Both the position numbers and the translations under genes were made by a program. The notes beneath the pieces were generated by a model, which searched no databases, was not told the DNA's origin, and worked only from the letters and a program-made list of their open reading frames with translations. DNA of 64,000 nucleotides from Pelagovum pacificum (GTDB taxonomy: Bacteria; Pseudomonadota; Alphaproteobacteria; Rhodobacterales; Rhodobacteraceae), in assembly GCF_016134045.1 (NCBI RefSeq), contig NZ_CP065915.1, forward strand, positions 186,001 through 250,000, given 5' to 3'. This document shows, one piece after another, positions 1-64,000 of this stretch (the first letter of the stretch is position 1; each line of letters opens with the position of its first letter).

Positions 1-480
1 CGCCATGTTGCGGGCGGTGACAAGCGCGTTGGTCGCGTTCTGCGGACCACCTTCGACGAAGTACGACCAGAGCGCGTCGTAATCCTCGGCCGGGACGGTC
101 GAGAGCTCGCGCAGCTCGGGGTCCGGCTTGTCGTCGCCGGGCAGGAAGGCGACGGGCACGCCGGCATCGTGCAGGCGGGCGGCATATTGCGTGAAACCGT
201 AGCGCCAGTAGCCGGCACCGCCGAGCAGGCGGGCGACCACCAGCTTGCAACGGGTCGCGCAATTGTCGAGGTGGAGGTCGACGCTCATCGGGTGGCGCAG
301 GTGCGCGAGGTTGGCGAGCCGCAGTGTCGGCGGGTCGTCCATCGCGGCGCGCGCTTCGGAGAGGGCGGCGAGTTCGGTATCTGCGGCGGAGATGACCAGC
401 ACCTCGGCGGGCGTCTGGCCGAGGTCGACGGGCTCCTGCCCGTCGTCGACGGTGCCGGGTGTGGCGGCGAGGAGATGCAT
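1..480 (-). CDS. cobN: Cobaltochelatase subunit CobN, N-terminal part (runs off window)
   Basis: This is the first 160 codons of the large subunit of the ATP-dependent cobaltochelatase (CobNST), which inserts cobalt into hydrogenobyrinic a,c-diamide in aerobic B12 synthesis. The protein begins MHLLAATPGTVDDG and continues with VDLGQTP, VLVISAADTEL and RLLGGAGYWRYG, stretches typical of alphaproteobacterial CobN starts. The reading frame is open to base 1; the family is about 1,100 to 1,300 residues, so most of the gene lies outside. I chose the ATG at 480 from the family N-terminus; no clear ribosome site precedes it. cobW and hupE lie upstream on the same strand, but an oppositely oriented small gene and a repeat intervene, so cobN may have its own promoter. 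Confidence 0.93.
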   Translation of the reverse strand, partial: MHLLAATPGTVDDGQEPVDLGQTPAEVLVISAADTELAALSEARAAMDDPPTLRLANLAHLRHPMSVDLHLDNCATRCKLVVARLLGGAGYWRYGFTQYAARLHDAGVPVAFLPGDDKPDPELRELSTVPAEDYDALWSYFVEGGPQNATNALVTARNMA

Positions 481-513
481 TCAGACGAACCGTCGGGCTG
501 GTGGATGCGAAGG

Positions 514-547
514 GAGCCTCCGGCGGGAGTATTTCCGGCCAGATGAG
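514..547. repeat. Intergenic repeat family A, copy 1
   Basis: A roughly 34-bp element with the core CCTCCGGCGGGAGTATTT followed by GGCCAGATGAG. A near-identical copy is at 42506-42540. The left half is palindromic (CCTCC/GGAGG-like). It lies about 30 bp upstream of cobN. Such short palindromes are common between genes in Rhodobacteraceae; function unknown. Confidence 0.6.
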
Positions 548-588
548 AGAGCCGGGAACCCGTCGGGGGCAGTCGGGCTTGGGATGAT

Positions 589-750
589 ATGACCGACCAG
601 AAGAAAAATCCGCTCGATCGACCGGCGAAGCCTGAGGAGCATACCGCCACCGACGAGGCGAAGGAAAAGCCCGCGCGCGGGCCGGAGGACCTCGGCAGCG
701 GTACGGGAAAGCGGAAGCACTATCCCGACGAGCCGAAAGCCGACGACTGA
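589..750 (+). CDS. Small charged hypothetical protein (53 aa)
   Basis: A 53-codon frame begins with ATG at 589 and ends with TGA at 748-750, converging on the acetyltransferase gene with 11 bp between stops. The product starts MTDQKKNPLDRPAKPEEH, ends DEPKADD, and is rich in Lys, Glu, Asp and Pro with no hydrophobic segment, so it should be a small, probably disordered cytoplasmic protein. Upstream there is only a weak purine-rich stretch. Proteins of this kind are frequent in Rhodobacteraceae, but I recognise no family. The composition is protein-like, but the length makes the call moderate. Confidence 0.5.
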   Translation: MTDQKKNPLDRPAKPEEHTATDEAKEKPARGPEDLGSGTGKRKHYPDEPKADD

Positions 751-761
751 GCGCACCTCGC

Positions 762-1211
762 TCAAAGCTTCTTTTCCATGAAGATCGACGAGGCGGAGGC
801 GCCGTAGTCGCCGAACGGTCCGCAGGGCACGAACCCTGCGCGGGCATAGAGCCGGTGCGCGGCCCCGAGGCTGTCGCCGGTTTCGAGCTTCAACACTGGG
901 AGGTTCAGCGCGACGGCCCACTCCTCGATCTTCACGAGGATCATCGCGCCGATCCCCCGGCCCCGGGCGGCCTCGGCGGTGAACATGCTCTTCACTTCGC
1001 CGTAGCCGTCCTTCACCGCCAGCGCGCCGGTGCCGAGCACCTCGTCGCCTTCGGTCGCGGCGAAGAAGTGGACGTCCTCACCGGCGAGTTCATCGACGGA
1101 GAGGTAGAAGTTGTCCTCCGGCGGGAAGAGCGCCTGCATCATGGCGTGGCTCTCTTCCAGCAGGGCGCGCGGGCCGGGATCGCGCGGATCGGCGATGGCG
1201 ACGCGGATCAC
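762..1211 (-). CDS. GNAT family N-acetyltransferase
   Basis: A 149-residue single-domain GNAT protein, expected to transfer an acetyl group from acetyl-CoA to an unknown amine. The acetyl-CoA loop ARGRGIGAMIL (around residue 83) and the C-terminal AAHRLYARAGFVPCGPFG segment are typical. It starts with GTG at 1211, which overlaps the TGA of cobW (GTGA), so the two are translationally coupled and probably co-transcribed from the riboswitch promoter. Its place after cobW may be incidental; nothing visible ties it to B12 chemistry. Confidence 0.85.
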   Translation of the reverse strand: MIRVAIADPRDPGPRALLEESHAMMQALFPPEDNFYLSVDELAGEDVHFFAATEGDEVLGTGALAVKDGYGEVKSMFTAEAARGRGIGAMILVKIEEWAVALNLPVLKLETGDSLGAAHRLYARAGFVPCGPFGDYGASASSIFMEKKL

Positions 1212-2248
1212 GGCGCGAGCCCCGCGATGATCGCCTCCCTGTCGAGCCCGGTTTCGCCGATCACGACGAGGCGGGTTTCGCGCGGGCCGTCGATTGGCTT
1301 GTCGAAGTAGGTCTCGATCCGGGGGCCGACCGCCTGCAGCGTCAGACGCAGGGGTTTGCCCGCGACCGTGGCGAAGCCCTTCAGGCGCAGGATGTCGTGC
1401 TGGCGGATCAGGTCGGCGACTTTCTCGGCATAGGCCTTCGGGTCGGCGATCTCTCCGGTGGTGACGACGAAGCTCTCGAATTCATCGTGGTCGTGATGAT
1501 GATCGTCGTCCTCATCGGCGTGATGGTGGTGGTGCACTTCGTGCCGGGCCTCGACATCGGTTTCCGCGGCGAGGTTCTGGCCGAGCAGGACCTCGACCGG
1601 CAGCACGCCCATCGTCGTCTTGATGACCTGAACGCCGGCGCGGCTTTCGGCCTTGAGCACGGCGGAGAGGTGGTCGCTTTCCTCTTCCCCCAACAGATCG
1701 CTCTTGTTCACCACGATCATGTCGGCGCAGGCGATCTGGTCGTCGAACAGCTCTGACAGCGGGGTCTCGTGGTCGAGATTGTCGTCCATCGCCCGCTGGC
1801 GGTCCACAGCGGCGGTATCATGGGCGAAGCGGCCCTCGGAGACAGCCTTGCCGTCGACCACCGTGACGACGCCGTCCACGGTGACCCTGGTCGAGAGGCC
1901 GGGCCAGTTGAAGGCGCGGACCAGTGGCTGCGGCAGGGCGAGCCCGGAGGTCTCGATCACGATGTGATCGGGGGGCAGGTCGCGGGCGAGCAGCTTCTCC
2001 ATCGTCGGCACGAAATCCTCGGCGACGGTGCAGCAGATGCAGCCGTTCGACAGCTCCATCACGTCGTCGTCTGTGCAGGTCTCGTCGCCGCAGCCCTTCA
2101 GGATGTCGCCGTCGACGCCGAGGTCGCCGAATTCGTTGATGATGAGCGCGATCCGCTTGCCGTTGGCGTTCTGGAGCATGTTGCGGATGAGCGTCGTCTT
2201 CCCGGCGCCGAGGAAACCGGTGACGATGGTGGCGGGGATCTTGGCCAT
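1208..2248 (-). CDS. cobW: CobW-type GTP-binding metallochaperone
   Basis: A 346-residue COG0523 G3E GTPase, thought to hand cobalt to the B12 pathway. Visible are the Walker A GFLGAGKT (11-18), the metal-binding GCICC (69-73), ETSG (99-102), the guanine-specificity NKSD (181-184), a His/Asp-rich loop (236-256) and a C-terminal CobW_C domain. Context decides between CobW and zinc-type relatives: hupE and a cobalamin riboswitch lie upstream and cobN downstream. It follows hupE by 67 bp, a gap that holds a hairpin, and overlaps the acetyltransferase gene. Confidence 0.93.
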   Translation of the reverse strand: MAKIPATIVTGFLGAGKTTLIRNMLQNANGKRIALIINEFGDLGVDGDILKGCGDETCTDDDVMELSNGCICCTVAEDFVPTMEKLLARDLPPDHIVIETSGLALPQPLVRAFNWPGLSTRVTVDGVVTVVDGKAVSEGRFAHDTAAVDRQRAMDDNLDHETPLSELFDDQIACADMIVVNKSDLLGEEESDHLSAVLKAESRAGVQVIKTTMGVLPVEVLLGQNLAAETDVEARHEVHHHHHADEDDDHHHDHDEFESFVVTTGEIADPKAYAEKVADLIRQHDILRLKGFATVAGKPLRLTLQAVGPRIETYFDKPIDGPRETRLVVIGETGLDREAIIAGLAP

Positions 2249-2275
2249 GTTCTGCCTTGTCGGGAAAAGGGTGCG

Positions 2276-2299
2276 GGCGGCCCCATCAGCAGGGCCGCC
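2276..2299 (-). other. Hairpin between hupE and cobW
   Basis: Perfect 8-bp stem GGCGGCCC/GGGCCGCC with an 8-nt loop, between the hupE stop (2316) and the cobW start (2248). No U-run follows, so it is more likely a processing or attenuation hairpin than a full intrinsic terminator. Confidence 0.5.
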
Positions 2300-2315
2300 T
2301 CGTTGTCTGGTCGGA

Positions 2316-2966
2316 TCAGGCGCCGGTCATCGCGGCGAGCAGCGGGCCTTCGAGCGTTTCGAGCGCGAGGAAGACGCCGACACCGGCCACCGCAGCGCCG
2401 GCGAGGCGGGCGTTTATGGACGATGCCTCGGTCGCGCCGAGCAGGCCGCGGGCGACGAACTGGGCGCCGAGCGCGATGGCGTACTGCGTGATGGCAAGGA
2501 AGAGCAGGTAGCCGACCAGCACCGCGCCACCGACGCCACCCTCCTGACCGGCGATGGAGCCGGCGAACGCGGAGCCGTGGAACAGGCCGAAGACGGCGAA
2601 CAGCGCCACGGCAGTCGTCAGCGACAGCGCGCGACCGGCGAGGATCACGCCGCCCAGCACGAGCAGCGAGAGCACGATGACCGTCTCGACGGCGGGCAGG
2701 CCGAGGCCGGCGTAGGTCACGAGGCAGCCGACGATCATCGCGGCGACGTAGGCCAGCGGGGCCATAAGACGGGCCGGCGTGAAAGCGGCGGCGATGCCCA
2801 TGGCGGCCACGAAGAACAGGTGGTCGAAGCCGAGCACCGGATGCCCGACGCCCGACAGCGCGCCGTGTGCGAAGGTCTCCATCGGCATCCCGCCAAGCGG
2901 GTGGTGCGCGAAGGCGGGCGTGGCGGCGAGGGTCGCGGCCGCGGCGGCGGTAAGGATACGTTTCAT
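2316..2966 (-). CDS. hupE: HupE/UreJ-family metal permease (probable cobalt importer)
   Basis: A 216-residue membrane protein of the HupE/UreJ family. A signal peptide (cut near residue 20, PAFA/HHP) leaves His-His-Pro as the mature start, followed by HPLGGM and SGVGHPVLGFDHL (about 38-50), the family metal-binding signature, then about six hydrophobic segments. Family members carry nickel or cobalt. The cobalamin riboswitch directly upstream and cobW downstream make cobalt the likely ion. The start at 2966 follows an AAGGGGA ribosome site. It is the first gene of the riboswitch-controlled transcript. Confidence 0.9.
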   Translation of the reverse strand: MKRILTAAAAATLAATPAFAHHPLGGMPMETFAHGALSGVGHPVLGFDHLFFVAAMGIAAAFTPARLMAPLAYVAAMIVGCLVTYAGLGLPAVETVIVLSLLVLGGVILAGRALSLTTAVALFAVFGLFHGSAFAGSIAGQEGGVGGAVLVGYLLFLAITQYAIALGAQFVARGLLGATEASSINARLAGAAVAGVGVFLALETLEGPLLAAMTGA

Positions 2967-3077
2967 CTAGATTTGGTCCCCTTCGGTTCATCAAAGGGGG
3001 TTGTCTCGTCGGGAAGCCGGGCGTTGTCCTTGCGCGGCAGACCCCTACGGAACACCCCGTCCGTGTTGCAGTCTCCA

Positions 3078-3095
3078 CGGGACCTCATGGTCCCG
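3078..3095 (-). other. Hairpin just downstream of the riboswitch aptamer
   Basis: Perfect 7-bp stem CGGGACC/GGTCCCG with a 4-nt loop, immediately 3' of the B12 box on the minus strand. No U-tract follows. It is a candidate expression-platform element. Confidence 0.45.
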
Positions 3096-3295
3096 CGGTG
3101 CGCGGCAGGTCTCCTGGCTTGCGGGTCGTCACGGTTCGCCGCCTTCCCGGTTTCCCAGTGGCTTCGTGGCGAACCGCTCACCGCTTACAGTCGCGGGGGC
3201 GGCTGCGGCATTGGGCCTCCTGATTGGATCGGCCCTCACCGCATTCCCTATTCATCCCGGGGGAGTCCTGCGGACTCCGGACGGGAACCGAGCAC
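3095..3295 (-). promoter_or_regulatory. Cobalamin (AdoCbl) riboswitch
   Basis: Read on the minus strand, the hallmark pieces are present in order: GGTTCCC, GGGAATGCGGTGAGG, CGCGACTGTAAGCGG, GCCACTGGGAAACCGGGAAGG, and the B12 box AGCCAGGAGACCTGCC (about 3103-3119). A peripheral hairpin GGAGTCctgcGGACTCC lies near 3261-3279. It precedes hupE by about 130 nt. Cobalamin binding is expected to lower expression of hupE and cobW. Ends are approximate. Confidence 0.93.
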
Positions 3296-3300
3296 GTTCT

Positions 3301-3329
3301 TCTTGCGGGCGGGGCAAGGGCGCTGTCAA
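3301..3329 (-). promoter_or_regulatory. Candidate promoter of the riboswitch transcript
   Basis: On the minus strand TTGACA (3329-3324) is followed after 17 nt by GCAAGA (3306-3301). A start about 6-8 nt further on would fall at the 5' end of the riboswitch. The -35 is perfect and the -10 is poor. Confidence 0.4.
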
Positions 3330-3366
3330 GCGCCGCCGTTCGCGTCGGCCCCCTCCCGGCCGGGCG

Positions 3367-4425
3367 TCAGAGGCGGATCGGCTTGCCGGTGCGGATGCTC
3401 TCGTCCGCGGCGAGGCAGATGTGCAACGATGCGACCGCGTCGGTCATGTGCCGGTCGAGGTCCACACCCTCGGTGATCGCGCGGTAGAGGAAGTCCTGCT
3501 CCCGGTCGCAGAGGTCCTGGTGGCCGGGCTCGTCGGACATGTCGAGCCACTCGTCCTCGCGCAGCAACTGATCGTTGCCGTCCATCTCCGCATGGTGGAC
3601 CCGGATACGGGAGGTCTGGGTGTGGGCGTTGATGTCGGCGGAGTGAGCGCTTTCCTCCATCACGATGGAGACCGCACCGTTCGGGGACATGACATCCTTC
3701 ACGAAGTAAGCGGTTTCCGAGATCATCGGCCCCCACGCCGCTTCGTACCAGCCAGAGGACCCGTCTTCGAACAGCACCTGGAACTGGCCGTAGTTGTACA
3801 TGCCGTCGGGCAGGCCCTTGGCGAGCGTCGTGCCCATGCCGCGTACCTCCACCGGTCGGGAGTCGGTGATCTGGCACATCACGTCGACGTAGTGGACGCC
3901 GCAATCGACGATCGGGGAGGTGGTCTGCATGATCGACTTGTGGATGCCCCACGCGGCGCCGGAGGATTGCTGGTTGAGGTTCATCCGGAACACGAACGGA
4001 CCGCCGAGCTTGCGGGATTCCTCGATCAGACGCATCCACGACGGGTGGTGGCGCAGGATGTAGCCGACGACCAGCTTTCGGTCGTTGGCCCGCGCCGCCG
4101 CGACGACACGCTCCGCGTCCGCCACGTTGGCGGCGAGCGGCTTTTCCACGAAGACGTGCGCGCCGGCTTCGAGTGCGGCAACGGCAAAGTCGGCGTGGGT
4201 GTTGGTGTGCGTCGAAATCGACACGACGTCCGGCTTCAGCTCGTCCAGCGTCGCCATGAAGTCATTCATCACCGGGTAGCCGGACAGCTCCTGCGGCAGG
4301 GTTGGGGTCGAGCGGTTCACGAGGCCGACGATCTTGTAACCGGGGTGCGCGTGATAGGCGAGCGCGTGGCTGCGCCCCATCTGGCCAAGACCGACGACCA
4401 GGACGGAAAGGGGTTCGGTGCTCAT
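3367..4425 (-). CDS. Gfo/Idh/MocA family oxidoreductase
   Basis: A 352-residue NAD(P)-dependent sugar dehydrogenase. The Rossmann motif GLGQMG is at 12-17, the catalytic-lysine motif EKPLA at 94-98, and VDCGVHYVDVMC corresponds to the family GxHxxD element. The family oxidises a sugar ring hydroxyl (inositol, glucose, glucosides) at C1, C2 or C3. It is 20 bp downstream of the GMC oxidoreductase on the same strand, with a GGAG ribosome site, so the two form an operon. Together with the TIM-barrel genes nearby this suggests sugar or glycoside oxidation. The true substrate cannot be read from sequence. Confidence 0.9.
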   Translation of the reverse strand: MSTEPLSVLVVGLGQMGRSHALAYHAHPGYKIVGLVNRSTPTLPQELSGYPVMNDFMATLDELKPDVVSISTHTNTHADFAVAALEAGAHVFVEKPLAANVADAERVVAAARANDRKLVVGYILRHHPSWMRLIEESRKLGGPFVFRMNLNQQSSGAAWGIHKSIMQTTSPIVDCGVHYVDVMCQITDSRPVEVRGMGTTLAKGLPDGMYNYGQFQVLFEDGSSGWYEAAWGPMISETAYFVKDVMSPNGAVSIVMEESAHSADINAHTQTSRIRVHHAEMDGNDQLLREDEWLDMSDEPGHQDLCDREQDFLYRAITEGVDLDRHMTDAVASLHICLAADESIRTGKPIRL

Positions 4426-4445
4426 CGGATGATCTCCGTTTCTTC

Positions 4446-5933
4446 TCAGACGCTGCGCTTTTCGGCAGCGATGCGGCGCGCGCCGAGGGTGGCGAGCGCG
4501 ACGCTGTAGGGGGTCGGGTTGGTGGCGGTGATGGTCGGGATCACGCCGTTGCCGGCGACATGCAGGTTCTCGAAGCCCCAGACCCGGCTGTCACGGTCGC
4601 AGACGCTCGTGCCGTCGTCCGTCTCGCCCATCCGGATCGTGCCCTGGTAGTGCAGTGAACTGCCAATCGGCAGAACGGTGGCGGCGAGGCCTGGAACGGG
4701 GCGGCCGAGCAGGCTCGTGATCTCGTCGGACAGGGCGCGGCCCTGTTCGATCCGCGCGAGGTCGCCCTCGGTCGGTCGGGCCCTGATCGAGAAGCTCGGC
4801 AGGCCCTTCCAGTCGGTCTTGCTGTCGTCGAACACGATCCGGTTCTCCGGCGTGATGTCAGAGGCGACGAAGACGCCGATGAAGATCAGCCGATCCTCGA
4901 CCGGCTCGTCGAGCGGGAAGGGAAGCTGCCGCTCTTCCGCGCCGGAAATGGTGACGGAGAACGGCCACGGATCAATACGGGGAATCCAGCTCATCGACCG
5001 CATCGGGCCGCCGAAGTCGCCCTGGATCAGTCGCGTGACCTGGTAATGGTCGTTGATGTTTCGGCCAAGCGCGTCGGGCCGGATGCCGGAGGCCCACAGA
5101 AGCTGCGGCGAGTGCAGTGAGTCGCAGGCCACCACGACCGAACCCGCCTTGACCTCGTAGGTGTCGTCGGTGCCCGGGCGGCAGAGCACGACGCCCGTCG
5201 CACGCCCGTTGTCATGGATGATGCGGCGGCACGCGGTCTCGGACAGGATGCGGAACGTTTCTTCGGGCTCGTCGAGCATGTCTCCGAGGATCGTTTCGAT
5301 CCCGTGCGTGACGATACCGTACTGCGTCCGGTGCATGGCGAGCGGCATCGGCTGAACGCGACGATCCTGCGGCCGGCCGTCGTCGAAATGCTCTGCGAGC
5401 TTCGCGCGCAGGGCGTCGGCCGCCGGATCATTCGGGTTGATGTCAGGCTCTGACCCGAGAAGCTCGCTGGCGAGATGGAGGGCGGCGTCCATCTCTGAGG
5501 CGTCGATGAAGGGCGGGCGTTCGGCGAGCGACGGATGCGGACAGCCGGAGGTCCATTGCGTCGCCATGCCACCGACGGCGGCGGCGGCGAAACCGGCGAA
5601 GACGCCGTCTTCCGCCGGATCGTCGTTCGACATGAACAGCCCCTGCCGCCGCAGGAGGGAGCCGTCGTGGCTGCCGGCGTGACGCGCAAGCCATTCTTCC
5701 CGTGTGATCGGCGCGTAGGCGTCACGGGTCGGTCCCTGTGAGGCAAGTTCGGCGACAGCGCGGTCGCCGGGCGTCATGTTGGCGACGTGGGTACCGGGGC
5801 GCGGCGCGGTCTGCGGGCCGGCTTCGACCATCAGGATGCGCGCCTCCGGCCAGTCGCGTCGTATGATCCGGGCATAGGCGGCGCCGGTCGGGCCACTGCC
5901 CACAATGACGACATCGGCTGAATGGGGCTGCAT
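4446..5933 (-). CDS. GMC oxidoreductase, pyranose oxidase-like flavoprotein
   Basis: A 495-residue FAD enzyme. The N-terminal FAD loop is GSGPTG (12-17) with Glu37 for the ribose. The C-terminus has SLHYQGTIRMG (His428) and GNGVIPTITATNPTPYS (Asn472), the His/Asn pair expected at a GMC active site. The tail and the VEAGPQ and SQGPT stretches resemble pyranose 2-oxidases and bacterial glycoside 3-oxidases more than choline dehydrogenases. The position equivalent to the flavin-linking His of fungal pyranose oxidases reads Thr-Gln-Trp (125-127), so FAD is probably not covalent. I set the start at ATG 5933 (MQPHSADVVIVG) because a CCGGAG site precedes it; upstream in-frame codons are not protein-like. 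No signal peptide: cytoplasmic. Confidence 0.87.
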   Translation of the reverse strand: MQPHSADVVIVGSGPTGAAYARIIRRDWPEARILMVEAGPQTAPRPGTHVANMTPGDRAVAELASQGPTRDAYAPITREEWLARHAGSHDGSLLRRQGLFMSNDDPAEDGVFAGFAAAAVGGMATQWTSGCPHPSLAERPPFIDASEMDAALHLASELLGSEPDINPNDPAADALRAKLAEHFDDGRPQDRRVQPMPLAMHRTQYGIVTHGIETILGDMLDEPEETFRILSETACRRIIHDNGRATGVVLCRPGTDDTYEVKAGSVVVACDSLHSPQLLWASGIRPDALGRNINDHYQVTRLIQGDFGGPMRSMSWIPRIDPWPFSVTISGAEERQLPFPLDEPVEDRLIFIGVFVASDITPENRIVFDDSKTDWKGLPSFSIRARPTEGDLARIEQGRALSDEITSLLGRPVPGLAATVLPIGSSLHYQGTIRMGETDDGTSVCDRDSRVWGFENLHVAGNGVIPTITATNPTPYSVALATLGARRIAAEKRSV

Positions 5934-6070
5934 GGATCGAATACTCCGGAGGCTGTCATGTTTCGTGCGAACAGGATGTCGCAATTGCTGTTTTGTCAAT
6001 GCGCTTGCCGATGTGAAGGGCGATCTCTAGATTGCAGGAAAATCGCTTTGGATGCGAATTGAGGTTTCAG

Positions 6071-6976
6071 ATGAAGATCGGCGTAAGTTCGTACAGTTTC
6101 CACCCCCTTCTGAAAAAAGGGGAAATGCAGATCGAGGAGGTGTTCGACTGGGTCGCGCAGAAAGGTGGCGAGCATGTCGAGCTTGCCACTTTTACCATCG
6201 GTCCGGGAATGCAGGACATGATGAGCTACCGACTGGCCGACGATCCCGAGGTTCTGAACCGGCTGACCACGGCCTCCGCGAACAGCGGTGTGCTGCTTTC
6301 CGGGCTCTGCATCTCGGCGAGCTTCCTCGGCAGCGCCGAGGAGCGACAGGCGCAGATCGACCGGGCTAAGAGCTACGTCGAACTCTGTGCTCACCTCGGC
6401 GTCGGGTTCCTCCGCTTCGACGTCGTTCCGTGGCCGCTGCGCCTTGAGAACTACGCACAATTTGAGCGCGAGTTTCCGAGTATCGTGGCCGTCTGCCGGG
6501 AGATCGCGGAGCACGGCGAGACCCACGGCGTGATGACGAGCATCGAGGACCACGGCTTCTTCATGAACGGAAGCGAACGCGTGCGCCGCCTGATCCACGC
6601 GGTCGATCATCCGTTCTTCCGGATGACGCTGGATGTCGGGAATTTCCTTTGTGTTGATGAGGATGCGCTGATCGGAACGCAGGCTTGCCTGCCCCATGCG
6701 GCCTTCGTTCACCTCAAGGATTTCCACATCCGCAAGCACGCTCCGGGGGAGGGCTGGCTTGAGACGTATCACGGCCGGCACATCCTCGGCTCCATCTTCG
6801 GGCACGGGGACATGGACACGCATAAGGTGATCGAGCTTATGCTGCGCTCGGGCTACGACGGGTTTGTCTCGCTGGAGTTCGAGGGTCTGGAATCGTCTCT
6901 CGTCGGCTGCGAGATGGGCCTCGCCAACATTCGTCGGATGGTCGACGAGGTCTCCGAAGAGATCGCCCGGGGCTGA
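6071..6976 (+). CDS. Sugar phosphate isomerase/epimerase-like TIM-barrel protein
   Basis: A 301-residue AP-endonuclease-2-fold protein (xylose isomerase-like TIM barrel). It starts MKIGVSSYSFHP and contains SIEDHGFFMNG, MTLDVGNF, VHLKDFHIRK and SLEFEGLE, which carry the Glu, Asp and His metal ligands at barrel strand ends. The family includes sugar epimerases, inosose dehydratases and the enzymes that break 3-keto-glycosides. It is divergent from the GMC gene (137 bp between starts) and converges on a second TIM-barrel gene. ATG 6071 fits the family start; the in-frame codons before it do not. Substrate unknown; the neighbours suggest an oxidised sugar. Confidence 0.88.
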   Translation: MKIGVSSYSFHPLLKKGEMQIEEVFDWVAQKGGEHVELATFTIGPGMQDMMSYRLADDPEVLNRLTTASANSGVLLSGLCISASFLGSAEERQAQIDRAKSYVELCAHLGVGFLRFDVVPWPLRLENYAQFEREFPSIVAVCREIAEHGETHGVMTSIEDHGFFMNGSERVRRLIHAVDHPFFRMTLDVGNFLCVDEDALIGTQACLPHAAFVHLKDFHIRKHAPGEGWLETYHGRHILGSIFGHGDMDTHKVIELMLRSGYDGFVSLEFEGLESSLVGCEMGLANIRRMVDEVSEEIARG

Positions 6977-6997
6977 GGCCCCGGACGACCGATCGGC

Positions 6998-7807
6998 TCA
7001 GAGCGCGCGAATCCGATCGGCCCGCGCACGCAGGTCGGCAAGCCGCTCTGGTCCGCCGCCCGGCATCTCGATGGACCCCCATCCGCGATACCCCACGGAC
7101 TTGAGCGCAGCATTCACCGCCGCCCAGTCACAGTCGCCGTCCCCAAGCTCGACATCAAAGCCCTTCCATGGCCCTTCATCGTTCATGCGGTCGAGCGAAT
7201 ATTCCTTTACGTCTATTCGGAAAATCCTGTTTCCTAATTCCTCGATCCAATCCCTTGGATTTCCGATTTTCAGAACATTCCCAATATCCAGATACCAGCC
7301 GAGGTGAGGTGAATCGAATTCATCCAGGAATCGCGCCGCTTCAATGGGACTGAGAAGGAAATCATTCCAGACATTTTCAAGCGCGATCCGAACGCCTGTT
7401 CTTTCAGCATGCGGAATTAATTCCGCGATATGCGACAGGGCGAAATCGCAGGCGCTGCGGTAACTCGTCTGCGCATCGACCTTGCCGGGGACGAGGAGCA
7501 CGGTGTCGGCGCCGACTGTCGCGGCATCCTCCATCGCGCGGATCATGCCGCTGCGCCCGGCGGCGCGAACCTCCGGATCCGGATCGGACAGCGGGGCTTT
7601 CCAGTGGACCGAGTTCACGGCGCCGGGGATGGCGACGCCGGTCTCCCGGCTGGCGGCCAGCATCTCGTCCAGATCGACGTCCCCGGGCAGATCGGGTTCG
7701 ATCCCGTCGAAGCCCGCGTCGGCGGCCATGCGGAACCGGTCGAGCACGGTATCCGCGCCCTCGATCATCGACCACTTCAGGCTGATCTTTTCCAGCGGCA
7801 GGCTCAT
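6998..7807 (-). CDS. Sugar phosphate isomerase/epimerase-like TIM-barrel protein
   Basis: A 269-residue member of the same TIM-barrel superfamily as the neighbour at 6071 but only distantly similar. Metal-ligand segments are IALENVWNDF, GWYLDIGNVLKIG, FRIDVKEY and WGSIEMPGGG. Its ATG at 7807 overlaps the stop of the M81 peptidase gene (ATGA), so it is the last gene of the amino-sugar operon. The stretch of about 7180-7440, which encodes much of the metal site, is markedly AT-richer than its surroundings and uses codons (AAT, ATA, TTA, AGG, GGA) rare elsewhere here, suggesting recombination or recent import. Confidence 0.87.
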   Translation of the reverse strand: MSLPLEKISLKWSMIEGADTVLDRFRMAADAGFDGIEPDLPGDVDLDEMLAASRETGVAIPGAVNSVHWKAPLSDPDPEVRAAGRSGMIRAMEDAATVGADTVLLVPGKVDAQTSYRSACDFALSHIAELIPHAERTGVRIALENVWNDFLLSPIEAARFLDEFDSPHLGWYLDIGNVLKIGNPRDWIEELGNRIFRIDVKEYSLDRMNDEGPWKGFDVELGDGDCDWAAVNAALKSVGYRGWGSIEMPGGGPERLADLRARADRIRAL

Positions 7808-9240
7808 TTGGCGCGCGCCGACCAGAGCGCCTTGGGCGTGAAGTCGAAATCCTTCTGGAACGGATAGGTCGGCACAGGCGTGCGGCTGCGCGGCAGGCGT
7901 TCGACATCCTGATCGACCACACCCGGTGTCAGCGCCATGAGCGACGTCTTCGCCAGCGCTTTCATGTCGGGAGAGAGGTAGCCGGACTTCACCACCACGA
8001 TCTCGGCCATCGTCGGGTCGAGTCCGAGCGCGGCGAAATCCGCGTCGTTGTGGTAGGGGCGGCGACGGGCGGCCACGACGAAGATGATGGTGCCGGTCTT
8101 CAGAACCGCCTGCCGCTCGCGCGGGGCTGTGCCTTCCGACAGATGCAGGACGCGAGCGGTGACAGTGACCCGCTCCGAGTTCTCGGTGTCGAGTGTGCCG
8201 CCGACCGAAACTTCGATTTCGGCGCCTTCGCCGGCGGCGAATGCGGCCTCCGTCGCGGGGAGGTCCGCGATGCCGGCGAGGATGACATTTTGCGCACCGG
8301 CCTCGACCAGCTTGCCCAGCACGCCGGCCCGGTCCCCGGCACCGCCTGCGGTCGGGTTGTCGCCGCTATCGGCCAGCACGACGGGTCGCGGGACGTCGCC
8401 CATCGCCTTGGCGATCAGAGCGTCGGCCGAACCGGTCTCAGTCCCGAAGGCAAAGTCGTCGCGGGCATCCCAGTAGCTTTGCGCCATCGCGGTCGCGGCC
8501 TGTTCCATCGCGTCACGGTCGGTCCCGGTGAGGACAGCGGCAGCGGTGACGCGCGGCTCATCAACCCAGACGTAGCCGACCATCAGCGCGGCATCCCAGA
8601 TCCCGTCGGGCGCTTCGTGTTGCGGGATCGCGGCATAGAGCGAGGCGGCGGGCTCGTCTTCGGTCGAGGTCTTCTCGCCTGGCAGGGACACCGGGATCCG
8701 GGCCCAGCAGACCGATGGACGCTCACCGGTTTCGAGGCAGCGGACCAGTTGTTTCATGGCGCGGTGGTGCGTCTCGACCACGTCGATGTGCGGCGCGGTG
8801 CGATAGGCGGTGAACATGTCGATGCTGTCGATGATCCGCTGGCTGAGGTTGCCGTGCAGATCGTAGGAGGCGCAGATCGGCATCTCCGGCCCGACGAGCG
8901 CGCGGATCGCGGTGATGAGGTCGCCTTCGCTGTCGTCCATCCCGTCGACATGACTTGCGCCATGCATCGGCAGGTAGAGCCCGTCGAACGGCATCAGCGC
9001 CTCCAGCCGTTCGAGGATCTCGGCCTTGAATGCCTCGTAGGTGACCTTCGCGATGGGCGCGCCCGGCACGGCGCGGGCGTGGAAGGCCGGCAGGATCTCG
9101 GCGTCGTAGTCACCGAAGAAGGCGAACAGAGGGGAATCGAGCATCTCCTGGCCGCGGAGGATGTTGAAATCCTCGGTCCGGGTCAGGGTCGGGCTGTAGC
9201 TGGCGCATTCGATGTGCAGGCCGGCGACGGCGATCTTCAT
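7804..9240 (-). CDS. M81 family (MlrC-like) metallopeptidase
   Basis: A 478-residue protein of the family named for the microcystin-degrading MlrC. It begins MKIAVAGLHIECASYSP and has LPMHGASHVDG, SYDLHGNLSQR and TAPHIDVVETHHRAM, which supply the predicted zinc ligands, and ADSGDNPTAGGAGD further on. It lacks a signal peptide. The start at 9240 overlaps the nagA stop (ATGA), placing it in the amino-sugar operon between nagA and a TIM-barrel gene. M81 members hydrolyse small or modified peptides; here a peptide-linked amino sugar or an amide bond is a reasonable but unproven target. Confidence 0.87.
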   Translation of the reverse strand: MKIAVAGLHIECASYSPTLTRTEDFNILRGQEMLDSPLFAFFGDYDAEILPAFHARAVPGAPIAKVTYEAFKAEILERLEALMPFDGLYLPMHGASHVDGMDDSEGDLITAIRALVGPEMPICASYDLHGNLSQRIIDSIDMFTAYRTAPHIDVVETHHRAMKQLVRCLETGERPSVCWARIPVSLPGEKTSTEDEPAASLYAAIPQHEAPDGIWDAALMVGYVWVDEPRVTAAAVLTGTDRDAMEQAATAMAQSYWDARDDFAFGTETGSADALIAKAMGDVPRPVVLADSGDNPTAGGAGDRAGVLGKLVEAGAQNVILAGIADLPATEAAFAAGEGAEIEVSVGGTLDTENSERVTVTARVLHLSEGTAPRERQAVLKTGTIIFVVAARRRPYHNDADFAALGLDPTMAEIVVVKSGYLSPDMKALAKTSLMALTPGVVDQDVERLPRSRTPVPTYPFQKDFDFTPKALWSARAK

Positions 9241-10352
9241 GGCATGGTCCTGTTGATCTGGTCGGGAGGGAGGAGGGCGAGGCCCTCGTCGAGCATGATG
9301 TAATCGGAGAGGATCTCTCCGCTTGCGGCGACTTGTGGCGGCAGGCCCAGCACGGCGCGGGGAATGTCGGTTGCCATCGCGATGGCCTGCGACAGCGGGA
9401 TGCCGGCGTGGTGGTGGACGTTGCGGATACTGGTGAGCATGTCGATATGCGCCCCGGCGAGGGAGCCCTCGGCGTTGACGAGCGCCCCGTCGCGCACGTG
9501 GATCGTCTGGCCGTAGAGGTCGAAATGGTCGGGGCCGCCGACCGTCGCCATCGCGTCGGAGACGAGGTAGGCGCGGTCCTGCCGGGGCCGGGCGGCGAGC
9601 GCGATCCGCAGCATGTCCCAATGCACATGGATGCCGTCTGCGATGATCCCGAACGGCACCTCGGACAGGATCGTCGCGGCGAGCAGGCCCGGCGCGCGGG
9701 AGGCCATAGGCTCCATTGCGTTGTAGAGGTGTGTGACGTTCGACACTCCGGCCTCGAAGGCGGCACGGGCCTCATCGGCATCGGCCGCGGTGTGCCCGGC
9801 AGAGACGATGGCACCCGTCGCGACGAGTTCGGCCAGAAGCGCGGGGTCGGCGCGCTCGGGCGCCAGAGTGACCATCACTGTGAGTCCGGCTGTGCGCAGC
9901 CGTTCGACGGTGGCGAGCGTCGTCCGGTCGAGCGGACGGATCAGGTTCACATCGTGGGTGCCCTTGCGGGACGGGGCGAGGTGCGGGCCCTCGATATGCA
10001 GGCCGAGCTGGCCGGGCTCTCCGTTCACTTCGATCGCCGCATCGGCGGCGGCGTCGATCACGGCCGGCCGGTCGGTGATGACCGTCGGCAGGATCGCCGT
10101 GGTGCCGAGGGCGCGGTGCGCGGCGGCCATCGTCCGCAGCGTGTCCGGCGTCGGGGCGGAGTTCAGCATCACGCCGCCACCACCGTTGACCTGCAGATCC
10201 TGAGCGCCCGGCATGAAGACATGCGGCCTCAGGTGGCCGGGGCCGGTCGCAGGTGTCACGGCCGTGATCCGGTCGCCCTCGACATGGATCGCGAGACCCG
10301 GTTCGAGCGCGCCGTCGAGGTAAGTGAGATCCGGGGTGACGATCATGCTCAT
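9237..10352 (-). CDS. nagA: N-acetylglucosamine-6-phosphate deacetylase
   Basis: A 371-residue amidohydrolase removing acetate from N-acetylhexosamine-6-phosphate. Diagnostic segments are DLQVNGGGG (the NagA form of the usual HxH strand), LHIEGPHLAPSRKGTHD, VSAGHTAADADEA, SNVTHLYNAM and LVSDAMATVG, in order. Length matches the family. Start ATG 10352 lies inside the stop of the kinase gene (ATGA), and its own stop overlaps the M81 gene, so it is an internal gene of a translationally coupled operon. Given the AgaS-like neighbour it may act on GalNAc-6P as well as GlcNAc-6P. Confidence 0.93.
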   Translation of the reverse strand: MSMIVTPDLTYLDGALEPGLAIHVEGDRITAVTPATGPGHLRPHVFMPGAQDLQVNGGGGVMLNSAPTPDTLRTMAAAHRALGTTAILPTVITDRPAVIDAAADAAIEVNGEPGQLGLHIEGPHLAPSRKGTHDVNLIRPLDRTTLATVERLRTAGLTVMVTLAPERADPALLAELVATGAIVSAGHTAADADEARAAFEAGVSNVTHLYNAMEPMASRAPGLLAATILSEVPFGIIADGIHVHWDMLRIALAARPRQDRAYLVSDAMATVGGPDHFDLYGQTIHVRDGALVNAEGSLAGAHIDMLTSIRNVHHHAGIPLSQAIAMATDIPRAVLGLPPQVAASGEILSDYIMLDEGLALLPPDQINRTMP

Positions 10353-11245
10353 GCCTTCAGCCCCATCAGAGCCGCGCCGCGCGCGCCAGAACTGTCGCCG
10401 TGTTGCGCCACGGTGATGAGCGGCATCCGGGCGCTGCCGAGACGCAGCGCCTCGAGGCTGGTGGTGAGGCGGTCGGCGACGCCGGGCAGGTTCGAAAGCC
10501 CGCCGCCGATCACGATACAGTCCGGGTCGAGCGCAAGCTGGATCGTGTCGAGCACATCGCCCGCGATATCGGCCCAGATGTCGAGCACCTCGTCGAGCGC
10601 CGGCTCGGTGCCGAGCGCCTCCGCACCGTGGCGGGTGCCTGTCTTCCACTCGGCGATGTTCTTGAAGCCGGTGCCGGAGATATAGTTCTCCACACAGCCG
10701 AGCCGACCGCAGCCGCAGCGGAACATCGGCAGGCCGTGCCGCTCTATCGCGCGGTAGGACATGCCGATGTGTCCGACCTCGACCGCGAGGCCGGCATGGC
10801 GCGGCGGGATCGCGCCGTCGATCGAGACGCCGCCGCCGACGCCGGTTCCGAGGATCAGCCCCATCACGACGCGATGGCCGTCTCCGGCGCCGCCCTGCGC
10901 TTCGGAAAAGGCGAAGGCCATGCAGTCGTTCACGACCGGGATCGCCTCGCCGAAATGCGCCTTCAGCGCAGCGGGGATCGAATGCCCCGAAGCGGGGATG
11001 TTCGAGGCAAAGCTCTCCCCCGTGGCCGGGTCGATCACGCCGGGGATCGCGACGCCGACGGGCAGGGACGGGTCGCCCGATTCTGCGCGAAGCCAGTCGA
11101 CCTGTCCGATGAGCGCGCTCATCAGCCCGTCGAAACTGTCGGTCGGGGTCGGGACGCGATGGACCTTCACGGTTTCCGCGCCCGCGCCTTCGAAGAGGCG
11201 GGCTTCTATCTTGGTCCCGCCGAGGTCAATGCCGCCAATCCGCAT
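10349..11245 (-). CDS. nagK: ROK family sugar kinase (probable N-acetylhexosamine kinase)
   Basis: A 298-residue ROK kinase. The phosphate loop is DLGGTKIE (7-14), the catalytic Asp sits in VVNDCMAF (Asp107), and the zinc motif CGCGRLGCVE is at 177-186, preceded by a conserved EVGHIGM. There is no DNA-binding domain, so it is a kinase and not a NagC-type repressor. Its position between the AgaS-like gene (2-bp gap) and nagA (overlap) fits phosphorylation of GlcNAc or GalNAc after import by the ABC transporter of the opposite arm. Sugar specificity is inferred from context. Confidence 0.85.
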   Translation of the reverse strand: MRIGGIDLGGTKIEARLFEGAGAETVKVHRVPTPTDSFDGLMSALIGQVDWLRAESGDPSLPVGVAIPGVIDPATGESFASNIPASGHSIPAALKAHFGEAIPVVNDCMAFAFSEAQGGAGDGHRVVMGLILGTGVGGGVSIDGAIPPRHAGLAVEVGHIGMSYRAIERHGLPMFRCGCGRLGCVENYISGTGFKNIAEWKTGTRHGAEALGTEPALDEVLDIWADIAGDVLDTIQLALDPDCIVIGGGLSNLPGVADRLTTSLEALRLGSARMPLITVAQHGDSSGARGAALMGLKA

Positions 11246-11247
11246 GG

Positions 11248-12312
11248 TCAGCCGTGGAACGGGTAGAGCTGCACGCCACTGACGACGCGCGTGAGGTTCT
11301 TGCCGGCGAACGGATCGTCGACATTGAAGCCGAGCTCCGCCGACCACCTGACCGACAGCACCTGCGCCGCCAGCACGTAAAGCACAGCCGTTCTCCGCGC
11401 GTCCGGCGACGGCGCGGGCAGGTCGATGTCGCCGCCGAATCCGATCGTCGTGACCGGGATGCCGGGGAACTGGCTGCGGATCTCGGCCGCGATGTCGGCG
11501 TCGTAGCGGCTGGTGTGCGGGTCGGGATGGATCATGGCGAAGACGTGCGTGTCCTCGTCCACGCCGGCCTTCGGGCCGTGGCGGTAGCCGAGGGTGCTGT
11601 CCCACTGGGTCAGCGTCTTTCCCGCGGCAAGCTCCAGCACCTTCAGCGCGCTCTCGCGGGCGATGCCTGTCAGCGCACCCGCGCCGAGGAAGACGGCGCG
11701 ACCGGGACGCGGTGCGTCCATGCCCTCGACCGTCTCGAGGATCGGGCCGGCGGCCTCGGCCAGTGCCGGAAGCTCGTCCGGTTCGATCCCGCCCAGGCAG
11801 GCCAGCGCAGTCAGCAGCATCGTCGTAAAGCTCGACGTCATCGCGAAGCCCTGGTCGTGGCAGGCGTCGGGCAGAACGATCGTACGCGACTCGCCGGGGC
11901 CGGGCGCCGGCCGCTTGGCGAGGTCGGACTCCTTGTTGCAGGTGATGTTGAGCCGGTCGATGTCGGGCCGGTGAAGGTCGAGGAGATCGAGCATCCCGAC
12001 CGTCTCGGACGAATTGCCGGAACGGCCGAACTGGATGGCAAGGATGGGGCCCTCGCTCTTCAGGAAGTCCTGCGGCGCGCCGACGAAATCCGTGGTCGGA
12101 ACGACCTGCAGCCGGTCGTCGCCGGTGGCGATCACCTGCCCGACATAGGCGGAGGTGCCCGCGCCCGACAGCCAGATGCGGCGGTATCCCCGGGCCTCGA
12201 TCCACGGGCGGATCTCGGCGATGTGCGCGGCGAGCGGTTCGGCCCAGTCACGCCAGATGCCCGGCTGGGCGGTGATCTCCTGCCAGGTGCTGCTCGATTG
12301 ATAGGTGGTCAT
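11248..12312 (-). CDS. SIS-domain aldose-ketose isomerase/deaminase, AgaS-like
   Basis: A 354-residue protein with two SIS domains. It starts MTTYQSSSTWQEITAQPGIW and has GAGTSAYVG (about 50-58), VVPTTDFVGAPQDF, FGRSGNSSETV, LNITCNKES and HDQGFAMTSSFTTMLL. This pattern is that of AgaS, the galactosamine-6-phosphate deaminase/isomerase, rather than the glutamine-dependent GlmS, as no amidotransferase domain is present. Its ATG overlaps the stop of the regulator gene. nagB lies on the opposite arm of the island, so the strain appears to carry two hexosamine-6P deaminases, perhaps for galacto and gluco substrates. Confidence 0.85.
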   Translation of the reverse strand: MTTYQSSSTWQEITAQPGIWRDWAEPLAAHIAEIRPWIEARGYRRIWLSGAGTSAYVGQVIATGDDRLQVVPTTDFVGAPQDFLKSEGPILAIQFGRSGNSSETVGMLDLLDLHRPDIDRLNITCNKESDLAKRPAPGPGESRTIVLPDACHDQGFAMTSSFTTMLLTALACLGGIEPDELPALAEAAGPILETVEGMDAPRPGRAVFLGAGALTGIARESALKVLELAAGKTLTQWDSTLGYRHGPKAGVDEDTHVFAMIHPDPHTSRYDADIAAEIRSQFPGIPVTTIGFGGDIDLPAPSPDARRTAVLYVLAAQVLSVRWSAELGFNVDDPFAGKNLTRVVSGVQLYPFHG

Positions 12313-13172
12313 GTCAGGATCTCTTGCCGATGGCCCTCCAGCAGGATCACCTCGACACCGCGGGCGCGGATCGCGTCGAGCGCGTCCTCGTTCCCGGCGC
12401 GTTCCGTCACCAGGATGGACACGCGGTCGAGGTCGCAGATCTTGTGAAGGGCGGGTTTTGAAAACTTGGTGCCGTCGGCGAGGACGACGACACGGGATGC
12501 CGCCTCGACCATCGCACGGGTCTGGCGGGCCTCGTCCTCCCGGAAGGTGGAGAGGCCAAGCCCGGCGTCGATCGAGTCGGCGCCCATGACGAACGTGTCG
12601 AACCTGAGGCCCGACACCGATTGCTCGACGAGGCCGCCGGTGAGGCACATCTGGTTGGGGCGGATTCGGCCGCCGGTCATCATGACGGTGTGCTGGCCGT
12701 GGGTCATCGCGTTCTGCGCCACGATCAGGCCGGTGGTCATGATCGTCAGCGGCGCCACATCGGCGAGGCTGGCGGCGAAGAATTCCGCGGTCGAACCGTT
12801 GTCGATCAGGATCGTGCTGTCGCCCTCGATCAGCGGCACGGCGCGGCGCGCGATGGCGCGCTTGGCATCGAGGTTCACGGCACGCCGGTCGCTGCCGAGC
12901 GGCTCGACCAGACCGTTCCGGCTGGGCTGGCGGGCAAGGGACAGGGCAAGGTCGATCCGGAAGTCGGACAGGCCCGAGTGACCGAAGTGCTGGCAGAAGC
13001 GCAGAAGCGTCGGTTCAGACGTACCGAGCTCGGTGCAGATCTCACGCGAGGTGTTCCGGATGAAACGCTCGGTGTCGTCGAGCGCGGCGGCGCCGATCGC
13101 CCGGAGCTTCGGAGTCAGCCGCGGCAGGTCTTCACGAATCGCGCTCAGAAGGTCGCGGTCTGACACCATCAT
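12309..13172 (-). CDS. Transcriptional regulator: RpiR-type HTH fused to DeoR C-terminal sensor
   Basis: A 287-residue regulator with an unusual architecture. Residues 10-80 match the RpiR (HTH_6) domain: LPRLTPKLRAIGAAAL, then ICTELGTSEPTLLRFCQHFGHSGLSD. Residues 100-260 match the DeoR C-terminal sensor rather than an SIS domain: NLDAKRAIARRAVPLI, STILIDNGSTAEFF, ADSIDAGLGLSTF and VVLADGTKF. The DeoR sensor binds phosphorylated sugars. It heads the left-arm operon and should control the divergon. The ATG at 13172 (followed by a second ATG) has a GGAG site nine bases upstream. Confidence 0.87.
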   Translation of the reverse strand: MMVSDRDLLSAIREDLPRLTPKLRAIGAAALDDTERFIRNTSREICTELGTSEPTLLRFCQHFGHSGLSDFRIDLALSLARQPSRNGLVEPLGSDRRAVNLDAKRAIARRAVPLIEGDSTILIDNGSTAEFFAASLADVAPLTIMTTGLIVAQNAMTHGQHTVMMTGGRIRPNQMCLTGGLVEQSVSGLRFDTFVMGADSIDAGLGLSTFREDEARQTRAMVEAASRVVVLADGTKFSKPALHKICDLDRVSILVTERAGNEDALDAIRARGVEVILLEGHRQEILT

Positions 13173-13201
13173 GCGGGCCGGCTCCAATCTAGATCGATCT
13201 C

Positions 13202-13230
13202 ATAGTGTGGAGGGCAAAATATAAAGTCAA
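13202..13230 (-). promoter_or_regulatory. Candidate promoter of the left-arm amino-sugar operon
   Basis: Minus strand TTGACT (13230-13225), a 17-nt spacer, then CACTAT (13207-13202), about 30 bp upstream of the regulator start, in an AT-rich intergenic stretch. The -35 is good and the -10 moderate. Confidence 0.45.
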
Positions 13231-13268
13231 ACAAAATACCCACGCCGAAAATTTTAGTTCAGGCAAAG

Positions 13269-13320
13269 TTTTTTCTTGAAGTGAGCCAAAATCGGTGCCT
13301 TCACTTTAACGAAGAAAAAG
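13269..13320. promoter_or_regulatory. Inverted repeat in the divergent promoter region (operator candidate)
   Basis: TTTTTTCTTGAAGTGA (from about 13269) is mirrored by TCACTT-TAACG-AAGAAAAA (13301-13319). The arms differ only by a short insertion. The element lies between the two divergent operons, on the side of the plus-strand operon. It is a candidate binding site for the RpiR/DeoR-type regulator. Confidence 0.4.
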
Positions 13321-13400
13321 AAGCGGGGGGCAAGCACGAAATGCGGGGCGCACGGCGCTCCGGTTGTCGTGCGGTCCGCCAACACGGAGTTGGACGACGT

Positions 13401-14549
13401 ATGAAGTATGGTGTCATCGGCCTTGGTCAGAGGGTCGCGCATCTCGTGGGAGAATTCGCCGCGGTCGATCCCGAGGCGGAGTTCGTCGCGGTCGCGGATC
13501 CCGATGCAACGCGCATGGTGACCCTCGCCGAGAAGGGGATCGAGCCGGTCCGCTACGAGAGCGCCGAAGAGATGATGGCCCAGCACGATTTCGACGTGCT
13601 CATGATCGGCACGCCGAACTCCATGCATCTCGATCACCTGAAGCTGGCCCTCGAGAGCAAGACGCCTTTCATCTTCACCGAGAAGCCCGTCGTCGCGACG
13701 ATCCCCGAGACGATCGAACTGGCCCGCCTGATCCACAAGCACGATGGCAAGAAACGCCTGATGGTCGGTCTCGTGCTGCGGTACTCGACGCTCTACAAGC
13801 AGCTGCGCGAGGCGCAGGCCAAGGGCATGCTGGGCGAGATCATGTCGATCGAGGCGGCCGAGCACATCGCGCCCTACCACGGCTCCTTCTTCATGCGGGA
13901 CTGGCGGCGGGAGAGCGAGATCTCCGGCGGCTTCATGCTCGAGAAATGCTGCCACGACCTCGACCTCTACCAGGGGGTGATGGGCGCGCGTCCGATGAAG
14001 ATCGCAAGCTTCGGCGGTCGCAAGAAATACATCCCGAGCCGCCGCCCGGCAGCCGAGCCGGCTTACCTGACGGAGATGAGCCCGCGCTGGAACGGCATCA
14101 ACGACGCGTTCTCCGGCTCCGGTGACCTGATCGACTACCAGGTCGCGGTGGTCGAGTACGCCAATGGCGCGGCGATGACCTTCCACACCAACCTCAACGT
14201 CCCGGACGAATACCGCAGCTTCACCGTGGTCGGCGTCGACGGGATGGCCGAAGGCGACTTCGTCCGCAATTACCTGCGCGTCACCTCTTCCGATACGTCC
14301 GAGCGGCTGGTCGAGGTATCGCCCGGCACGGGGCAGGCGAAGGGCCACTACGGCGCGGACGCCGAGATGGCCAAGGACATCACGGACTACCTGCACGGCC
14401 GCAGCAAGGAGCTTCCGCTCAGCGTGATCGACGCGCTCGAAGCGGGTGTCACCGCGCTGGCCATGGACGAATCGCGCACCACCGGGCGCATAGTCGAGCT
14501 CGAGCCGATCTGGGACGACCTCGACAAGGCGCTGAAAGGAGAGTCATGA
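13401..14549 (+). CDS. Gfo/Idh/MocA family oxidoreductase
   Basis: A 382-residue NAD(P)-dependent dehydrogenase, first gene of the plus-strand ABC transporter operon. It starts MKYGVIGLGQRVAHLV, with TEKPVVA as the catalytic Lys motif, and FMLEKCCHDLDLYQ in place of the usual GxHxxD strand. RRESEISGGFM and the C-terminal RTTGRIVELEP resemble oxidoreductases encoded with sugar transporters in Rhodobacteraceae. ATG 13401 was chosen because the fold begins there; GGAG lies about 12 bases before. Its stop overlaps the permease start (ATGA). It probably oxidises the imported sugar; the substrate is unknown. Confidence 0.9.
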   Translation: MKYGVIGLGQRVAHLVGEFAAVDPEAEFVAVADPDATRMVTLAEKGIEPVRYESAEEMMAQHDFDVLMIGTPNSMHLDHLKLALESKTPFIFTEKPVVATIPETIELARLIHKHDGKKRLMVGLVLRYSTLYKQLREAQAKGMLGEIMSIEAAEHIAPYHGSFFMRDWRRESEISGGFMLEKCCHDLDLYQGVMGARPMKIASFGGRKKYIPSRRPAAEPAYLTEMSPRWNGINDAFSGSGDLIDYQVAVVEYANGAAMTFHTNLNVPDEYRSFTVVGVDGMAEGDFVRNYLRVTSSDTSERLVEVSPGTGQAKGHYGADAEMAKDITDYLHGRSKELPLSVIDALEAGVTALAMDESRTTGRIVELEPIWDDLDKALKGES

Positions 14550-15475
14550 GCGAGCGGGCAGACACCTACGACGCGACGGCGGCGGACCCGGACGGGGGCC
14601 TCTCGGCCCGGATCGACTGGTTTCCCTACCTGCTGCTCCTGCCGGCCTTCTTTCTGGTTGCGACAATCGTGGCCTGGCCGCTGGTGGAGACCTTCCGGCT
14701 GAGCTTCACCGACGCGTCGATGCGCGGCGAGGAATTCATCGGCTTCGAGAACTACGTTGAAATCTTCGACGACGACTTCACCGAGGTCATTCAGCGGACC
14801 TTCATCTGGATGTTCGCCAGTGTCGGACTGAAAGTCTTGCTCGGCATCTTCGGCGCGGTTCTGCTGAACGCGGCGATTCCCGGCCGGGTGATCTTCCGCA
14901 TTCTGGTCATGCCGCCCTGGATCGTTCCGATCGCCATCGGCGTGTTCATGTGGGGCTGGATGTACAACGGCCAGTTCGGGATGATCTCGGGCCTTGGTCA
15001 GAACATCGGCATCCTCGACGGTCCGTTCGAGTTCCTCGGCTACCAGACCTCCGCCTTCATCGCGACGATCGTCACTGACGTCTGGATCGGCACGCCGCTC
15101 GTCGCGATCTACCTGCTGGCCGCGATGCAGAGCATCCCGACCGAGCTCTATGAAGCGGCGTGGACGGACGGGGCAGGGCGCTTCTACCGCTTCCGCCGGA
15201 TCACGCTGCCGCTGATCGCGCCGTCGGTCGCGACCATGGCGCTGTTGTCGGCGATCTGGACCTTCAACTCGTTCGACATCATCTGGATCCTGACCGAGGG
15301 CGGCCCCCGCGGTGCCACCACCACCATGATCATCGACACCTACAAGACCGCCATCTCGCGGTTCCGCTACGGCGAAGGCGCGGCGCGCGCCGTGATGATC
15401 CTGATCTGCCTCAGCCTCTTCGCGGCCTGCTACCTCGGCCTGCTGTCGCGGCTCCAGAAACGGGGGAAAGCGTAA
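14546..15475 (+). CDS. Sugar ABC transporter permease (MalF/UgpA-like)
   Basis: A 309-residue inner-membrane permease of the carbohydrate uptake CUT1 class. A cytoplasmic N-terminus of about 28 residues precedes six predicted membrane helices. The EAA loop is YEAAWTDGAGRFYRFRRITLPLIAPS (first half YEAAWTDGAGRFYRF), which contacts the ATPase. It overlaps the upstream dehydrogenase stop and the second permease start (TAATG), showing tight coupling. It forms the translocation pore with the next gene's product. Confidence 0.92.
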   Translation: MSERADTYDATAADPDGGLSARIDWFPYLLLLPAFFLVATIVAWPLVETFRLSFTDASMRGEEFIGFENYVEIFDDDFTEVIQRTFIWMFASVGLKVLLGIFGAVLLNAAIPGRVIFRILVMPPWIVPIAIGVFMWGWMYNGQFGMISGLGQNIGILDGPFEFLGYQTSAFIATIVTDVWIGTPLVAIYLLAAMQSIPTELYEAAWTDGAGRFYRFRRITLPLIAPSVATMALLSAIWTFNSFDIIWILTEGGPRGATTTMIIDTYKTAISRFRYGEGAARAVMILICLSLFAACYLGLLSRLQKRGKA

Positions 15476-16317
15476 TGATCAACAAGTACCGCTGGTGGGA
15501 GTTGTGCCTGATCTACACGGGCATGCTGATCTTCCTGGCCTTCGTGCTGGCGCCCTTCGTGGAAGCCTTCAAGGTGTCGCTGCGGCCGCTCGACGGGCTG
15601 TTCTCGATCCCCTACCGGTTCCTCGACGACGACATGACCTTCGCGGCCTACCGGGAAATGTGGACGAACGTTCCGAACCTGCTCCGCTACATGGTGAACT
15701 CGTTCTTCATCGCCTGTTCGGTGACGGTCCTGGCACTGCTCTGCATTGTCCCGGCCGCCTACAGTTTCGCCCGGTTCGAGTACCGGGGACGGGACTCGAT
15801 GCTCGGCGCGTTCCTCGCGATCAACATGGTCGGCGCGGCAGTTCTCATCATCCCGCTCTACAAGCTGATGCTGACGCTCGGGCTGCTGAACTCCTACGCC
15901 TCGATGATCATTCCCGGTGCCGCGTTCAGCGTGCCGACCGGCATCTTCCTGATGCGCTCCTATTTCCTGCGCATCCCGAAGGAGCTGGAAGAGGCCGCAT
16001 ATGTCGATGGCGCGAGCCGTCTCTACACCCTGTGGCGGGTCATTCTTCCCGTCAGCCTGCCGGGCATGATGGTCGTCGCGATCGCGACCTTCATCACCGC
16101 CTACGCGCAGCAGTTCCTCTTCGCGCTGACTTTCAACAGCCGGGACGAGCTCAAGCCGCTGCCGGTCGGGCTCTATGATTTCTTCGGTCATCAGCAGGTT
16201 CGCTGGAACGAGTTGATGGCCGCAAGCCTGATCGGCATCGCTCCGGTGCTGATCGTCTACATCTTCCTGCAGAAATACATCGTCGACGGGCTGACCTCCG
16301 GCGCGGTGAAGGAATGA
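15475..16317 (+). CDS. Sugar ABC transporter permease (MalG/UgpE-like)
   Basis: A 280-residue CUT1-class permease with six predicted helices and the EAA loop LEEAAYVDGASRLYTL, followed by PVSLPGMMVVAIATF. Start ATG 15475 shares one base with the preceding stop codon (TAATG). It pairs with the preceding permease, the binding protein at 16349 and the ATPase at 17634 to make one complete importer, with amino sugars or their conjugates the likely cargo from context. Confidence 0.92.
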   Translation: MINKYRWWELCLIYTGMLIFLAFVLAPFVEAFKVSLRPLDGLFSIPYRFLDDDMTFAAYREMWTNVPNLLRYMVNSFFIACSVTVLALLCIVPAAYSFARFEYRGRDSMLGAFLAINMVGAAVLIIPLYKLMLTLGLLNSYASMIIPGAAFSVPTGIFLMRSYFLRIPKELEEAAYVDGASRLYTLWRVILPVSLPGMMVVAIATFITAYAQQFLFALTFNSRDELKPLPVGLYDFFGHQQVRWNELMAASLIGIAPVLIVYIFLQKYIVDGLTSGAVKE

Positions 16318-16348
16318 TGAACCAACCGGTCGCAACAGGGAAACCGAT

Positions 16349-17566
16349 ATGAAAAAGACCCATCTCGTTCTCGCATCCAGCGCATTGGCGCTCTTCGCGG
16401 GTGCCGCCGCGGCGCAGCAGGAAATCCACATCATCAACTGTGGTGCCGGTGCCGACGAACAGAACCCCGTTCAGGAAGCCCACGCCGACGCATGGCTCGA
16501 GGATAACCCCGACTACACCGTCCGTTTCGAGTATGTGCCCTGGGGCTCCTGCCAGGAACGCGCGATCACGCTCGCCTCTGCCGGTGACCCCGCCGCCGCC
16601 GCCTACATGGGCTCCCGCGTGCTGCCGCAGCTGGCCGACAGCGGCCTGATCCTGCCGATCGACCTGACCGAGGAAGAAACGAACACCTACGAAGCGTCCG
16701 TCCTGTCCACCGTTCAGGTCAACGGCGAAATCTGGGGTCTGCCCCGCGCCTTCTCGACCAAGGCCCTGTTCTGGAACAAGGACCTGTTCGAAGAAGCCGG
16801 CCTCGACATGCCCGACGGCCCGACCACCTGGGAAGAGATGGTCACCGCCGCTCAGGCGATCTCCGAGAACACCGATGCCGCCGGCTTCGGCGTCCCGGCT
16901 GCCGACTTCGACAACACGATGCACGAGTGGCTGAACTTCGTGTACTCCAACGGCGGCACGATCCTTCAGGACGACGGCACCGTGACCTTCGACAGCCCCG
17001 AGGTTGTCGAGGCGCTCCAGCTGTACGCCGATCTCGCGCCGTACGTCGAAGAAGGCCCGCTGGCCTATGACCGTGGTTCGCTCGAGCCGCTGTTCGCCGA
17101 AGGTGCGATCGCCATGTACACCAACGGCGGCTGGGGCCGTCAGTCGGTCGGCGAAGACACGAACTACGGCATCGCGCCGATCCCGGCCGGCCCGTCGGGC
17201 GATAGCGGCACTCTGCTCATCACCGACAGCCTCGTCGTGTTCGACGGCACGGGTGTGGAAGAGGCCACCATGGACCTCATCACCTACCTGACCTCGCCCG
17301 AGCGGCAGTCCGAGTTCGACCTGGCCGGCGGCTGGACGCCGATCCGCCAGACCGAGGACACTGCTGCCCTCATCGAGGAAGACGCCTCCTGGGCGCCCTT
17401 CATCGAAGCGATCCCGAACGGTGGCCCGGAGCCGCAGCTGATCGACTACGTCTCGATGCAGGACGTCATCAACGAGGCTATCCAGGCCGTTCTGCTTGAA
17501 GAAGCGACTGCCGAAGAGGCCGCCGCCGACGCGCAGGAAGAACTGGTCGACCTCGCCGAGGAGTGA
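16349..17566 (+). CDS. Sugar ABC transporter substrate-binding protein
   Basis: A 405-residue periplasmic family-1 binding protein. A Sec signal peptide ([22 protein letters not shown]) is cut near residue 22, before [33 protein letters not shown] and [10 protein letters not shown] are typical of CUT1 binding proteins. It is acidic and codon-biased, as expected of an abundant protein. It lies 31 bp after the permease gene with its own ribosome site. A strong hairpin follows its stop and may stabilise this part of the transcript, giving more binding protein than membrane components. Confidence 0.92.
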
Positions 17567-17584
17567 TCCTCGAGAAACGACTTC

Positions 17585-17610
17585 CGGGGGCGGCACGCTT
17601 GCCGCCCCCG
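17585..17610 (+). terminator. Strong hairpin after the binding-protein gene
   Basis: An 11-bp perfect stem CGGGGGCGGCA/TGCCGCCCCCG with a 4-nt loop, between the binding-protein stop (17566) and the ATPase start (17634). There is no U-tract, so it is likely an mRNA-stabilising or partial terminator hairpin inside the operon. Confidence 0.6.
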
Positions 17611-17633
17611 AACACAGATCAGAAAGGGCCCGG

Positions 17634-18749
<1,116 letters not shown>

Positions 18750-18750
18750 C

Positions 18751-19521
18751 ATGCGCGTTCGCGTTCACGAAGATCCCGCCGCCGCGGCGGCGGAAGCCGC
18801 CGAAGTGCTGGCCCGTCGGCTTGCCGACCGGCCAGAGGCCGTGCTCGGACTCGCCACCGGCGGCACGATGGAGCCGCTCTACGAGGACCTGATCGGCCGC
18901 TACAAGCGAGGCGACCTCAGCTTCGCGAAGGCGACGACCTTCAACCTCGACGAATATGTCGGTCTCGCCCCCGATCACCCTCAGAGCTACCGTCGCTACA
19001 TGGAGGAGCATCTGTTCCGCCATGTCGACATCGACCCCGCGCGGACTCATGTGCCGCGCGGCGACTTGCCCCCGGAAGAGGCGGCAGAGGCCTACGAGAC
19101 GGATCTCGCCCGGCTCGGTCCGGTCGACGTGCAGCTCCTCGGACTAGGCCGCAACGGGCATATCGGCTTCAACGAGCCGACCTCGTCGCTCGCTTCCCGC
19201 ACGCGGGAGAAGGCACTCACGGCCAGCACGCTGCGGGCCAACAGCCGCTTCTTCGGCGAGGGCGAGACCCAGCCGACGACCGCGATCACCATGGGCATCG
19301 CGACGATCATGGAAGCGCGGCATATCCTCGTGCTCGCCGTCGGGGCCAAGAAGGCCGAGGCGGTGGTCAACATGATCGAAGGTCCGGTCGCGGCCATGTG
19401 CCCGGCGTCGATCCTGCAGCACCACCCGTCGGTGATGGTGATCCTCGACACCGAGGCAGCGTGCCTCCTGAAGCTGCGCGAGCATTACACCGTGGCCGAA
19501 CAGGGCGTCGCGCTCGTCTGA
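18751..19521 (+). CDS. nagB: Glucosamine-6-phosphate deaminase
   Basis: A 256-residue NagB-type enzyme converting glucosamine-6-phosphate to fructose-6-phosphate and ammonia. Motifs: LGLATGGTMEPLY (phosphate loop), FNLDEYVGL (catalytic Asp67), and GLGRNGHIGFNEP (about 131-143, catalytic His). Length is normal for the short form, without the E. coli allosteric tail. It is the last gene of the plus-strand operon and connects the imported amino sugar to glycolysis. The NagA, kinase and AgaS partners are on the opposite arm. Confidence 0.94.
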   Translation: MRVRVHEDPAAAAAEAAEVLARRLADRPEAVLGLATGGTMEPLYEDLIGRYKRGDLSFAKATTFNLDEYVGLAPDHPQSYRRYMEEHLFRHVDIDPARTHVPRGDLPPEEAAEAYETDLARLGPVDVQLLGLGRNGHIGFNEPTSSLASRTREKALTASTLRANSRFFGEGETQPTTAITMGIATIMEARHILVLAVGAKKAEAVVNMIEGPVAAMCPASILQHHPSVMVILDTEAACLLKLREHYTVAEQGVALV

Positions 19522-19650
19522 CCGACTGCGCGGCGTCAATATCTTGGGGATAAGGCGGCGAGTCGGCGCAGATGCGGTAGCGTCGTCGTTGACTCAACCC
19601 CACTCGCGGCGGCAGGCTTTTCCGAAAGAGCAGAATCGGAAACAACCGCA

Positions 19651-22600
19651 GTGCGCTTCACACGGCTCAGGCTGAACGGCTTCAAGTCCTTCGTTGACCC
19701 GACCGACCTCGTCATCGCCGAGGGGCTGACGGGCGTCGTGGGGCCGAACGGCTGCGGCAAGTCGAACCTGCTTGAGGCGCTGCGCTGGGTAATGGGCGAG
19801 AACCGCCCGACGGCGATGCGCGGCGGCGGTATGGAAGACGTGATCTTCGCTGGTGCCGCCACCCGGCCGGCCCGCAACCATGCCGAGGTGTCGCTCGTCA
19901 TCGACAACCAGGACCGCCTCGCGCCCGCCGGGTTCAACGACAGCGACCTGCTTGAGATCACGCGCCGGATCACCCGCGACGTCGGGTCCGCCTACAAGGT
20001 CGGCCCGAAAGACGTGCGGGCGCGCGACGTGCAGATGCTGTTCGCTGACGCCGCGACCGGCTCGACCTCGCCCGCACTGGTGCGCCAGGGCCAGATCAGC
20101 GAGCTCATCAACGCCAAGCCGAAGAACCGCCGCCGCATCCTCGAGGACGCCGCCGGGATCGCCGGCCTCTACCAGCGCCGGCACGAGGCGGAGCTGAAGC
20201 TGAATAACGCCGAGCAAAACCTCGCCCGCGTCGACGACGTGATCGAACAGCTCGCCGGACAGCTCGGCCAGCTTGCGCGGCAGGCCAAGCAGGCCGCCCG
20301 CTACCGGGAGATCGGCGAGGCGCTGCGCAAGGCCGAGGGCGCGCTGTTCTACCGCCGCTGGAAGGAAGCCGCCGCCGCGCTCTCGGCCGCCGAGGCGGGG
20401 CTTCGCGATGCCACCGTCGGCGCCGCGCGGGCCGAGACCGGCGCGCGCACCGCCACCAAGGCCCGGGAAGAGGCGGAAGCGGCCTTGCCCGCCCTGCGCG
20501 AAGAAGAAGCGATCGCGGCAGCCGTGCTGCAACGCCTCGTGGTCGAACGCGACGGTCTCGCCGACGAGGAAAAGCGCGCCCGTTCCACCATCGAGGCGCT
20601 CGAAGGCCGCATTGCGCAACTGTCGCGCGACATGGACCGGGAAGCCGGGCTGAACAAGGACGCGGGCGAAACGATCGCCGGTCTGGAGGCAGAGGCCGCA
20701 GAGCTCGCCAAGGCCGGCGAGGGGCACGAGGGCCGGCTGACCGAAGCGCAGGAGAAGGCGACCGAGGCCGCCAGCATCCTGCGCGATCGTGAGGGCGACC
20801 TCACCCGCCTGACCGAGGATATGGCCCGGCTCTCCGCCCGCCATCAGGCTGCGCACCGGCTGGTCGAGGACAATCGCAAGACCCTGACGCGGAGTGAGGC
20901 CGAAGCTGCCAAGGCGCAGGACGCAATGGACGGTGCCTCCAAGGCGCTCGCCGGGTCCGAGGACGCACTGACCGAAGCTCGCGCCAAGGAGGAGCAGGCA
21001 CGCACGACCGCGCAGAACGCCGAGGAAACGCTGACCGCCGCCGACACCGCCCGCGCCGAAACGCAGGCCCGCGAGGCGGAGGCGCGCGCCGAACGTTCCG
21101 CCGCCGAAGGCGAGGCGAGCGCGCTGCGCGCCGAAGTCTCCGCGCTCACCCGGCTTGTGGACCGCGACTCCGCCGACGGCGCTCAGCTTGTCGACCAGGT
21201 CGAGGTCCGGCCGGGCTATGAACAGGCGTTGGGCGCTGCCCTCGCTGACGATCTCCGCGCCCCTGTCGTGGGCGAGGAGGCGGTCTCGGGCTGGGTGGCC
21301 CTGCCAGGATATGCCCGGCCCGAGACCCTACCGGATGGCGCGGTCGCGCTGACCAACTACGTTTCCGTCCCTGGTGTCCTCGTGCGCCGGATGGGGCAGG
21401 TGGGACTGGTGGACGCCGATGATGGTGCGCGCCTTCAGGCCGAGCTGAAGCCGGGACAGCGGCTGGTGTCGATCGAAGGCGATCTCTGGCGGTGGGACGG
21501 GTTTCGCGCCGGCGCCGCCGACGCGCCCTCCGCCGCCGCGCTGCGGCTGCAACAGCTGAACCGGCTCACGGAATTGAAGAAGGATCTCGAAGAGGTCACC
21601 GCCCGCGCCGAGGGCGCCGCGCGAGCCCACGAGTCGCTCTCCACCCGCCTCGCCGACCTGACCGCTGCCGACAAGCGGGCGCGCGAAGCGCGGCGCGAGG
21701 CCGATCGCAACGTCGCCGACGCCGCTCGCGCCCTCAGCCGCGCGGAAGCCGACCGCGATCTCGCCGAGGGTCGGGTCGAGAACCTCGGGCTCGCCCGCCG
21801 CCGTCACGAGGACGAAGCTCAATCCGCCCGTGCCGCGCTGGCCGAGGCCGAGGCGGCCCTCAAAGACCTCGGTGATCTCGACGCAGCGCGTGCCGAAGTG
21901 GAGGCGGTCAAGACGACCGTCGAAGCCGCCCGCATCGCGATGATGTCCCGCCGGTCCGCACTCGACGAACTTCGTCGCGAAGGGGAAAGCCGGGCCCGCC
22001 GGGCGCAGGACGTCGCGAAAGAGGTGAACAGCTGGCGCACCCGGCTCGACAACGCGTCGTCCCGCGCGTCCGAGTTGGCCGACCGCAAGGCGGAAGCGGA
22101 GGAAGAGCTCGCCTCTGCCGCCGGACGCCCTGACCAGATCGCCGCAAAGCGCGAGGAGCTGTCGACCGCTCACGCCGATGCGGATAAGCGCCGGCAGGCG
22201 TCGTCCGACAAGCTGGCCGAGGCCGAGACGATCCTGCGCGACGCCACACTTGCCGAACGTGAGGCCGAACGCGCTGCGTCGGAGGCCCGCGAAGGCCGTG
22301 CCCGCGCCGAAACCCGTGTCGAAGCGGCGAAAGAGGCTGTCGCCACCGCCGCCGCCCGCACCGAGGAAGCGCTTGAGATGGCCCCGCAGGCGCTGGTCGA
22401 AGCGCTTGGGCTGGACCCCGAGGCGCTCGGCAACGCAGAGGCCGTGGAAGCCGAGGTGAACCGGCTGAAACGCCAGCGCGACGCGCTCGGCGCGGTGAAC
22501 CTGCGGGCGGAGGAAGACGCCAAGGAAGTGCAGGAGGAGCACGACAAGCTCGTCGCCGACAAGGATGACCTCGAAGAGGCGATCCGCACCCTGCGCAGCG

Positions 22601-23106
22601 GCATCGCCAGCCTGAACCGCGAGGGGCGCGAACGTCTTCTGACAGCCTTCGAGGAGGTGAACCGCAGCTTCACCACGCTCTTCACGCACCTGTTCGGCGG
22701 CGGTGAGGCGAACCTCGTTCTGGTCGAAAGCGACGACCCCCTCGAAGCGGGGCTCGAGATCATGTGCCAGCCGCCGGGCAAGAAACTGTCGACCCTGTCC
22801 CTGCTTTCCGGGGGCGAACAGACGCTGACCGCGCTTGCGCTGATCTTCGCGGTGTTCCTTGCCAACCCCTCGCCGATCTGCGTGCTGGACGAGGTCGATG
22901 CGCCGCTCGATGATGCCAACGTCACCCGCTTCTGCGACCTTCTGGACGAGATGACGCGCCGCACCGAGACGCGCTTCCTCATCATCACGCACCACGCCGT
23001 GACGATGAGCCGGATGGACCGCCTGTTCGGCGTGACGATGGGCGAGCAGGGCGTCAGCCAGCTCGTTTCCGTCGATCTCAAGCGGGCTGAGGCGCTGGTC
23101 GCCTGA
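19651..23106 (+). CDS. smc: Chromosome segregation protein SMC
   Basis: A full-length 1,151-residue SMC ATPase for chromosome condensation and segregation. The N-terminal head has Walker A GPNGCGKS (31-38). Two long Ala/Glu/Arg-rich coiled coils (about 170-480 and 640-930) flank a hinge near 480-630. The C-terminal head has the signature LSGGEQTLTALAL (about 1052) and Walker B CVLDEVDAPLDD (about 1078). The start is GTG at 19651, with only a weak ribosome site. It stands 129 bp after nagB; scpA and scpB are not adjacent. Confidence 0.97.
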   Translation: MRFTRLRLNGFKSFVDPTDLVIAEGLTGVVGPNGCGKSNLLEALRWVMGENRPTAMRGGGMEDVIFAGAATRPARNHAEVSLVIDNQDRLAPAGFNDSDLLEITRRITRDVGSAYKVGPKDVRARDVQMLFADAATGSTSPALVRQGQISELINAKPKNRRRILEDAAGIAGLYQRRHEAELKLNNAEQNLARVDDVIEQLAGQLGQLARQAKQAARYREIGEALRKAEGALFYRRWKEAAAALSAAEAGLRDATVGAARAETGARTATKAREEAEAALPALREEEAIAAAVLQRLVVERDGLADEEKRARSTIEALEGRIAQLSRDMDREAGLNKDAGETIAGLEAEAAELAKAGEGHEGRLTEAQEKATEAASILRDREGDLTRLTEDMARLSARHQAAHRLVEDNRKTLTRSEAEAAKAQDAMDGASKALAGSEDALTEARAKEEQARTTAQNAEETLTAADTARAETQAREAEARAERSAAEGEASALRAEVSALTRLVDRDSADGAQLVDQVEVRPGYEQALGAALADDLRAPVVGEEAVSGWVALPGYARPETLPDGAVALTNYVSVPGVLVRRMGQVGLVDADDGARLQAELKPGQRLVSIEGDLWRWDGFRAGAADAPSAAALRLQQLNRLTELKKDLEEVTARAEGAARAHESLSTRLADLTAADKRAREARREADRNVADAARALSRAEADRDLAEGRVENLGLARRRHEDEAQSARAALAEAEAALKDLGDLDAARAEVEAVKTTVEAARIAMMSRRSALDELRREGESRARRAQDVAKEVNSWRTRLDNASSRASELADRKAEAEEELASAAGRPDQIAAKREELSTAHADADKRRQASSDKLAEAETILRDATLAEREAERAASEAREGRARAETRVEAAKEAVATAAARTEEALEMAPQALVEALGLDPEALGNAEAVEAEVNRLKRQRDALGAVNLRAEEDAKEVQEEHDKLVADKDDLEEAIRTLRSGIASLNREGRERLLTAFEEVNRSFTTLFTHLFGGGEANLVLVESDDPLEAGLEIMCQPPGKKLSTLSLLSGGEQTLTALALIFAVFLANPSPICVLDEVDAPLDDANVTRFCDLLDEMTRRTETRFLIITHHAVTMSRMDRLFGVTMGEQGVSQLVSVDLKRAEALVA

Positions 23107-23215
23107 CGCCTGCGCGGCACGCCGCAAGGAAATGTCATCGAACATACCGTCGACGCGGAACGCGCTGCTCCGGGCGGCGTTGGCCGATGACGGGATGACC
23201 GCGACAGGAGACGAA

Positions 23216-24001
23216 ATGTCCAATATGCTCAACATCGAAATCGACATGGAGTACGGCCTTGGCGGGCCAACCGACGTGCTGCTGTTCCTCGAGGCGGCGA
23301 ATGTCGACGGGCAGATCGTCAAATCTCCCGAACTCATCCTGCCGCCGGCGTCCCACACCGCGCGAATTCCGGGTGAGGATGACATCGGCGAACGGATCTG
23401 GATGCAGACCAACGGACCGCTTCAGGTCACCTACCGGACCCAGGTCGAAGTGACACGTGAGGATGCCGACCTCTCCGGCCTCGCCTCGCAGCCGCCGCAC
23501 CTGATGGACGCCGTGACGACCCGCTACCTCTTCGCATCGCGCTTCTGTCCGGCGGACGAGTTCCAGAGCTTCGTGAACGCAGAGTTCGGCAATCTCGCCG
23601 GTGGCGCGCGGATCGCGGCGATGCGGGACTGGATCCAGCAGGCGGTCTCCTATGTCCCCGGCTCCAGCGGGCCGCATACGACGGCGGTTCAGACCTTCAT
23701 CGAACGACAGGGCATCTGCCGGGACTTCGCGCACCTCATGGTGACGTTGTCACGCGCCTCGGGCATTCCCGCGCGGATGGTGAGTGTCTATTCCCCCGAT
23801 GTGACGCCGCCGGATTTCCACGCGGTCGCACAGATTTGGCTGGAGGACGGCTGGCACCTCGTCGATGCGACGGGGATGGGCAGCCCGTCCCGGACCGCGA
23901 TCGTCGGCGTCGGCCTCGACGCTGCGGAGATCGCGTTTCTCACCCTCTACGGCAACGCGGTGTTGAACCGTCAGGTCGTGTCGGTGACCGCCGCCGGCTA
24001 A
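23216..24001 (+). CDS. Transglutaminase-like (papain-fold) protein
   Basis: A 261-residue cytoplasmic protein. The N-terminal half is a bacterial transglutaminase N-like beta domain and the C-terminal half the transglutaminase core with a complete Cys-His-Asp triad: GICRDFAHLM (Cys168), DFHAVAQIWL (His202), LVDATG (Asp217). Such proteins act as proteases or amidases more often than crosslinkers. I placed the start at ATG 23216 because CAGGAGA lies five bases upstream; the open frame extends further upstream but without a family match. It follows smc with 109 bp between. Confidence 0.9.
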   Translation: MSNMLNIEIDMEYGLGGPTDVLLFLEAANVDGQIVKSPELILPPASHTARIPGEDDIGERIWMQTNGPLQVTYRTQVEVTREDADLSGLASQPPHLMDAVTTRYLFASRFCPADEFQSFVNAEFGNLAGGARIAAMRDWIQQAVSYVPGSSGPHTTAVQTFIERQGICRDFAHLMVTLSRASGIPARMVSVYSPDVTPPDFHAVAQIWLEDGWHLVDATGMGSPSRTAIVGVGLDAAEIAFLTLYGNAVLNRQVVSVTAAG

Positions 24002-24011
24002 CGCGCGCCTT

Positions 24012-24060
24012 GGGACGGCAGGTGACGCGCGCCTCCGGCGGCGCCCCACCCGCCGTCCCG
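24012..24060. repeat. Palindromic repeat family C, copy 1
   Basis: GGGACGGCAGGTGACGC on the left is mirrored by CCCCACCCGCCGTCCCG on the right, giving a long GC hairpin just after the transglutaminase-like gene. Related elements are at 27151-27191 and 59735-59783. Confidence 0.65.
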
Positions 24061-24081
24061 CGCCATTTTGCCAAAGTGCGC

Positions 24082-24981
24082 TCAGTCCTCGGGTGCCCCG
24101 AAGCGGGCCTCGATCCTGCGGCGCAACTCCAGGCGCTGTTCGTGGATCAGCCCCTGGTCGCGTGCGATGGCGACCTTCTCCGGAACAGCGGTCTGAGTCT
24201 GATAATAGAACCTCTGGATGTCGATCTCGCTCGCGGTGCCGAGGAACTCCACCAGCGGATGATTGGTGCTATAGCCGCCGGCCACCCGGCGCGGCAGCTT
24301 GGCGAGCCAGTCCGTCTTGTCGTTGGCATGGAAATGCAGGATGCGCATGTCCTCGTTGAACGGCTGCCAGGGAAAGTCGGTGCGGATCGACCGGGACGGG
24401 CCGTGGATGCCGGGCCGCACGTCCTTGCCGCCGAGAAACGCGCACTTCCCCGCACGATGACCCAAAAGCCCGCGCGGCAACACGTCCCGATACGCCCCGA
24501 ACATCCGCCGTAGCCAAGGGCGCGGCATGTTGCGCGGCACCTCCGCGCGGAAGACTGTCGCGGTGAAGATGTCGTCCTCGAGCGAGGAGTCGAACAGTGC
24601 TTCGAACGGGGCAAGGCGGATGTAAGGGACGTCCGTGCGCACCGTGTCGAGCAGCTCGTCGATCGGTGCGTCCCCGGTCAGGAACTCGTCGACATCGAGG
24701 TGGAAGAGCCACGGCACCCGGTTCTCGGCATAGAGCCGGCGAAGGTTAAGCCCCTGCCGCGGGCTGTGGTGATCGGGCCGCCCACCGAGCGCTTCCCACC
24801 ACGCAGCATCGCAATGGATCACGGTGACCCCCTCCGCCCCGATGAGAAGGTCGCCAACGGGATCTTCCGGATCGTCGAGATGAAGCCAAATACGGCTCGC
24901 CCCGAGGTCGAGGTGCCACGCGACGAAAGCGAGCGTCTGCTCGACCGTGGCCTTCGCGGTCGTGCAGACCCCCCATTCCAT
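24082..24981 (-). CDS. Glycosyltransferase family 2-type protein
   Basis: A 299-residue protein starting MEWGVCTTAKATVEQTLAFV, with WHLDLGASRIWLHLDDPED and the DxD-type motif FHLDVDEFLTG, followed by HGPSRSIRTD and a basic C-terminus. This matches the group of family-2-like transferases (PF13704-type) found beside capsule or exopolysaccharide genes. It has no membrane segment. It ends the same-strand pair with the lytic transglycosylase (5 bp apart), so they may share a transcript. Donor and acceptor are unknown. Confidence 0.8.
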   Translation of the reverse strand: MEWGVCTTAKATVEQTLAFVAWHLDLGASRIWLHLDDPEDPVGDLLIGAEGVTVIHCDAAWWEALGGRPDHHSPRQGLNLRRLYAENRVPWLFHLDVDEFLTGDAPIDELLDTVRTDVPYIRLAPFEALFDSSLEDDIFTATVFRAEVPRNMPRPWLRRMFGAYRDVLPRGLLGHRAGKCAFLGGKDVRPGIHGPSRSIRTDFPWQPFNEDMRILHFHANDKTDWLAKLPRRVAGGYSTNHPLVEFLGTASEIDIQRFYYQTQTAVPEKVAIARDQGLIHEQRLELRRRIEARFGAPED

Positions 24982-24986
24982 CCCCG

Positions 24987-26168
24987 TCAGAGCCTGTTGA
25001 GCAGGTCCACGGTCGGCCAGGCATCCGGCGGCAGACCGAGGCGCATCTGCTCGGCCTGCACGGCGGCGCGCGTCTTTTCTCCGAGGATGCCGTCGACATC
25101 GCCGACATCGTGGCCGAGCGCGACGAGACGCTGCTGCAACGCGACCATCTGGTCGCCGTTCAGGCCGGGATCAGGATTGCCGGGATCGTAGACCGGTGCC
25201 CCTTCCAGCCGTGTGCCGAAGTAGGCGGCTGTGGTCACGTAGACGAGGCTCTGGTTCCACTCGAAATAGACGCGGAAATTCGGGTAGGCGAGGAAGGCCG
25301 GCCCGTTGCGCCCCATCGGCATCAGGACCGACGCGGGCAGACTCGAGGCGCCGAGGGCGCCGTTGCGCCCCGTGACGCCGAGCGACTGCCACTCGCCGAC
25401 CGTCAGCTCGTGGTCGAGGCCAGTCAGCGTCATGTCGATCCCCTGCGGCAGGACGATCTCCTGCAACCACGGCTCACCCGGGCGCCAGCCCAGCGAAGAC
25501 AGCATCGAGCCGCCCGACATCAGCGCGTCCTGCGCGGAGCCCTTTAGGTCGACATGTCCGTCGCCATCGCCGTCGCGACCGCTGGTGATGATGTCCTCGG
25601 GCAGCATCTGGACCTGCCCGATCTCCCCGGCCCAGGCGCCCGTGGTCGTGGCCGGGTCGAAGTCGCCCCGCTCGAACAGGGTCATCGCCGCGAAGATTTG
25701 CGGGCGGAAGAGCTCGGGACGGCGGCAATCATGCGCCAGCGTGACCAGCGCGTTCGCGGTGTTGAAGTCGCCCTGCACGGCGCCGAAGTCCGTCTCGAAC
25801 GCCCAGAAAGCGAGGAGGACGCCGCGCGGAATGCCGTACTCCGACTCGATCCGGTTGAAGGTCGCATCGTATTGCGACGCGTTGGCCCGCGCCCGGTCGA
25901 TCCGGTTCTGCGATATCAGACGGCGGGAGAAGTCGATGAAATCCCGCTGGAAAACACCCTGTCGACGATCGGCGGCGATCACCTCCGGGTCCTGCCGCAC
26001 GCTGGCGAGGAAGGCGTCTGCGGTCGCCGGGTCATGGCCGCGCGAGACGGCCTCCTGCTTCAGGCCCTGCACGAAGTCGGGAAACGGGCCGCCGCATTGC
26101 TGCGCGGCGGCGGGCAGGCCGAGCGTGAGACCGGCGAGGGCGAGCGGGAGCGCGAGGCGAAATTTCAT
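24987..26168 (-). CDS. Lytic murein transglycosylase (MltB-type) with peptidoglycan-binding domain
   Basis: A 393-residue exported enzyme that cleaves peptidoglycan glycan strands, forming 1,6-anhydro ends. A Sec signal peptide ends near residue 22 (AAAQQ). The SLT_2/GH103 domain spans about 25-315 with the catalytic Glu125 in AFWAFETDFG and later SLVYVTTAAYFGTRL. A C-terminal PG_binding_1 domain (about 330-393, LQQRLVALGHDVGDVDGILGE) anchors it to the wall. No lipobox is visible, so it is probably soluble in the periplasm. Confidence 0.93.
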   Translation of the reverse strand: MKFRLALPLALAGLTLGLPAAAQQCGGPFPDFVQGLKQEAVSRGHDPATADAFLASVRQDPEVIAADRRQGVFQRDFIDFSRRLISQNRIDRARANASQYDATFNRIESEYGIPRGVLLAFWAFETDFGAVQGDFNTANALVTLAHDCRRPELFRPQIFAAMTLFERGDFDPATTTGAWAGEIGQVQMLPEDIITSGRDGDGDGHVDLKGSAQDALMSGGSMLSSLGWRPGEPWLQEIVLPQGIDMTLTGLDHELTVGEWQSLGVTGRNGALGASSLPASVLMPMGRNGPAFLAYPNFRVYFEWNQSLVYVTTAAYFGTRLEGAPVYDPGNPDPGLNGDQMVALQQRLVALGHDVGDVDGILGEKTRAAVQAEQMRLGLPPDAWPTVDLLNRL

Positions 26169-26243
26169 CTGGCGGTCATCTTCCGGGACGTTGGCATTCC
26201 GGCGGACGTTAACCTTTGGCAGGCGGGCGTGAAAGGCGCGGCG

Positions 26244-27143
26244 TCAGAACAGGATAAACGGAACGATCACGATCAGGCCAGCAGCCCACGCTCGCCAGAG
26301 GATCGTGACGGCGCGGTCGATCTCCTGCGGGCCCGGATCGCGCCGACCGTTGGGGTGAACGAACGGTGCCTCGATACGCTCGCCGGCGTAGCTGCGCGGA
26401 CCCGACAGGGCGACGCTCAGGGCGCGGGCCATTGCTGCCTCCGGCCAGCCGGCGTTGGGCGAGCGATGCCGCCGCGCGTCCGCGACGAGGCCATTAGCGT
26501 CGGGCCAGCCGGCGGCGACCCGGATCAGCAGCGCGGACAGGCGCGCGGGGATCCAGTTCAGCACGTCGTCGAGCCGGGCCGCGGCCCAGCCGAACCGCTC
26601 ATGCCGGGGCGTGCGGTGTCCGATCATGCTGTCGGCGGTGTTGATCGCCTTGTAGAGCAGCAGCCCCGGCAGGCCGCCGACCGCCAACCAGAAGGCCGGT
26701 GCGACGACACCGTCGGAGAAGTTCTCGGCCGCGCTCTCGATCGCGGCGCGGGCCACGTCCGGCTCCGTCATCGCGGCGGTATCCCGACCGACGATCATCG
26801 CCACGGACATCCGGCCGTCGCCGAGCGACAGCCGGAGCGCCTGCGCCACCGCAGCGACATGCGTGACGAGCGAACGCTGCGCCAGAAGGATCGCGCCGAC
26901 GATGACTTCGGCCAGCGCGCCGGGGAGCGCCGCGAGCAACAGGCCGAGCGTGACGGCGAGTCCGCAAAGACCAAGGGTCGCCGCCATACCTCCCACGCGG
27001 GCGAAGCCGCCCCGGTTCAAAGCCCCGTCGAGCCAGTCAATCAATCGTCCCGCGATCACCACCGGATGCGGGACACGCGACCAGAGCCAACGTGGTTCTC
27101 CCGCCACCGCGTCAAGCAGCGCGGCGAGCAGAAGCGCGGTCAT
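26244..27143 (-). CDS. cobD: Adenosylcobinamide-phosphate synthase CobD/CbiB
   Basis: A 299-residue membrane protein that attaches the aminopropanol (or its phosphate) to adenosylcobyric acid. It begins [29 protein letters not shown] and has [35 protein letters not shown] and [10 protein letters not shown], the family signatures, with about five hydrophobic segments. ATG 27143 overlaps the stop of cobC (ATGA). The operon order is DUF1636, cobC, cobD. Confidence 0.95.
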
Positions 27144-28129
27144 GTCCGCCGGGAGGCGCTCGGCTGCGCCGTCGCCCCGCCCGCCGTCCCGTCGAGCGCC
27201 GTCTCCAGCTGGCCGAACCGGTCGGGTGCGGGCAGCCCGAGGCGCAGCCAGCGCTTGGAATAGGGGAATAGGCGGGACCAGACATGCCCCTCCGCCAGTC
27301 GCTCCTGCATCGCGGCCGCGTCGCCGACGTCGTAAAGCCGAAACAGTGTCGTGCCGCCGACCAGCGCCGCCCCCTGTCCGGACATCAGCCGATCCAGCCG
27401 CGCCGAATCCCGCGTCAGCCGCGCACGCGTCGCCTCTGCCCAGGCCCGGTCCTCGAGCGCCTGCGCCCCGATCCGCAGCGCGGGACCGGCCACAGCCCAG
27501 GGGCCGAGCAGCTCCGCCAGCGGCCCAAGAGTCTCCGCATGGCCGATCGCGAAGCCGAGCCGCAGCCCGGCGAGGCCCCAGAACTTGCCGAAGCTCTTCA
27601 GCACGATTGGTCCCGGTCGCGCCGTGCGGGCGGTCTGCGTTGCCTCGGGCGTGACGTCGCAAAAGCTCTCGTCGACTACGGTAAAGCCGTCGTCCGGGCC
27701 GAACTCGTGCAGCCGTCCGTCGGGATTGTTCGGATGGACAACGACCCGGACCGGTGCGGGCGCGTCTTGGTCTCGGACCTCTCGCCCGGCCGCGCGGAAG
27801 GCCGCGGCATGTTCGTTGTAGGTCGGGCCGGGGATATGCACGGCGCCCGGTGGCGCGATGGCGGGCAATCGCGCGATCAGGGCCGACGCACCGGGCGCGG
27901 CGATGATATCCGCCCCCTCCGGCACCCCCCAGAAGGCGCGTGCCGCGCGGGTCAGGCGGTCGCTCGCGCCGCTGTCGGGCAGGGCCGTCCAGTCGTTCGA
28001 GGTCAGCCCCTCCACCGGGTAGGGCACCGGGTTGATACCGGTGGACAGATCAAGCCAGCCCTCCCGCGTGCCGCCCCACCGCGCGATGGCGGCGTCGAGT
28101 CCGCCGCCGTGGTCGCGCACGTCGCTCAT
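27140..28129 (-). CDS. cobC: Threonine-phosphate decarboxylase / aminotransferase CobC
   Basis: A 329-residue PLP enzyme of aminotransferase class I/II, supplying the aminopropanol phosphate of B12. [45 protein letters not shown] and VVDESFCDV are typical, and the PLP lysine is in [17 protein letters not shown]. It overlaps both neighbours (ATGA at each end). The last 16 or so codons lie within a copy of a palindromic repeat, so the C-terminal tail looks like captured repeat DNA rather than family sequence. Confidence 0.94.
27151..27191. repeat. Palindromic repeat family C, copy 2, inside the cobC 3' end
   Basis: The stretch GCTCGGCTGCGCCGTCGCCC followed by GCCCGCCGTCCCG almost matches 59749-59783, differing at one or two bases. 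It encodes the cobC C-terminal tail on the minus strand and ends a few bases before the cobD start. Confidence 0.65.
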
Positions 28130-28491
28130 TCCGGCAGCGGCGGGTGGCGGGTGACGAAGTGCCCCTTCACGCCCTGCGGCCAGTCGCGATAAGGCACCCG
28201 GCCGGTGTCGGAGTCCGAATGCATCCGGGCGTAGTCGAGGATCGCATGCGCCGCCTCCTCCGTCGGCTCGAAGCGGCCCAGCGTGTAGCAGAGCTTGCCC
28301 GCCGCCTGCACCGCGACGTTGCAGCCGTGGTCACAGCCCATCAGGCAGGAAACACGACGCAGGCGCACGTCCGGTCCTTCCGGCGCGGCGCCCTCGATCA
28401 GCTCGGCCAGCATCTCGCCGTGCGTCCGGCCGAGAGAGGCGTCCCAGTCCTCTCGCTTGCAGGTGTCGCAGATGGTGATCCAGGTGGTCAT
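28126..28491 (-). CDS. DUF1636 cysteine-rich protein of the cobalamin operon
   Basis: A 121-residue protein starting MTTWITICDTCKREDWD. Cys8 and Cys11 form one CxxC pair and SCLMGCDHGCNVAV carries three more Cys, as in the thioredoxin-like [2Fe-2S] ferredoxin fold of DUF1636. The family is regularly found with B12 genes, where it may serve in redox or metal delivery, but its role is not established. It heads the operon; its stop overlaps the cobC start. ATG 28491 was chosen because the family begins there. Confidence 0.85.
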   Translation of the reverse strand: MTTWITICDTCKREDWDASLGRTHGEMLAELIEGAAPEGPDVRLRRVSCLMGCDHGCNVAVQAAGKLCYTLGRFEPTEEAAHAILDYARMHSDSDTGRVPYRDWPQGVKGHFVTRHPPLPE

Positions 28492-28693
28492 CCGGCCTCC
28501 GGTGCGTCTCGTTGCCGACGCTTGAAGCGGATCACGTCGCCGGGAACAAGGGCGCGTTTTTCCGCTGACGCCGAACGCCGGTAACCTTCCGTTAGGAATT
28601 CGGGCGCAGACATGACCTGCCGGGCGACTTGCCACGGCGGACTTCACCACGGGGGCAGTTTTTCGGAGGGCCGGTCATGCCGGGCAAGAGACG

Positions 28694-29056
28694 ATGCGCG
28701 TGCTGATCGTCGAGGACAGCCGCCCACTTGGCCGCTTGTGGCAACGCCACCTCCAGCGCTCCGGGCTGGAGGTCGAGCTGCGCCACGATGCGCGCCGCGC
28801 GATCGAGGCGATCTCTCACCAGCCGTGGGACGTGATCGTGCTCGACCTCGTGCTCGGGGGCAGCAGTGCGCTCGCCGTCGCCGATTACGCAGAGATCCGG
28901 CGCCCCGAAGCGAAAGTGATCGTGGTGACCAACACCCGCTTCTTCGCCGACGGCTCGATCTTCGGGCTCAGCGCGAACGCCTGCGCCTTCCTGCGTAGTG
29001 GTATCCCGCCCGAGGACCTCACCGAAGTGGTTCGCCATCACGGACGGGTCGCCTGA
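28694..29056 (+). CDS. Single-domain response regulator
   Basis: A 120-residue receiver domain without an output domain. It starts MRVLIVEDSRPLGRLWQRHL; the acidic pocket is Glu7/Asp8, the phospho-acceptor is Asp51 (VIVLDLVLGG), and the switch Thr/Ser is Thr79 (VVVTNTRFF). The usual Lys of the fifth strand appears replaced by Arg101 (AFLRSGIPP), which may alter phosphorylation chemistry. No histidine kinase is adjacent. It is divergent from the DUF1636-cobC-cobD operon (202 bp between starts) and converges on a secreted protein gene. Confidence 0.88.
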   Translation: MRVLIVEDSRPLGRLWQRHLQRSGLEVELRHDARRAIEAISHQPWDVIVLDLVLGGSSALAVADYAEIRRPEAKVIVVTNTRFFADGSIFGLSANACAFLRSGIPPEDLTEVVRHHGRVA

Positions 29057-29060
29057 CCGG

Positions 29061-29606
29061 TCAGGGACAGCGGCCGAAGATGGCCACCGGCCAGCCTGCC
29101 CGGGCGAGCACGAGGATGTCAGGAGAGGGCCGGAATACCGCGGTCGAGCCGCGCCAGGCGCCCGACTGCAGCGTCGACAGGGCAAGCATGTCGGTCAGCG
29201 GGCGCTCCTCGATCCTCAGATAGGCCTGCACCTGCTCGGTCGGGGTGGAATAGATGTAGGTGTGGCCGCCGGCGTAATCGTAGCGCGTCTGAAGCGCACC
29301 GTCCTGCCGCGACAGGGTAAAGCTCAGCGGATCGTTCAGGGTGAATGTGATCGCGTGATCGGCGCAGACGCGCGCGACCACGTCCTCGGGCAGTGCACCA
29401 CCGTCGGAGATCGGGTCCGCCGGAAACCACGTGCCCTCCGCCGAGGACAGAATCTCGATCTGCAGCGCGGCGATCTCCTCGGGCGCTCCGCCGGCGGCGA
29501 AGTTGAACGCCTCGGTGGCCGCGGTGAACTGCTTGTCCAGACCCTGTGCGGACAGCTGGCCGCCGGTGACGGCCAGCAACAAAACGGCAATAAATCGGAT
29601 CGTCAT
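29061..29606 (-). CDS. Secreted hypothetical protein (181 aa)
   Basis: A 181-residue protein with an N-terminal signal peptide (MTIRFIAVLLLAVTGGQLSA, cut near residue 20). The mature part has VCADHAITFTLNDPLSFTL and a C-terminal SPDILVLARAGWPVAIFGRCP, with two Cys that could form a disulfide. I do not recognise the family; similar proteins seem restricted to Rhodobacterales. The start at 29606 is well supported by AAGGAG five bases upstream, but that site is partly buried in a perfect hairpin. Confidence 0.75.
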   Translation of the reverse strand: MTIRFIAVLLLAVTGGQLSAQGLDKQFTAATEAFNFAAGGAPEEIAALQIEILSSAEGTWFPADPISDGGALPEDVVARVCADHAITFTLNDPLSFTLSRQDGALQTRYDYAGGHTYIYSTPTEQVQAYLRIEERPLTDMLALSTLQSGAWRGSTAVFRPSPDILVLARAGWPVAIFGRCP

Positions 29607-29613
29607 GGAAACT

Positions 29614-29637
29614 CCTTCACTCTAATGTGAGTGAAGG
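29614..29637 (-). promoter_or_regulatory. Hairpin overlapping a Shine-Dalgarno site
   Basis: Perfect 9-bp inverted repeat CCTTCACTC/GAGTGAAGG with a 6-nt loop. On the minus strand its 3' arm contains AAGG of the AAGGAG ribosome site (29617-29612) for the secreted protein starting at 29606. It could block translation, or mark the end of the upstream gene's transcript, or be a protein operator. Confidence 0.5.
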
Positions 29638-29668
29638 GTCCCAAACCGATCACCTTAGGTCAACGCCC

Positions 29669-30640
29669 TCAGCCCCGCCCGTGCGGCGCTTCGAAGTCGA
29701 GGTCGGGTCCGATCGGAATGATCCGGTGCGGGTTCACCGTCTCGTGGCTGTAATGGTAGTGCCGCCGGATGTGATCGAAGTTCACCGTCTCCGCGACGCC
29801 CGGCCACTGGTACAGCTCGCGGGTGTAGCCCCAGAGGTTCGGGTAATCGACGATCCGCCGACGGTTGCACTTGAAGTGCCCGTGGTAGACCTGATCGAAC
29901 CGCACCAGCGTGGTGAAGAGCCGCCAGTCGGCCTCCGTCAGACGGTCGCCCATCAGGTAGCGGTTCTCGCCGAGCCGGTCCTCGATCCAGTCGAGGCTTT
30001 CGAACAGCGGCCAGACGGCGGCCTCGTAGGCCTCCTGCGTGGCGGCGAAGCCGGACTTGTAAACGCCGTTGTTCACCGTGTCGTAGATGCGCTCGTTCAC
30101 TGGCTCGATCGCCTCGCGAAGGTCCTCGGGCCAGAAGCGTTCATGGTTGCCGGTGATCTCGTCGAAGGCGCTGTCGAACATGCGGATGATCTCGGCGCTC
30201 TCGTTGCTGACGATCGTCTCGCGCTCCTTGTCCCAGAGGACAGGGACGGTGACGCGGGCGGTCACGTCCGGATCGGCCTTCACGTAGAGCTGGTGCAGGT
30301 AGTCGAGACCATAGAGGTCGTCGCCCGTCGCACCGGGATAGTCGGACGACAGGCTCCACCCCTTGTCCAGCATGTCGGGATGCACGACTGACACGCCGAT
30401 ATGCGGGGCGAGGCCCTTGAGCTGTCGGAAAATCAGCGCCCGATGCGCCCACGGGCAGGCGTAGGACACGTAGAGGTGGTAGCGCCCCGACTCGGCCTTG
30501 AAGCCGCCCTCGCCGCTCGGCCCGGCAGAGCCGTCCGCCGTGACCCAGTTGCGGAAGGTCGTCGCCTGCCGCTTGAAACTGCCGTCTTCCGAGGCGCCGA
30601 TGCTGCCGTCTTGCCATTTGCCGTCAACGAGCTGGCCCAT
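29669..30640 (-). CDS. Glutathionyl-hydroquinone reductase (Xi-class GST, YqjG/ECM4-like)
   Basis: A 323-residue GST-fold protein starting MGQLVDGKWQDG. The active site YVSYACPWAHRALIFR has the catalytic Cys-Pro-Trp of Xi-class enzymes, which remove glutathione from glutathionyl-hydroquinones. The long insert and C-terminal helical domain (YLMGDRLTEADWRLFTTLVRFD, CNRRRIVDYPNLWGYTREL) are characteristic. Start ATG 30640 follows TAGGGAGATCGGC. It is monocistronic and divergent from the cob operon leader. Confidence 0.93.
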   Translation of the reverse strand: MGQLVDGKWQDGSIGASEDGSFKRQATTFRNWVTADGSAGPSGEGGFKAESGRYHLYVSYACPWAHRALIFRQLKGLAPHIGVSVVHPDMLDKGWSLSSDYPGATGDDLYGLDYLHQLYVKADPDVTARVTVPVLWDKERETIVSNESAEIIRMFDSAFDEITGNHERFWPEDLREAIEPVNERIYDTVNNGVYKSGFAATQEAYEAAVWPLFESLDWIEDRLGENRYLMGDRLTEADWRLFTTLVRFDQVYHGHFKCNRRRIVDYPNLWGYTRELYQWPGVAETVNFDHIRRHYHYSHETVNPHRIIPIGPDLDFEAPHGRG

Positions 30641-30948
30641 GCCGATCTCCCTAAATTCTGTGTCACTGGTTGAGCTAGTCTGATCGCCGGTGCACGCAAA
30701 GGCAGAGTTCCGCACGTCAGGCTCGGCATATGCGCACGGCGGCCGGTCGTCGCCGCGCGCCGCAAACCGCCGCTTTTGCGTTTGCGCCCCCCGGGCGGGG
30801 GGCCTATCAGGGGCTCGTGACGAAGTCCCGAAACGGGACCGGAAAGGTGGCACCAAGAGGTCGACCCATATCGGGGACCACGCGGCGCATCGTCCTGAAG
30901 GGCCACGCCTGGCTCCGGTCCCCCCGTATATCCGTGGAGGAGCCTCCC
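30641..30948 (+). promoter_or_regulatory. Long GC-rich leader upstream of the cbiX-cobM operon
   Basis: This 308-bp gap contains promoters for the divergent GST gene and the cob operon plus a structured leader. Visible hairpins are GTCCCG-AAA-CGGGAC (about 30824-30838), a CCCCCCG/CGGGGGG stem near 30787-30802, and a possible GTGG/CCAC closing stem. I looked for the cobalamin-riboswitch core and B12 box here and did not find them. No coding region seen. Confidence 0.45.
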
Positions 30949-31164
30949 ATGCGTATCCTGATTCCCCTCATGACCCTGCTCGCGCAGCCCGCACTGGCTC
31001 ATCCCGGCCACATCGCGGAAGTCGCCGGACATGGACACTGGATCGCGCTGGGGGCCATCGGACTCGCCGCTGTCGTCGGGGCGCTCGGCGCCCGCAAACG
31101 CGCCAAGGAAAAAGCCGAAACGGCACCGGACCAGGAGGCGGACGCCGAGCCGTCCGCAGCATGA
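30949..31164 (+). CDS. Small exported membrane protein of the cob operon (DUF6732-like)
   Basis: A 71-residue protein: signal-like N-terminus (MRILIPLMTLLAQPALA), then HPGHIAEVAGHGHW, a single hydrophobic helix (IALGAIGLAAVVGALG) and a charged cytoplasmic tail. The mature N-terminus starts with His-Pro-Gly-His, which could bind a metal, as in HupE. A GGAGGAG ribosome site precedes the ATG. Its stop overlaps the cbiX start (ATGA), so it is the first gene of the cobalamin operon. The DUF name is from memory of similar proteins and is tentative. Confidence 0.75.
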   Translation: MRILIPLMTLLAQPALAHPGHIAEVAGHGHWIALGAIGLAAVVGALGARKRAKEKAETAPDQEADAEPSAA

Positions 31165-32285
31165 AGACCGGGGTCCTGATCTGCGGGCACGGCTCTCGCT
31201 CGCAATCCGCCGTCGACGAGTTCTCCACGCTGGCCGAGCAACTTCCGCCGCTGCTGCCGTCCGACTGGCTGGTCGATTACGGCTACCTCGAATTCGCCAA
31301 CCCGGTGCTGCGCGACGGTCTCGACCGGCTGCGCGACGCCGGCTGCGACCGCATCTTCGGCGTGCCGGGAATGCTCTTCGCCGCGATGCACGCCAAGAAC
31401 GACATCCCCACCGTGCTGTCGACCTACGCTGCGCAGAACGGGATCGAGGTCATGTATGGCCGCGAGCTCGGCGTCGATCCGAAGATGATCGCCGCCGCCG
31501 CCGCCCGGATCGAGGAAGCGCTCGAGGGCAAGGATGACGTGCCGCGCCACGAGACCTGTCTCGTCGTGATCGGGCGCGGGGCTTCGGACCCGGACGCCAA
31601 CGGCAACGTCGCCAAGGTCGCCCGGATGCTGCACGAGGGCCTTGGTTTCGGCTGGTGCGAGGTCGGCTATTCCGGCGTCACTTTCCCGCTGGTCGAACCC
31701 TGCCTGAACCACGTGACGAAGCTCGGCTACAAGCGCGTCGTCGTGTTCCCGTGGTTCCTGTTCTCGGGCATCCTGATCGACCGCATCTACGGCTTCACCG
31801 ATCAGGTCGCCGCCGCGAACCCGGACATCGAGTTCATCAAGGCCGGCTACCTGGGCAGCCACCCCAAGGTGCTTGAGACCTTCGCCGAACGCGCGATCGA
31901 GATGGACGGCGAAGTGCCGCCGCCGAACTGCGCGATGTGCAAGTACCGCACGCAGGTGCTCGGCTTCGAAGCGGAGGTCGGCGCGCCGCAGGAAAGCCAC
32001 CACCACCACGTCGAGGGGCAGGGCGCGTCCGCGCCGGGATCCAACGTGGCGGATTGCAAATTGTGCTCCGATTTCTGCACCGGAGAGTGCAGGCTTGATA
32101 TGGGCGACCACCATCATCACCACGACCATGCGCATGACCATGGCCATTCCCACGATCACGGCCACGACCACGCGCACGGCCATCACCACCATCATGACCA
32201 CGATCATCATCACCACCATCACGCGCCCTATCCCCATGCGGACCACCCCCACGGTCCCGAGAGCGCGCGAAAGAAGCGTCCGTGA
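31161..32285 (+). CDS. cbiX: Sirohydrochlorin chelatase CbiX, long form with Cys- and His-rich tail
   Basis: A 374-residue type II chelatase. The chelatase core (about 1-250) starts MKTGVLICGHGSRSQSAVDEF and includes VPGMLFAAMHAKNDIP and VIGRGASDPDANG, with two CbiX repeats. A CAMC pair (257-260) and CKLCSDFCTGEC (299-310) could hold an Fe-S cluster, as in long CbiX proteins. Residues from about 313 to 365 are extremely His/Asp-rich, suggesting cobalt or nickel storage. It overlaps the small exported protein upstream and cobH downstream (TGATG). Confidence 0.92.
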   Translation: MKTGVLICGHGSRSQSAVDEFSTLAEQLPPLLPSDWLVDYGYLEFANPVLRDGLDRLRDAGCDRIFGVPGMLFAAMHAKNDIPTVLSTYAAQNGIEVMYGRELGVDPKMIAAAAARIEEALEGKDDVPRHETCLVVIGRGASDPDANGNVAKVARMLHEGLGFGWCEVGYSGVTFPLVEPCLNHVTKLGYKRVVVFPWFLFSGILIDRIYGFTDQVAAANPDIEFIKAGYLGSHPKVLETFAERAIEMDGEVPPPNCAMCKYRTQVLGFEAEVGAPQESHHHHVEGQGASAPGSNVADCKLCSDFCTGECRLDMGDHHHHHDHAHDHGHSHDHGHDHAHGHHHHHDHDHHHHHHAPYPHADHPHGPESARKKRP

Positions 32286-32926
32286 TGCGACCCTACCTGC
32301 GTGATCCGGCGGCCATTTACGACGAGAGCTTTGCAACCGTCCGGCGGGAGGCGCGCCTCGACCGGTTTCCGGCCGCGATGGAGCCCGTCGTCGTCCGCCT
32401 GATCCATGCGTGCGGCATGATCGAGATCGCCGACCGCCTCGCGTTCTCGCCCGCGGCTGCCGAAACCGGCGGCCTCGCGCTCGCTGCGGGGGCCCCGGTG
32501 CTCTGCGATTGCGAAATGGTCGGCGCTGGCATCACCCGCCGCCTGCTTCCTGCGGAGAACGACGTGGTCGTCACGCTCAACGATCCGTCGGTGGCGGACA
32601 TGGCCAAAGACCTCGGCACCACCCGCTCCGCCGCCGCGGTGGAGCTGTGGGAGGATCGCATCGAAGGCGCCGTCGTCGCCGTAGGCAACGCGCCGACGGC
32701 TCTGTTCCACCTGCTCGAAAAGCTAGACGCGGGCTGGCCGCGTCCATCCGTGATCCTCGGCTTCCCGGTCGGCTTCGTTGGTGCGGCGGAAAGCAAGGCG
32801 GAGCTCGCCGCCAATCCGCGCGGCAGCGACTTCATCGCCCTCAAGGGGCGGCGCGGTGGCTCTGCCATGGCCTCGGCCGCCGTCAACGCACTGGCGCTCG
32901 GCGCCTCACGAAAGGCCCTGCAATGA
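32285..32926 (+). CDS. cobH: Precorrin-8X methylmutase
   Basis: A 213-residue CobH/CbiC enzyme that moves the C11 methyl group to C12, giving hydrogenobyrinic acid. RLIHACGM holds the catalytic His41; VLCDCEMVGAGITRR, TRSAAAVELW, VAVGNAPTALFHLLE and GFPVGFVGAAESKAEL are all family hallmarks. Start ATG 32285 overlaps the cbiX stop (TGATG); a GTG one codon earlier is possible. Its stop overlaps cobL. Confidence 0.96.
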   Translation: MRPYLRDPAAIYDESFATVRREARLDRFPAAMEPVVVRLIHACGMIEIADRLAFSPAAAETGGLALAAGAPVLCDCEMVGAGITRRLLPAENDVVVTLNDPSVADMAKDLGTTRSAAAVELWEDRIEGAVVAVGNAPTALFHLLEKLDAGWPRPSVILGFPVGFVGAAESKAELAANPRGSDFIALKGRRGGSAMASAAVNALALGASRKALQ

Positions 32927-34125
32927 GTGACCCCTGGCTTCACGTCGTCGGGATTGGCGAGGACGGCATCGCCGGCCTCCAGCCCGCGACCCGCGCCGTC
33001 GTCGAGGCGGCGGACGTCATCCTCGGCGGGGACCGGCACCACGACCTTTCCGCAAATGTCACGGCCGAGCGCATCGCGTGGCCGTCGCCGTTCGACGCGA
33101 TGATCGACACGATCCGTGGTCTGAAGGGCCGCCGCGCCGTCGTTCTGGTTACAGGCGACCCGCTCTGGTTCTCCGTCGGCGCGCGGATCGGGCGCGCCAT
33201 CGACCCGTCCGAAATTGTCTATCACCCGCAGCTGTCCGCGTTCCAGCTCGCCGCCGCCCGCATGGGGTGGAGCCTTGCCGATGTCGAGACACTGACCGTT
33301 CACGGCCGCCCGGTCGAGCAGATGATCGCCTTCATCCAGCCCGACCAGAAATGTCTTATTCTGACAACGGGCGCTGAAACGCCAGCGAAGATCGCGTCGT
33401 TCTTGACGAAGCGCGGCTTCGGCAAGTCGACAATGACCGTTCTCGCCGCGATGGGCGGCGACCGCGAGCAGCGCTTCGACGGCATCGCCGAGGACTGGTC
33501 GCACGAGGTTCCTGACTTCAATACGCTCGCGGTCGAATGTATCGCCGCGCCCGACGCCGCCCTGGTCCCCCGCGTGCCAGGTCTGGCCGACGAGCTCTTC
33601 CGCTCCGACGGCACGATGACCAAGCAGGAGGTCCGCGCGGCCACCGTCGCCAAGCTGATGCCGATGCGGGGTGCGCTGCTCTGGGACATCGGCACCGGCT
33701 GTGGCTCCGTCGCGATCGAATGGATGCGCGCCGCCCGTTATGCCCGCGCCGTCGGGATCGAGCCTCGCGCCGACCGTCGCGCGATGGCGGCGGAGAATGC
33801 GCTCGCCCTAGGCACGCCCCGGCTCGAAGTGGTCGAGGGCGAAGCGCCCGCCGCACTCGACGGTCTCGACCCGCCCGACGCCGTGTTCATCGGCGGCGGC
33901 CTGTCGGACGAAGTCTTCGCTGCGGCCTGGGACGCACTGCGCCCCCTCGGGCGGCTGGTGGCGAACGCGGTGACGCTTGAAAGCGAGGCCGAGCTTATCC
34001 GGTTGCACAAGGCGCACGGGGGCCAGCTCGTGAAACTGCAAATTCACAGGGCCGAACCGATCGGCGACATGACCGGCTGGCGTCCGTCGATGCCGGTCAC
34101 GCAGTGGAGCCTCGTGAAACGATGA
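32923..34125 (+). CDS. cobL: Precorrin-6Y C5,15-methyltransferase (CbiE-CbiT fusion)
   Basis: A 400-residue bifunctional enzyme methylating C5 and C15 and decarboxylating the C12 acetate. The N-terminal CbiE-type tetrapyrrole methylase (1-about 205) has VVGIGEDGIAGL, VLVTGDPLWFSVGARI and YHPQLSAFQLAAARMGW. The C-terminal CbiT domain (about 220-400) has RAATVAKLMPMRGALLWDIGTGCGSVAIEW and FIGGGLSDEVFAAAW. ATGA overlaps at both ends couple it to cobH and cobI. Confidence 0.96.
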   Translation: MSDPWLHVVGIGEDGIAGLQPATRAVVEAADVILGGDRHHDLSANVTAERIAWPSPFDAMIDTIRGLKGRRAVVLVTGDPLWFSVGARIGRAIDPSEIVYHPQLSAFQLAAARMGWSLADVETLTVHGRPVEQMIAFIQPDQKCLILTTGAETPAKIASFLTKRGFGKSTMTVLAAMGGDREQRFDGIAEDWSHEVPDFNTLAVECIAAPDAALVPRVPGLADELFRSDGTMTKQEVRAATVAKLMPMRGALLWDIGTGCGSVAIEWMRAARYARAVGIEPRADRRAMAAENALALGTPRLEVVEGEAPAALDGLDPPDAVFIGGGLSDEVFAAAWDALRPLGRLVANAVTLESEAELIRLHKAHGGQLVKLQIHRAEPIGDMTGWRPSMPVTQWSLVKR

Positions 34126-34823
34126 CCGGCACCCTCCACGGTGTCGGCGTCGGGCCCGGCGCGCCGGATCTGCTGACCCTCCGCGCCGCCCGCCTGATCG
34201 AAGGAGCGTCGGTCATCGCCTACCCGGTGGCACCCGGTCTCGACTCCTTCGCACGCCGCATCGTTGCCGAACTGGTCCCCGCCGGCACGGAAGAGATCGC
34301 CTTTCCGGTTCCCATGACGGTCGACCGTGGCCCCGCGCAGGCGGCCTACGATCAAGGTGCGGATCTGATCGCCGCGCGGCTCGATGCCGGTCGGGACGTG
34401 GTCTGTCTCTGCGAAGGCGACCCGTTCTTCTACGGCTCCTTCATGTACCTGCACGCCCGTCTGTCCGAACGTTACCACGTCGAAGTCGTGCCCGGCGTGA
34501 CCTCCCTGACCGCCTGTGCCGCCCGAAGCGGGCGTCCGCTTGTCGCCCGCAACGAGCGGCTGGTCGTGCTGCCCGGCCCCTTGCCCGACGATCAGCTCGA
34601 GGCCCGCATGGCCGAGGCGGAGACGGTGGCGATCCTCAAGGTCGGCCGCCACCTTACCCGTATACGCGACACGCTGGCCCGGATCGGTCTGCTCGACCGC
34701 GCGATCTATGTCGAACGCGCGACCCTCGCCGAAGAGCGCGTCCTGCCGCTGGCCGAGGTCGGCGACAGCGCCCCCTATTTCTCCATGATCCTCGTGACGA
34801 AGGGAGCGGACCCATGGCTGTGA
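34122..34823 (+). CDS. cobI: Precorrin-2 C20-methyltransferase
   Basis: A 233-residue SAM-dependent methylase. It starts MTGTLHGVGVGPGAPDLLTLRAARLI (VGVGPGAPDLLTL is the SAM loop) and has CEGDPFFYGSFMYLHARL, VVPGVTSLTACAARSG and AILKVGRHL. These fit CobI/CbiL, which produces precorrin-3A (or the cobalt form). It overlaps cobL by four bases and the cbiG-cobJ fusion by ten. Confidence 0.95.
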   Translation: MTGTLHGVGVGPGAPDLLTLRAARLIEGASVIAYPVAPGLDSFARRIVAELVPAGTEEIAFPVPMTVDRGPAQAAYDQGADLIAARLDAGRDVVCLCEGDPFFYGSFMYLHARLSERYHVEVVPGVTSLTACAARSGRPLVARNERLVVLPGPLPDDQLEARMAEAETVAILKVGRHLTRIRDTLARIGLLDRAIYVERATLAEERVLPLAEVGDSAPYFSMILVTKGADPWL

Positions 34824-36640
34824 CACCCGCCGTTCTGGTGATGACCCGTTCCGGCGAAGCGACTGGCCGCAGGATTGCCGATGCCCTCGGCGCTCCGCTA
34901 CACGGCCGGTCTGGCCGAGTGGAGGCGGACGTCTTCTTCGACAATGCCCTCGATCATGCGAGAGACCTTTTTCTTGCCGGAACGCCCATCATTGGCGTCA
35001 TGGCGAGTGGTATCTTGATCCGCGGCGTTGCGCCCGTCCTGTCGGACAAGCGAAGCGAACCGCCGGTCCTGTCGGTCTCCGACGACGGTAGTGTCGTGGT
35101 GCCGCTGCTCGGCGGGCATCGTGGCGCGAACCGACTCGCGCGGCAGGTCGCCGAGGCGCTCGAAGGCACCGCCGCCGTGACGACCGCCGGGGACAACATG
35201 ATGGGCCTCGCACTGGACGAACCGCCGGAGGGGTGGGCCATCTCCAACGCGCACCTCGCCAAGGACACGATGGCGGCGCTGCTCGCCGGTGCCGCGCCGC
35301 AGGTCGGCGGCGACGCGCTCGACCTCGCAGCTTGGCTTGCGCCGCTGACCGACCGCACCACCGACACTGGCGAGACCGTGCCGATCGACGTCACGACGGA
35401 ACCCGCAAGGCCCGACGTGCTGACCTTCCATCCCCGGCGCTACATCCTCGGCGTCGGCTGCGCGCGGAACTGCCTGGCGGAGGAGCTCGACGCGCTCGTC
35501 ACCGAACAGCTCGCGCAGGCGAAGCTGTCGCCTGCCTCGCTCGCCGGGCTCTGCACGCTCGACCTCAAGGCGGATGAGCCTGCGGTCAACGCGCTGGCCC
35601 GCAAGCTGAACCTGCCGCTCCGCCTGTTCGACGCCACGACGCTTGAAGCCGAGACACCGCGCCTCGCAAACCCCTCGGACGTCGTGTTCGCCGAGGTGGG
35701 CTGCCACGGCGTCGCCGAAGCCGCCGCGCTCGCTGGCGGCGGCACAGGCGCAATGCTGCGCAGCGAAAAGGCCAAGACCGCCAACGCGACCTGTGCCATC
35801 GCCGAGGTGGCAGAGCCGATCGCCGTGCCGCATGGTCGCCCGCGCGGCAGGCTTTCGGTCGTCGGGATCGGCCCCGGTCAGGCCAGCTGGCGCACGCCCG
35901 AAGTCTCGCGCTTCGTCAGCCAGGCGGAAGAGCTGGTCGGCTATTCGCTCTACATCGACCTGCTCGGTCCGCTGGCGGCGGGCAAGAAGCGCAGCGACTT
36001 CCCGCTCGGCTCGGAAGAGGCACGCTGCCGCTACGCCCTCGAGCGCGCGGGGGAGGGGCGGGACGTCGCACTCGTCTGTTCGGGCGACGCGGGGATTTAC
36101 GCGATGGGCGCGCTGGTCTTCGAACTGCTGGACCGCGATCCGGACGCAGGCGGCGTCAGCGATGCCGCACGCCGGGCGGAGGTCATATGCTCGCCCGGTG
36201 TCTCGGCCTTGCAGGGTGCGGCGGCCCGCGCCGGCGCACCGCTCGGCCACGACTTCTGCGCGATTTCACTGTCCGATCTTCTGACCCCGCGCGAGGATAT
36301 CGTCAGGCGGCTCAAGGCTGCGGCGGAGGGCGACTTCGTGATCGCCTTCTACAACCCCGTCTCCATGCGCCGCCGCACCCTGCTGGCCGAGGCGCGGGAC
36401 ATCCTGCTTCAGCACCGCCCCGCGGACACGCCGGTCATGCTCGCCAGCAACCTTGGCCGGCCGGAGGAAGAGCTTCGCTATCGCCGCCTCGACGCGCTGG
36501 AGGTGGACGAGGTCGACATGCTGACCGTCGTCCTCGTCGGCTCGTCGCAGAGCCGCCTGGCACAACTCGGCGAAGGGCCGAGGATGTTCACGCCGCGCGG
36601 CTACGCGCGCAGGATCGACGGGGACCTCGCCGAGGGCTGA
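34814..36640 (+). CDS. cobJ: CbiG-CobJ fusion: cobalt-precorrin-5A hydrolase-like plus precorrin-3B C17-methyltransferase
   Basis: A 608-residue two-part protein. Residues 1-about 335 resemble full-length CbiG: N-terminal domain with GTPIIGVMASGILIRGVAP and PLLGGHRGANRLAR, C-terminal domain with YILGVGCARNCLAEELDAL and EVGCHGVAEAAALA. Residues about 343-608 are CobJ/CbiH: LSVVGIGPGQASWRTPE, VGYSLYIDLL, ALVCSGDAGIYAMGAL, VICSPGVSALQGAAARAG, IAFYNPVSMRR. The fusion would couple ring contraction to later lactone opening. Start ATG 34814 lies inside the end of cobI. Confidence 0.94.
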   Translation: MAVTPAVLVMTRSGEATGRRIADALGAPLHGRSGRVEADVFFDNALDHARDLFLAGTPIIGVMASGILIRGVAPVLSDKRSEPPVLSVSDDGSVVVPLLGGHRGANRLARQVAEALEGTAAVTTAGDNMMGLALDEPPEGWAISNAHLAKDTMAALLAGAAPQVGGDALDLAAWLAPLTDRTTDTGETVPIDVTTEPARPDVLTFHPRRYILGVGCARNCLAEELDALVTEQLAQAKLSPASLAGLCTLDLKADEPAVNALARKLNLPLRLFDATTLEAETPRLANPSDVVFAEVGCHGVAEAAALAGGGTGAMLRSEKAKTANATCAIAEVAEPIAVPHGRPRGRLSVVGIGPGQASWRTPEVSRFVSQAEELVGYSLYIDLLGPLAAGKKRSDFPLGSEEARCRYALERAGEGRDVALVCSGDAGIYAMGALVFELLDRDPDAGGVSDAARRAEVICSPGVSALQGAAARAGAPLGHDFCAISLSDLLTPREDIVRRLKAAAEGDFVIAFYNPVSMRRRTLLAEARDILLQHRPADTPVMLASNLGRPEEELRYRRLDALEVDEVDMLTVVLVGSSQSRLAQLGEGPRMFTPRGYARRIDGDLAEG

Positions 36641-36655
36641 CGGCCCCTCTTCCGG

Positions 36656-36677
36656 CCTCCTCTCCTTCAGGAGGAGG
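36656..36677 (+). other. Hairpin between cobJ and cobM
   Basis: Seven-bp stem CCTCCTC/GAGGAGG in the 104-bp gap between the fusion gene and cobM. No U-tract; possibly a processing or attenuation site. It is the only gap of this size within the run of overlapping cob genes. Confidence 0.4.
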
Positions 36678-36744
36678 ACGCAAGGGAGCGGGCCGACGCG
36701 GTCACGGGGCACGAGAGCACCTAAAGGATAAGGGAGATCACAGG

Positions 36745-37530
36745 ATGACCGTCTATTTCATCGGCGCCGGGCCGGGCGATCCCGAGTTGCTCACGCTCAA
36801 GGCCGCACGGCTGATCGAGAGCTGTCCTGTCTGCCTCTACGCTGGCTCGCTGGTGCCAGAGGCCGTCGTCGCCCGCGCGCCCGAGGGGGCGGTGGTGATG
36901 GACACCGCTCCGATGACGCTGGACGAGACGCATGGCGAGATCCTCGCCGCCCACCAGCGGGGCGAGGACGTCGCCCGCGTCCACTCCGGTGACCCGTCGC
37001 TCTATGGTGCGATCGCCGAACAGACCCGGCGGCTGAAGGCCGACAACATCCCCTACCAGATCATCCCCGGCGTGCCCGCCTACGCCGCCGCGGCCGCAGC
37101 GCTCGGGCAGGAACTGACGATCCCCGAGGTCGCGCAGTCCATCGTGCTGACGCGCATGTCGATGAAGTCGACGGCCATGCCGAACGGTGAGACGCTTGAG
37201 AACTTCGCCCGCACCGGTGCGACGCTCGCCATTCACCTCGGGATCCGGGCGCTGCGCGAGATCGAACGCCAGCTCGCGCCGCACTACGGGGCGGACTGCC
37301 CGGTGGCCGTCGTCTATCGCGCCAGCTGGCCGGACGAGCAATTGATCCGGGGCACCCTGTCGGACATTCAGAGCAAGGTCCGCGAGGCCAAGATCACCCG
37401 CACTGCGCTGATCCTCGTCGGCCCCGCGCTCGGTCGCGAACACGGCTTTCCCGACAGCGCGCTCTATGATGCTGCACGGCCGCATCTGCTGCGCCCGAAA
37501 GCCCGGCGCGGCGCAACTGCAACCTCGTGA
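36745..37530 (+). CDS. cobM: Precorrin-4 C11-methyltransferase
   Basis: A 261-residue SAM-dependent methylase of the CobM/CbiF type: MTVYFIGAGPGDPELLTLKAARLI, CPVCLYAGSLVPEAVV, RVHSGDPSLYGAIAEQ, IIPGVPAYAAAAAALGQEL and VYRASWPDEQLIRGTL. Unlike its neighbours it has its own spacing (104 bp) and ribosome site (AAGGGAG). It is the last B12 gene of this operon in the window; cobK, cobB, cobF and cobG are not present here. Confidence 0.96.
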   Translation: MTVYFIGAGPGDPELLTLKAARLIESCPVCLYAGSLVPEAVVARAPEGAVVMDTAPMTLDETHGEILAAHQRGEDVARVHSGDPSLYGAIAEQTRRLKADNIPYQIIPGVPAYAAAAAALGQELTIPEVAQSIVLTRMSMKSTAMPNGETLENFARTGATLAIHLGIRALREIERQLAPHYGADCPVAVVYRASWPDEQLIRGTLSDIQSKVREAKITRTALILVGPALGREHGFPDSALYDAARPHLLRPKARRGATATS

Positions 37531-37605
37531 AACTCTGCTCAACCTGTCCCTTGATTTGCGGAGGGGGCACGTCATTTTAGACGTGAAGGATGGAGGGTCA
37601 CGACG

Positions 37606-37953
37606 ATGGAATTCTTGCCGGACAGCGTGAGGGAAGGACTCGAGCAGGCGCGAAAGAAAGCCGAGCGCCGCAAGAGCCGCCTTCGCCTCGAAGTGGGTGA
37701 CCGTTCGATCCGCGTCCTGCGGTCATGGAGCACGGGCTTCGCACTCGACCGGGAAGAAGGCGGCAACCTGCGCGGCCTCGTCGACCTGTTCGAAGGCAGC
37801 AAGCACATCGCGCAGTGCCTGATCCTGACCTCTCGCGAAGACGGCGATGAGCTGATCTACGAGATCAAGCGCGCCACGCCCGCCGCCGACAAGCCGCCCG
37901 TCGATTTCGAGCAGCCAGATTTCAAGCCGGCGGGCTACCTGCCGCCGACCTGA
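37606..37953 (+). CDS. Hypothetical protein (115 aa) downstream of cobM
   Basis: A 115-residue soluble protein: a basic, helical N-terminus (MEFLPDSVREGLEQARKKAERRKSR), a middle beta-rich part (LRLEVGDRSIRVLRSWSTGFAL, GLVDLFEGSKHIAQCLIL) and a Pro-rich tail. I do not recognise a family name. A GGAGGGTCACGACG stretch precedes the ATG. It converges on the MalY-like gene with 7 bp between stops. The regular composition and good ribosome site support a real gene. Confidence 0.75.
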   Translation: MEFLPDSVREGLEQARKKAERRKSRLRLEVGDRSIRVLRSWSTGFALDREEGGNLRGLVDLFEGSKHIAQCLILTSREDGDELIYEIKRATPAADKPPVDFEQPDFKPAGYLPPT

Positions 37954-37960
37954 TCCGGCC

Positions 37961-39133
37961 TTACTGAACGTCCGCGAACGCCTTTTGCAGCCGCGCAACC
38001 GCGTCTTTCACGCGGGCACGCGACGTGCCGAGGTTGAACCGCATGCAGTGTTCGCCCCCGGTACCGAACGCCGGGCCGGGGCTCGGCGCGATGCGGGCGT
38101 CCTCATGTACCCGGCGCACCACTTCGTCGTGCGCCATGCCGAGCGCTTCGAAATCGACCCAGGCGAGGTAGGTGGACTGCATCGGCATCGACGACACGCC
38201 GGGGATCGCCGCGATCCCGTCCGCGAAGACGCTCACGTTTCCGGCGAGATAGGCCGTCAGCTCATCGACCCATTCCGCGCCGGCCGGGGAATAGGCGGCA
38301 CGTGTGATCTCCGTTCCGAAGCGGTTCGGCTGGATATCGAACTGCCGGATGCGAGTCGTGATTCGCTCCTGCAGGGATGGATCGGTTGCGATCAGGAAGC
38401 CGGTGCGCCCTCCGGCGACGTTGAAGGTCTTTGACGCGGCCATCGCCATGATCGTCCGGTCCATGTGCTGCGGCGCAGCGACCGGGAAGGGTATGTGCCG
38501 GTTGCCCGGCAGGATCAGGTCGTGGTGAATCTCGTCGCACAGCAGGATCAGGTCGTGCCGCGCGCAGAAGTCGCCGATCGCGACCTGCTCCTCCGCCGTC
38601 CAGATTCGCCCCGCCGGATTGTGCGGGGAGGAGATGATGAGCATCTTCTCCGCGCCGGTCAGCAATGTCTCCCACCGCTCGAAGTCGAGCGCGAACAGGC
38701 CGTTGTCATCTTTCGCCAGCGGAAGCTCGCGGACCTCGCGGTCGTTGCGGCGGACCTTGTTGGTGAACTCGTGGTACACCGGCGTCATGATCGCGACCGG
38801 GTCGCCCGGCGCCGTGAATATGTCGAGGCACAGCGCGATCGCGTTGCCGATCCCGTGGGTGGCGTTCATGCAATCGGTCGACACGGTCCAGCCATGCCGC
38901 GTCTCCAGCCACCAGGCGACCGCGTCGTAGCAGGCGGGCAGGGTGGAGAAATAACCGTGGAAGCCCGTTTCCGTCACCTCGCGCAGCGCGTCCGCGATGA
39001 AGGGGCCGCTCTCGAAATCCATGTCGGCGACCCACATCGGCAGCACGTCCTCGCCGGTGACGCCCAGCATATCCGTCATGTCCCACTTGATGGAGCCGAT
39101 ACCGGCGCGGCCGACGGGTTCGTCAAATGACAT
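37961..39133 (-). CDS. MalY/PatB-type PLP aminotransferase (cystathionine beta-lyase-like)
   Basis: A 390-residue PLP enzyme of fold type I. It starts MSFDEPVGRAGIGSIKWDM, with LPMWVADMDFESGPFI and HGWTVSTDCMNATHGIGNAI. SSPHNPAGRIWT binds the substrate carboxylate, DEIHHDLI the pyridine nitrogen, and MAASKTFNVAGGRTGFLI carries the PLP lysine. MalY/PatB members cleave cystathionine or cysteine conjugates. A divergent promoter region of 101 bp separates it from the deformylase genes. Confidence 0.93.
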   Translation of the reverse strand: MSFDEPVGRAGIGSIKWDMTDMLGVTGEDVLPMWVADMDFESGPFIADALREVTETGFHGYFSTLPACYDAVAWWLETRHGWTVSTDCMNATHGIGNAIALCLDIFTAPGDPVAIMTPVYHEFTNKVRRNDREVRELPLAKDDNGLFALDFERWETLLTGAEKMLIISSPHNPAGRIWTAEEQVAIGDFCARHDLILLCDEIHHDLILPGNRHIPFPVAAPQHMDRTIMAMAASKTFNVAGGRTGFLIATDPSLQERITTRIRQFDIQPNRFGTEITRAAYSPAGAEWVDELTAYLAGNVSVFADGIAAIPGVSSMPMQSTYLAWVDFEALGMAHDEVVRRVHEDARIAPSPGPAFGTGGEHCMRFNLGTSRARVKDAVARLQKAFADVQ

Positions 39134-39234
39134 GTGAATTCCTCTGCTTGCACGTTCGGCGAGAAGCTACGCTTCTGTAACGTGGCCACAAGGGGCGAGT
39201 TGCGCGGCGGCAGGGCTTGTCCTAGATGAGCGTC

Positions 39235-39756
39235 ATGGCGAAGCGCACCATCCTCATCCATCCCGACCCGCGGTTGAAGACCGTGGCCGAACCGGTGACC
39301 GAAATCACCGACCAGCTCCGCACGTTGGCCGACGACATGCTCGAGACGATGTACGACGCGCCGGGCATCGGCCTCGCCGCGCCGCAGGTCGGCGTGATGA
39401 AACGGCTGCTCGTGATGGATTGCGTGAAGGAAGAGGGCGAGGATCCCCGCCCGATGGTCCTGATGAATCCCGAGGTCACCTGGACGTCGGACGAAATGGC
39501 AACCTACGAGGAAGGATGTCTCTCGATCCCCGACCAGTACGCCGATGTCGAACGGCCGGCGGAGGTCGAGGTCGGCTGGCTCGGCCTTGACGGGGCGCAG
39601 CATTCCGAACGGTTCGACGGTCTCTGGGCGACCTGCGTCCAGCACGAGATCGACCATCTCGATGGCAAGCTGTTCATCGACTACCTCAAGCCGCTGAAGC
39701 GCCAGATGATCACCCGCAAGATGCAGAAGCTGAAGCGCGAGAAGGCGCGCGCCTGA
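39235..39756 (+). CDS. def: Peptide deformylase 1
   Basis: A 173-residue metalloenzyme removing the formyl group from nascent proteins. All three motifs are intact: GIGLAAPQ (44-51), EGCLSIP (93-99, metal Cys) and HEIDH (137-141, two metal His and the catalytic Glu). The ATG at 39235 fits the family start (MAKRTILIHPDP); an ATG three codons earlier (39226) is also possible and no ribosome site decides. It is the first of three tandem deformylase paralogs followed by fmt, the enzyme that adds the formyl group. Confidence 0.95.
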   Translation: MAKRTILIHPDPRLKTVAEPVTEITDQLRTLADDMLETMYDAPGIGLAAPQVGVMKRLLVMDCVKEEGEDPRPMVLMNPEVTWTSDEMATYEEGCLSIPDQYADVERPAEVEVGWLGLDGAQHSERFDGLWATCVQHEIDHLDGKLFIDYLKPLKRQMITRKMQKLKREKARA

Positions 39757-39757
39757 C

Positions 39758-40252
39758 ATGGCGCTGCGGCCGATCCTGCTCTGGCCCGACCCGCGCCTCG
39801 CCGAGGTCTGCGCGCCCGTGACCGACTTCGACGACGCCCTGCGTGCGCTGTCCGACGACATGCTCGAGACGATGTACGACGCGCCCGGCCGCGGCCTCGC
39901 CGCGCCGCAGATCGGTGTGATGTCGCGCCTGTTCGTCGTCGACGTGGCGTGGAAGGAGGCCGAGCCAGAGCCCATGGTCTTCGTGAACCCGGTCCTGCTC
40001 GGCACGTCGGAAGAGGTCTGCAGTTACACCGAGGGGTGCCTGTCGATTCCCGGAGTCACCGCCAGCGTGATACGCCCCGAGGCGGTCGAACTCCGCTGGC
40101 AGGGCCTCGACGGGGTGGAGCGCACCGGCCGCATGGACGGTGCGCTCGCCCGCTGCATCCAGCACGAGCTCGACCATCTCGACGGCCTCGTCCATTTCGA
40201 CCGACTCCCGCCTGCCGAACGCGCGGCGCTCGAGGCCGAGTACGCCGCATGA
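39758..40252 (+). CDS. def: Peptide deformylase 2
   Basis: A 164-residue paralog one base after def1. The metal motifs EGCLSIP (92-98) and HELDH (136-140) are intact, so it should bind metal and be active. In motif 1 the usual hydrophobic residue is Arg (GRGLAAPQ, 44-51), which may change the pocket. Its stop overlaps the third paralog (ATGA). Two apparently active deformylases suggest different substrate range, metal or regulation. Confidence 0.92.
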   Translation: MALRPILLWPDPRLAEVCAPVTDFDDALRALSDDMLETMYDAPGRGLAAPQIGVMSRLFVVDVAWKEAEPEPMVFVNPVLLGTSEEVCSYTEGCLSIPGVTASVIRPEAVELRWQGLDGVERTGRMDGALARCIQHELDHLDGLVHFDRLPPAERAALEAEYAA

Positions 40253-40740
40253 GCCGTCCATTCGTGATGTGGCCCGACAAGCGCCTGCGCACCCCAGCCG
40301 CGCCGGTCGAGGCCGTGACGGACGAAACCCGCGCCATCTGGGACGAGATGATCGAGGCGATGGAAGCGATGCCGGGCTACGGCCTCGCCGCGCCTCAGCT
40401 CGGCATCGGCCTGCAGCTCGCCGTCGTCGACGCCAGCACCGCGCGCGGGCAGGCCGTCCGCCTCGCCAATCCGGAAATCCTGCACGCCAGTGTCGAGCCG
40501 CGCGAGCACGAGGAAGCCTCGCCCAACCTCCCCGGCGTCTCCGCCGTCGTGACCCGGCCCCGCGCCGTCACCGTGCGGTTCCTGAACGCTGCCGGCGCGA
40601 TCGAGGAGAAGGACTTTGTCGGCCTCTGGGCGACCAGCGTCCAGCACCAGATCGACCACCTTGCCGGCCGGATGTATTTCGACCGGTTGAGCCGCCTGAA
40701 GCGTGAGCGGCTGCTGAAGCGGGCCACGAAGCAGCGCTGA
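40249..40740 (+). CDS. Deformylase-like protein with degenerate active site
   Basis: A 163-residue third paralog. Motif 1 is kept (GYGLAAPQ, 43-50) but motif 2 reads EASPNLP (89-95) with Ser at the metal-cysteine position, and motif 3 reads HQIDH (133-137) with Gln for the catalytic Glu. Two essential residues are therefore lost while fold residues remain, pointing to a non-catalytic or repurposed protein. ATG 40249 overlaps the def2 stop. The basic tail (LKRERLLKRATKQR) could contact the ribosome, as does the C-terminal region of true deformylases; that is inference. Confidence 0.9.
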   Translation: MSRPFVMWPDKRLRTPAAPVEAVTDETRAIWDEMIEAMEAMPGYGLAAPQLGIGLQLAVVDASTARGQAVRLANPEILHASVEPREHEEASPNLPGVSAVVTRPRAVTVRFLNAAGAIEEKDFVGLWATSVQHQIDHLAGRMYFDRLSRLKRERLLKRATKQR

Positions 40741-40744
40741 CGGT

Positions 40745-40764
40745 TGGCCCCTTGGGCCAGTTTT
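40745..40764 (+). terminator. Intrinsic terminator after the deformylase genes
   Basis: Stem TGGCCC-CTT-GGGCCA followed by GTTTT, starting four bases after the third deformylase stop. A short T-run makes it a plausible rho-independent terminator separating the def genes from fmt. Confidence 0.55.
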
Positions 40765-40778
40765 GAGCAGCAAAAGTG

Positions 40779-40860
40779 GGTGCGCATCGAGCGCGCACCC
40801 TACCCCCGGAGCGCCGGAACCCTCTCCCCTCGGGGGAGAGGGCAGGGTGAGGGGTCAGCC
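40779..40860. repeat. Repeat family D, solitary copy
   Basis: Two hairpin modules: GGGTGCGCATCGAGCGCGCA (40779-40798) and CCTCTCCCCTCGGGGGAGAG (40821-40840) followed by GGTGAGGGG. The same modules form the tandem array at 56631-56970. It fills the gap between the def genes and fmt. Confidence 0.65.
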
Positions 40861-40952
40861 CCCAACGGCACCCACCAAGCGCAAACCACCCAAACCCTTC
40901 CCGCCCCCTCTCCCCGATGCTACCTCCGCAACGAAACAACGCCGGAGCCACC

Positions 40953-41855
40953 ATGCGCATCGTCTTCATGGGCACGCCCGACTTCTCGGTCCCCGTCCTC
41001 GACGCCCTCGTCGACGCGGGGCACGAAATCGCCGCCGTCTATTGCCAGCCGCCCCGCCCGGCGGGCCGTGGCAAGAAGGACCGCCCGACCCCGGTGCAGG
41101 CCCGGGCCGAGGCGCTCGGCCTCGAGGTGCGCTACCCGGTCTCGCTGCGTAACGCCGAGGCGCAGGCGGACTTCGCCGCGCTCGGTGCCGAGATCGCGGT
41201 CGTCGTCGCCTACGGTCTGATTCTGCCGCAGGCCGTGCTCGATGCCCCCGCGCGCGGTTGCCTCAACATCCATGCCTCGCTCCTGCCGCGCTGGCGCGGC
41301 GCCGCGCCGATCCACCGCGCGGTCATGGCCGGCGACGCGGAGACCGGCGTCTGCATCATGCAGATGGAGGCCGGGCTCGACACCGGTCCCGTCCTGTTGC
41401 GCCGCGACACCGCGATCGGCGTGGAAGAGACGACCGGATCCCTGCACGACCGGCTCTCAATGCTTGGAGCGTCGGCGATCGTCGACGCGCTCTCCCGTCT
41501 GGAAGAGCTGTCGCCGGAGGAGCAGCCGGAGGATGGCGTGACCTACGCCGCCAAGATCGACAAGGCAGAGGCCCGCATCGACTGGACCCGCCCCGCGACG
41601 GACGTCGACCGCCTGATCCGTGGCCTGTCCCCGTTCCCCGGGGCCTGGTGCAAAGCGGACGGCGAACGGCTGAAACTTCTGGGGTCCGGCCTCGCCGACC
41701 AGTCCGGTGCGCCGGGAACGCTCGGCCCCGGCTTCACGGTGACCTGCGGTGAGGGCGCGGTCCGAATCTCTCGCGTACAGCGCGAGGGCAAGCGCGCGAT
41801 GGATGCGGGCGAGGTGCTGCGCGGCTGGCAGGGGGCGCCGGACCGGCTCGACTGA
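40953..41855 (+). CDS. fmt: Methionyl-tRNA formyltransferase
   Basis: A 300-residue enzyme that formylates initiator Met-tRNA using 10-formyl-[22 protein letters not shown] opens the formyltransferase domain; [24 protein letters not shown] carries the catalytic Asn-His, and [17 protein letters not shown] supplies the Asp. A C-terminal OB domain follows from about residue 205 ([15 protein letters not shown]). It lies 212 bp after the deformylase cluster, separated by a terminator and a repeat. Confidence 0.96.
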
Positions 41856-41963
41856 TCTCGACCGGAGCCACCGAAGAGCCGTCCACGAGACCACAAAGCC
41901 CGGCGCGCCGCGCAGCGGATGCCCGGGGAACTGTCCCCGCGTCCGGCGAACAGCCGGCAACCG

Positions 41964-42416
41964 CTACTTCTTGAAAGGTGCCATCCCGGCACGCGCCAGC
42001 TCGTCGGCGCGCTCGTTCTCGGGATGCCCGGCATGACCCTTCACCCACTCCCAGGTGATCTCATGCCGCGCGGCGGCTTCGTCGAGGCGGCGCCAGAGGT
42101 CCTCGTTCTTCACGGGCTTCTTGGCGGCGGTCTTCCAGCCGTTCCGCTTCCAGCCCCTGAGCCAGGAGGTGATGCCGTCCTTCACATAGTTGCTGTCCGT
42201 CACCATCGTCAGCCTTGAGGGCCGCGCCAGCGCCTCGAGCGCGGTGATCGCGGCGAGCAGCTCCATACGGTTGTTCGTGGTCTGGGCTTCCCCGCCGGAG
42301 AACTCCTTCTGCCGGACGATTGTATCGCCGTCGCGGGCGATGAGGATCGCGCCCCAGCCGCCGGGGCCGGGATTTCCGGAGCAGGCTCCGTCGGTATAGG
42401 CGTAAAGGTCGGTCAT
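41964..42416 (-). CDS. rnhA: Ribonuclease HI
   Basis: A 150-residue enzyme cutting RNA in RNA-DNA hybrids. The catalytic acids are Asp9 ([18 protein letters not shown]), Glu in NNRMELLA, Asp in TMVTDSNYV and Asp in ENERADELA; the basic handle [16 protein letters not shown] is also present. Length is normal. ATG 42416 gives the family start [10 protein letters not shown]. It converges on fmt with 108 bp between. Confidence 0.96.
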
Positions 42417-42505
42417 GCCGGCGGAATGGCGCGGCTGCCCGCATTTGTCGAGCAGGATTTGCTCCGGCGCGCCATGCCTCAGCGGCAGGACTGTTTGAAA
42501 GGTCG

Positions 42506-42540
42506 GAGCCTCCGGCGGGAGGTATTTATGGCCAGATGAG
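42506..42540. repeat. Intergenic repeat family A, copy 2
   Basis: GAGCCTCCGGCGGGAGGTAT then TTATGGCCAGATGAG, nearly identical to 514-547. A partial inverted copy (GGCCGGAAATACCTC, 42586-42600) follows, so about 42506-42600 could form a large hairpin upstream of rnhA. Confidence 0.6.
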
Positions 42541-42598
42541 CGAGCGGGTGCGTGCCGTTCCCTTGGTGAGTCCCCCGTGTCTTCGGGCCGGAAATACC

Positions 42599-42702
42599 TC
42601 TCGGGGGTGAATGGTCCGCAGGACCAGAGGGGGCAGACAGCCCCCTGAGGCGTCCGACCACAAGGGGGCAGGCCTGCGCGCCGAAGGTGGTCCGCCGGAT
42701 CA
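42599..42702. repeat. Intergenic repeat family B, copy 1
   Basis: TCTCGGGGGTGAATGGTCCG begins a stretch of about 104 bp whose first 50 bases are identical to 47898-47947; both include the hairpin GGGGGC-agaca-GCCCCC. The resemblance resumes at GCGC.CCGAAGGT and ends in CCGCCGGATCA, which contains the stop codon of the minus-strand tsaC gene. Confidence 0.7.
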
Positions 42703-43635
42703 GCGTGGCGCGGCGGCGCGGCGCAGCCGGTCGTTGATCGCGCGACCGAGGCCATGGTCGGGAATCGGCGCGACAGCGATCGCCGTTGCTCCCATCGCGT
42801 CGAGCTGGTGCAGGCAGCCGAACAGAGCCGCCGCCGCTTCGACGAGGTCGCCGCTCCGCGACAGGGTCAGATCACCCTCATGGGGACCGAAGCCGAGGTA
42901 GGTCTCGCCTTCCAGGGGAGACTCGACCGCGAGCCGGACCCGGCCCGCCGGGGCGTAGTGCGACGACAGCTGGCCGGGCGAGATCGGGGCGCTGCCCGGG
43001 TCGCCCGGTTCCTGCAGCGCCGTGCCGAGGCATCGCTCCAGCGCTTCGACCGGCAGTCCGCCGGCCCGCAGCAGGGTCGGCTCCGGCAGCAGTCCGACGA
43101 TCGTCGATTCGAGCCCCACCGGGCAGGGCCCGCCGTCGAGTACCGCCGCGATCTTGCCGTCGAGCCCGGCGAGCACATGCTCCGCGCTCGTCGGGCTGAT
43201 CCGTCCCGACAGGTTGGCCGATGGCGCGGCGAGCGGCCCGGTTTTTCGCAGCAGCGCCCGCGCGGCAGGATGGTCGGGCACGCGCACGCCGAGCGTCGGC
43301 AGACCCGCCGTGACCAGCGGCGCGATTCCCGCGTCGTCGCGCAGCGGCAGGACCATCGTCAGCGCGCCGGGCCAGAAAGCGGCGGCGAGCCGCTCGGCAT
43401 CGTCCGTCATCTCGACCAGTTCCGCCGCCGCCTCCGCGTCCGCGACATGCACGATCAGCGGATTGAACGCCGGCCGCCCCTTCGCGCGGTAGACCCGGGC
43501 GACCGCCTCTCCGTTGCGGGCATCGGCGGCGAGGCCATAGACCGTCTCCGTCGGCAGCGCGACGATCTCGCCGGCCCCAAGCAGGGCGGCGGCCTCCGCG
43601 AGGCCGGCATCATCCGTGGTCAGGTGTCTGGTCAT
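42700..43635 (-). CDS. tsaC: Threonylcarbamoyl-AMP synthase (TsaC/Sua5 type)
   Basis: A 311-residue long-form (Sua5-like) enzyme making threonylcarbamoyl-AMP for the t6A modification at tRNA position 37. The YrdC domain (1-about 200) has [50 protein letters not shown] and [15 protein letters not shown]-terminal Sua5 domain (about 225-311) begins after the linker [14 protein letters not shown]. The last bases of the gene lie in a family B repeat. Confidence 0.95.
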
Positions 43636-43749
43636 GACGTGGCGTTCCGGTTGCGGGGTGGGGGCGCACGGCTAGCCTGTGGCCCATTCGTCCCGACCGG
43701 GCATAGACCTGTGCCGCCGGCCGGACAAGCAGCGCACGGGAGGCGTTTC

Positions 43750-45447
43750 ATGCCATATCAGGCCTCGGTTTCCGAGTTCCGTTTCCTCCTCGACCATGTC
43801 GTCGGCTTCGAGCGCGTCGCCGACACCGACCGTTTCGCGGAGGCCACGCCCGAGACGGTGGACGCCATTCTCACCGAGGCCGGTCGGCTCTGCCAGACCA
43901 TCGTCGCCCCGCTGCAGCGCCCCGGTGACACCAATCCCGCAAGGCTCGAGAACGGCATCGTGCGCACGCCCCCGGGCTTCGGCGAGGCGTTCGCCGCCAT
44001 CGCCGAGGGCGGCTGGATCGGCATCTCCGCCGATCCGGACTACGGCGGAATGGGCCTGCCCCTGACGCTCACCACCGCGTTCAACGACATGATGGCAGGC
44101 GCCTGCCTTGCCATGCAGCTCAACCCGCTGATGAGCCAGGGCCAGATCGAGGCGCTCGAACATCATGCCAGCGACGAGTTGAAGGCGCTCTACCTGCCAA
44201 AGCTGATCTCCGGCGAATGGTGCGGCACGATGAACCTCACCGAACCGCAGGCGGGCTCGGACGTCGGCGCGCTCAGCACGAAGGCGGAGCCGAACGGCGA
44301 CGGCACTTTCGCGATCACCGGTCAGAAGATCTACATCACCTGGGGCGACAACGATTTCTCCGACAACGTCTGCCACCTCGTTCTCGCGCGGCTGCCGGAC
44401 GGCCAGCCGGGGACGCGCGGTATCAGCCTCTTCCTCGTTCCGAAATATATCCCCGATGCCGACGGCACCCCGGGCGAGCGCAATTCGCTGCAGGTCGTCA
44501 GCCTCGAGCACAAGCTCGGTCTGCATGGCTCCCCGACCGCAGTCATGGAATACAGCGGCGCGACCGGCTGGCTCGTCGGGCCCGAGCACGGCGGCATGGC
44601 CGCGATGTTCACGATGATGAACAATGCCCGGCTCGGCGTCGGCACGCAGGGTGTCGGCGTAGCCGATGCCGCCTTCCAGCTCGCCCTCGCCCACGCGACG
44701 GGGCGCAAGCAGGGCAAGGCCGCCGGCAGCGGCACCATCGTCGAACATGCCGACGTGCGCCGGATGCTGGCCGGCATGAAAGCCGATCTCTTCGCCGCCC
44801 GCGCCATCACGCTCGCCTGCGCCGTCGCGCTTGACATGGCGAAGGCCACGGGCGAGGACGCGTGGGCCGCCCGTGCCGCCCTGCTGACGCCGATCGCCAA
44901 GGCCTTCGGCACCGACATCGGCGAGGAAATCGCCTCGACCGGCATCCAGGTCCATGGCGGCATGGGCTTCATCGAGGAGACGGGGGCCGCGCAGCTGCTG
45001 CGCGACGTGCGCGTGACCTCGATCTACGAAGGCACCAACGGCATCCAGGCGATGGACCTTGTCGGACGCAAGCTGGCCGACAAGGGTGAGGCCGCGTTCC
45101 GCCTGATCGACGAGATCTGCGCCGGCTCCGAAGCGGCCCGCGCCGAACAGCCCGGCCTTGCAGACGCGGTCTACGATGCGGCTGAATCGCTGCGCGACGC
45201 GACCGAGGCGCTGGTCGCGCGCGACCCGGCCGACCGCTTCGCCGATGCCGTGCCCTACCTGCGCGCCTTCGCCCGCGTCCTCGGCGGGCACTTCCACCTC
45301 GTCGCGGCGACCTCGGGCGAGGCAGCCCGCACCAAGCTCGCCCGGTTCTACATCGATCGTCTGCTCCCGGAACATGCGAGCCTGCTCGCCGGGCTCGATG
45401 CCGCTGACGCGGTGCTCGACCTTTCGCCGGACGAGCTCGCCGCGTGA
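43750..45447 (+). CDS. Acyl-CoA dehydrogenase with C-terminal extension (DmdC-like family)
   Basis: A 565-residue flavoenzyme. The N-terminus MPYQASVSEFRFLLDHVVGF and the C-terminal helical domain beyond residue 440 are those of the long acyl-CoA dehydrogenases that include the methylmercaptopropionyl-CoA dehydrogenase DmdC. WCGTMNLTEPQAGSDVGAL and FVITGQK-type strands bind FAD and acyl-CoA; the catalytic base appears to be Glu427 in YEGTNGIQAMDL. Substrate cannot be assigned from sequence; no dmdB or dmdD is adjacent. The MBL hydrolase gene overlaps its stop (GTGA). Confidence 0.9.
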   Translation: MPYQASVSEFRFLLDHVVGFERVADTDRFAEATPETVDAILTEAGRLCQTIVAPLQRPGDTNPARLENGIVRTPPGFGEAFAAIAEGGWIGISADPDYGGMGLPLTLTTAFNDMMAGACLAMQLNPLMSQGQIEALEHHASDELKALYLPKLISGEWCGTMNLTEPQAGSDVGALSTKAEPNGDGTFAITGQKIYITWGDNDFSDNVCHLVLARLPDGQPGTRGISLFLVPKYIPDADGTPGERNSLQVVSLEHKLGLHGSPTAVMEYSGATGWLVGPEHGGMAAMFTMMNNARLGVGTQGVGVADAAFQLALAHATGRKQGKAAGSGTIVEHADVRRMLAGMKADLFAARAITLACAVALDMAKATGEDAWAARAALLTPIAKAFGTDIGEEIASTGIQVHGGMGFIEETGAAQLLRDVRVTSIYEGTNGIQAMDLVGRKLADKGEAAFRLIDEICAGSEAARAEQPGLADAVYDAAESLRDATEALVARDPADRFADAVPYLRAFARVLGGHFHLVAATSGEAARTKLARFYIDRLLPEHASLLAGLDAADAVLDLSPDELAA

Positions 45448-46478
45448 CCATCCGGGCCGAGGCGATATCGACCCCGTGGGACACGCCGCCCGCGGCAGGC
45501 GAGGCGATCGAGGTGGCCGAGGGCATTTACTGGCTGCGCTTGCCGCTGCCGATGAAGCTCGACCACGTGAATGTCTACGCGCTTGACAACGGGGACGGCT
45601 GGACGCTGATCGACACCGGCATGGCGACGACAGCCGGACGTGCCGCGCTGCGGGCCGCGCTCGACGGACCGCTCGCGGGCAAGCCTGTCACACGCGTCGT
45701 CGTCACGCATCACCACCCCGACCACGTCGGCCTCGCCGGAGGGTTGATGGCACAGGGGGCGGAGCTCCTGATCCCGCGCACCGCCTACCTGATTGCGCGG
45801 ATGCTCGTGCTCGACGAGCAGGACGTCGCGCCGCCCGAATCCGTCGCGTTTTACCGCGCCGCCGGGCTGGAGGGCGCGGCGCTCGACCGCTACATCGCCC
45901 GCCGGCCATTCAACTTCGCTGATGTGGTGGAGCCCCTGCCGCTCGGCTTCCGGGACCTGCCAGAAGGCGGGATGCTGAAGATGGGCGGGCGCACTTGGGA
46001 CATTCGGCTCGGCGGCGGCCACGCCATCGACCACGCAACCTTCTGGTGCCGCGAAGAGCCGCTCGTCCTCGGCGGCGACCAGCTGCTGCCCGGCATCAGC
46101 CCCAACCTCGGCGTGCACCCGACGGAGCCCGAGGCCGACCCGGTCGCCGACTGGATCGCGGCGTGCCGGCGCCTCGCCCCCTTCGCGACGGAGGACCAAC
46201 TGATCCTGCCCGGCCACAAGCTGCCCTATCGCGGCCTGCCGTTCCGCCTGCGCCAGATGGAGGAGAACCATCACTCCGCCCTCGCGCGGCTGCGCAATCA
46301 CCTGGCCGAGCCACGCACGGCGATCGAGTGTTTCCCCGCGCTCTTCCGCCGCCGGATCGGCGAGGGCGAATTCGGCCTCGCGCTGGTGGAGGCGGTTGCC
46401 CATTGCAATCACCTCTGGCTCGCAGGGGAGGCCAGCCGCACCCGGCGCGGCGACGCATGGGTGTACAGTACGGCGTGA
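45444..46478 (+). CDS. MBL-fold metallo-hydrolase
   Basis: A 344-residue metallo-beta-lactamase-fold enzyme. VVVTHHHPDHVGLAG carries the HxHxDH metal motif; further ligands are in GGGHAIDHATFW, VLGGDQLLPGI and ILPGHKLPYRG. A C-terminal helical region of about 90 residues follows. It starts with GTG at 45444 overlapping the acyl-CoA dehydrogenase stop, so the two are coupled; a thioesterase-like or lactonase role in acyl-CoA breakdown is possible but only inferred. Confidence 0.9.
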   Translation: MTIRAEAISTPWDTPPAAGEAIEVAEGIYWLRLPLPMKLDHVNVYALDNGDGWTLIDTGMATTAGRAALRAALDGPLAGKPVTRVVVTHHHPDHVGLAGGLMAQGAELLIPRTAYLIARMLVLDEQDVAPPESVAFYRAAGLEGAALDRYIARRPFNFADVVEPLPLGFRDLPEGGMLKMGGRTWDIRLGGGHAIDHATFWCREEPLVLGGDQLLPGISPNLGVHPTEPEADPVADWIAACRRLAPFATEDQLILPGHKLPYRGLPFRLRQMEENHHSALARLRNHLAEPRTAIECFPALFRRRIGEGEFGLALVEAVAHCNHLWLAGEASRTRRGDAWVYSTA

Positions 46479-46528
46479 CCTTGCGCCCAACCTTGCACCC
46501 GGCGGCGCGGCATGCTCCGGTCTCGCAC

Positions 46529-47017
46529 ATGACGAATGATGAGATCGCCACCGCCGCCGAGGCGCACGAGGCCGACGCGCTGCCCGCCGTGCACGAAGTG
46601 CACGCCGATCCCGCCACCGGGATCGTCGCGGTCCCCGAGGGTCTGAAACGCAGCGCCGAGCGCAAGAGCGCCGCCCGCTGGGCCTACGAGCGGCTGATCC
46701 TCTACATCCGCAACTTCGAGCAGCAGCTCGATTCGGAACACGAGGTCGCCATCGGCTTCACCGGCGGCGATGCCGGCGTGATCCGGATCGAGGGGATGGG
46801 GTACTTCGACCCTGACATCGTGACCTTCTACGGGGCCGATGGCACGGGCGCGAAGACGCAGGTGATCCAGCATGTCACGCAGCTCAACGTCCTGCTGCGC
46901 GCGATGCCCAAACATATCGATCAGCCCAAGGCGAACCGGATCGGCTTCCGCCTCGCCCGTGATCTCGACGCCGAGGACGAGGCGGGCGATGCAACGCCGC
47001 CACCTGCGACAGACTGA
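46529..47017 (+). CDS. DUF6173-like hypothetical protein
   Basis: A 162-residue soluble protein. The core GLKRSAERKSAARWAYERLILYIRNFEQQLDSEHEVAIGF contains WAYERLILYIRNFE, followed by GYFDPDIVTFYGADGTGAKTQ and NVLLRAMPK. These resemble a conserved alphaproteobacterial family of unknown function that I remember as DUF6173. The C-terminal 20 residues are acidic and disordered. It lies 50 bp after the MBL hydrolase. Confidence 0.75.
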   Translation: MTNDEIATAAEAHEADALPAVHEVHADPATGIVAVPEGLKRSAERKSAARWAYERLILYIRNFEQQLDSEHEVAIGFTGGDAGVIRIEGMGYFDPDIVTFYGADGTGAKTQVIQHVTQLNVLLRAMPKHIDQPKANRIGFRLARDLDAEDEAGDATPPPATD

Positions 47018-47088
47018 CAGCTTCGTGAAGGTGACAGGGGCGACGCGATCGTCTAAGCACCGGACAACCAACGCACGAGGGAGCCGAC

Positions 47089-47223
47089 ATGGCCGAACAC
47101 AAGCACGGTGAGATGGACATCTCCGTTCAGCAACAGACCTTCGACACCTTCATCAAGTTCGTCACCCGTGGTGCGATCGTGATCATCGTCGGTCTCGTCC
47201 TCCTCGCCCTCGTCAACGGCTGA
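47089..47223 (+). CDS. aa3-type cytochrome c oxidase subunit IV (44 aa)
   Basis: A tiny gene with ATG at 47089 after GAGGGAGCC, ending TGA 47221-47223. The product MAEHKHGEMDISVQQQTFDT continues into FIKFVTRGAIVIIVGLVLLA, ending LVNG: a short hydrophilic N-terminus and one membrane helix. This is the small bacterial subunit IV seen in the Paracoccus and Rhodobacter aa3 oxidases. It is not essential for electron transfer in those enzymes. The other oxidase genes are elsewhere. Confidence 0.9.
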   Translation: MAEHKHGEMDISVQQQTFDTFIKFVTRGAIVIIVGLVLLALVNG

Positions 47224-47246
47224 CAGGCCAGCCCCGGATCATCCCC

Positions 47247-47861
47247 TTGCAGCGACGCGCTTTCCTTCTCGGCGCCCCGGCAACCCTGCTGACCGCCTGC
47301 GGCGCGGCAGAGCCGACCTGGGCGCCCGACGAATTCCTCAATCCCCGCATCTATGCCTTCGACGGGCCGCCGATGCTCACGCTCTTCACCATGCGGGAAG
47401 AGGGCGGCGGGCAGGGCGCGCACACCGGGCTGATGATCAATGCCAGCCAGCGGGTTATCTTCGATCCCGCCGGGACCTTCGGCCACGAGTCGATCCCGGA
47501 GCGGAACGATGTCCATTACGGCATCTCTCCGCAGGTCGAGGAATATTATGAGACCTACCACGCGCGGATCACCTACTACCTCTACAGACAGGACAAGGTC
47601 GTGCCTGCGCCGGTCGCCGAACAGGCGCTGCGCCGCGCGATGACTTTCGGCGCCGTGCCCAAGGCCCAGTGCGCCCGCGCGACCTCGACCATCCTGTCCG
47701 AGCTGCCGGGGTTCGAATCGATCAACGTCACGTGGTTCCCGAACGCGCTCGCCCGCCAGTTCGACCGCCTGCCCGGCGTCACCAGCCGCGAACGGCACGA
47801 GACGGACAGCGACGACAAGACGATCGCCCGCGCCGCCTTTGACGAACAGGTCGCCGAATAG
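47247..47861 (+). CDS. Putative lipoprotein or exported hypothetical protein (204 aa)
   Basis: Starts with TTG at 47247. The N-terminus MQRRAFLLGAPATLLTACGA is a twin-Arg-like or Sec signal with the lipobox LTAC (Cys18), so the protein is probably a lipoprotein. The body has GQGAHTGLMINASQRVIFDPAG, EYYETYHARITYYLYRQ and KAQCARATSTIL. The order His (in AHTGL) before Cys (in AQCARA) recalls permuted NlpC/P60 papain-like hydrolases, but this is only suggestive. I know no family name. Confidence 0.7.
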   Translation: MQRRAFLLGAPATLLTACGAAEPTWAPDEFLNPRIYAFDGPPMLTLFTMREEGGGQGAHTGLMINASQRVIFDPAGTFGHESIPERNDVHYGISPQVEEYYETYHARITYYLYRQDKVVPAPVAEQALRRAMTFGAVPKAQCARATSTILSELPGFESINVTWFPNALARQFDRLPGVTSRERHETDSDDKTIARAAFDEQVAE

Positions 47862-47897
47862 CGCACGGTCTCCGGCCTTCTTCGGGCTTCAAATATT

Positions 47898-48004
47898 TCT
47901 CGGGGGTGAATGGTCCGCAGGACCAGAGGGGGCAGACAGCCCCCTGAACCTGTCCGCCCGGAGGGCGGGCGTCCAGAGCGCACCGAAGGTGCGCCGCCGG
48001 ATCA
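47898..48004. repeat. Intergenic repeat family B, copy 2
   Basis: The first 50 bases are identical to 42599-42648. The copy runs through a GGACC hairpin and GGGGGC-agaca-GCCCCC, then CGAAGGTGCGCCGCCGGATCA, the last bases being the stop codon of azlD on the minus strand. Confidence 0.7.
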
Positions 48005-48325
48005 GGCCTGCAGCCAGATGCCGAGGTAGAACACCGCCGCCCCCGCCGCGATCGACAGCACGAGGTTCTTGCGCCAGACGCCGACCAGCAGCGTGGCGAG
48101 CGCCGCCGCGATCCACGCCGCGTCCGGCTCCCCGCCGGTCGAATCGGGCCAGAGCACCAGCGGCGCGACCATCCCCGGTAGCACCGCGACCGGCGTGTAG
48201 CGCAGCAGCCGCAGCACCAGCGGCGGCAACTTGCGGTCGCCGATTATGCCCAGGAACGAGAATCGGATCAGGAAGGTGCCGATCCCGAGCAGGACGATCA
48301 GCAGCCAGATCGCGGCGGAACTCAT
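48002..48325 (-). CDS. azlD: AzlD-family branched-chain amino acid exporter small subunit
   Basis: A 107-residue membrane protein with about four hydrophobic segments: AIWLLIVLLGIGTFLIRFSF, VLPGMVAPLVLW, AAWIAAALATLLVG and LVLSIAAGAAVFYLGI. TFLIRFSFLGIIGDRKLP and RYTPVAVLPGMVAPL are family signatures. Its ATG overlaps the azlC stop (ATGA). AzlC and AzlD export branched-chain amino acids or analogues. Confidence 0.9.
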   Translation of the reverse strand: MSSAAIWLLIVLLGIGTFLIRFSFLGIIGDRKLPPLVLRLLRYTPVAVLPGMVAPLVLWPDSTGGEPDAAWIAAALATLLVGVWRKNLVLSIAAGAAVFYLGIWLQA

Positions 48326-49032
48326 GGTGCCGGCCTCCCCATCAGGATCTCGACCGTCGCGCCCACCGCCATCGCGCAGGCCGCCGCCAGCAACAGCCCT
48401 GTGCCCGCCGGCAGTCCGGCCAGCAGCAGCGCCACGATGACCGAAGTCACCGCCGCCGCGACATGGGCCAAGGTTTTCAGCATCGGCGCAACGACGGCGA
48501 GGAAGGTGATCGGCAGCGCGAAGTCGATGTTCGCCTCGTCCGGAATGGCCGACCCGACCAGCGCACCGACGATCGTCATCGACGCCCAGAGCGGCGCGAT
48601 CGGGATGGCCACGCCGAGGAAGAACGCCACCCGTTCGCCGACCGTCATCTGCGGCTCTGCCTCGTAGCGGGCGACGGACAGCGCGAAGGTCTGGTCGAAG
48701 TTCAGGTAGCTCACCAGCGCCCGCTGCCAGAGCGGCGCGCTCCCCAGCCACGGCACGAGTGAGGCCGAATACATCGCCATTCGCAGGTTTACCGCCAGCG
48801 CGCCCGCAAGCGCCATCCAGACGCCCGCCCCGTCGAGGATCAACTGCAGCGCAGTCAGCTGCGACGCGCCCGCGATCACCAGCAGCGTCATCGAGAAGGC
48901 CTGGATCAGCGGCAGGCCCGCCTCGGTCGCGACCACGCCGAACAGCAGGCCGAACGGCCCCACGACGAGCACGAACGGCAGCCCGTCGCGAAAGCCCTGC
49001 CAGAAGGCGGATTTCTCGGTGGAGGTGGTCAT
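48322..49032 (-). CDS. azlC: AzlC-family branched-chain amino acid exporter large subunit
   Basis: A 236-residue membrane protein: FRDGLPFVLVVGPFGLLFGVVATEAG, IAGASQLTALQLI, LRMAMYSASLVPWLG and FDQTFALSVARY are typical AzlC stretches. It is coupled to azlD. Its start at 49032 is only four bases from the proposed fdhD start on the other strand, so the promoters of the two genes must lie within each other's 5' coding regions; no good ribosome site is seen for azlC. Confidence 0.91.
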   Translation of the reverse strand: MTTSTEKSAFWQGFRDGLPFVLVVGPFGLLFGVVATEAGLPLIQAFSMTLLVIAGASQLTALQLILDGAGVWMALAGALAVNLRMAMYSASLVPWLGSAPLWQRALVSYLNFDQTFALSVARYEAEPQMTVGERVAFFLGVAIPIAPLWASMTIVGALVGSAIPDEANIDFALPITFLAVVAPMLKTLAHVAAAVTSVIVALLLAGLPAGTGLLLAAACAMAVGATVEILMGRPAP

Positions 49033-49036
49033 TGCG

Positions 49037-49945
49037 GTGAATTACTCTGAAGGTCGCACCGTGGGTATCCGGCGACGGAAGGAATGGCAATTGGCCCGGC
49101 TCGAGGATCTCTCCGGCTATCGTCTCGCTCCCGATCCGGAGGCCGCGCGCCTGACCCGGAGGGTGGCCGGGCACGATGAAACCGGCGCGCGCATCGAGGC
49201 CGACGTGGTCGAGGAACGCCCCCTGACGATCTACCTCAACAGCCGGGAGATCGTCACCGCCATGACCATCGGCGACTACCCGGAATATCTCGCTCTCGGT
49301 TTTCTGAAGAACCAGGGGATGCTGGCGGATGGCGAGGATGTGACCGGCGTCGATTACGACGCGGAAGTCGAGACGGTCGTCGTGCGGACCCGTTCGCGGA
49401 CCACCTACGAGGACAAGCTCAGCCGCAAGACTCGCACCAGCGGCTGCGCCGTGGGCACCGTTTTCGGCGATATGATGGAGGGGCTCGAGGGCCTCACTCT
49501 GCCAGACCTCGCCTTGAAAACGTCCGATCTCTACGCGCTGTCGCACCGGATCAACCGGACGCCCTCGCTCTACCTGCGGGCCGGGGCGATCCACGGCACC
49601 GTGCTCTGCCGGGGGGATCAGCCGCTCGTCTACATGGAGGATGTCGGCCGCCACAACGCCGTCGACAAGATCGCCGGTTGGATGGTCGCGACGGGGGAGG
49701 GCGCGGCGGACAAGACTCTCTACACGACCGGACGGCTGACCTCCGAGATGGTCATCAAATGTGCGCTCATGGGCATCCCGGCGCTGGTCTCGCGCTCGGG
49801 CTTTACCGCGTGGGGTGTCGAGATTGCCAACCAGGTCGGCCTGACCCTGATCGGACGTCTCAAGGGCCGGCGCTTCCTCTGCCTCGCCGGGGAAGACCGG
49901 CTGGTGCGTGACGCGTCGCCGGACGGGACGGAGTCCACGGAATGA
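49037..49945 (+). CDS. fdhD: Formate dehydrogenase accessory sulfurtransferase FdhD
   Basis: A 302-residue FdhD, which sulfurates the Mo-bisMGD cofactor of formate dehydrogenase. EERPLTIYLNSREIVTAMT, GDYPEYLALGFL, TSGCAVGTVFG, AGAIHGTVLC, EDVGRHNAVDKI, TTGRLTSEMVIKCA and SRSGFTAWGVEIA are diagnostic. The loop Cys is Cys137; the second Cys of the CxxC seen in some FdhD is Gly140. GTG 49037 was chosen because GGAGG lies 11 bases upstream; GTG 49019 and GTG 49061 are alternatives. It starts the operon with mobA, mobB and moeA. Confidence 0.93.
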   Translation: MNYSEGRTVGIRRRKEWQLARLEDLSGYRLAPDPEAARLTRRVAGHDETGARIEADVVEERPLTIYLNSREIVTAMTIGDYPEYLALGFLKNQGMLADGEDVTGVDYDAEVETVVVRTRSRTTYEDKLSRKTRTSGCAVGTVFGDMMEGLEGLTLPDLALKTSDLYALSHRINRTPSLYLRAGAIHGTVLCRGDQPLVYMEDVGRHNAVDKIAGWMVATGEGAADKTLYTTGRLTSEMVIKCALMGIPALVSRSGFTAWGVEIANQVGLTLIGRLKGRRFLCLAGEDRLVRDASPDGTESTE

Positions 49946-50529
49946 AGGCGCCGGTCGGAGTGATCCTCGCAGGGGGGCGCGCGACGCGGATGGGCGGCGG
50001 CGACAAGGGGCGGCTGCGGCTCGGACGATCGACCATCCTCGACCACGTGATCGACCGTTTCTCGCCGCAAGTCGCCGCGCTGGCGCTCAACGCCAACGGC
50101 GACGCCGGGCGCTGGTCCGATGTCGGCCTGCCGGTGCTGCCCGACGGGATCGACGGCTTTCCCGGACCGCTCGCCGGGGTGCTCGCCGGGCTCGACTGGG
50201 CGGCGGAGCAGGGCGCCGACCATGTGGTGAGTGCCGCCGCCGACACGCCGTTCCTGCCGCCCGACCTCGTACCCCGCCTGCTGCTCGCGGCGGAGGAGGG
50301 GGCTGTGCCGATCGCGCTCGCCGCGTCGCCCTCTGGTCGTCAGCCGACCTTCGGGCTCTGGCCCGTCGCGCTGCGCGACGACCTCCGCCAGGCGCTGACG
50401 GACGGACTGCGAAAGGTGGTGATCTGGACCGATCGCCACGGCTGCGCGATGGCCGAGTTCCCCGACGATACCGCCTTCTTCAACGTGAACACGCCCGAGG
50501 ACCTTGCGACCGCGGAGACGATGGCGTGA
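49942..50529 (+). CDS. mobA: Molybdenum cofactor guanylyltransferase MobA
   Basis: A 195-residue nucleotidyltransferase adding GMP to molybdopterin. VGVILAGGRATRMGGGDKG is the nucleotide-binding loop; LDHVIDRFSPQVAALALNANG, PDGIDGFPGPLAGVLAGLDWA, SAAADTPFLP and FFNVNTPEDLA are all family features. ATG 49942 overlaps the fdhD stop and its own stop overlaps mobB (GTGA). Confidence 0.95.
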   Translation: MKAPVGVILAGGRATRMGGGDKGRLRLGRSTILDHVIDRFSPQVAALALNANGDAGRWSDVGLPVLPDGIDGFPGPLAGVLAGLDWAAEQGADHVVSAAADTPFLPPDLVPRLLLAAEEGAVPIALAASPSGRQPTFGLWPVALRDDLRQALTDGLRKVVIWTDRHGCAMAEFPDDTAFFNVNTPEDLATAETMA

Positions 50530-51014
50530 GGCTGTTCGGGATCGTCGGCTACAAGAACTCCGGCAAGACAGGACTGGTGGAGCGACTGGTCATCGAGCTG
50601 ACGGGCCGGGGCCTCAGGGTCTCCACCCTCAAGCACGCGCACCATGCGTTCGATGTCGACCAGCCGGGCCGCGACAGCCACCGCCACCGGGACGCCGGGG
50701 CGCGGCAGGTGCTGGTTGCCTCGGACCGTCGGTGGGCGCTGATGAGCGAGCTCGGCGATGCGCCCGAGCCGACCCTCGATGAGTTGCTCGAACGGCTCGA
50801 CCCGGTGGACGTGGTGCTGGCGGAGGGCTGGAAAACCGCGCCGATCCCGAAGATCGAGGCCTGGCGCGAAGCGGCCGGCAACCCGCTGCTCGCACCCGAC
50901 GACTCCACCGTCCGGGCGGTTGCCTCGGACGTCGAGGTGACGGTGCCGTGCCCGCGCTTCCCGCTCGACGATGCGTCCGCCATCGCCGACTTCATCCTGT
51001 CGGAGCCCGCATGA
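50526..51014 (+). CDS. mobB: Molybdopterin-guanine dinucleotide adapter MobB
   Basis: A 162-residue P-loop GTPase. FGIVGYKNSGKTGLVERLV is the Walker A region; VSTLKHAHHAFDVDQPGRDSHRHRDAGA and VLAEGWKTAPIPKIE are the family signatures. It starts with GTG at 50526 inside the mobA stop and overlaps the moeA fusion start (ATGA). It assists MobA in MGD formation. Confidence 0.93.
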   Translation: MRLFGIVGYKNSGKTGLVERLVIELTGRGLRVSTLKHAHHAFDVDQPGRDSHRHRDAGARQVLVASDRRWALMSELGDAPEPTLDELLERLDPVDVVLAEGWKTAPIPKIEAWREAAGNPLLAPDDSTVRAVASDVEVTVPCPRFPLDDASAIADFILSEPA

Positions 51015-53140
51015 CCCGGTTCGACGCCGTCCTGATGGTTGACTGGTCGGGGTCCGCCACGCCGACCTCCGCCAAGCCGAAGAAGGACGCGATTTGGATC
51101 GGTGAAGCGTCGGACAACGGCGTGACCGCCAGCTACCACCGCACGCGAGCCTCGGCGATGGCGGCGATCTCTGCCCGCATCGACACGGCGCTGGCCCACG
51201 GCGAGCGGCTGCTGATCGGCTTCGATTTCCCCTTCGCATACCCCCGCGGCTTCGCCCATGCGCTGACCGGCGCGACCGATCCGCTGGGCCTCTGGGACTG
51301 GCTGGCTGAGCGGATCGAGGACGCGCCCGACAATGCCAACAACCGGTTCGAGGTCGCCGCCGCGATCAATGCGCGCTTCCCCGGCGTCGGCCCGTTCTGG
51401 GGGCGGCCCGCGCACCTCGACCTGCCCGACCTGCCGACGCATGGCAGCGCGCGAACCTTCAAGGGCTTCCCCGAAAGGCGCGAGGTCGAGGGATTGCTGA
51501 AAAGCACGCACCCCTGCTGGAAGCTGTTCACCACCGGTTCGGTCGGTTCGCAGGCGCTGCTCGGGCTGCCGCGTCTGGCGGCGCTGCGGCAGCGCTACGG
51601 CAAGGCGATCGCAATCAGCCCGTTCGAACGCGCCGAGGCCCCGGTCGTTCTGGCGGAGATATTCCCCACGCTGCTCGACCGCGTGGTGCGCGCCCGGACA
51701 GGAGCGGACGATATCCGCGACGAGGTGCAGGTCAGGACGCTGGCCGAGGCGTTCTTCCGGCTCGCGCCGGAGCAGCTTGCCGCGATGCTGGCCGAAGGCG
51801 ATGCCGAGGAAGGCTGGATCCTCGGCATCGGCCATGCTGACGCTCTGGAACGGGCGTTGCCATCAGGGGGCGTCGTCCGGGACTTCACGCCGGTGCCGCC
51901 GCTCTCGGACGATTGCTTTGCGCTGCCCCGCGGGGTGACCTGGACGCCGGTGGACGAGGCGCTCGACCTGCTGCGCGACCGACTTTCCCCGGTGACGGAA
52001 AGCGAGATCTGCCCCGTGACCGAGGCCGTAGGCCTGCCGCTCGCGGAGGATGCCGTCGCGGCACGGTCACATCCGCCGGGCGCGAACGCGGCGGTGGACG
52101 GCTACGGCTTCGCCCACCCCGGGCCCCAGACGGGCGCTCTGGTCCTGCCGCTGGTCCGTGGCCGGGCGGCTGCGGGCGCGCCCTTCGATCAGCGTGTCGC
52201 ATCGGGGCAGGCAGTGCGCATCCTGACCGGGGCGCTGCTGCCCGACGGGGTCGATACCGTGGCGTTGCAGGAGGACTGCGCGGTCTCCGACGGAGACGTC
52301 GCGATGACGAAGGCCCCGAAACCCGGCGCCAACACCCGCAAGGCGGGTGAGGACATCCGGACGGGCGATCCGGTGCTCCCGGCCGGTCGGGTCCTCACGC
52401 CGGGGGATCTCGCCACCCTGTCGGCGGCGGGGCTCGGCACGGTGACGGTCCGGCGGCGGCTGAGGGTTGGCGTGCTGTCTACGGGGGACGAGCTGCGCGC
52501 TCCGGGGGAGGCCGACGGCGTGTCGCACACGATCGACGCCAATCGGCCGATGCTTTTGTCGCTGCTCGGCCGCTGGGGCTACGAGCCGGTCGACCTCGGC
52601 ATCGCGCCAGACAGTCAGGACGCGGTCCGCGACCGGCTCGAGCACGGCGCGGCCGAGGCGGATGCGATCCTCACCTCCGGTGGCGCTTCGGCGGGGGATG
52701 AAGACCACGTCAGCCGTCTGCTGAACGAGACCGGGTCGATGCAGCTCTGGCGGATCGCGGTGAAGCCGGGACGTCCGCTGGCGCTCGGCCTGTGGCGGGG
52801 GGCGCCGATATTCGGCTTGCCCGGCAACCCGGTCGCCGCCTTCGTCTGCACGCTGATCTTCGCGCGGCCCGCGCTCGCGCGGCTGGCCGGCGCAGGCTGG
52901 CCGGACGTCGTCGGGTTCGAGGTGCCCGCCGCCTTCACCAAGTCGAAGAAGCAAGGCCGGCGCGAGTACCTGCGCGCGCGCATCCGCGAGGGCCGGGCGG
53001 AAGTCTTCGCCTCCGAAGGTTCGGGCCGGGTCACCGGGCTGAGCTGGGCCGAGGGGCTGGTCGAACTGGCCGAACCTGCGCGGCAGATCGCGCCCGGCGA
53101 CCCGGTGCGGTTCCTCCCGTTCGGGAGCTTCGGCCTGTGA
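51011..53140 (+). CDS. moeA: Molybdopterin molybdotransferase MoeA with N-terminal RNase-H-fold-like domain
   Basis: A 709-residue fusion. Residues about 305-709 are MoeA, which inserts molybdate into adenylylated molybdopterin: SHPPGANAAVDGYGF, VRILTGALLPDGVDTV, STGDELRAPGEA, TSGGASAGDEDHVSRLL, KPGRPLALGL and GLPGNPVAAFV. Residues 1-300 are unrelated: VLMVDWSGSA (Asp11), LLIGFDFPFAYPRGF (Asp72) and ADDIRDEVQVRTLAEAF form a spaced Asp pattern like DUF429/RNase-H-like domains; THPCWKLFTTG may be a second site. MoeA is usually about 400 residues. The start overlaps mobB. I saw no frameshift or internal start that would separate the two parts. Confidence 0.9.
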   Translation: MTRFDAVLMVDWSGSATPTSAKPKKDAIWIGEASDNGVTASYHRTRASAMAAISARIDTALAHGERLLIGFDFPFAYPRGFAHALTGATDPLGLWDWLAERIEDAPDNANNRFEVAAAINARFPGVGPFWGRPAHLDLPDLPTHGSARTFKGFPERREVEGLLKSTHPCWKLFTTGSVGSQALLGLPRLAALRQRYGKAIAISPFERAEAPVVLAEIFPTLLDRVVRARTGADDIRDEVQVRTLAEAFFRLAPEQLAAMLAEGDAEEGWILGIGHADALERALPSGGVVRDFTPVPPLSDDCFALPRGVTWTPVDEALDLLRDRLSPVTESEICPVTEAVGLPLAEDAVAARSHPPGANAAVDGYGFAHPGPQTGALVLPLVRGRAAAGAPFDQRVASGQAVRILTGALLPDGVDTVALQEDCAVSDGDVAMTKAPKPGANTRKAGEDIRTGDPVLPAGRVLTPGDLATLSAAGLGTVTVRRRLRVGVLSTGDELRAPGEADGVSHTIDANRPMLLSLLGRWGYEPVDLGIAPDSQDAVRDRLEHGAAEADAILTSGGASAGDEDHVSRLLNETGSMQLWRIAVKPGRPLALGLWRGAPIFGLPGNPVAAFVCTLIFARPALARLAGAGWPDVVGFEVPAAFTKSKKQGRREYLRARIREGRAEVFASEGSGRVTGLSWAEGLVELAEPARQIAPGDPVRFLPFGSFGL

Positions 53141-53715
53141 TCGTGCGCAAGGGGTTCCACCCCGACGACCGCCCGGTGCTGGCGCGGCTCTACTGGCAGG
53201 CGTTCGGGGGCAAACTGGGTCGCGTCCTTGGTCCCGAGCAGAAGGCGTTGCGCTTCATCGAGGAAATGGCGAGCCCGTCCCATGCCCTCTGCGCCTACGA
53301 CGGCGAGGTCCTGATCGGCGTCGCCGGGTTCCACACGCGGGACGGGGCGCTGGTGGGCGGCGACTTCGCCGATCTGCGGCGGGTCTACGGCCTGCCGGGC
53401 GCGCTTTGGCGGGCCGCTTGCCTGCGGCTGCTGGAGCGTCCGATGGAGCAGCGACAGCTGCTCGTGGACGGTATCTTCGTCACCGAAGCGGAGCGCGGGC
53501 GCGGCGTCGGCACCGCGCTGATCGAGGCACTGGCACGGGAGGCGCAGGCGCGGCATTGCCGCGAGGTGCTGCTCGACGTGGTGGAGGACAACGTCTCCGC
53601 GCGGGCGCTCTATGATCGGCGGGGGTTTCAGGAAGTGGGGGAGCGCGGCTCGCCCCTGATCCGGCTGCTGTTCGGTTACGGCAAGGCGACGACGATGGCG
53701 AGGCGCATCATGTGA
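53137..53715 (+). CDS. GNAT family N-acetyltransferase
   Basis: A 192-residue GNAT protein. LLVDGIFVTEAERGRGVGTALIEALAREAQ contains the acetyl-CoA loop (ERGRGVGTAL), and VVEDNVSARALYDRRGFQEV is the C-terminal motif. A long insert (about 60-100) precedes the acetyl-CoA loop. Start GTG 53137 overlaps the moeA stop, so it is co-transcribed with the molybdenum-cofactor genes, though nothing indicates a role in that pathway. Confidence 0.88.
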   Translation: MIVRKGFHPDDRPVLARLYWQAFGGKLGRVLGPEQKALRFIEEMASPSHALCAYDGEVLIGVAGFHTRDGALVGGDFADLRRVYGLPGALWRAACLRLLERPMEQRQLLVDGIFVTEAERGRGVGTALIEALAREAQARHCREVLLDVVEDNVSARALYDRRGFQEVGERGSPLIRLLFGYGKATTMARRIM

Positions 53716-53745
53716 GCCGTGCGATACAGTGGGGCGCGGCGCGGC

Positions 53746-54222
53746 TCACTCCTCGCTCACGTCCTCTTCGGCCGAGCCGGGGTCGAGCACGGTCTGGAAC
53801 TCGCCGTCATAGGCGACGAAGGCCTGCACGCAGGGGCTGGCCCCGAAGTTGTCGCAGCGCGATCCGTGCCGCGCGAGCAGGATCACCCGCTCGCCCGCGA
53901 AATCGACCGTCTCCCACTTGAAGCCCCACCAACTCTTGGACCAGCTGCCGTCGATGACGAAATGGATCGGCGAGCCACCTGTGCCGTGCCAGTGGGCCAT
54001 GTTCCACTCGCAGGAGACATATTCGAAATCGACGACCTCGTCGTCGGACATCCCGTCTCCATCGAGGTCGGCGGAGATGATCGCGCCATCCCGTACCTCG
54101 AGCGCGCCGGCTTCGATCGACTCGCAGGTCTCGGCGGCCTCGTCGAGGATCATCTGTGCCCGCTCGCTCTGAGCGAGGGCAGGCGCGGCGAGGAGCGACA
54201 GCAGCAGCGCGAGATGTTTCAT
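53746..54222 (-). CDS. Secreted hypothetical protein with EF-hand-like loop
   Basis: A 158-residue exported protein: signal peptide MKHLALLLSLLAAPALA, then SERAQMILDEAAETCESIEAG, a calcium-loop-like DLDGDGMSDDE and two Cys pairs (CESIE/CEWNM and CDNF/CVQAF). HGTGGSPIHFVIDGSWSKS and LLARHGSRCDNFGASPC are notable. I do not recognise a family. It is the last gene of the minus-strand group; its ATG overlaps the plsY stop (ATGA). Confidence 0.8.
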   Translation of the reverse strand: MKHLALLLSLLAAPALAQSERAQMILDEAAETCESIEAGALEVRDGAIISADLDGDGMSDDEVVDFEYVSCEWNMAHWHGTGGSPIHFVIDGSWSKSWWGFKWETVDFAGERVILLARHGSRCDNFGASPCVQAFVAYDGEFQTVLDPGSAEEDVSEE

Positions 54223-54827
54223 GACTTCTGTCCGATCCTCGTTTCGGTGCCCGCCCGGAGCCGGGCTATGTTCGCAGCATGCCGGATGTAGACGAGGACC
54301 GCGAGGAGGAGCGCCATCACGAATATGTCGGCGTGCCCGACCAGCAGCGCCCAGGTCGGTGCCAGACCTGCAGCGACGAGCGCGGCGAGCGACGAGAAGC
54401 GGAAGGCCGCAGCGACGGCCAGCCACGTGACACAGGTCAGCAGCCCCACGGGCCAGGCGACGGCGAGCATGATCCCGATGAAGGTCGCCACGCCCTTGCC
54501 GCCCCGAAAGCCGAGCCAGACCGGGAAGCAATGGCCAAGGAAGCTGGCCACCGCCGCAATCTGCGCCGCGTCGGGCCCCGCCAGCCACCGGGCCAGCAGC
54601 ACCGCCACCGCGCCCTTGCCGCCGTCGAGCAGCAGCGTCAGCGCCGCCGCCCGCTTGTTGCCGGTGCGCAGCACGTTGGTCGCGCCGATATTGCCCGAGC
54701 CGACCTTGCGCAGATCGCCGAGGCCGAACGCCCGCGACAGCAGCACGCCGAAGGGCACGGAGCCGAGCAGGTAGCCGAGGATGGCCCAGAGGATCAGGAG
54801 AGTGGCGGGTGAGGTGAGCTCAGGCAT
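54219..54827 (-). CDS. plsY: Acyl-phosphate glycerol-3-phosphate acyltransferase PlsY
   Basis: A 202-residue membrane enzyme starting phospholipid synthesis. Motif 1 is GSVPFGVLLSRAFGLGDLRKVGSGNIGATNVLR, with the segment GSGNIGATNVLRTGNK; motif 2 GHCFPVWLGFRGGKGVAT; about five membrane segments. The start lies three bases beyond the stop of the CPBP-protease gene. Standard length. Confidence 0.95.
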   Translation of the reverse strand: MPELTSPATLLILWAILGYLLGSVPFGVLLSRAFGLGDLRKVGSGNIGATNVLRTGNKRAAALTLLLDGGKGAVAVLLARWLAGPDAAQIAAVASFLGHCFPVWLGFRGGKGVATFIGIMLAVAWPVGLLTCVTWLAVAAAFRFSSLAALVAAGLAPTWALLVGHADIFVMALLLAVLVYIRHAANIARLRAGTETRIGQKS

Positions 54828-54830
54828 CTG

Positions 54831-55289
54831 TCATCCTTCCGGTCCGCCCCAGCCGAGGATCCATGCCGCGACGGTCAGCCAGTGGAGCGTGATGGCCGGC
54901 AGCAGCGTCCCGCTTCGCCATGTGCTCAGCGTCGCCGAGAGGCCGAGCGTCGCGGTCAGGGCGAGGAAGGCGGGATCGGTGAAGAGCGGCACCATCGCGG
55001 GGCGGAACAGCCAGGCCGCGAGCGGGTGCCAGGCGAGGTAGGTGGCCAGCAGAAGTGCCGCCACGGGAAGGCTGCGCAGGCGCGGGCGCAGCAGCGGGCC
55101 GCGAAAGACCAACTCTTCCGCGATCGCCGGGACGAGCAGGGCAAGCGCCGCCTGTTTCGCGCGCGAAACGTCGACGTTGGGCTGCAATTGTCCGGGAAAG
55201 CCGGAAAATCGGTTGAGGATCAGTGCGACGAGCACGATCGCGGCCAGCATCGCCGCGGCTTCGAGCCAGTCGCGGCGGCGGCCTGTCAT
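54831..55289 (-). CDS. CPBP-family intramembrane metalloprotease-like protein
   Basis: A 152-residue membrane protein. The ABI/CPBP motif EELVFRG (motif 1, EExxxR) lies near residue 59, followed by YLAWH and a C-terminal LPAITLHWLTVAAW (His motif). It is short for the family. Start ATG 55289 overlaps the stop of the pyrC-like gene (ATGA), which fixes the start. It probably cleaves or binds a membrane protein; no substrate is apparent. Confidence 0.83.
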   Translation of the reverse strand: MTGRRRDWLEAAAMLAAIVLVALILNRFSGFPGQLQPNVDVSRAKQAALALLVPAIAEELVFRGPLLRPRLRSLPVAALLLATYLAWHPLAAWLFRPAMVPLFTDPAFLALTATLGLSATLSTWRSGTLLPAITLHWLTVAAWILGWGGPEG

Positions 55290-56554
55290 CCATGAACCTG
55301 CCGTCCTCCGACCCACGTTCCCCTGACGCGGCCCTGCATCCGCGCGCCATCAAACGGCGTGTTCTTCGATTTCGAGAGCAGCGCGAACCGGTCCATGATG
55401 AACGGCGCGTCCGGGTCGAACAGGACGAGGTCGGCGGGCGCGCCTTCGGACAGGCGTCCGCTATCGAGCGCCAGTCGCTTCGACGGGTTCAGCGACAGCG
55501 CGCGGAACAGGCCCGGCATGGACAGATGCCCGGAATGATACAGCCGCAGTGCGGCGGGCAGCAGCGTCTCGAGCCCGACGGCGCCGGAGGCGGCTTCCTC
55601 GAACGGCAGGCGCTTGCTCTCCTCGTCCTGCGGCGTGTGCATCGAGCAGATCACGTCGATCAGGCCGGAGGCGACCGCTTCCACCACGGCGAGACGGTCG
55701 TCCTCGTGCCGGAGCGGCGGCTTCACCTTGAAGAAGGTGCGGTAGTCGGCGACGTCGAGCTCGTTCAGCGTCAGGTGGTGGATCGACACGCCGGCGGTGA
55801 TGTCGAGCCCGTTGCGCTTCGCCCGCTCCAGCGCGGGCAGGGCGCGGGCGGTGGTGAGCTGGTCGATATGGAGCCGCGCGCCGGTCATCTCCGCCAGCGC
55901 GATCTGGCGATCGAGCTCCATCCGCTCGGCCATCGGCGTCACGCCGGAGAGGCCGCGCAGCGATGCGAACTTGCCCGAGGTGGCGCAGGCGCCGGCGGAG
56001 AGGATCGGCTCCTGCACGTGGGCGACGACGAGTGCGCCGAGCGCGCGGGCGTAGGTCAGCGCGCGGGAATAGACCTTGGTGTTTTCGACCACGCGGTCGC
56101 AGTCGGAGAAGGCGACGGCGCCGGCATCAAGGAGGAAGCCGATCTCCGTCATCTCGCGCCCCTCGCGGCCCTTCGTGAGCGCCGCCATCGGCAGAACGCG
56201 CACGATCGAGTCGGCGCTGGCGCGGCGTTCGACGAACTCCAGCGTCTCGGGCGTGTCGATCGCGGGGGTCGTGTCGGGCCGGGTGATCATCGTGGTGACC
56301 CCGCCTGCGGCGGCGGCGCGCCCGGCGGAGGCGAAGCTCTCCTTGTGGCGCTCGCCCGGCTCGGAGACCTTCACGCCGAGGTCTACGATGCCGGGGGCGA
56401 GGAACTGGCCGCCGCAATCCATCGCGCCGTCGGGGATGTCGGTGCCGTCGATGAGAGCGGCGATGCGGCCGTCCTCGATCCGAAGCCCGCCGGGACGGAC
56501 CTCGTCACGTTCGGGGTCGATCAGGCGGGCGTTGGCGAGAATCACGGTGGTCAT
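55286..56554 (-). CDS. Dihydroorotase-like protein (non-catalytic PyrC' type)
   Basis: A 422-residue amidohydrolase-fold protein resembling type I dihydroorotase: APGIVDLGVKVSEPGERHKES, TTMITRPDTTPAIDTPETL, TPMAERMELDRQIALAE, SIHHLTLNE and DLVLFDPDAPFIMD. The metal site is lost: the usual HxH of strand 1 is Gly60-Val-Lys62, and the catalytic Asp motif (DHAPH) reads SMHTPQ (304-309). It matches the inactive dihydroorotase homologs that form a complex with ATCase (PyrB). pyrB is indeed upstream on the same strand. A separate active pyrC should exist elsewhere. Confidence 0.9.
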   Translation of the reverse strand: MTTVILANARLIDPERDEVRPGGLRIEDGRIAALIDGTDIPDGAMDCGGQFLAPGIVDLGVKVSEPGERHKESFASAGRAAAAGGVTTMITRPDTTPAIDTPETLEFVERRASADSIVRVLPMAALTKGREGREMTEIGFLLDAGAVAFSDCDRVVENTKVYSRALTYARALGALVVAHVQEPILSAGACATSGKFASLRGLSGVTPMAERMELDRQIALAEMTGARLHIDQLTTARALPALERAKRNGLDITAGVSIHHLTLNELDVADYRTFFKVKPPLRHEDDRLAVVEAVASGLIDVICSMHTPQDEESKRLPFEEAASGAVGLETLLPAALRLYHSGHLSMPGLFRALSLNPSKRLALDSGRLSEGAPADLVLFDPDAPFIMDRFALLSKSKNTPFDGARMQGRVRGTWVGGRQVHG

Positions 56555-56630
56555 CGGGGCTCCGGCTTGCGGGGTCTTTCTACCGTATGGAGGCGTGGGG
56601 TCGAGGGGGTGTTGCGGGGTGAGTTAGGCG

Positions 56631-56970
56631 TGGCCCTCTTCCGACGGGGGAGAGGGTTGGGTGAGGGGCAGCACGGCTGCGCATCGAGCGCGCACCCTAC
56701 GGATGGGTGGGACGTGGCCCTCCCCCCTCGGGGGAGAGGGTTGGGTGAGGGGGCAGCACGGGAGCGCATCAAGCGCGCATCCTACGGATGGGTGGGACGT
56801 GGCCCTCCCCCCTCGGGGGAGAGGGTTGGGTGAGGGGGCAGCTCGGGTGCGCATCGAGCGCGCACCCTACGGATGGGTGGGACGTGGCCCTCCCCCTCGG
56901 GGGAGAGGGTTGGGTGAGGGGCAGCACGGGTGGGCATCAGGCGCGCACCCTACAGATGCGTGGCGCCGCC
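56631..56970. repeat. Tandem repeat array, family D (four units of about 85 bp)
   Basis: Units begin with TGGCCCTC at 56631, 56715, 56800 and 56885 (spacing 84, 85, 85). Each has a CCTCCCC...GGGGGAGAGG hairpin, GGTTGGGTGAGGGG, then TGCGCATCGAGCGCGCACCC and ATGGGTGGGACG. Units differ by single bases and short indels; the last decays after 56950. The array fills the gap of 56555-57013, which has no gene. A lone copy is at 40779-40860. Confidence 0.85.
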
Positions 56971-57013
56971 CTATCCCCATGTGTGAGGGGGCAAGCCAAC
57001 GACCCCGATCAAC

Positions 57014-57613
57014 TCACCCGTTCCCCTCGGCCGCCATCTTGATGCCGCGCATGATGCGGTAGACCTCGCGGCCGTCGTCGATGCGGGCGAACTCGATCGG
57101 GGTGCGTACGGTGCGGGTCCGCCGACGGCCGTTGCGGCTCGAGGTGACGGTCCGCGTATCATACGCGAAGCGGACCGTGGCCGGGTCTCCGTCGAAGAGG
57201 CGGATCTCGGTGGTCTCGTCGATCGGCCAGTCCGACAGCGTCCGGCCCCGAAACGGATGGTCCACGGCGATGAAGGCCCGCTTGTCGGTCAGCGTGTAGT
57301 AGGTCCGGGTCATCAGATAGCTCGACCAGAGGAACCGGCCGATCGCGTTCCACAGCCCGATGAACAGGAAGATCAGCCCGAAATAGGGAAACAGCGCGAA
57401 AGGGCCCGGTGCGTCGCGGGGTGGGCCCATCGAAAAGGCCATCGACATCCAGAAGAGCGAGAACACCACGAAGACGCCGCCCATCAGCCCTTCGAACAGG
57501 TTGTAGCCGGCGAAGCTCAGTCCGCTGCGCGGGCGGCCCTGCCAGCGTACCGTCTCGCCGTCGTCGAGGATGCCTTCCCAGCCGGAAGGCGCGGTTGAAA
57601 TGGTTGCCGTCAT
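57014..57613 (-). CDS. Membrane protein with bacterial PH-like domain (199 aa)
   Basis: A 199-residue protein: N-terminal WEGILDDGETVRWQGRPRSG (a common start of bPH-domain proteins), two membrane helices (GGVFVVFSLFWMSMAF; FPYFGLIFLFIGLWNAIGRF), then SYLMTRTYYTLTDKRAFIAVD, a beta-rich PH-like domain ending IEFARIDDGREVYRIM. The cytoplasmic domain has a basic stretch (SRNGRRRTRT). It lies between the pyrB group and the repeat array on the same strand. Function unknown. Confidence 0.82.
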   Translation of the reverse strand: MTATISTAPSGWEGILDDGETVRWQGRPRSGLSFAGYNLFEGLMGGVFVVFSLFWMSMAFSMGPPRDAPGPFALFPYFGLIFLFIGLWNAIGRFLWSSYLMTRTYYTLTDKRAFIAVDHPFRGRTLSDWPIDETTEIRLFDGDPATVRFAYDTRTVTSSRNGRRRTRTVRTPIEFARIDDGREVYRIMRGIKMAAEGNG

Positions 57614-57771
57614 CGAAATCGTCCTGCGTGCCGAAATATGCCGGGAGTATGCCCGGGAAGGCGGCATCGGGGAAGCGGTGTTGGAAAGTTGCCGTATGGC
57701 CCTGACGTGCGCCCGGACCCTGTCCGCGACGGACGGCGCTGCCCGACCCGCCCGGGGCTTGGTCCGGTCGG

Positions 57772-58209
57772 TCAGGCGTCGCGCGCGGCCTCGATCCGCT
57801 CCAGCGTGAGGCGGGGCTTGCGCTGGAACCGGACGAGGTGGCGGCTGCCGGAATTGGTCGTCACCTGCACGGCGGAGCCGAACGGGCGCAGCTTGTCGAT
57901 GCGCTTGAGCTCGATCTCCTGCCCGCCGGGTCCGACGAGGCGGCGGTCGGTGAGGTGCCAGCGCTCGGTCATGTCGCGATCGGCCGCGCTCTTGTGGCGG
58001 GCGGCGACGATGAGGATGGCGACCGGCGGGCCGGCGAAGGCGAGCGGCCTCCAGACCAGCCAGAAGGACAAGGCGGACAGCGCTGCCGCCAGCACGGCGA
58101 GCCACGCGTGGTCGCGGGTGTAGACCGCCGGGTCCGGGGCGAACGATTGCAGCAGGCGCTCGTCCGGAGCGAGGTCGGGCGCCTCGGGATCGGGGAGAGC
58201 CTCGCTCAC
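57772..58209 (-). CDS. Membrane protein with PH-like domain (145 aa)
   Basis: A 145-residue protein with an acidic N-terminus ([20 protein letters not shown]), two adjacent hydrophobic helices (AWLAVLAAALSALSFWLVW; AFAGPPVAILIVAA) and a C-terminal domain RWHLTDRRLVGPGGQEIELKRIDKLRPFG that looks like a short bacterial PH fold. Its ATG overlaps the stop of the 172-residue protein (ATGA). Function unknown; similar in layout to the 199-residue neighbour at 57014, suggesting they work together. Confidence 0.78.
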   Translation of the reverse strand: MSEALPDPEAPDLAPDERLLQSFAPDPAVYTRDHAWLAVLAAALSALSFWLVWRPLAFAGPPVAILIVAARHKSAADRDMTERWHLTDRRLVGPGGQEIELKRIDKLRPFGSAVQVTTNSGSRHLVRFQRKPRLTLERIEAARDA

Positions 58210-58724
58210 GAGATCAGGATCATCACGAGGACGAGCGCGAAGAGCACCAGGAGCACAAGCACCGCGATCCGCCCGCCGATCGCTGCGTCGGAGGGTGGCT
58301 TGCGGGTCTCGTCGAGCGTGCCTTCGGCAGCGTCGGCGCGCAGCTTCTCCATCGGGGCGATCACCGTCGGCTCGGAATAGGTGCCGATCCAGCGCAGGGG
58401 TGGGCCGACTTCGAGCGTCCGGCCCTTCACCGCATTCGACAGAAGGATCAGCACGTGTCCGCGCAGCCCGTCGAGCCGGGAGGCGTCCGGGCGGACCTGG
58501 TCGACATCCATGCCCATCCCCTCGACGAGGTAGGACGACAGGCCGAGGCCCGCCAGGTTGCCGATCGGGAACAGCTCCACCTGCTCCATGTCGAGCGTCT
58601 CGATCCCGAGCGCGGCGGCGAGGTCGTCCGGCGTCAGCGCCTCCGCCCGTTCCGGGTCGAGGTCGACGGCGAAGACACGGGCGTGACCGTGTTCGGAGGC
58701 GGGAACCTGCATCGTGGTACTCAT
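58206..58724 (-). CDS. Hypothetical protein with C-terminal membrane anchor, coupled to pyrB
   Basis: A 172-residue protein: soluble region of about 145 residues ([63 protein letters not shown]) and a single C-terminal helix ([18 protein letters not shown]), so it is probably tail-anchored with its domain in the cytoplasm. The start at 58724 overlaps the pyrB stop (ATGA). Not recognised beyond this. The tight coupling suggests a role with ATCase or simply shared regulation. Confidence 0.8.
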
Positions 58725-59677
58725 GCCGGCACAGCGCCCGCCTTGCGGGCTTCGCGCAGGTTGCGGGCGAGCATGTCCATCGCGGCCATGCGCACGGCGA
58801 CGCCCATCTCGACCTGTTCCTGGATGACGGAGCGGTTGATGTCGTCGGCGAGGGTGCCGTCGATTTCCACCCCGCGGTTCATCGGTCCGGGGTGCATCAC
58901 GATGGCGTCGGGCTTGGCGTGGGCGAGCTTTTCGGCATCGAGGCCGTAGCGGTGGAAATACTCGCGCTCTGACGGGATGAAGCCGCCGTCCATCCGTTCC
59001 TTCTGGAGGCGCAGCATCATCACCACGTCGACGTCGCGCAGCCCTTCGCGCATGTCGTCGAACACCTCGACCCCGAAGTCGGCGACGCCGGAGGGCATCA
59101 GCGTCGGCGGGGCGATCAGGCGGACCCGGTTCTCCATCTTGCCGAGCAGCATGATGTTGGAGCGGGCCACGCGGGAATGTGCGATGTCGCCGCAGATCGC
59201 GATGGACAGCCGGTGCAGCCGGACCTTGGCGCGGCGGATGGTGAGCGCGTCGAGCAGCGCCTGCGTCGGGTGCTCGTGCCGTCCGTCCCCGGCGTTCAGC
59301 ACGGCGCAGTTCACCTTCTGCGCCAAGAGGTCGACCGCGCCGGAGTTCGGGTGCCGCACGACCAGCAGGTCGGGCCGCATCGCGTTCAGCGTCAGCGCGG
59401 TGTCGATCAGCGTCTCGCCCTTCTTCACCGAGGAGGAGGCGATTCCCATGTTCATCACGTCGGCGCCGAGCCGCTGGCCGGCGAGCTCGAAGCTCGCCTG
59501 CGTGCGGGTCGAGTTCTCGAAGAACATGTTGATCTGGGTGAGGCCGGCCAGCACGTCGCGGTGCGCGACGCCGCGGCGGTTGTCCTCCGCATAGCGGTCG
59601 GCGAGGTCTATCAGCGCGGTGATCTCGTCCTGTCCGAGATGCTCGATCCCGAGGAGGTGGGGGGCGCGAAAGGTCAT
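58721..59677 (-). CDS. pyrB: Aspartate carbamoyltransferase catalytic subunit
   Basis: A 318-residue ATCase joining carbamoyl phosphate and aspartate in pyrimidine synthesis. [17 protein letters not shown] opens the protein; STRT (56-59) binds carbamoyl phosphate; [38 protein letters not shown] and [14 protein letters not shown] follow. No pyrI is adjacent, in line with the class that pairs with a dihydroorotase-like partner (found here at 55286). It heads the minus-strand operon. Confidence 0.96.
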
Positions 59678-59734
59678 GTGGTCTCCGACCGGTTGCGGAC
59701 CCGTTATATCCGGGCGGCGTGGCGCGGCAACCCG

Positions 59735-59783
59735 GGGACGGCGGGTGACGCTCGGCTGCGCCGTCGCCCCACCCGCCGTCCCG
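59735..59783. repeat. Palindromic repeat family C, copy 3
   Basis: GGGACGGCGGGTGACGCTCG on the left and CCCCACCCGCCGTCCCG on the right form a long hairpin in the gap between the divergent pyrB and uracil-DNA glycosylase genes. Near-identical 35-base overlap with 27155-27191. Confidence 0.65.
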
Positions 59784-59854
59784 CCGCGCCGTGTGACAAG
59801 ACCGGCGCGGCAGGCTATCGCTGGGGCCACACCTGCAGGAATGGATTCGGCGGC

Positions 59855-60667
59855 ATGGAGCTGAGCTACTGGGACGCGAAGGCGGCGCTCGACTGGCAGA
59901 TCGAGCTCGGCATCGACGAGGCGATCGGCGACGAGACGGTCGACCGCTACGCGCTCGAGCCCGCGCGCCCGGCCGAGGCCGCCCCGACCGCCGCGCCCGC
60001 CGCCGCGCCGGGTGAAGACCAGCGTCCCGCCACGCCGCCCTTGCCGGTGGTCGAGAAGGTCGATGCCATCGCACTGGCCCGACAGGCGGCGGCCGGAGTT
60101 GCCGACCTCGGCGCACTGGCCCGCGCGATGGAAACGTTCGACCATTGCCAGCTCAAGGCCGGCGCGCGGAGTTTCGTCTTCTGCGACGGCAACCCCGACG
60201 CGCGGCTGATGATCGTCGGCGAGGCCCCGGGCCGCGACGAGGACCGGCTGGGCCGGCCCTTCGTCGGACGGGCGGGGCAGTTGCTCGACCGGATGCTCGC
60301 CGCCATCGGCATGGCGCGGGATGCGACTGACGCCGAACGCGCGGTCTACATCACCAACGTGCTGCCGTGGCGCCCGCCAGAGAACCGTAAGCCGGAGAAG
60401 GCGGAGATCGGCATGTTCCTGCCGTTCCTCGAGGCGCACATCGCGCTCGCCCGGCCCGAGTTGCTGATCCTGATGGGCAACACGCCCTGCGAGGCGCTGC
60501 TCGGCCGGGCCGGGATCACCCGGCTGCGGGGGCAGTGGACCGAAGTGCTTGGCGTGCCGGCCTTGCCGATGTTCCATCCGGCCTATCTTCTCCGTCAGCC
60601 CCAGGCGAAACGCGAGGCCTGGGCGGACCTTCTGGACATACAGGCGCGACTGAGAGGAAGCCATTGA
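59855..60667 (+). CDS. Uracil-DNA glycosylase, family 4-like, without Fe-S cysteines
   Basis: A 270-residue uracil glycosylase for base-excision repair. [24 protein letters not shown] (motif from residue 122, GEAPGRDED) and the C-terminal [11 protein letters not shown] (His241) are family 4 features. An N-terminal extension of about 90 residues includes a Pro/Ala linker. Only Cys98, Cys110 and Cys212 are present; the segment [11 protein letters not shown] has Trp where family 4 has a cluster Cys, and the following AACRP-type Cys is absent. So no [4Fe-4S] cluster is expected. ATG 59855 keeps the conserved WQIELG start. Confidence 0.88.
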
Positions 60668-61260
60668 GGATACTCGCCTTTTCCGACCTTCATCTCGATG
60701 TGGCGGCACGCGACGCGATCCTTGCGGCGGCGGGCGAGGCCGATCTGCTGATCGGTGCGGGGGACTTCGCCAACCGTCACGAGGGGCTCGCCGATTACAT
60801 CGCCCCGTTCGAGGCAGTCGCCGACAAGACCGTCTTTACCTGCGGCAACAACGAAACCTTCGCCGCGCTGAGGGAGTCGACGTCGGTCCCGGTCCTGCAC
60901 GGCACCACGATCGAGCGCGGCGGCCTCGTGATCGCGGGCATAGGCTGTGGCATCCCGCCGCTGACCGACGCGCCGTTCGTATCCTTCGACATGGAGGAAG
61001 ACGATGCCGAGGCCATGCTGTCGGAGATCGACGCGGCCGATATCCTGATCTCGCATTCGCCGCCCAAGGGCATCGGTGACGCACACTCGAGCGCCGGCTC
61101 CATCGGGTCGATCGCCGTGGCCGAAGCCGCGGCCCGGATCGCACCGCGCTTCCTGTTCTGCGGTCACGTGCATGATTGCTGGGGCGTGCGCGGCACGATC
61201 GGAACGACCGAGGTTGCGAATCTCGGCCCCGGTCTCAACTGGTTCGAAACACAGGACTGA
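60664..61260 (+). CDS. Calcineurin-like metallophosphoesterase
   Basis: A 198-residue phosphoesterase: [11 protein letters not shown] (first metal Asp/His), [11 protein letters not shown] (bridging Asp), TCGNNET (Asn), [12 protein letters not shown] (His) and [10 protein letters not shown] (GHxH). This completes the dinuclear metal site. It starts with TTG at 60664 overlapping the glycosylase stop, so they are co-translated. Substrate unknown: such small MPEs act on phosphodiesters or nucleotides. Confidence 0.9.
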
Positions 61261-61267
61261 GGGCGCG

Positions 61268-61807
61268 ATGGCAATCGACGAGTCGAGGGACTTCATCCCG
61301 GTACGCATTGCGGTTCTGACGATATCCGACAGCCGTTCGCTATCGGACGACCGTTCGGGAGATACGCTGGTCGAGCGGATCGAGTCGGCCGGCCATACCC
61401 TCGCCGCGCGGGACATCGTGACCGATGACCGGGCCGAGATCGCGGCCCGCCTGCGGGGCTGGATCGAATCGCCGGATGTCGACGTCGTGATCTCGACCGG
61501 AGGCACGGGACTGACCGGTCGCGATGTCACGGTGGAGGCGCATCGTGATGTTTATGAAAAGGAAATCGACGCGTTCGGAACGGTGTTTACCATCGTGTCG
61601 ATGAACAAGATCGGCACCTCGGCGGTGCAGAGCCGGGCCACGGCTGGCGTCGCGCGCGGCACCTACCTCTTCGCGCTGCCCGGCTCCCCCGGAGCGTGCC
61701 GCGACGCTTGGGACGAGATCCTGCTGGCGCAACTCGATTACCGGCACAGGCCCTGCAATTTCGTCGAAATCTTCCCGCGGCTCGAGGAACACCGGCGCCG
61801 GAAGTAA
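61268..61807 (+). CDS. moaB: Molybdenum cofactor biosynthesis protein MoaB
   Basis: A 179-residue MoaB/MogA-like adenylyltransferase domain acting on molybdopterin. IAVLTISDSRSLSDDRSGDTLV, VISTGGTGLTGRDVTVEA, and FALPGSPGACRDAWDEIL are the conserved strands and loops. It is 7 bp after the phosphoesterase gene. The molybdenum-cofactor operon fdhD-mobA-mobB-moeA is about 8 kb away, and not co-transcribed with this. Confidence 0.94.
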   Translation: MAIDESRDFIPVRIAVLTISDSRSLSDDRSGDTLVERIESAGHTLAARDIVTDDRAEIAARLRGWIESPDVDVVISTGGTGLTGRDVTVEAHRDVYEKEIDAFGTVFTIVSMNKIGTSAVQSRATAGVARGTYLFALPGSPGACRDAWDEILLAQLDYRHRPCNFVEIFPRLEEHRRRK

Positions 61808-61868
61808 CCACCTGTTAAGAGTCGGCGACTAGTCTGATGGTCGAGCTTCGGGTTCGGGGGTCAGACTT

Positions 61869-62723
61869 ATGCCGCTCTATCATTTCCTGTCTCGCCACAT
61901 CTCGGCGGGCTTCGTCGCCAAGGCGATGCTTGTCGTCATGGCCGGCTTCTTCGTGCCGGTGATCGGGCTGGCCGCCTACGTGCTGCGCAGCGGGACGGCG
62001 GGGCTCGACCATTCGCTCGTCACTGTGATCCTCTCGGCGGTCTGCGCCGGCATGGTGCTGGCGGTGCTGGGAATCCGGGCGATTCTCGCGCCGGTCATGC
62101 TGGTGTCGGGCGCGCTGGACCGGTGGGGGCGGACCGGGCAGATGCCGGTCCTGCCGGAATCCTACCGGGACGAGGTCGGCCTGCTGATGGTCCGCACCAA
62201 CCTGATGATGGCGCGGGCGCAACGGACGATCGACCATTCCCGCCGCGAAAGCGATACCGACCCGCTCACCGGGGCGCTGAACCGTCGGGGCGCTCTGCGG
62301 ATGCTGCGCGACGCGCCGAGCGGGTGGATCGTGCTGATCGACCTCGACCATTTCCGGCTGTTGAATGAACGGCTTGGCCGTGCCGACGGCGACCGGCTGC
62401 TGCGCGACATCGCGCAGGCCTGCGCCAATGTCCTGCGGGAGAATGACATTCTGGCCCGCATGGACGGGAAGGAATTTCTCGTCTTCCTGCCGGGAACGCC
62501 GCGCAAGGTCGCGCTGCGCGTCGCGGACCGCCTGCGGGAAACGATCGGTCAGAGGCTCGTCAGCGGCAAGTTGCGTCTGACTGCTTCTGCCGGGCTGGCA
62601 CATTTCGACGGCGGCGAGCCTGTCGATGAGGCGATCGCTGCAGCGAACGAACAGTTGAAACGGGCGAAAGCCTTGGGACCGGGGCAGGCCTGCTGGTCGG
62701 GCCAGGAAAGCGCGGCGGCCTGA
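61869..62723 (+). CDS. Membrane protein with degenerate GGDEF domain
   Basis: A 284-residue protein with two N-terminal membrane helices (about 17-39 and 50-80), a short HAMP-like linker and a GGDEF-type domain (about 125-270). SDTDPLTGALNRRG and VLIDLDHFRLLNERLG are conserved, but the signature reads ARMDGKEFLVF: GGDEF is replaced by DGKEF (199-203), removing a metal-binding Asp and a Gly. It is thus probably not an active diguanylate cyclase; it may bind GTP or c-di-GMP, or act by dimerisation. Confidence 0.87.
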   Translation: MPLYHFLSRHISAGFVAKAMLVVMAGFFVPVIGLAAYVLRSGTAGLDHSLVTVILSAVCAGMVLAVLGIRAILAPVMLVSGALDRWGRTGQMPVLPESYRDEVGLLMVRTNLMMARAQRTIDHSRRESDTDPLTGALNRRGALRMLRDAPSGWIVLIDLDHFRLLNERLGRADGDRLLRDIAQACANVLRENDILARMDGKEFLVFLPGTPRKVALRVADRLRETIGQRLVSGKLRLTASAGLAHFDGGEPVDEAIAAANEQLKRAKALGPGQACWSGQESAAA

Positions 62724-62830
62724 GGATGCTTCGGGCGGGTCTCCTCCGGCACTGGATCATGCAGGTGGAGCTTGCAGTCAGCGCGATTGCTGGCCGTGTC
62801 GGGCTGCATCCGCAAAGCAGGCGGCTGGCA

Positions 62831-63277
62831 CTAGCGAACGATCGGCTCGATCGGGTCATAGTAGGTGCCGGGCTCCGTGCTCCACGTGATGGCGCCCAGG
62901 CTGTCGGGTTTGACGTTGAGCGTGGCGAGCTCCTCCCGTGTGACCCACCGGCGATGCGTGACGACGCCCTCGACGTCCATCCAGTCGCCGTCGGGGTCTC
63001 CCCCGACCAGGGTGCACCGGAAGTAGATGTCGACCTGATGGAACGGTTCGCCGGGCGCGTGAAACTCGTTGACGAGGCAGATCTCGCCGGGGCCCACGGT
63101 CAGACCAGTCTCTTCGTGGACTTCCCGGACGAGGTTTTCGGGAAGTCCCTGGTGAGGCTCGGCCCCCCCGCCCGGCGCGCACCAGAGATCGGTGCGCCCG
63201 GCATAGGCGTTCACGAGGAGAAGGCGGTCATCGCGCAGGATGATGCCGCGCACGGCGAGGCGGATCGGACGTTGCAT
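62831..63277 (-). CDS. Nudix hydrolase
   Basis: A 148-residue Nudix protein: MQRPIRLAVRGIILRDDRLLLVN, then GGGAEPHQGLPENLVREVHEETGL, with the Nudix segment REVHEETGL intact; the first Glu of the Nudix box is Gln (PHQ). The family hydrolyses nucleoside diphosphates linked to another moiety. I chose ATG 63277 because the family's N-terminus begins there, though the frame is open upstream. It may be co-transcribed with purK. Confidence 0.9.
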   Translation of the reverse strand: MQRPIRLAVRGIILRDDRLLLVNAYAGRTDLWCAPGGGAEPHQGLPENLVREVHEETGLTVGPGEICLVNEFHAPGEPFHQVDIYFRCTLVGGDPDGDWMDVEGVVTHRRWVTREELATLNVKPDSLGAITWSTEPGTYYDPIEPIVR

Positions 63278-63473
63278 GGCGCGGAAGGTGCCCGCCTGCG
63301 CGGCGCACCGCAAGGCGGGCCGGGAATTTCAGCTCGCCTCGGGTCAGGTCGGCGCTGCTACCGCGCTCGCAGAAGTGCCACGCGATGGGATCGAACGCTT
63401 TGTCGGGGGCACCTGCCGCCGCCTCGGGCGGATAATCCCACCCGATCGGGCGCCCGGCGTCGCCAGTCGCCAA
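63228..63473 (-). CDS. Doubtful small ORF between purK and the Nudix gene
   Basis: An 81-codon frame starting with TTG at 63473 whose 3' end overlaps the Nudix gene by 50 bp. The part PIGWDYPPEAAAGAPDKAFD followed by PIAWHFCERGSS looks protein-like, but the tail within the overlap does not. No ribosome site was seen and I know no relative. It may be a short real gene, a decayed gene, or chance in a 213-bp gap. Confidence 0.25.
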   Translation of the reverse strand: MATGDAGRPIGWDYPPEAAAGAPDKAFDPIAWHFCERGSSADLTRGELKFPARLAVRRAGGHLPRHATSDPPRRARHHPAR

Positions 63474-63490
63474 GCTTATCCGAATTCAGC

Positions 63491-64000
63491 TCACCCGCTT
63501 CCGAGCGGTTTGAGGTGGTTCACATGCCCCATCTTGCGTCCCTCTCGGACCTCGGCCTTGCCGTAGAGGTGCAGCGCGGCACCGGACGCGGCGAGCTCGG
63601 GCACGCGGTCCATGTCTGCTCCGATCAGGTTCTCCATCATCACGTCGGAATGGCGCGTCCCGTCGCCAAGCGGCCATCCGCAGATTGCGCGGATGTGCTG
63701 TTCGAACTGGCAGATCGCGCAGCCGTTCTGCGTCCAGTGACCGGAGTTGTGAACCCGCGGTGCGAACTCGTTCACCACAAGACCGCCGGGCGTCACGAAG
63801 AGTTCGACACCGATGACACCGACATAGTCGAGCGCGTTCAGGATACGCCCGGCAAGCAGGACCGCATCCGCCTGCAGCGACGCCGGAAGGCTGGCGGGGA
63901 CAGTGGTCGTGCGCAGGATACCGTCGGAATGGACGTTCTCGCCCGGGTCGAAACATGCGACCGCACCGTCGAGCGAACGTGCGCCGATGACGGAAACTTC
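63491..64000 (-). CDS. purK: 5-(carboxyamino)imidazole ribonucleotide synthase PurK, C-terminal part
   Basis: The last 169 codons and stop of PurK, the ATP-grasp enzyme making N5-CAIR in purine synthesis. EVSVIGARSLDGAVACFDPG, GENVHSDGILRTTTVPA, NEFAPRVHNSGHWTQNGC, QFEQHIRAICGWPLGDG and VNHLKPLG are unmistakable. The frame is open to base 64000, so the N-terminal half is outside the window. purE normally lies upstream. Confidence 0.95.
   Translation of the reverse strand, partial: EVSVIGARSLDGAVACFDPGENVHSDGILRTTTVPASLPASLQADAVLLAGRILNALDYVGVIGVELFVTPGGLVVNEFAPRVHNSGHWTQNGCAICQFEQHIRAICGWPLGDGTRHSDVMMENLIGADMDRVPELAASGAALHLYGKAEVREGRKMGHVNHLKPLGSG

Follow-up and report, generated by a model that had tools for sequence, protein, structure and literature searches.

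A compact cassette of four genes, encoding a GMC flavoprotein (GMC), two xylose-isomerase-like TIM-barrel proteins (TIM1 and TIM2) and a Gfo/Idh/MocA oxidoreductase (GfoA), probably cleaves an imported amino-sugar glycoside by oxidation, elimination, hydration and reduction, judging from the sequences of its products. It lies in the window (the whole 64-kb stretch of DNA analysed). A Pfam search found the Gfo/Idh/MocA, GMC and two AP_endonuc_2 (xylose-isomerase-fold) TIM-barrel families where the preliminary description had placed them. The adjoining amino-sugar import and catabolism island that it had reported was also recovered, with NagA-, NagK- and AgaS-type proteins (labels that give the best-match kind, each below its NCBIfam cut-off), an ABC transporter and a NagB-type ORF. 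The features are as follows:

3367..4425, minus strand: GfoA, Gfo/Idh/MocA oxidoreductase, proposed 3-keto-(amino)sugar reductase (PF01408, 8.7e-27)
4446..5933, minus strand: GMC flavoprotein, proposed glycoside 3-oxidase or dehydrogenase (homology to 8qve, 7qf8 and 7dve)
5934..6070, no strand: divergent GMC/TIM1 intergenic region, 137 bp, both promoters presumed (from coordinates)
6071..6976, plus strand: TIM1, xylose-isomerase-like TIM barrel, proposed beta-eliminase (PF01261, 3.4e-27)
6998..7807, minus strand: TIM2, xylose-isomerase-like TIM barrel, proposed keto-glycal hydratase (PF01261, 1.6e-41)
7804..9240, minus strand: M81/MlrC-type metallopeptidase (PF07364, 2.6e-91; PF07171, 2.8e-50)
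9237..10346, minus strand: NagA-type N-acetylglucosamine-6-phosphate deacetylase (TIGR00221, 1.8e-64, 218 bits against a cut-off of 226)
10349..11245, minus strand: ROK-family sugar kinase, NagK-like (PF00480, 7.6e-49; top NCBIfam match N-acetylglucosamine kinase, below cut-off)
11248..12312, minus strand: AgaS-family SIS protein, deaminase/isomerase (TIGR02815, 8.7e-78, below cut-off)
12309..13187, minus strand: regulator with RpiR-type HTH and DeoR-type sensor domain (PF01418, 3.3e-10; PF00455, 2.9e-42)
13401..14549, plus strand: Gfo2, second Gfo/Idh/MocA protein, heading the transporter run (PF02894, PF01408)
14546..15475, plus strand: ABC sugar permease (ORF and translation; labelled by reading, without HMM)
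15475..16317, plus strand: ABC sugar permease (gene call; labelled by reading, without HMM)
16349..17566, plus strand: ABC substrate-binding protein (ORF and translation; labelled by reading, without HMM)
17634..18749, plus strand: MalK-type ABC ATPase (ORF and start call; labelled by reading, without HMM)
18751..19521, plus strand: NagB-type glucosamine-6-phosphate deaminase (53-57% identity to the NagB genes in five module loci, of which the L005 copy passes TIGR00502)

TIM1 is divergent from GMC across the 137-bp gap and convergent with TIM2; all gaps between genes within the cassette are 137 bp or less, and there is no fifth gene. The two barrels had been described as flanking the GMC/GfoA pair; both lie on its GMC side. 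The genes for the regulator, AgaS, NagK, NagA, M81 and TIM2 form a tight run (4-bp overlaps or 2-bp gaps), and since TIM2 ends this run, it physically belongs to the amino-sugar genes. Pfam scans of ten island proteins gave no small DUF6379-like beta subunit, in agreement with the preliminary description, and Pfam and NCBIfam gave no iol-type genes among them. The genome has three GH3 matches and one GH20 match, none of them inside the window.

The linkage was assessed at 44 alphaproteobacterial loci, which were those fetched with a close GMC homologue (five actinobacterial loci, with 34-44% GMC identity, were excluded from the count). TIM1 is present at all 44, TIM2 at 42 and an adjacent GfoA at 32, and 30 loci hold the complete four-gene set. 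The order and orientation TIM2>, <TIM1, GMC> are the same in 42 of the 44 loci, and the linkage is therefore not due to chance. The preliminary description had proposed a check for conserved co-occurrence: linkage is kept where GMC occurs, but of 101 genomes searched from the same genus, family or class, only that of the window has GMC and TIM1, and the other 100 have neither. Among 385 genomes of the class, too, each occurs only in the genome of the window, and the distribution of the cassette is patchy rather than general among kin. Three of the distant actinobacterial GMC loci hold parts of the same kinds: L053 has Gfo, TIM (E-x-C), GMC and TIM (H-x-H); L052 has TIM (E-x-L), GMC and TIM (H-x-H); and L049 has TIM (E-x-H) and GMC. 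Eight plasmid records carry a GMC relative, five of them from Rhizobium (56-57%), and no GMC relative was found in viral contigs.

By profile comparison, GMC is a homologue of the bacterial pyranose oxidases and glycoside 3-oxidases and not a choline dehydrogenase. It matches 8qve (1.2e-100), PsG3Ox (7qf8; 4.8e-99) and 7dve (2.1e-91) over residues ~3-492, i.e., its full length; choline dehydrogenases match weakly in these searches, which were made without a tree. The pyranose-oxidase-like assignment made earlier thus holds at the level of profile searches, and a choline or alcohol dehydrogenase identity is ruled out by them, although the NCBIfam pyranose oxidase model is reached with 165 of 545 bits, below its cut-off. 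Members of the GMC clade are annotated as, e.g., choline dehydrogenase and pyranose oxidase. Column counts were used at positions 126, 428 and 472. The catalytic His428 is kept in 43 of 43 aligned relatives and Asn472 in 42 of 43 (PsG3Ox H440 and N484), and a stretch that aligns with PsG3Ox residues 60-93 shows the Insertion-1 segment to be present. The position of the flavinylation His is occupied by Lys (35), Gln (7) or Tyr (1) and in none of the 43 by His, and three PsG3Ox substrate-contact residues differ (contacts K55, R94, T129, Q297 and Q340, mapped by eye from the alignments), which sets GMC apart from the bacterial glycoside 3-oxidases. The FAD motif begins near residue 8, and for this reason the protein is probably cytoplasmic.

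TIM1 and TIM2 differ at strand 5. In TIM1, E159-x-H161, D188, H214 and E269 are invariant in 16 of 16 aligned sequences; in the AlphaFold model (mean pLDDT 89.4), E159, D188, H214 and E269 are at the ends of strands 5-8, as putative metal ligands, and H161 sits two residues past the strand-5 ligand in all 16. By alignment this Glu-x-His is as described for 3-keto-glycoside beta-eliminases, in keeping with the suggestion that GMC has a TIM-barrel partner of eliminase type. The TIM1 profile matches 7bvr (DgpB-DgpC) over a short stretch only (1.9e-5); 8bvk (AtOGE) is absent from the profile and fold matches listed, which excludes nothing. TIM2 (mean pLDDT 93.7) has an invariant E144-N145-V146, i.e., Glu-x-Val without the His, and would therefore fit a hydratase. 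A literature search for 2-hydroxy-3-keto-glucal with hydratase gave no match. Assignment of the barrels to inosose dehydratase or hydroxypyruvate isomerase pathways, also raised in the preliminary description, is rejected, with ~20-28 bits on these models against cut-offs of 290-353.

GfoA provides what appears from sequence kinship to be the strongest amino-sugar link of the cassette. Residues K95, D174 and H178, which we take to be those that are catalytic in the Gfo/Idh/MocA superfamily, are invariant in ten aligned copies. In an unrooted tree, the window copy and 32 other module copies form one clade, beside 22 nag-type copies, and GfoA orthologues sit in N-acetylglucosamine-type transport (nag-type) operons, in keeping with the amino-sugar role proposed earlier. 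These alphaproteobacterial operons (NagA, NagB-II, GntR, NagK, MurQ and ABC transporter) differ from the cassette in that the eight regions read have no GMC, TIM1 or TIM2 relative in their clustered genes. An adjacent GfoA is missing at 12 of the 44 loci, and each of the 11 such genomes searched has one nag-type copy elsewhere. Of 25 genomes that have GfoA next to the cassette, including that of the window, 22 lack the permease that neighbours it in nag-type operons (E 1e-60); positive controls for this search came from its own source genus, so that distant nag operons could be missed. The reductase is thus found in the cassette in some genomes and solely in a nag-type operon in others. On the levoglucosan dehydrogenase model GfoA scores 62 of 650 bits; the Gfo-type dehydrogenase of the first step of levoglucosan breakdown uses NAD. 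Regulation of nag genes is the subject of PMC5343134, according to its available text.

We infer the following route, including the C3 position and the identity of the sugar. The glycone would first be oxidized by GMC, with FAD, its C3 hydroxyl becoming a ketone. TIM1, in which E159/D188/H214/E269 would bind a metal and His161 would serve as base/acid, would then remove the C2 proton and expel the aglycone from C1 (beta-elimination), leaving a 3-keto-glycal, to which TIM2 would re-add water to give the free 3-keto sugar. Finally, GfoA would use NAD(P)H to reduce C3. GlcNAc or another 2-acetamido (amino) sugar would most likely be the glycone of the substrate, and enzymes of the island, namely its kinase, its deacetylase and its deaminases (NagK/NagA/AgaS/NagB), could consume the sugar product. 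As a whole, the interpretation given in the preliminary description is partly supported.

The same four-step chemistry might instead act on neutral glycosides (e.g., plant glucosides), the amino-sugar neighbours being incidental. No amino-sugar catabolic gene was detected near the module in 38 of the 44 loci by the queries used, and characterized relatives act on glucosides in the available portions of PMC10646112 and PMC10628242. Against this, GfoA is kin to nag-type operons, the three PsG3Ox substrate contacts are not kept, and NagB or NanE is beside the module in six of the 44 loci, namely a NagB-type gene in five and NanE with a NagK-like kinase in L036. We regard the neutral substrate as unlikely, though still deserving of weight. 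M81 relatives (56-57%) are near the module in five of the 44 loci, and L019 has a nag-type transporter nearby, with a binding protein at 43% to that of L082.

In a second alternative, GMC oxidizes C6, C2 or C4 and the barrels are epimerases or isomerases, so that an amino sugar is remodelled and no glycoside is split. The 7dve enzyme oxidizes a paromomycin derivative (C6), the whole-fold nearest neighbour of TIM1 is the isomerase Art22, and the nearest folds of TIM2 are UlaE, followed by others including ketose 3-epimerases and YcjR; a literature search for Art22 with epimerase gave no match. The Glu-x-His of TIM1 and its lack in TIM2 argue against remodelling, as does the occurrence of one barrel with and one without the strand-5 His in two actinobacterial GMC loci, and we consider it improbable. 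A pathway for cyclitols or aminocyclitols (inositol, rhizopine-like), with Gfo dehydrogenases and inosose-dehydratase-like barrels, is very improbable, and as a main reading the inositol pathway is ruled out by NCBIfam scores far under the cut-offs: GfoA does resemble scyllo-inositol dehydrogenase in its N-terminal half and TIM1 matches IolE weakly (4.9e-4), but iol-type genes are missing from the proteins scanned and GMC is a sugar oxidase homologue.

For glycoside cleavage by the cassette, the closest published counterpart is the A. tumefaciens GlycDH/AtOGE/AtHYD/Gfo operon (Nat Commun 2023, PMC10628242), which, in the available text, has the same four roles: 3-oxidation by a flavoenzyme, beta-elimination by a TIM barrel, a TIM-type hydratase (AtHYD, on preliminary evidence) and a Gfo reductase. 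The oxidases differ, as GMC groups with PsG3Ox and GlycDH is given there as ~20% identical to ScPOx, CarA and PsG3Ox. GlycDH is also produced with a TAT-pathway signal protein, whereas the cassette lacks a fifth gene. AtOGE has His132 and the catalytic His134, and Glu replaces His132 in C-glycoside eliminases, as compared with Glu-x-His in TIM1. According to the same paper, operons of the A. tumefaciens type were not recovered when genomes were searched with C-glycoside oxidases. The levoglucosan system (LgdA/LgdB1/LgdB2/LgdC) also proceeds by oxidation, elimination, hydration and reduction, with sugar-phosphate-isomerase-like proteins and an ABC transporter cassette (PMC7676230, PMC10066097, as far as their available text goes), but begins with a Gfo-type dehydrogenase rather than an FAD enzyme. 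DgpB-DgpC and PuCGE are two-subunit C-glycoside deglycosidases, while no DUF6379/CarC-type subunit is present among the ten island proteins; in a further difference from the bacterial glycoside 3-oxidases and pyranose oxidases, GMC is accompanied by TIM1, TIM2 and GfoA and not by a CarC-like subunit.

What is new here is the different oxidase and the predicted amino-sugar substrate; the four-step scheme itself is already published. No such cassette or four-enzyme amino-sugar redox route appeared in the literature searched (titles and the starts of abstracts); a 2024 Nature paper, which reportedly describes an alternative glycan-breakdown pathway, lay outside that search. We tentatively suggest, with somewhat less than even confidence, that the cassette encodes the first pathway of redox (3-keto, beta-elimination) cleavage devoted to glycosides of N-acetylated amino sugars, that it proceeds via a 2-acetamido-3-keto-glycal, and that its Gfo reductase came from nag operons in a single recruitment. 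As part of this suggestion, the presence of the same unassigned Gfo in nag operons would mean that redox chemistry at C3 of GlcNAc-type sugars is common among alphaproteobacteria. The placement of the reductase, in the cassette or only in a nag-type operon, makes a direct test possible. If the proposal is true, some bacteria can exploit amino-sugar glycosides through redox chemistry carried out by four enzymes, and functions would follow for the GMC clade, two unnamed TIM-barrel families and the unassigned Gfo gene of nag-type operons.

The cassette consists of four genes, whose start codons were set separately and whose families were confirmed with Pfam; with small corrections to the layout, the preliminary description was borne out:

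3367-4425, minus strand: GfoA, Gfo/Idh/MocA oxidoreductase (Pfam family), proposed keto-sugar reductase
4446-5933, minus strand: GMC, flavoprotein (Pfam family), proposed glycoside 3-oxidase
6071-6976, plus strand: TIM1, xylose-isomerase-like TIM barrel (Pfam family), proposed beta-eliminase
6998-7807, minus strand: TIM2, xylose-isomerase-like TIM barrel (Pfam family), proposed hydratase

By gene coordinates, GMC and GfoA are separated by 20 bp on the same strand, while TIM1 diverges from GMC across 137 bp and converges with TIM2. An M81/MlrC-type metallopeptidase gene (7804-9240) overlaps TIM2 by 4 bp and belongs to an upstream run (M81, NagA, NagK, AgaS and a regulator) joined by 4 bp overlaps or 2 bp gaps. 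The regulator (12309-13187) fuses an RpiR-type HTH (PF01418) to a DeoR-type sensor (PF00455), a pairing that looks unusual. Next, on the opposite strand, are two permeases, a binding protein, an ATPase (transporter labels assigned by reading) and a NagB-type gene; a second Gfo/Idh/MocA gene, Gfo2 (13401-14549), is the first gene of this ABC transporter run. A search of the genome for two glycosidase families gave three matches to GH3 and one to GH20, all outside the window; the GH20 gene, at 1.21 Mb, adjoins a second AgaS copy.

The best solved relatives of GMC, all matched over nearly full length, are 8qve ('pyranose oxidase'; 1.2e-100), 7qf8 (4.8e-99) and 7dve ('6'''-hydroxyparomomycin C oxidase'; 2.1e-91), and fungal pyranose 2-oxidases rank after them at about 1e-22. 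In PMC10807413, the insertion sequence of 7qf8 is that given for the characterised glycoside 3-oxidase PsG3Ox (there named PsPOx), and proteobacterial pyranose-oxidase-like enzymes are described as lacking detailed study. Choline oxidases match GMC only weakly, which argues against the choline-dehydrogenase affiliation raised earlier as the contrary case. The match to the NCBIfam pyranose oxidase model (2.5e-48) stays under its cut-off. The catalytic His is kept in 43/43 aligned GMC relatives and the Asn in 42/43, and the flavin-linking His position is occupied by Lys (35), Gln (7) or Tyr (1), so the FAD should be non-covalent; that of PsG3Ox is reported to be non-covalent (PMC10646112). Among the PsG3Ox substrate contacts given in that paper, mapped by eye from alignments, R94 and T129 are kept in GMC (R96 and T128), whereas K55, Q297 and Q340 are changed to A51, H296 and G331. 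Because its FAD-binding motif begins near residue 8, GMC is expected to lie in the cytoplasm and to act on an imported substrate.

In the proposed mechanism, GMC would oxidise C3, TIM1 would carry out elimination, TIM2 hydration and GfoA reduction, after which NagK/NagA/AgaS or NagB would take over. A 2-acetamido sugar lacks a hydroxyl at C2. Its C2 stereochemistry could be lost at the hydration step, which would fit the NanE gene at L036, a module locus of Devosia limi. An oxidation-elimination-hydration-reduction scheme has been published for A. tumefaciens, with the hydratase evidence termed preliminary (PMC10628242), as has a like scheme for levoglucosan (PMC7676230). Identity of the present cassette with the A. 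tumefaciens GlycDH operon was rejected, since PMC10628242 states that GlycDH shares ~20% identity with ScPOx, CarA and PsG3Ox, and that a genome search using C-glycoside oxidases did not reveal GlycDH operons.

The GMC alignment, used to scan species genomes, found 49 loci, 44 of them alphaproteobacterial (GMC identity 54-62%; Rhizobium, Devosia, Alloyangia, Salipiger, Allosediminivita, and others recorded only as Rhizobiales or Hyphomicrobiales). The window order and orientation (TIM2>, <TIM1, GMC>) are kept in 42/44; TIM2 is absent from two, one being L036, which starts at a contig end, and GfoA is non-adjacent in 12. The surroundings vary, and include fumarase, nucleotide-sugar epimerases, a glycosyltransferase, a penicillin-binding protein, a helicase and sugar ABC transporter parts (20 neighbours, 8 loci). 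Two further loci, L046 and L051 (Micromonospora, Streptomyces), have GMC relatives at 40-44% in a common neighbourhood, with adenylation-, acyl-CoA-dehydrogenase- and cysteine-desulfurase-like genes in L046; this may be a natural-product cluster that includes a sugar oxidase.

At an E-value threshold of 1e-90, GfoA relatives are present in 17 of the 101 genomes of relatives; one of the 17 is the own genome, and in the remaining 16 identity is 57-68%. Short loci from 11 of those 16, and from 11 genomes whose module is without adjacent GfoA, all (22/22) place the GfoA relative between two transporter genes (families f5 and f6, the latter a permease by Pfam in L036) and an ATPase gene. In five of eight longer regions (L080-L083, L085), NagA, NagB-II, GntR and MurQ genes continue from it, with NagK in four; Rhizobium regions L078 and L079 have GntR and NagK, and L084, of the same genus, has no NagA, NagB-II, GntR, NagK or MurQ gene in its longer region (L082 named by HMM, the others by sequence clustering). 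The nag-type ABC operons of relatives (L066-L076, L080-L083, L085; five examined at length, with MurQ) carry the Gfo/Idh/MocA gene beside the ATPase gene and no labelled GMC or TIM partner; this Gfo may act as a keto-sugar reductase or as an NAD-dependent glycosidase.

For modules without adjacent GfoA, 11 of 12 genomes were searched (the twelfth locus, L042, stops at a contig end), and all 11 hold one GfoA relative (69-70%) in the f5/f6-ATPase arrangement. A nag-type copy can apparently substitute for the module copy, a claim weakened by kinship among the 11. With adjacent GfoA (31 of 32 genomes searched), 29 have a single copy and two a second at 56-57%. The nag permease is missing at E 1e-60 in 22/25 such genomes (24 of the 32 plus own) and present at 39-40% identity in three, one adjoining the module in L036. 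A quick tree (57 rows) splits 33 module copies from 22 nag-type copies at a branch with SH-aLRT 100; the outgroup is very long, which leaves the root, and hence a move of GfoA from nag operon to module, as an inference.

Amino-sugar genes also adjoin some modules. NagB-, M81- and RidA-type genes do so in L005, L006, L007, L040 and L047 (5/44; L005 NagB and RidA named by HMM, remaining labels by BLAST). The RidA-family gene (PF01042; L005:6767-7165) is noteworthy, since an amino-sugar 3-ketone undergoing elimination would yield an enamine-like product. In the TIM1-GMC divergent region of these five loci, AT-rich elements (GAAAATATTTTACA / GAAAAGAATTTACG) recur and may be an operator; the window's own region shows no obvious counterpart. 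In L036, GfoA is followed by an ATPase, a binding protein (carbohydrate and chitobiose binding models, under cut-off), two transporter genes, a NanE gene scoring above cut-off and a NagK-like kinase scoring below it. In L019 (Rhizobium tropici; 15798-19990), a nag-type ABC transporter without a Gfo gene lies ~4 kb downstream of GMC, its binding protein 43% identical to the L082 counterpart. The proposed 3-keto amino-sugar glycoside role is partly supported, and strengthened on its amino-sugar side by the nag-type kinship of GfoA and the NagB/NanE neighbours, but the queries used found no amino-sugar catabolic gene near the module in 38/44 loci, some with short flanks, a point against an exclusively amino-sugar role. 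Activity, oxidation position and substrate are predictions.

Linkage of the genes is conserved, all four standing together in 30/44 alphaproteobacterial loci. GMC and TIM1 were each found only in the own genome among the 101 relatives (thresholds 1e-60, 1e-60). The same was true among 385 evenly drawn class genomes, a set overlapping the first (1e-80, 1e-40). The cassette is thus patchily distributed and may be transferred as one unit. The amino-sugar island may be transferred too, since the window AgaS has one relative at 62% among 100 other genomes and otherwise 46-52%.
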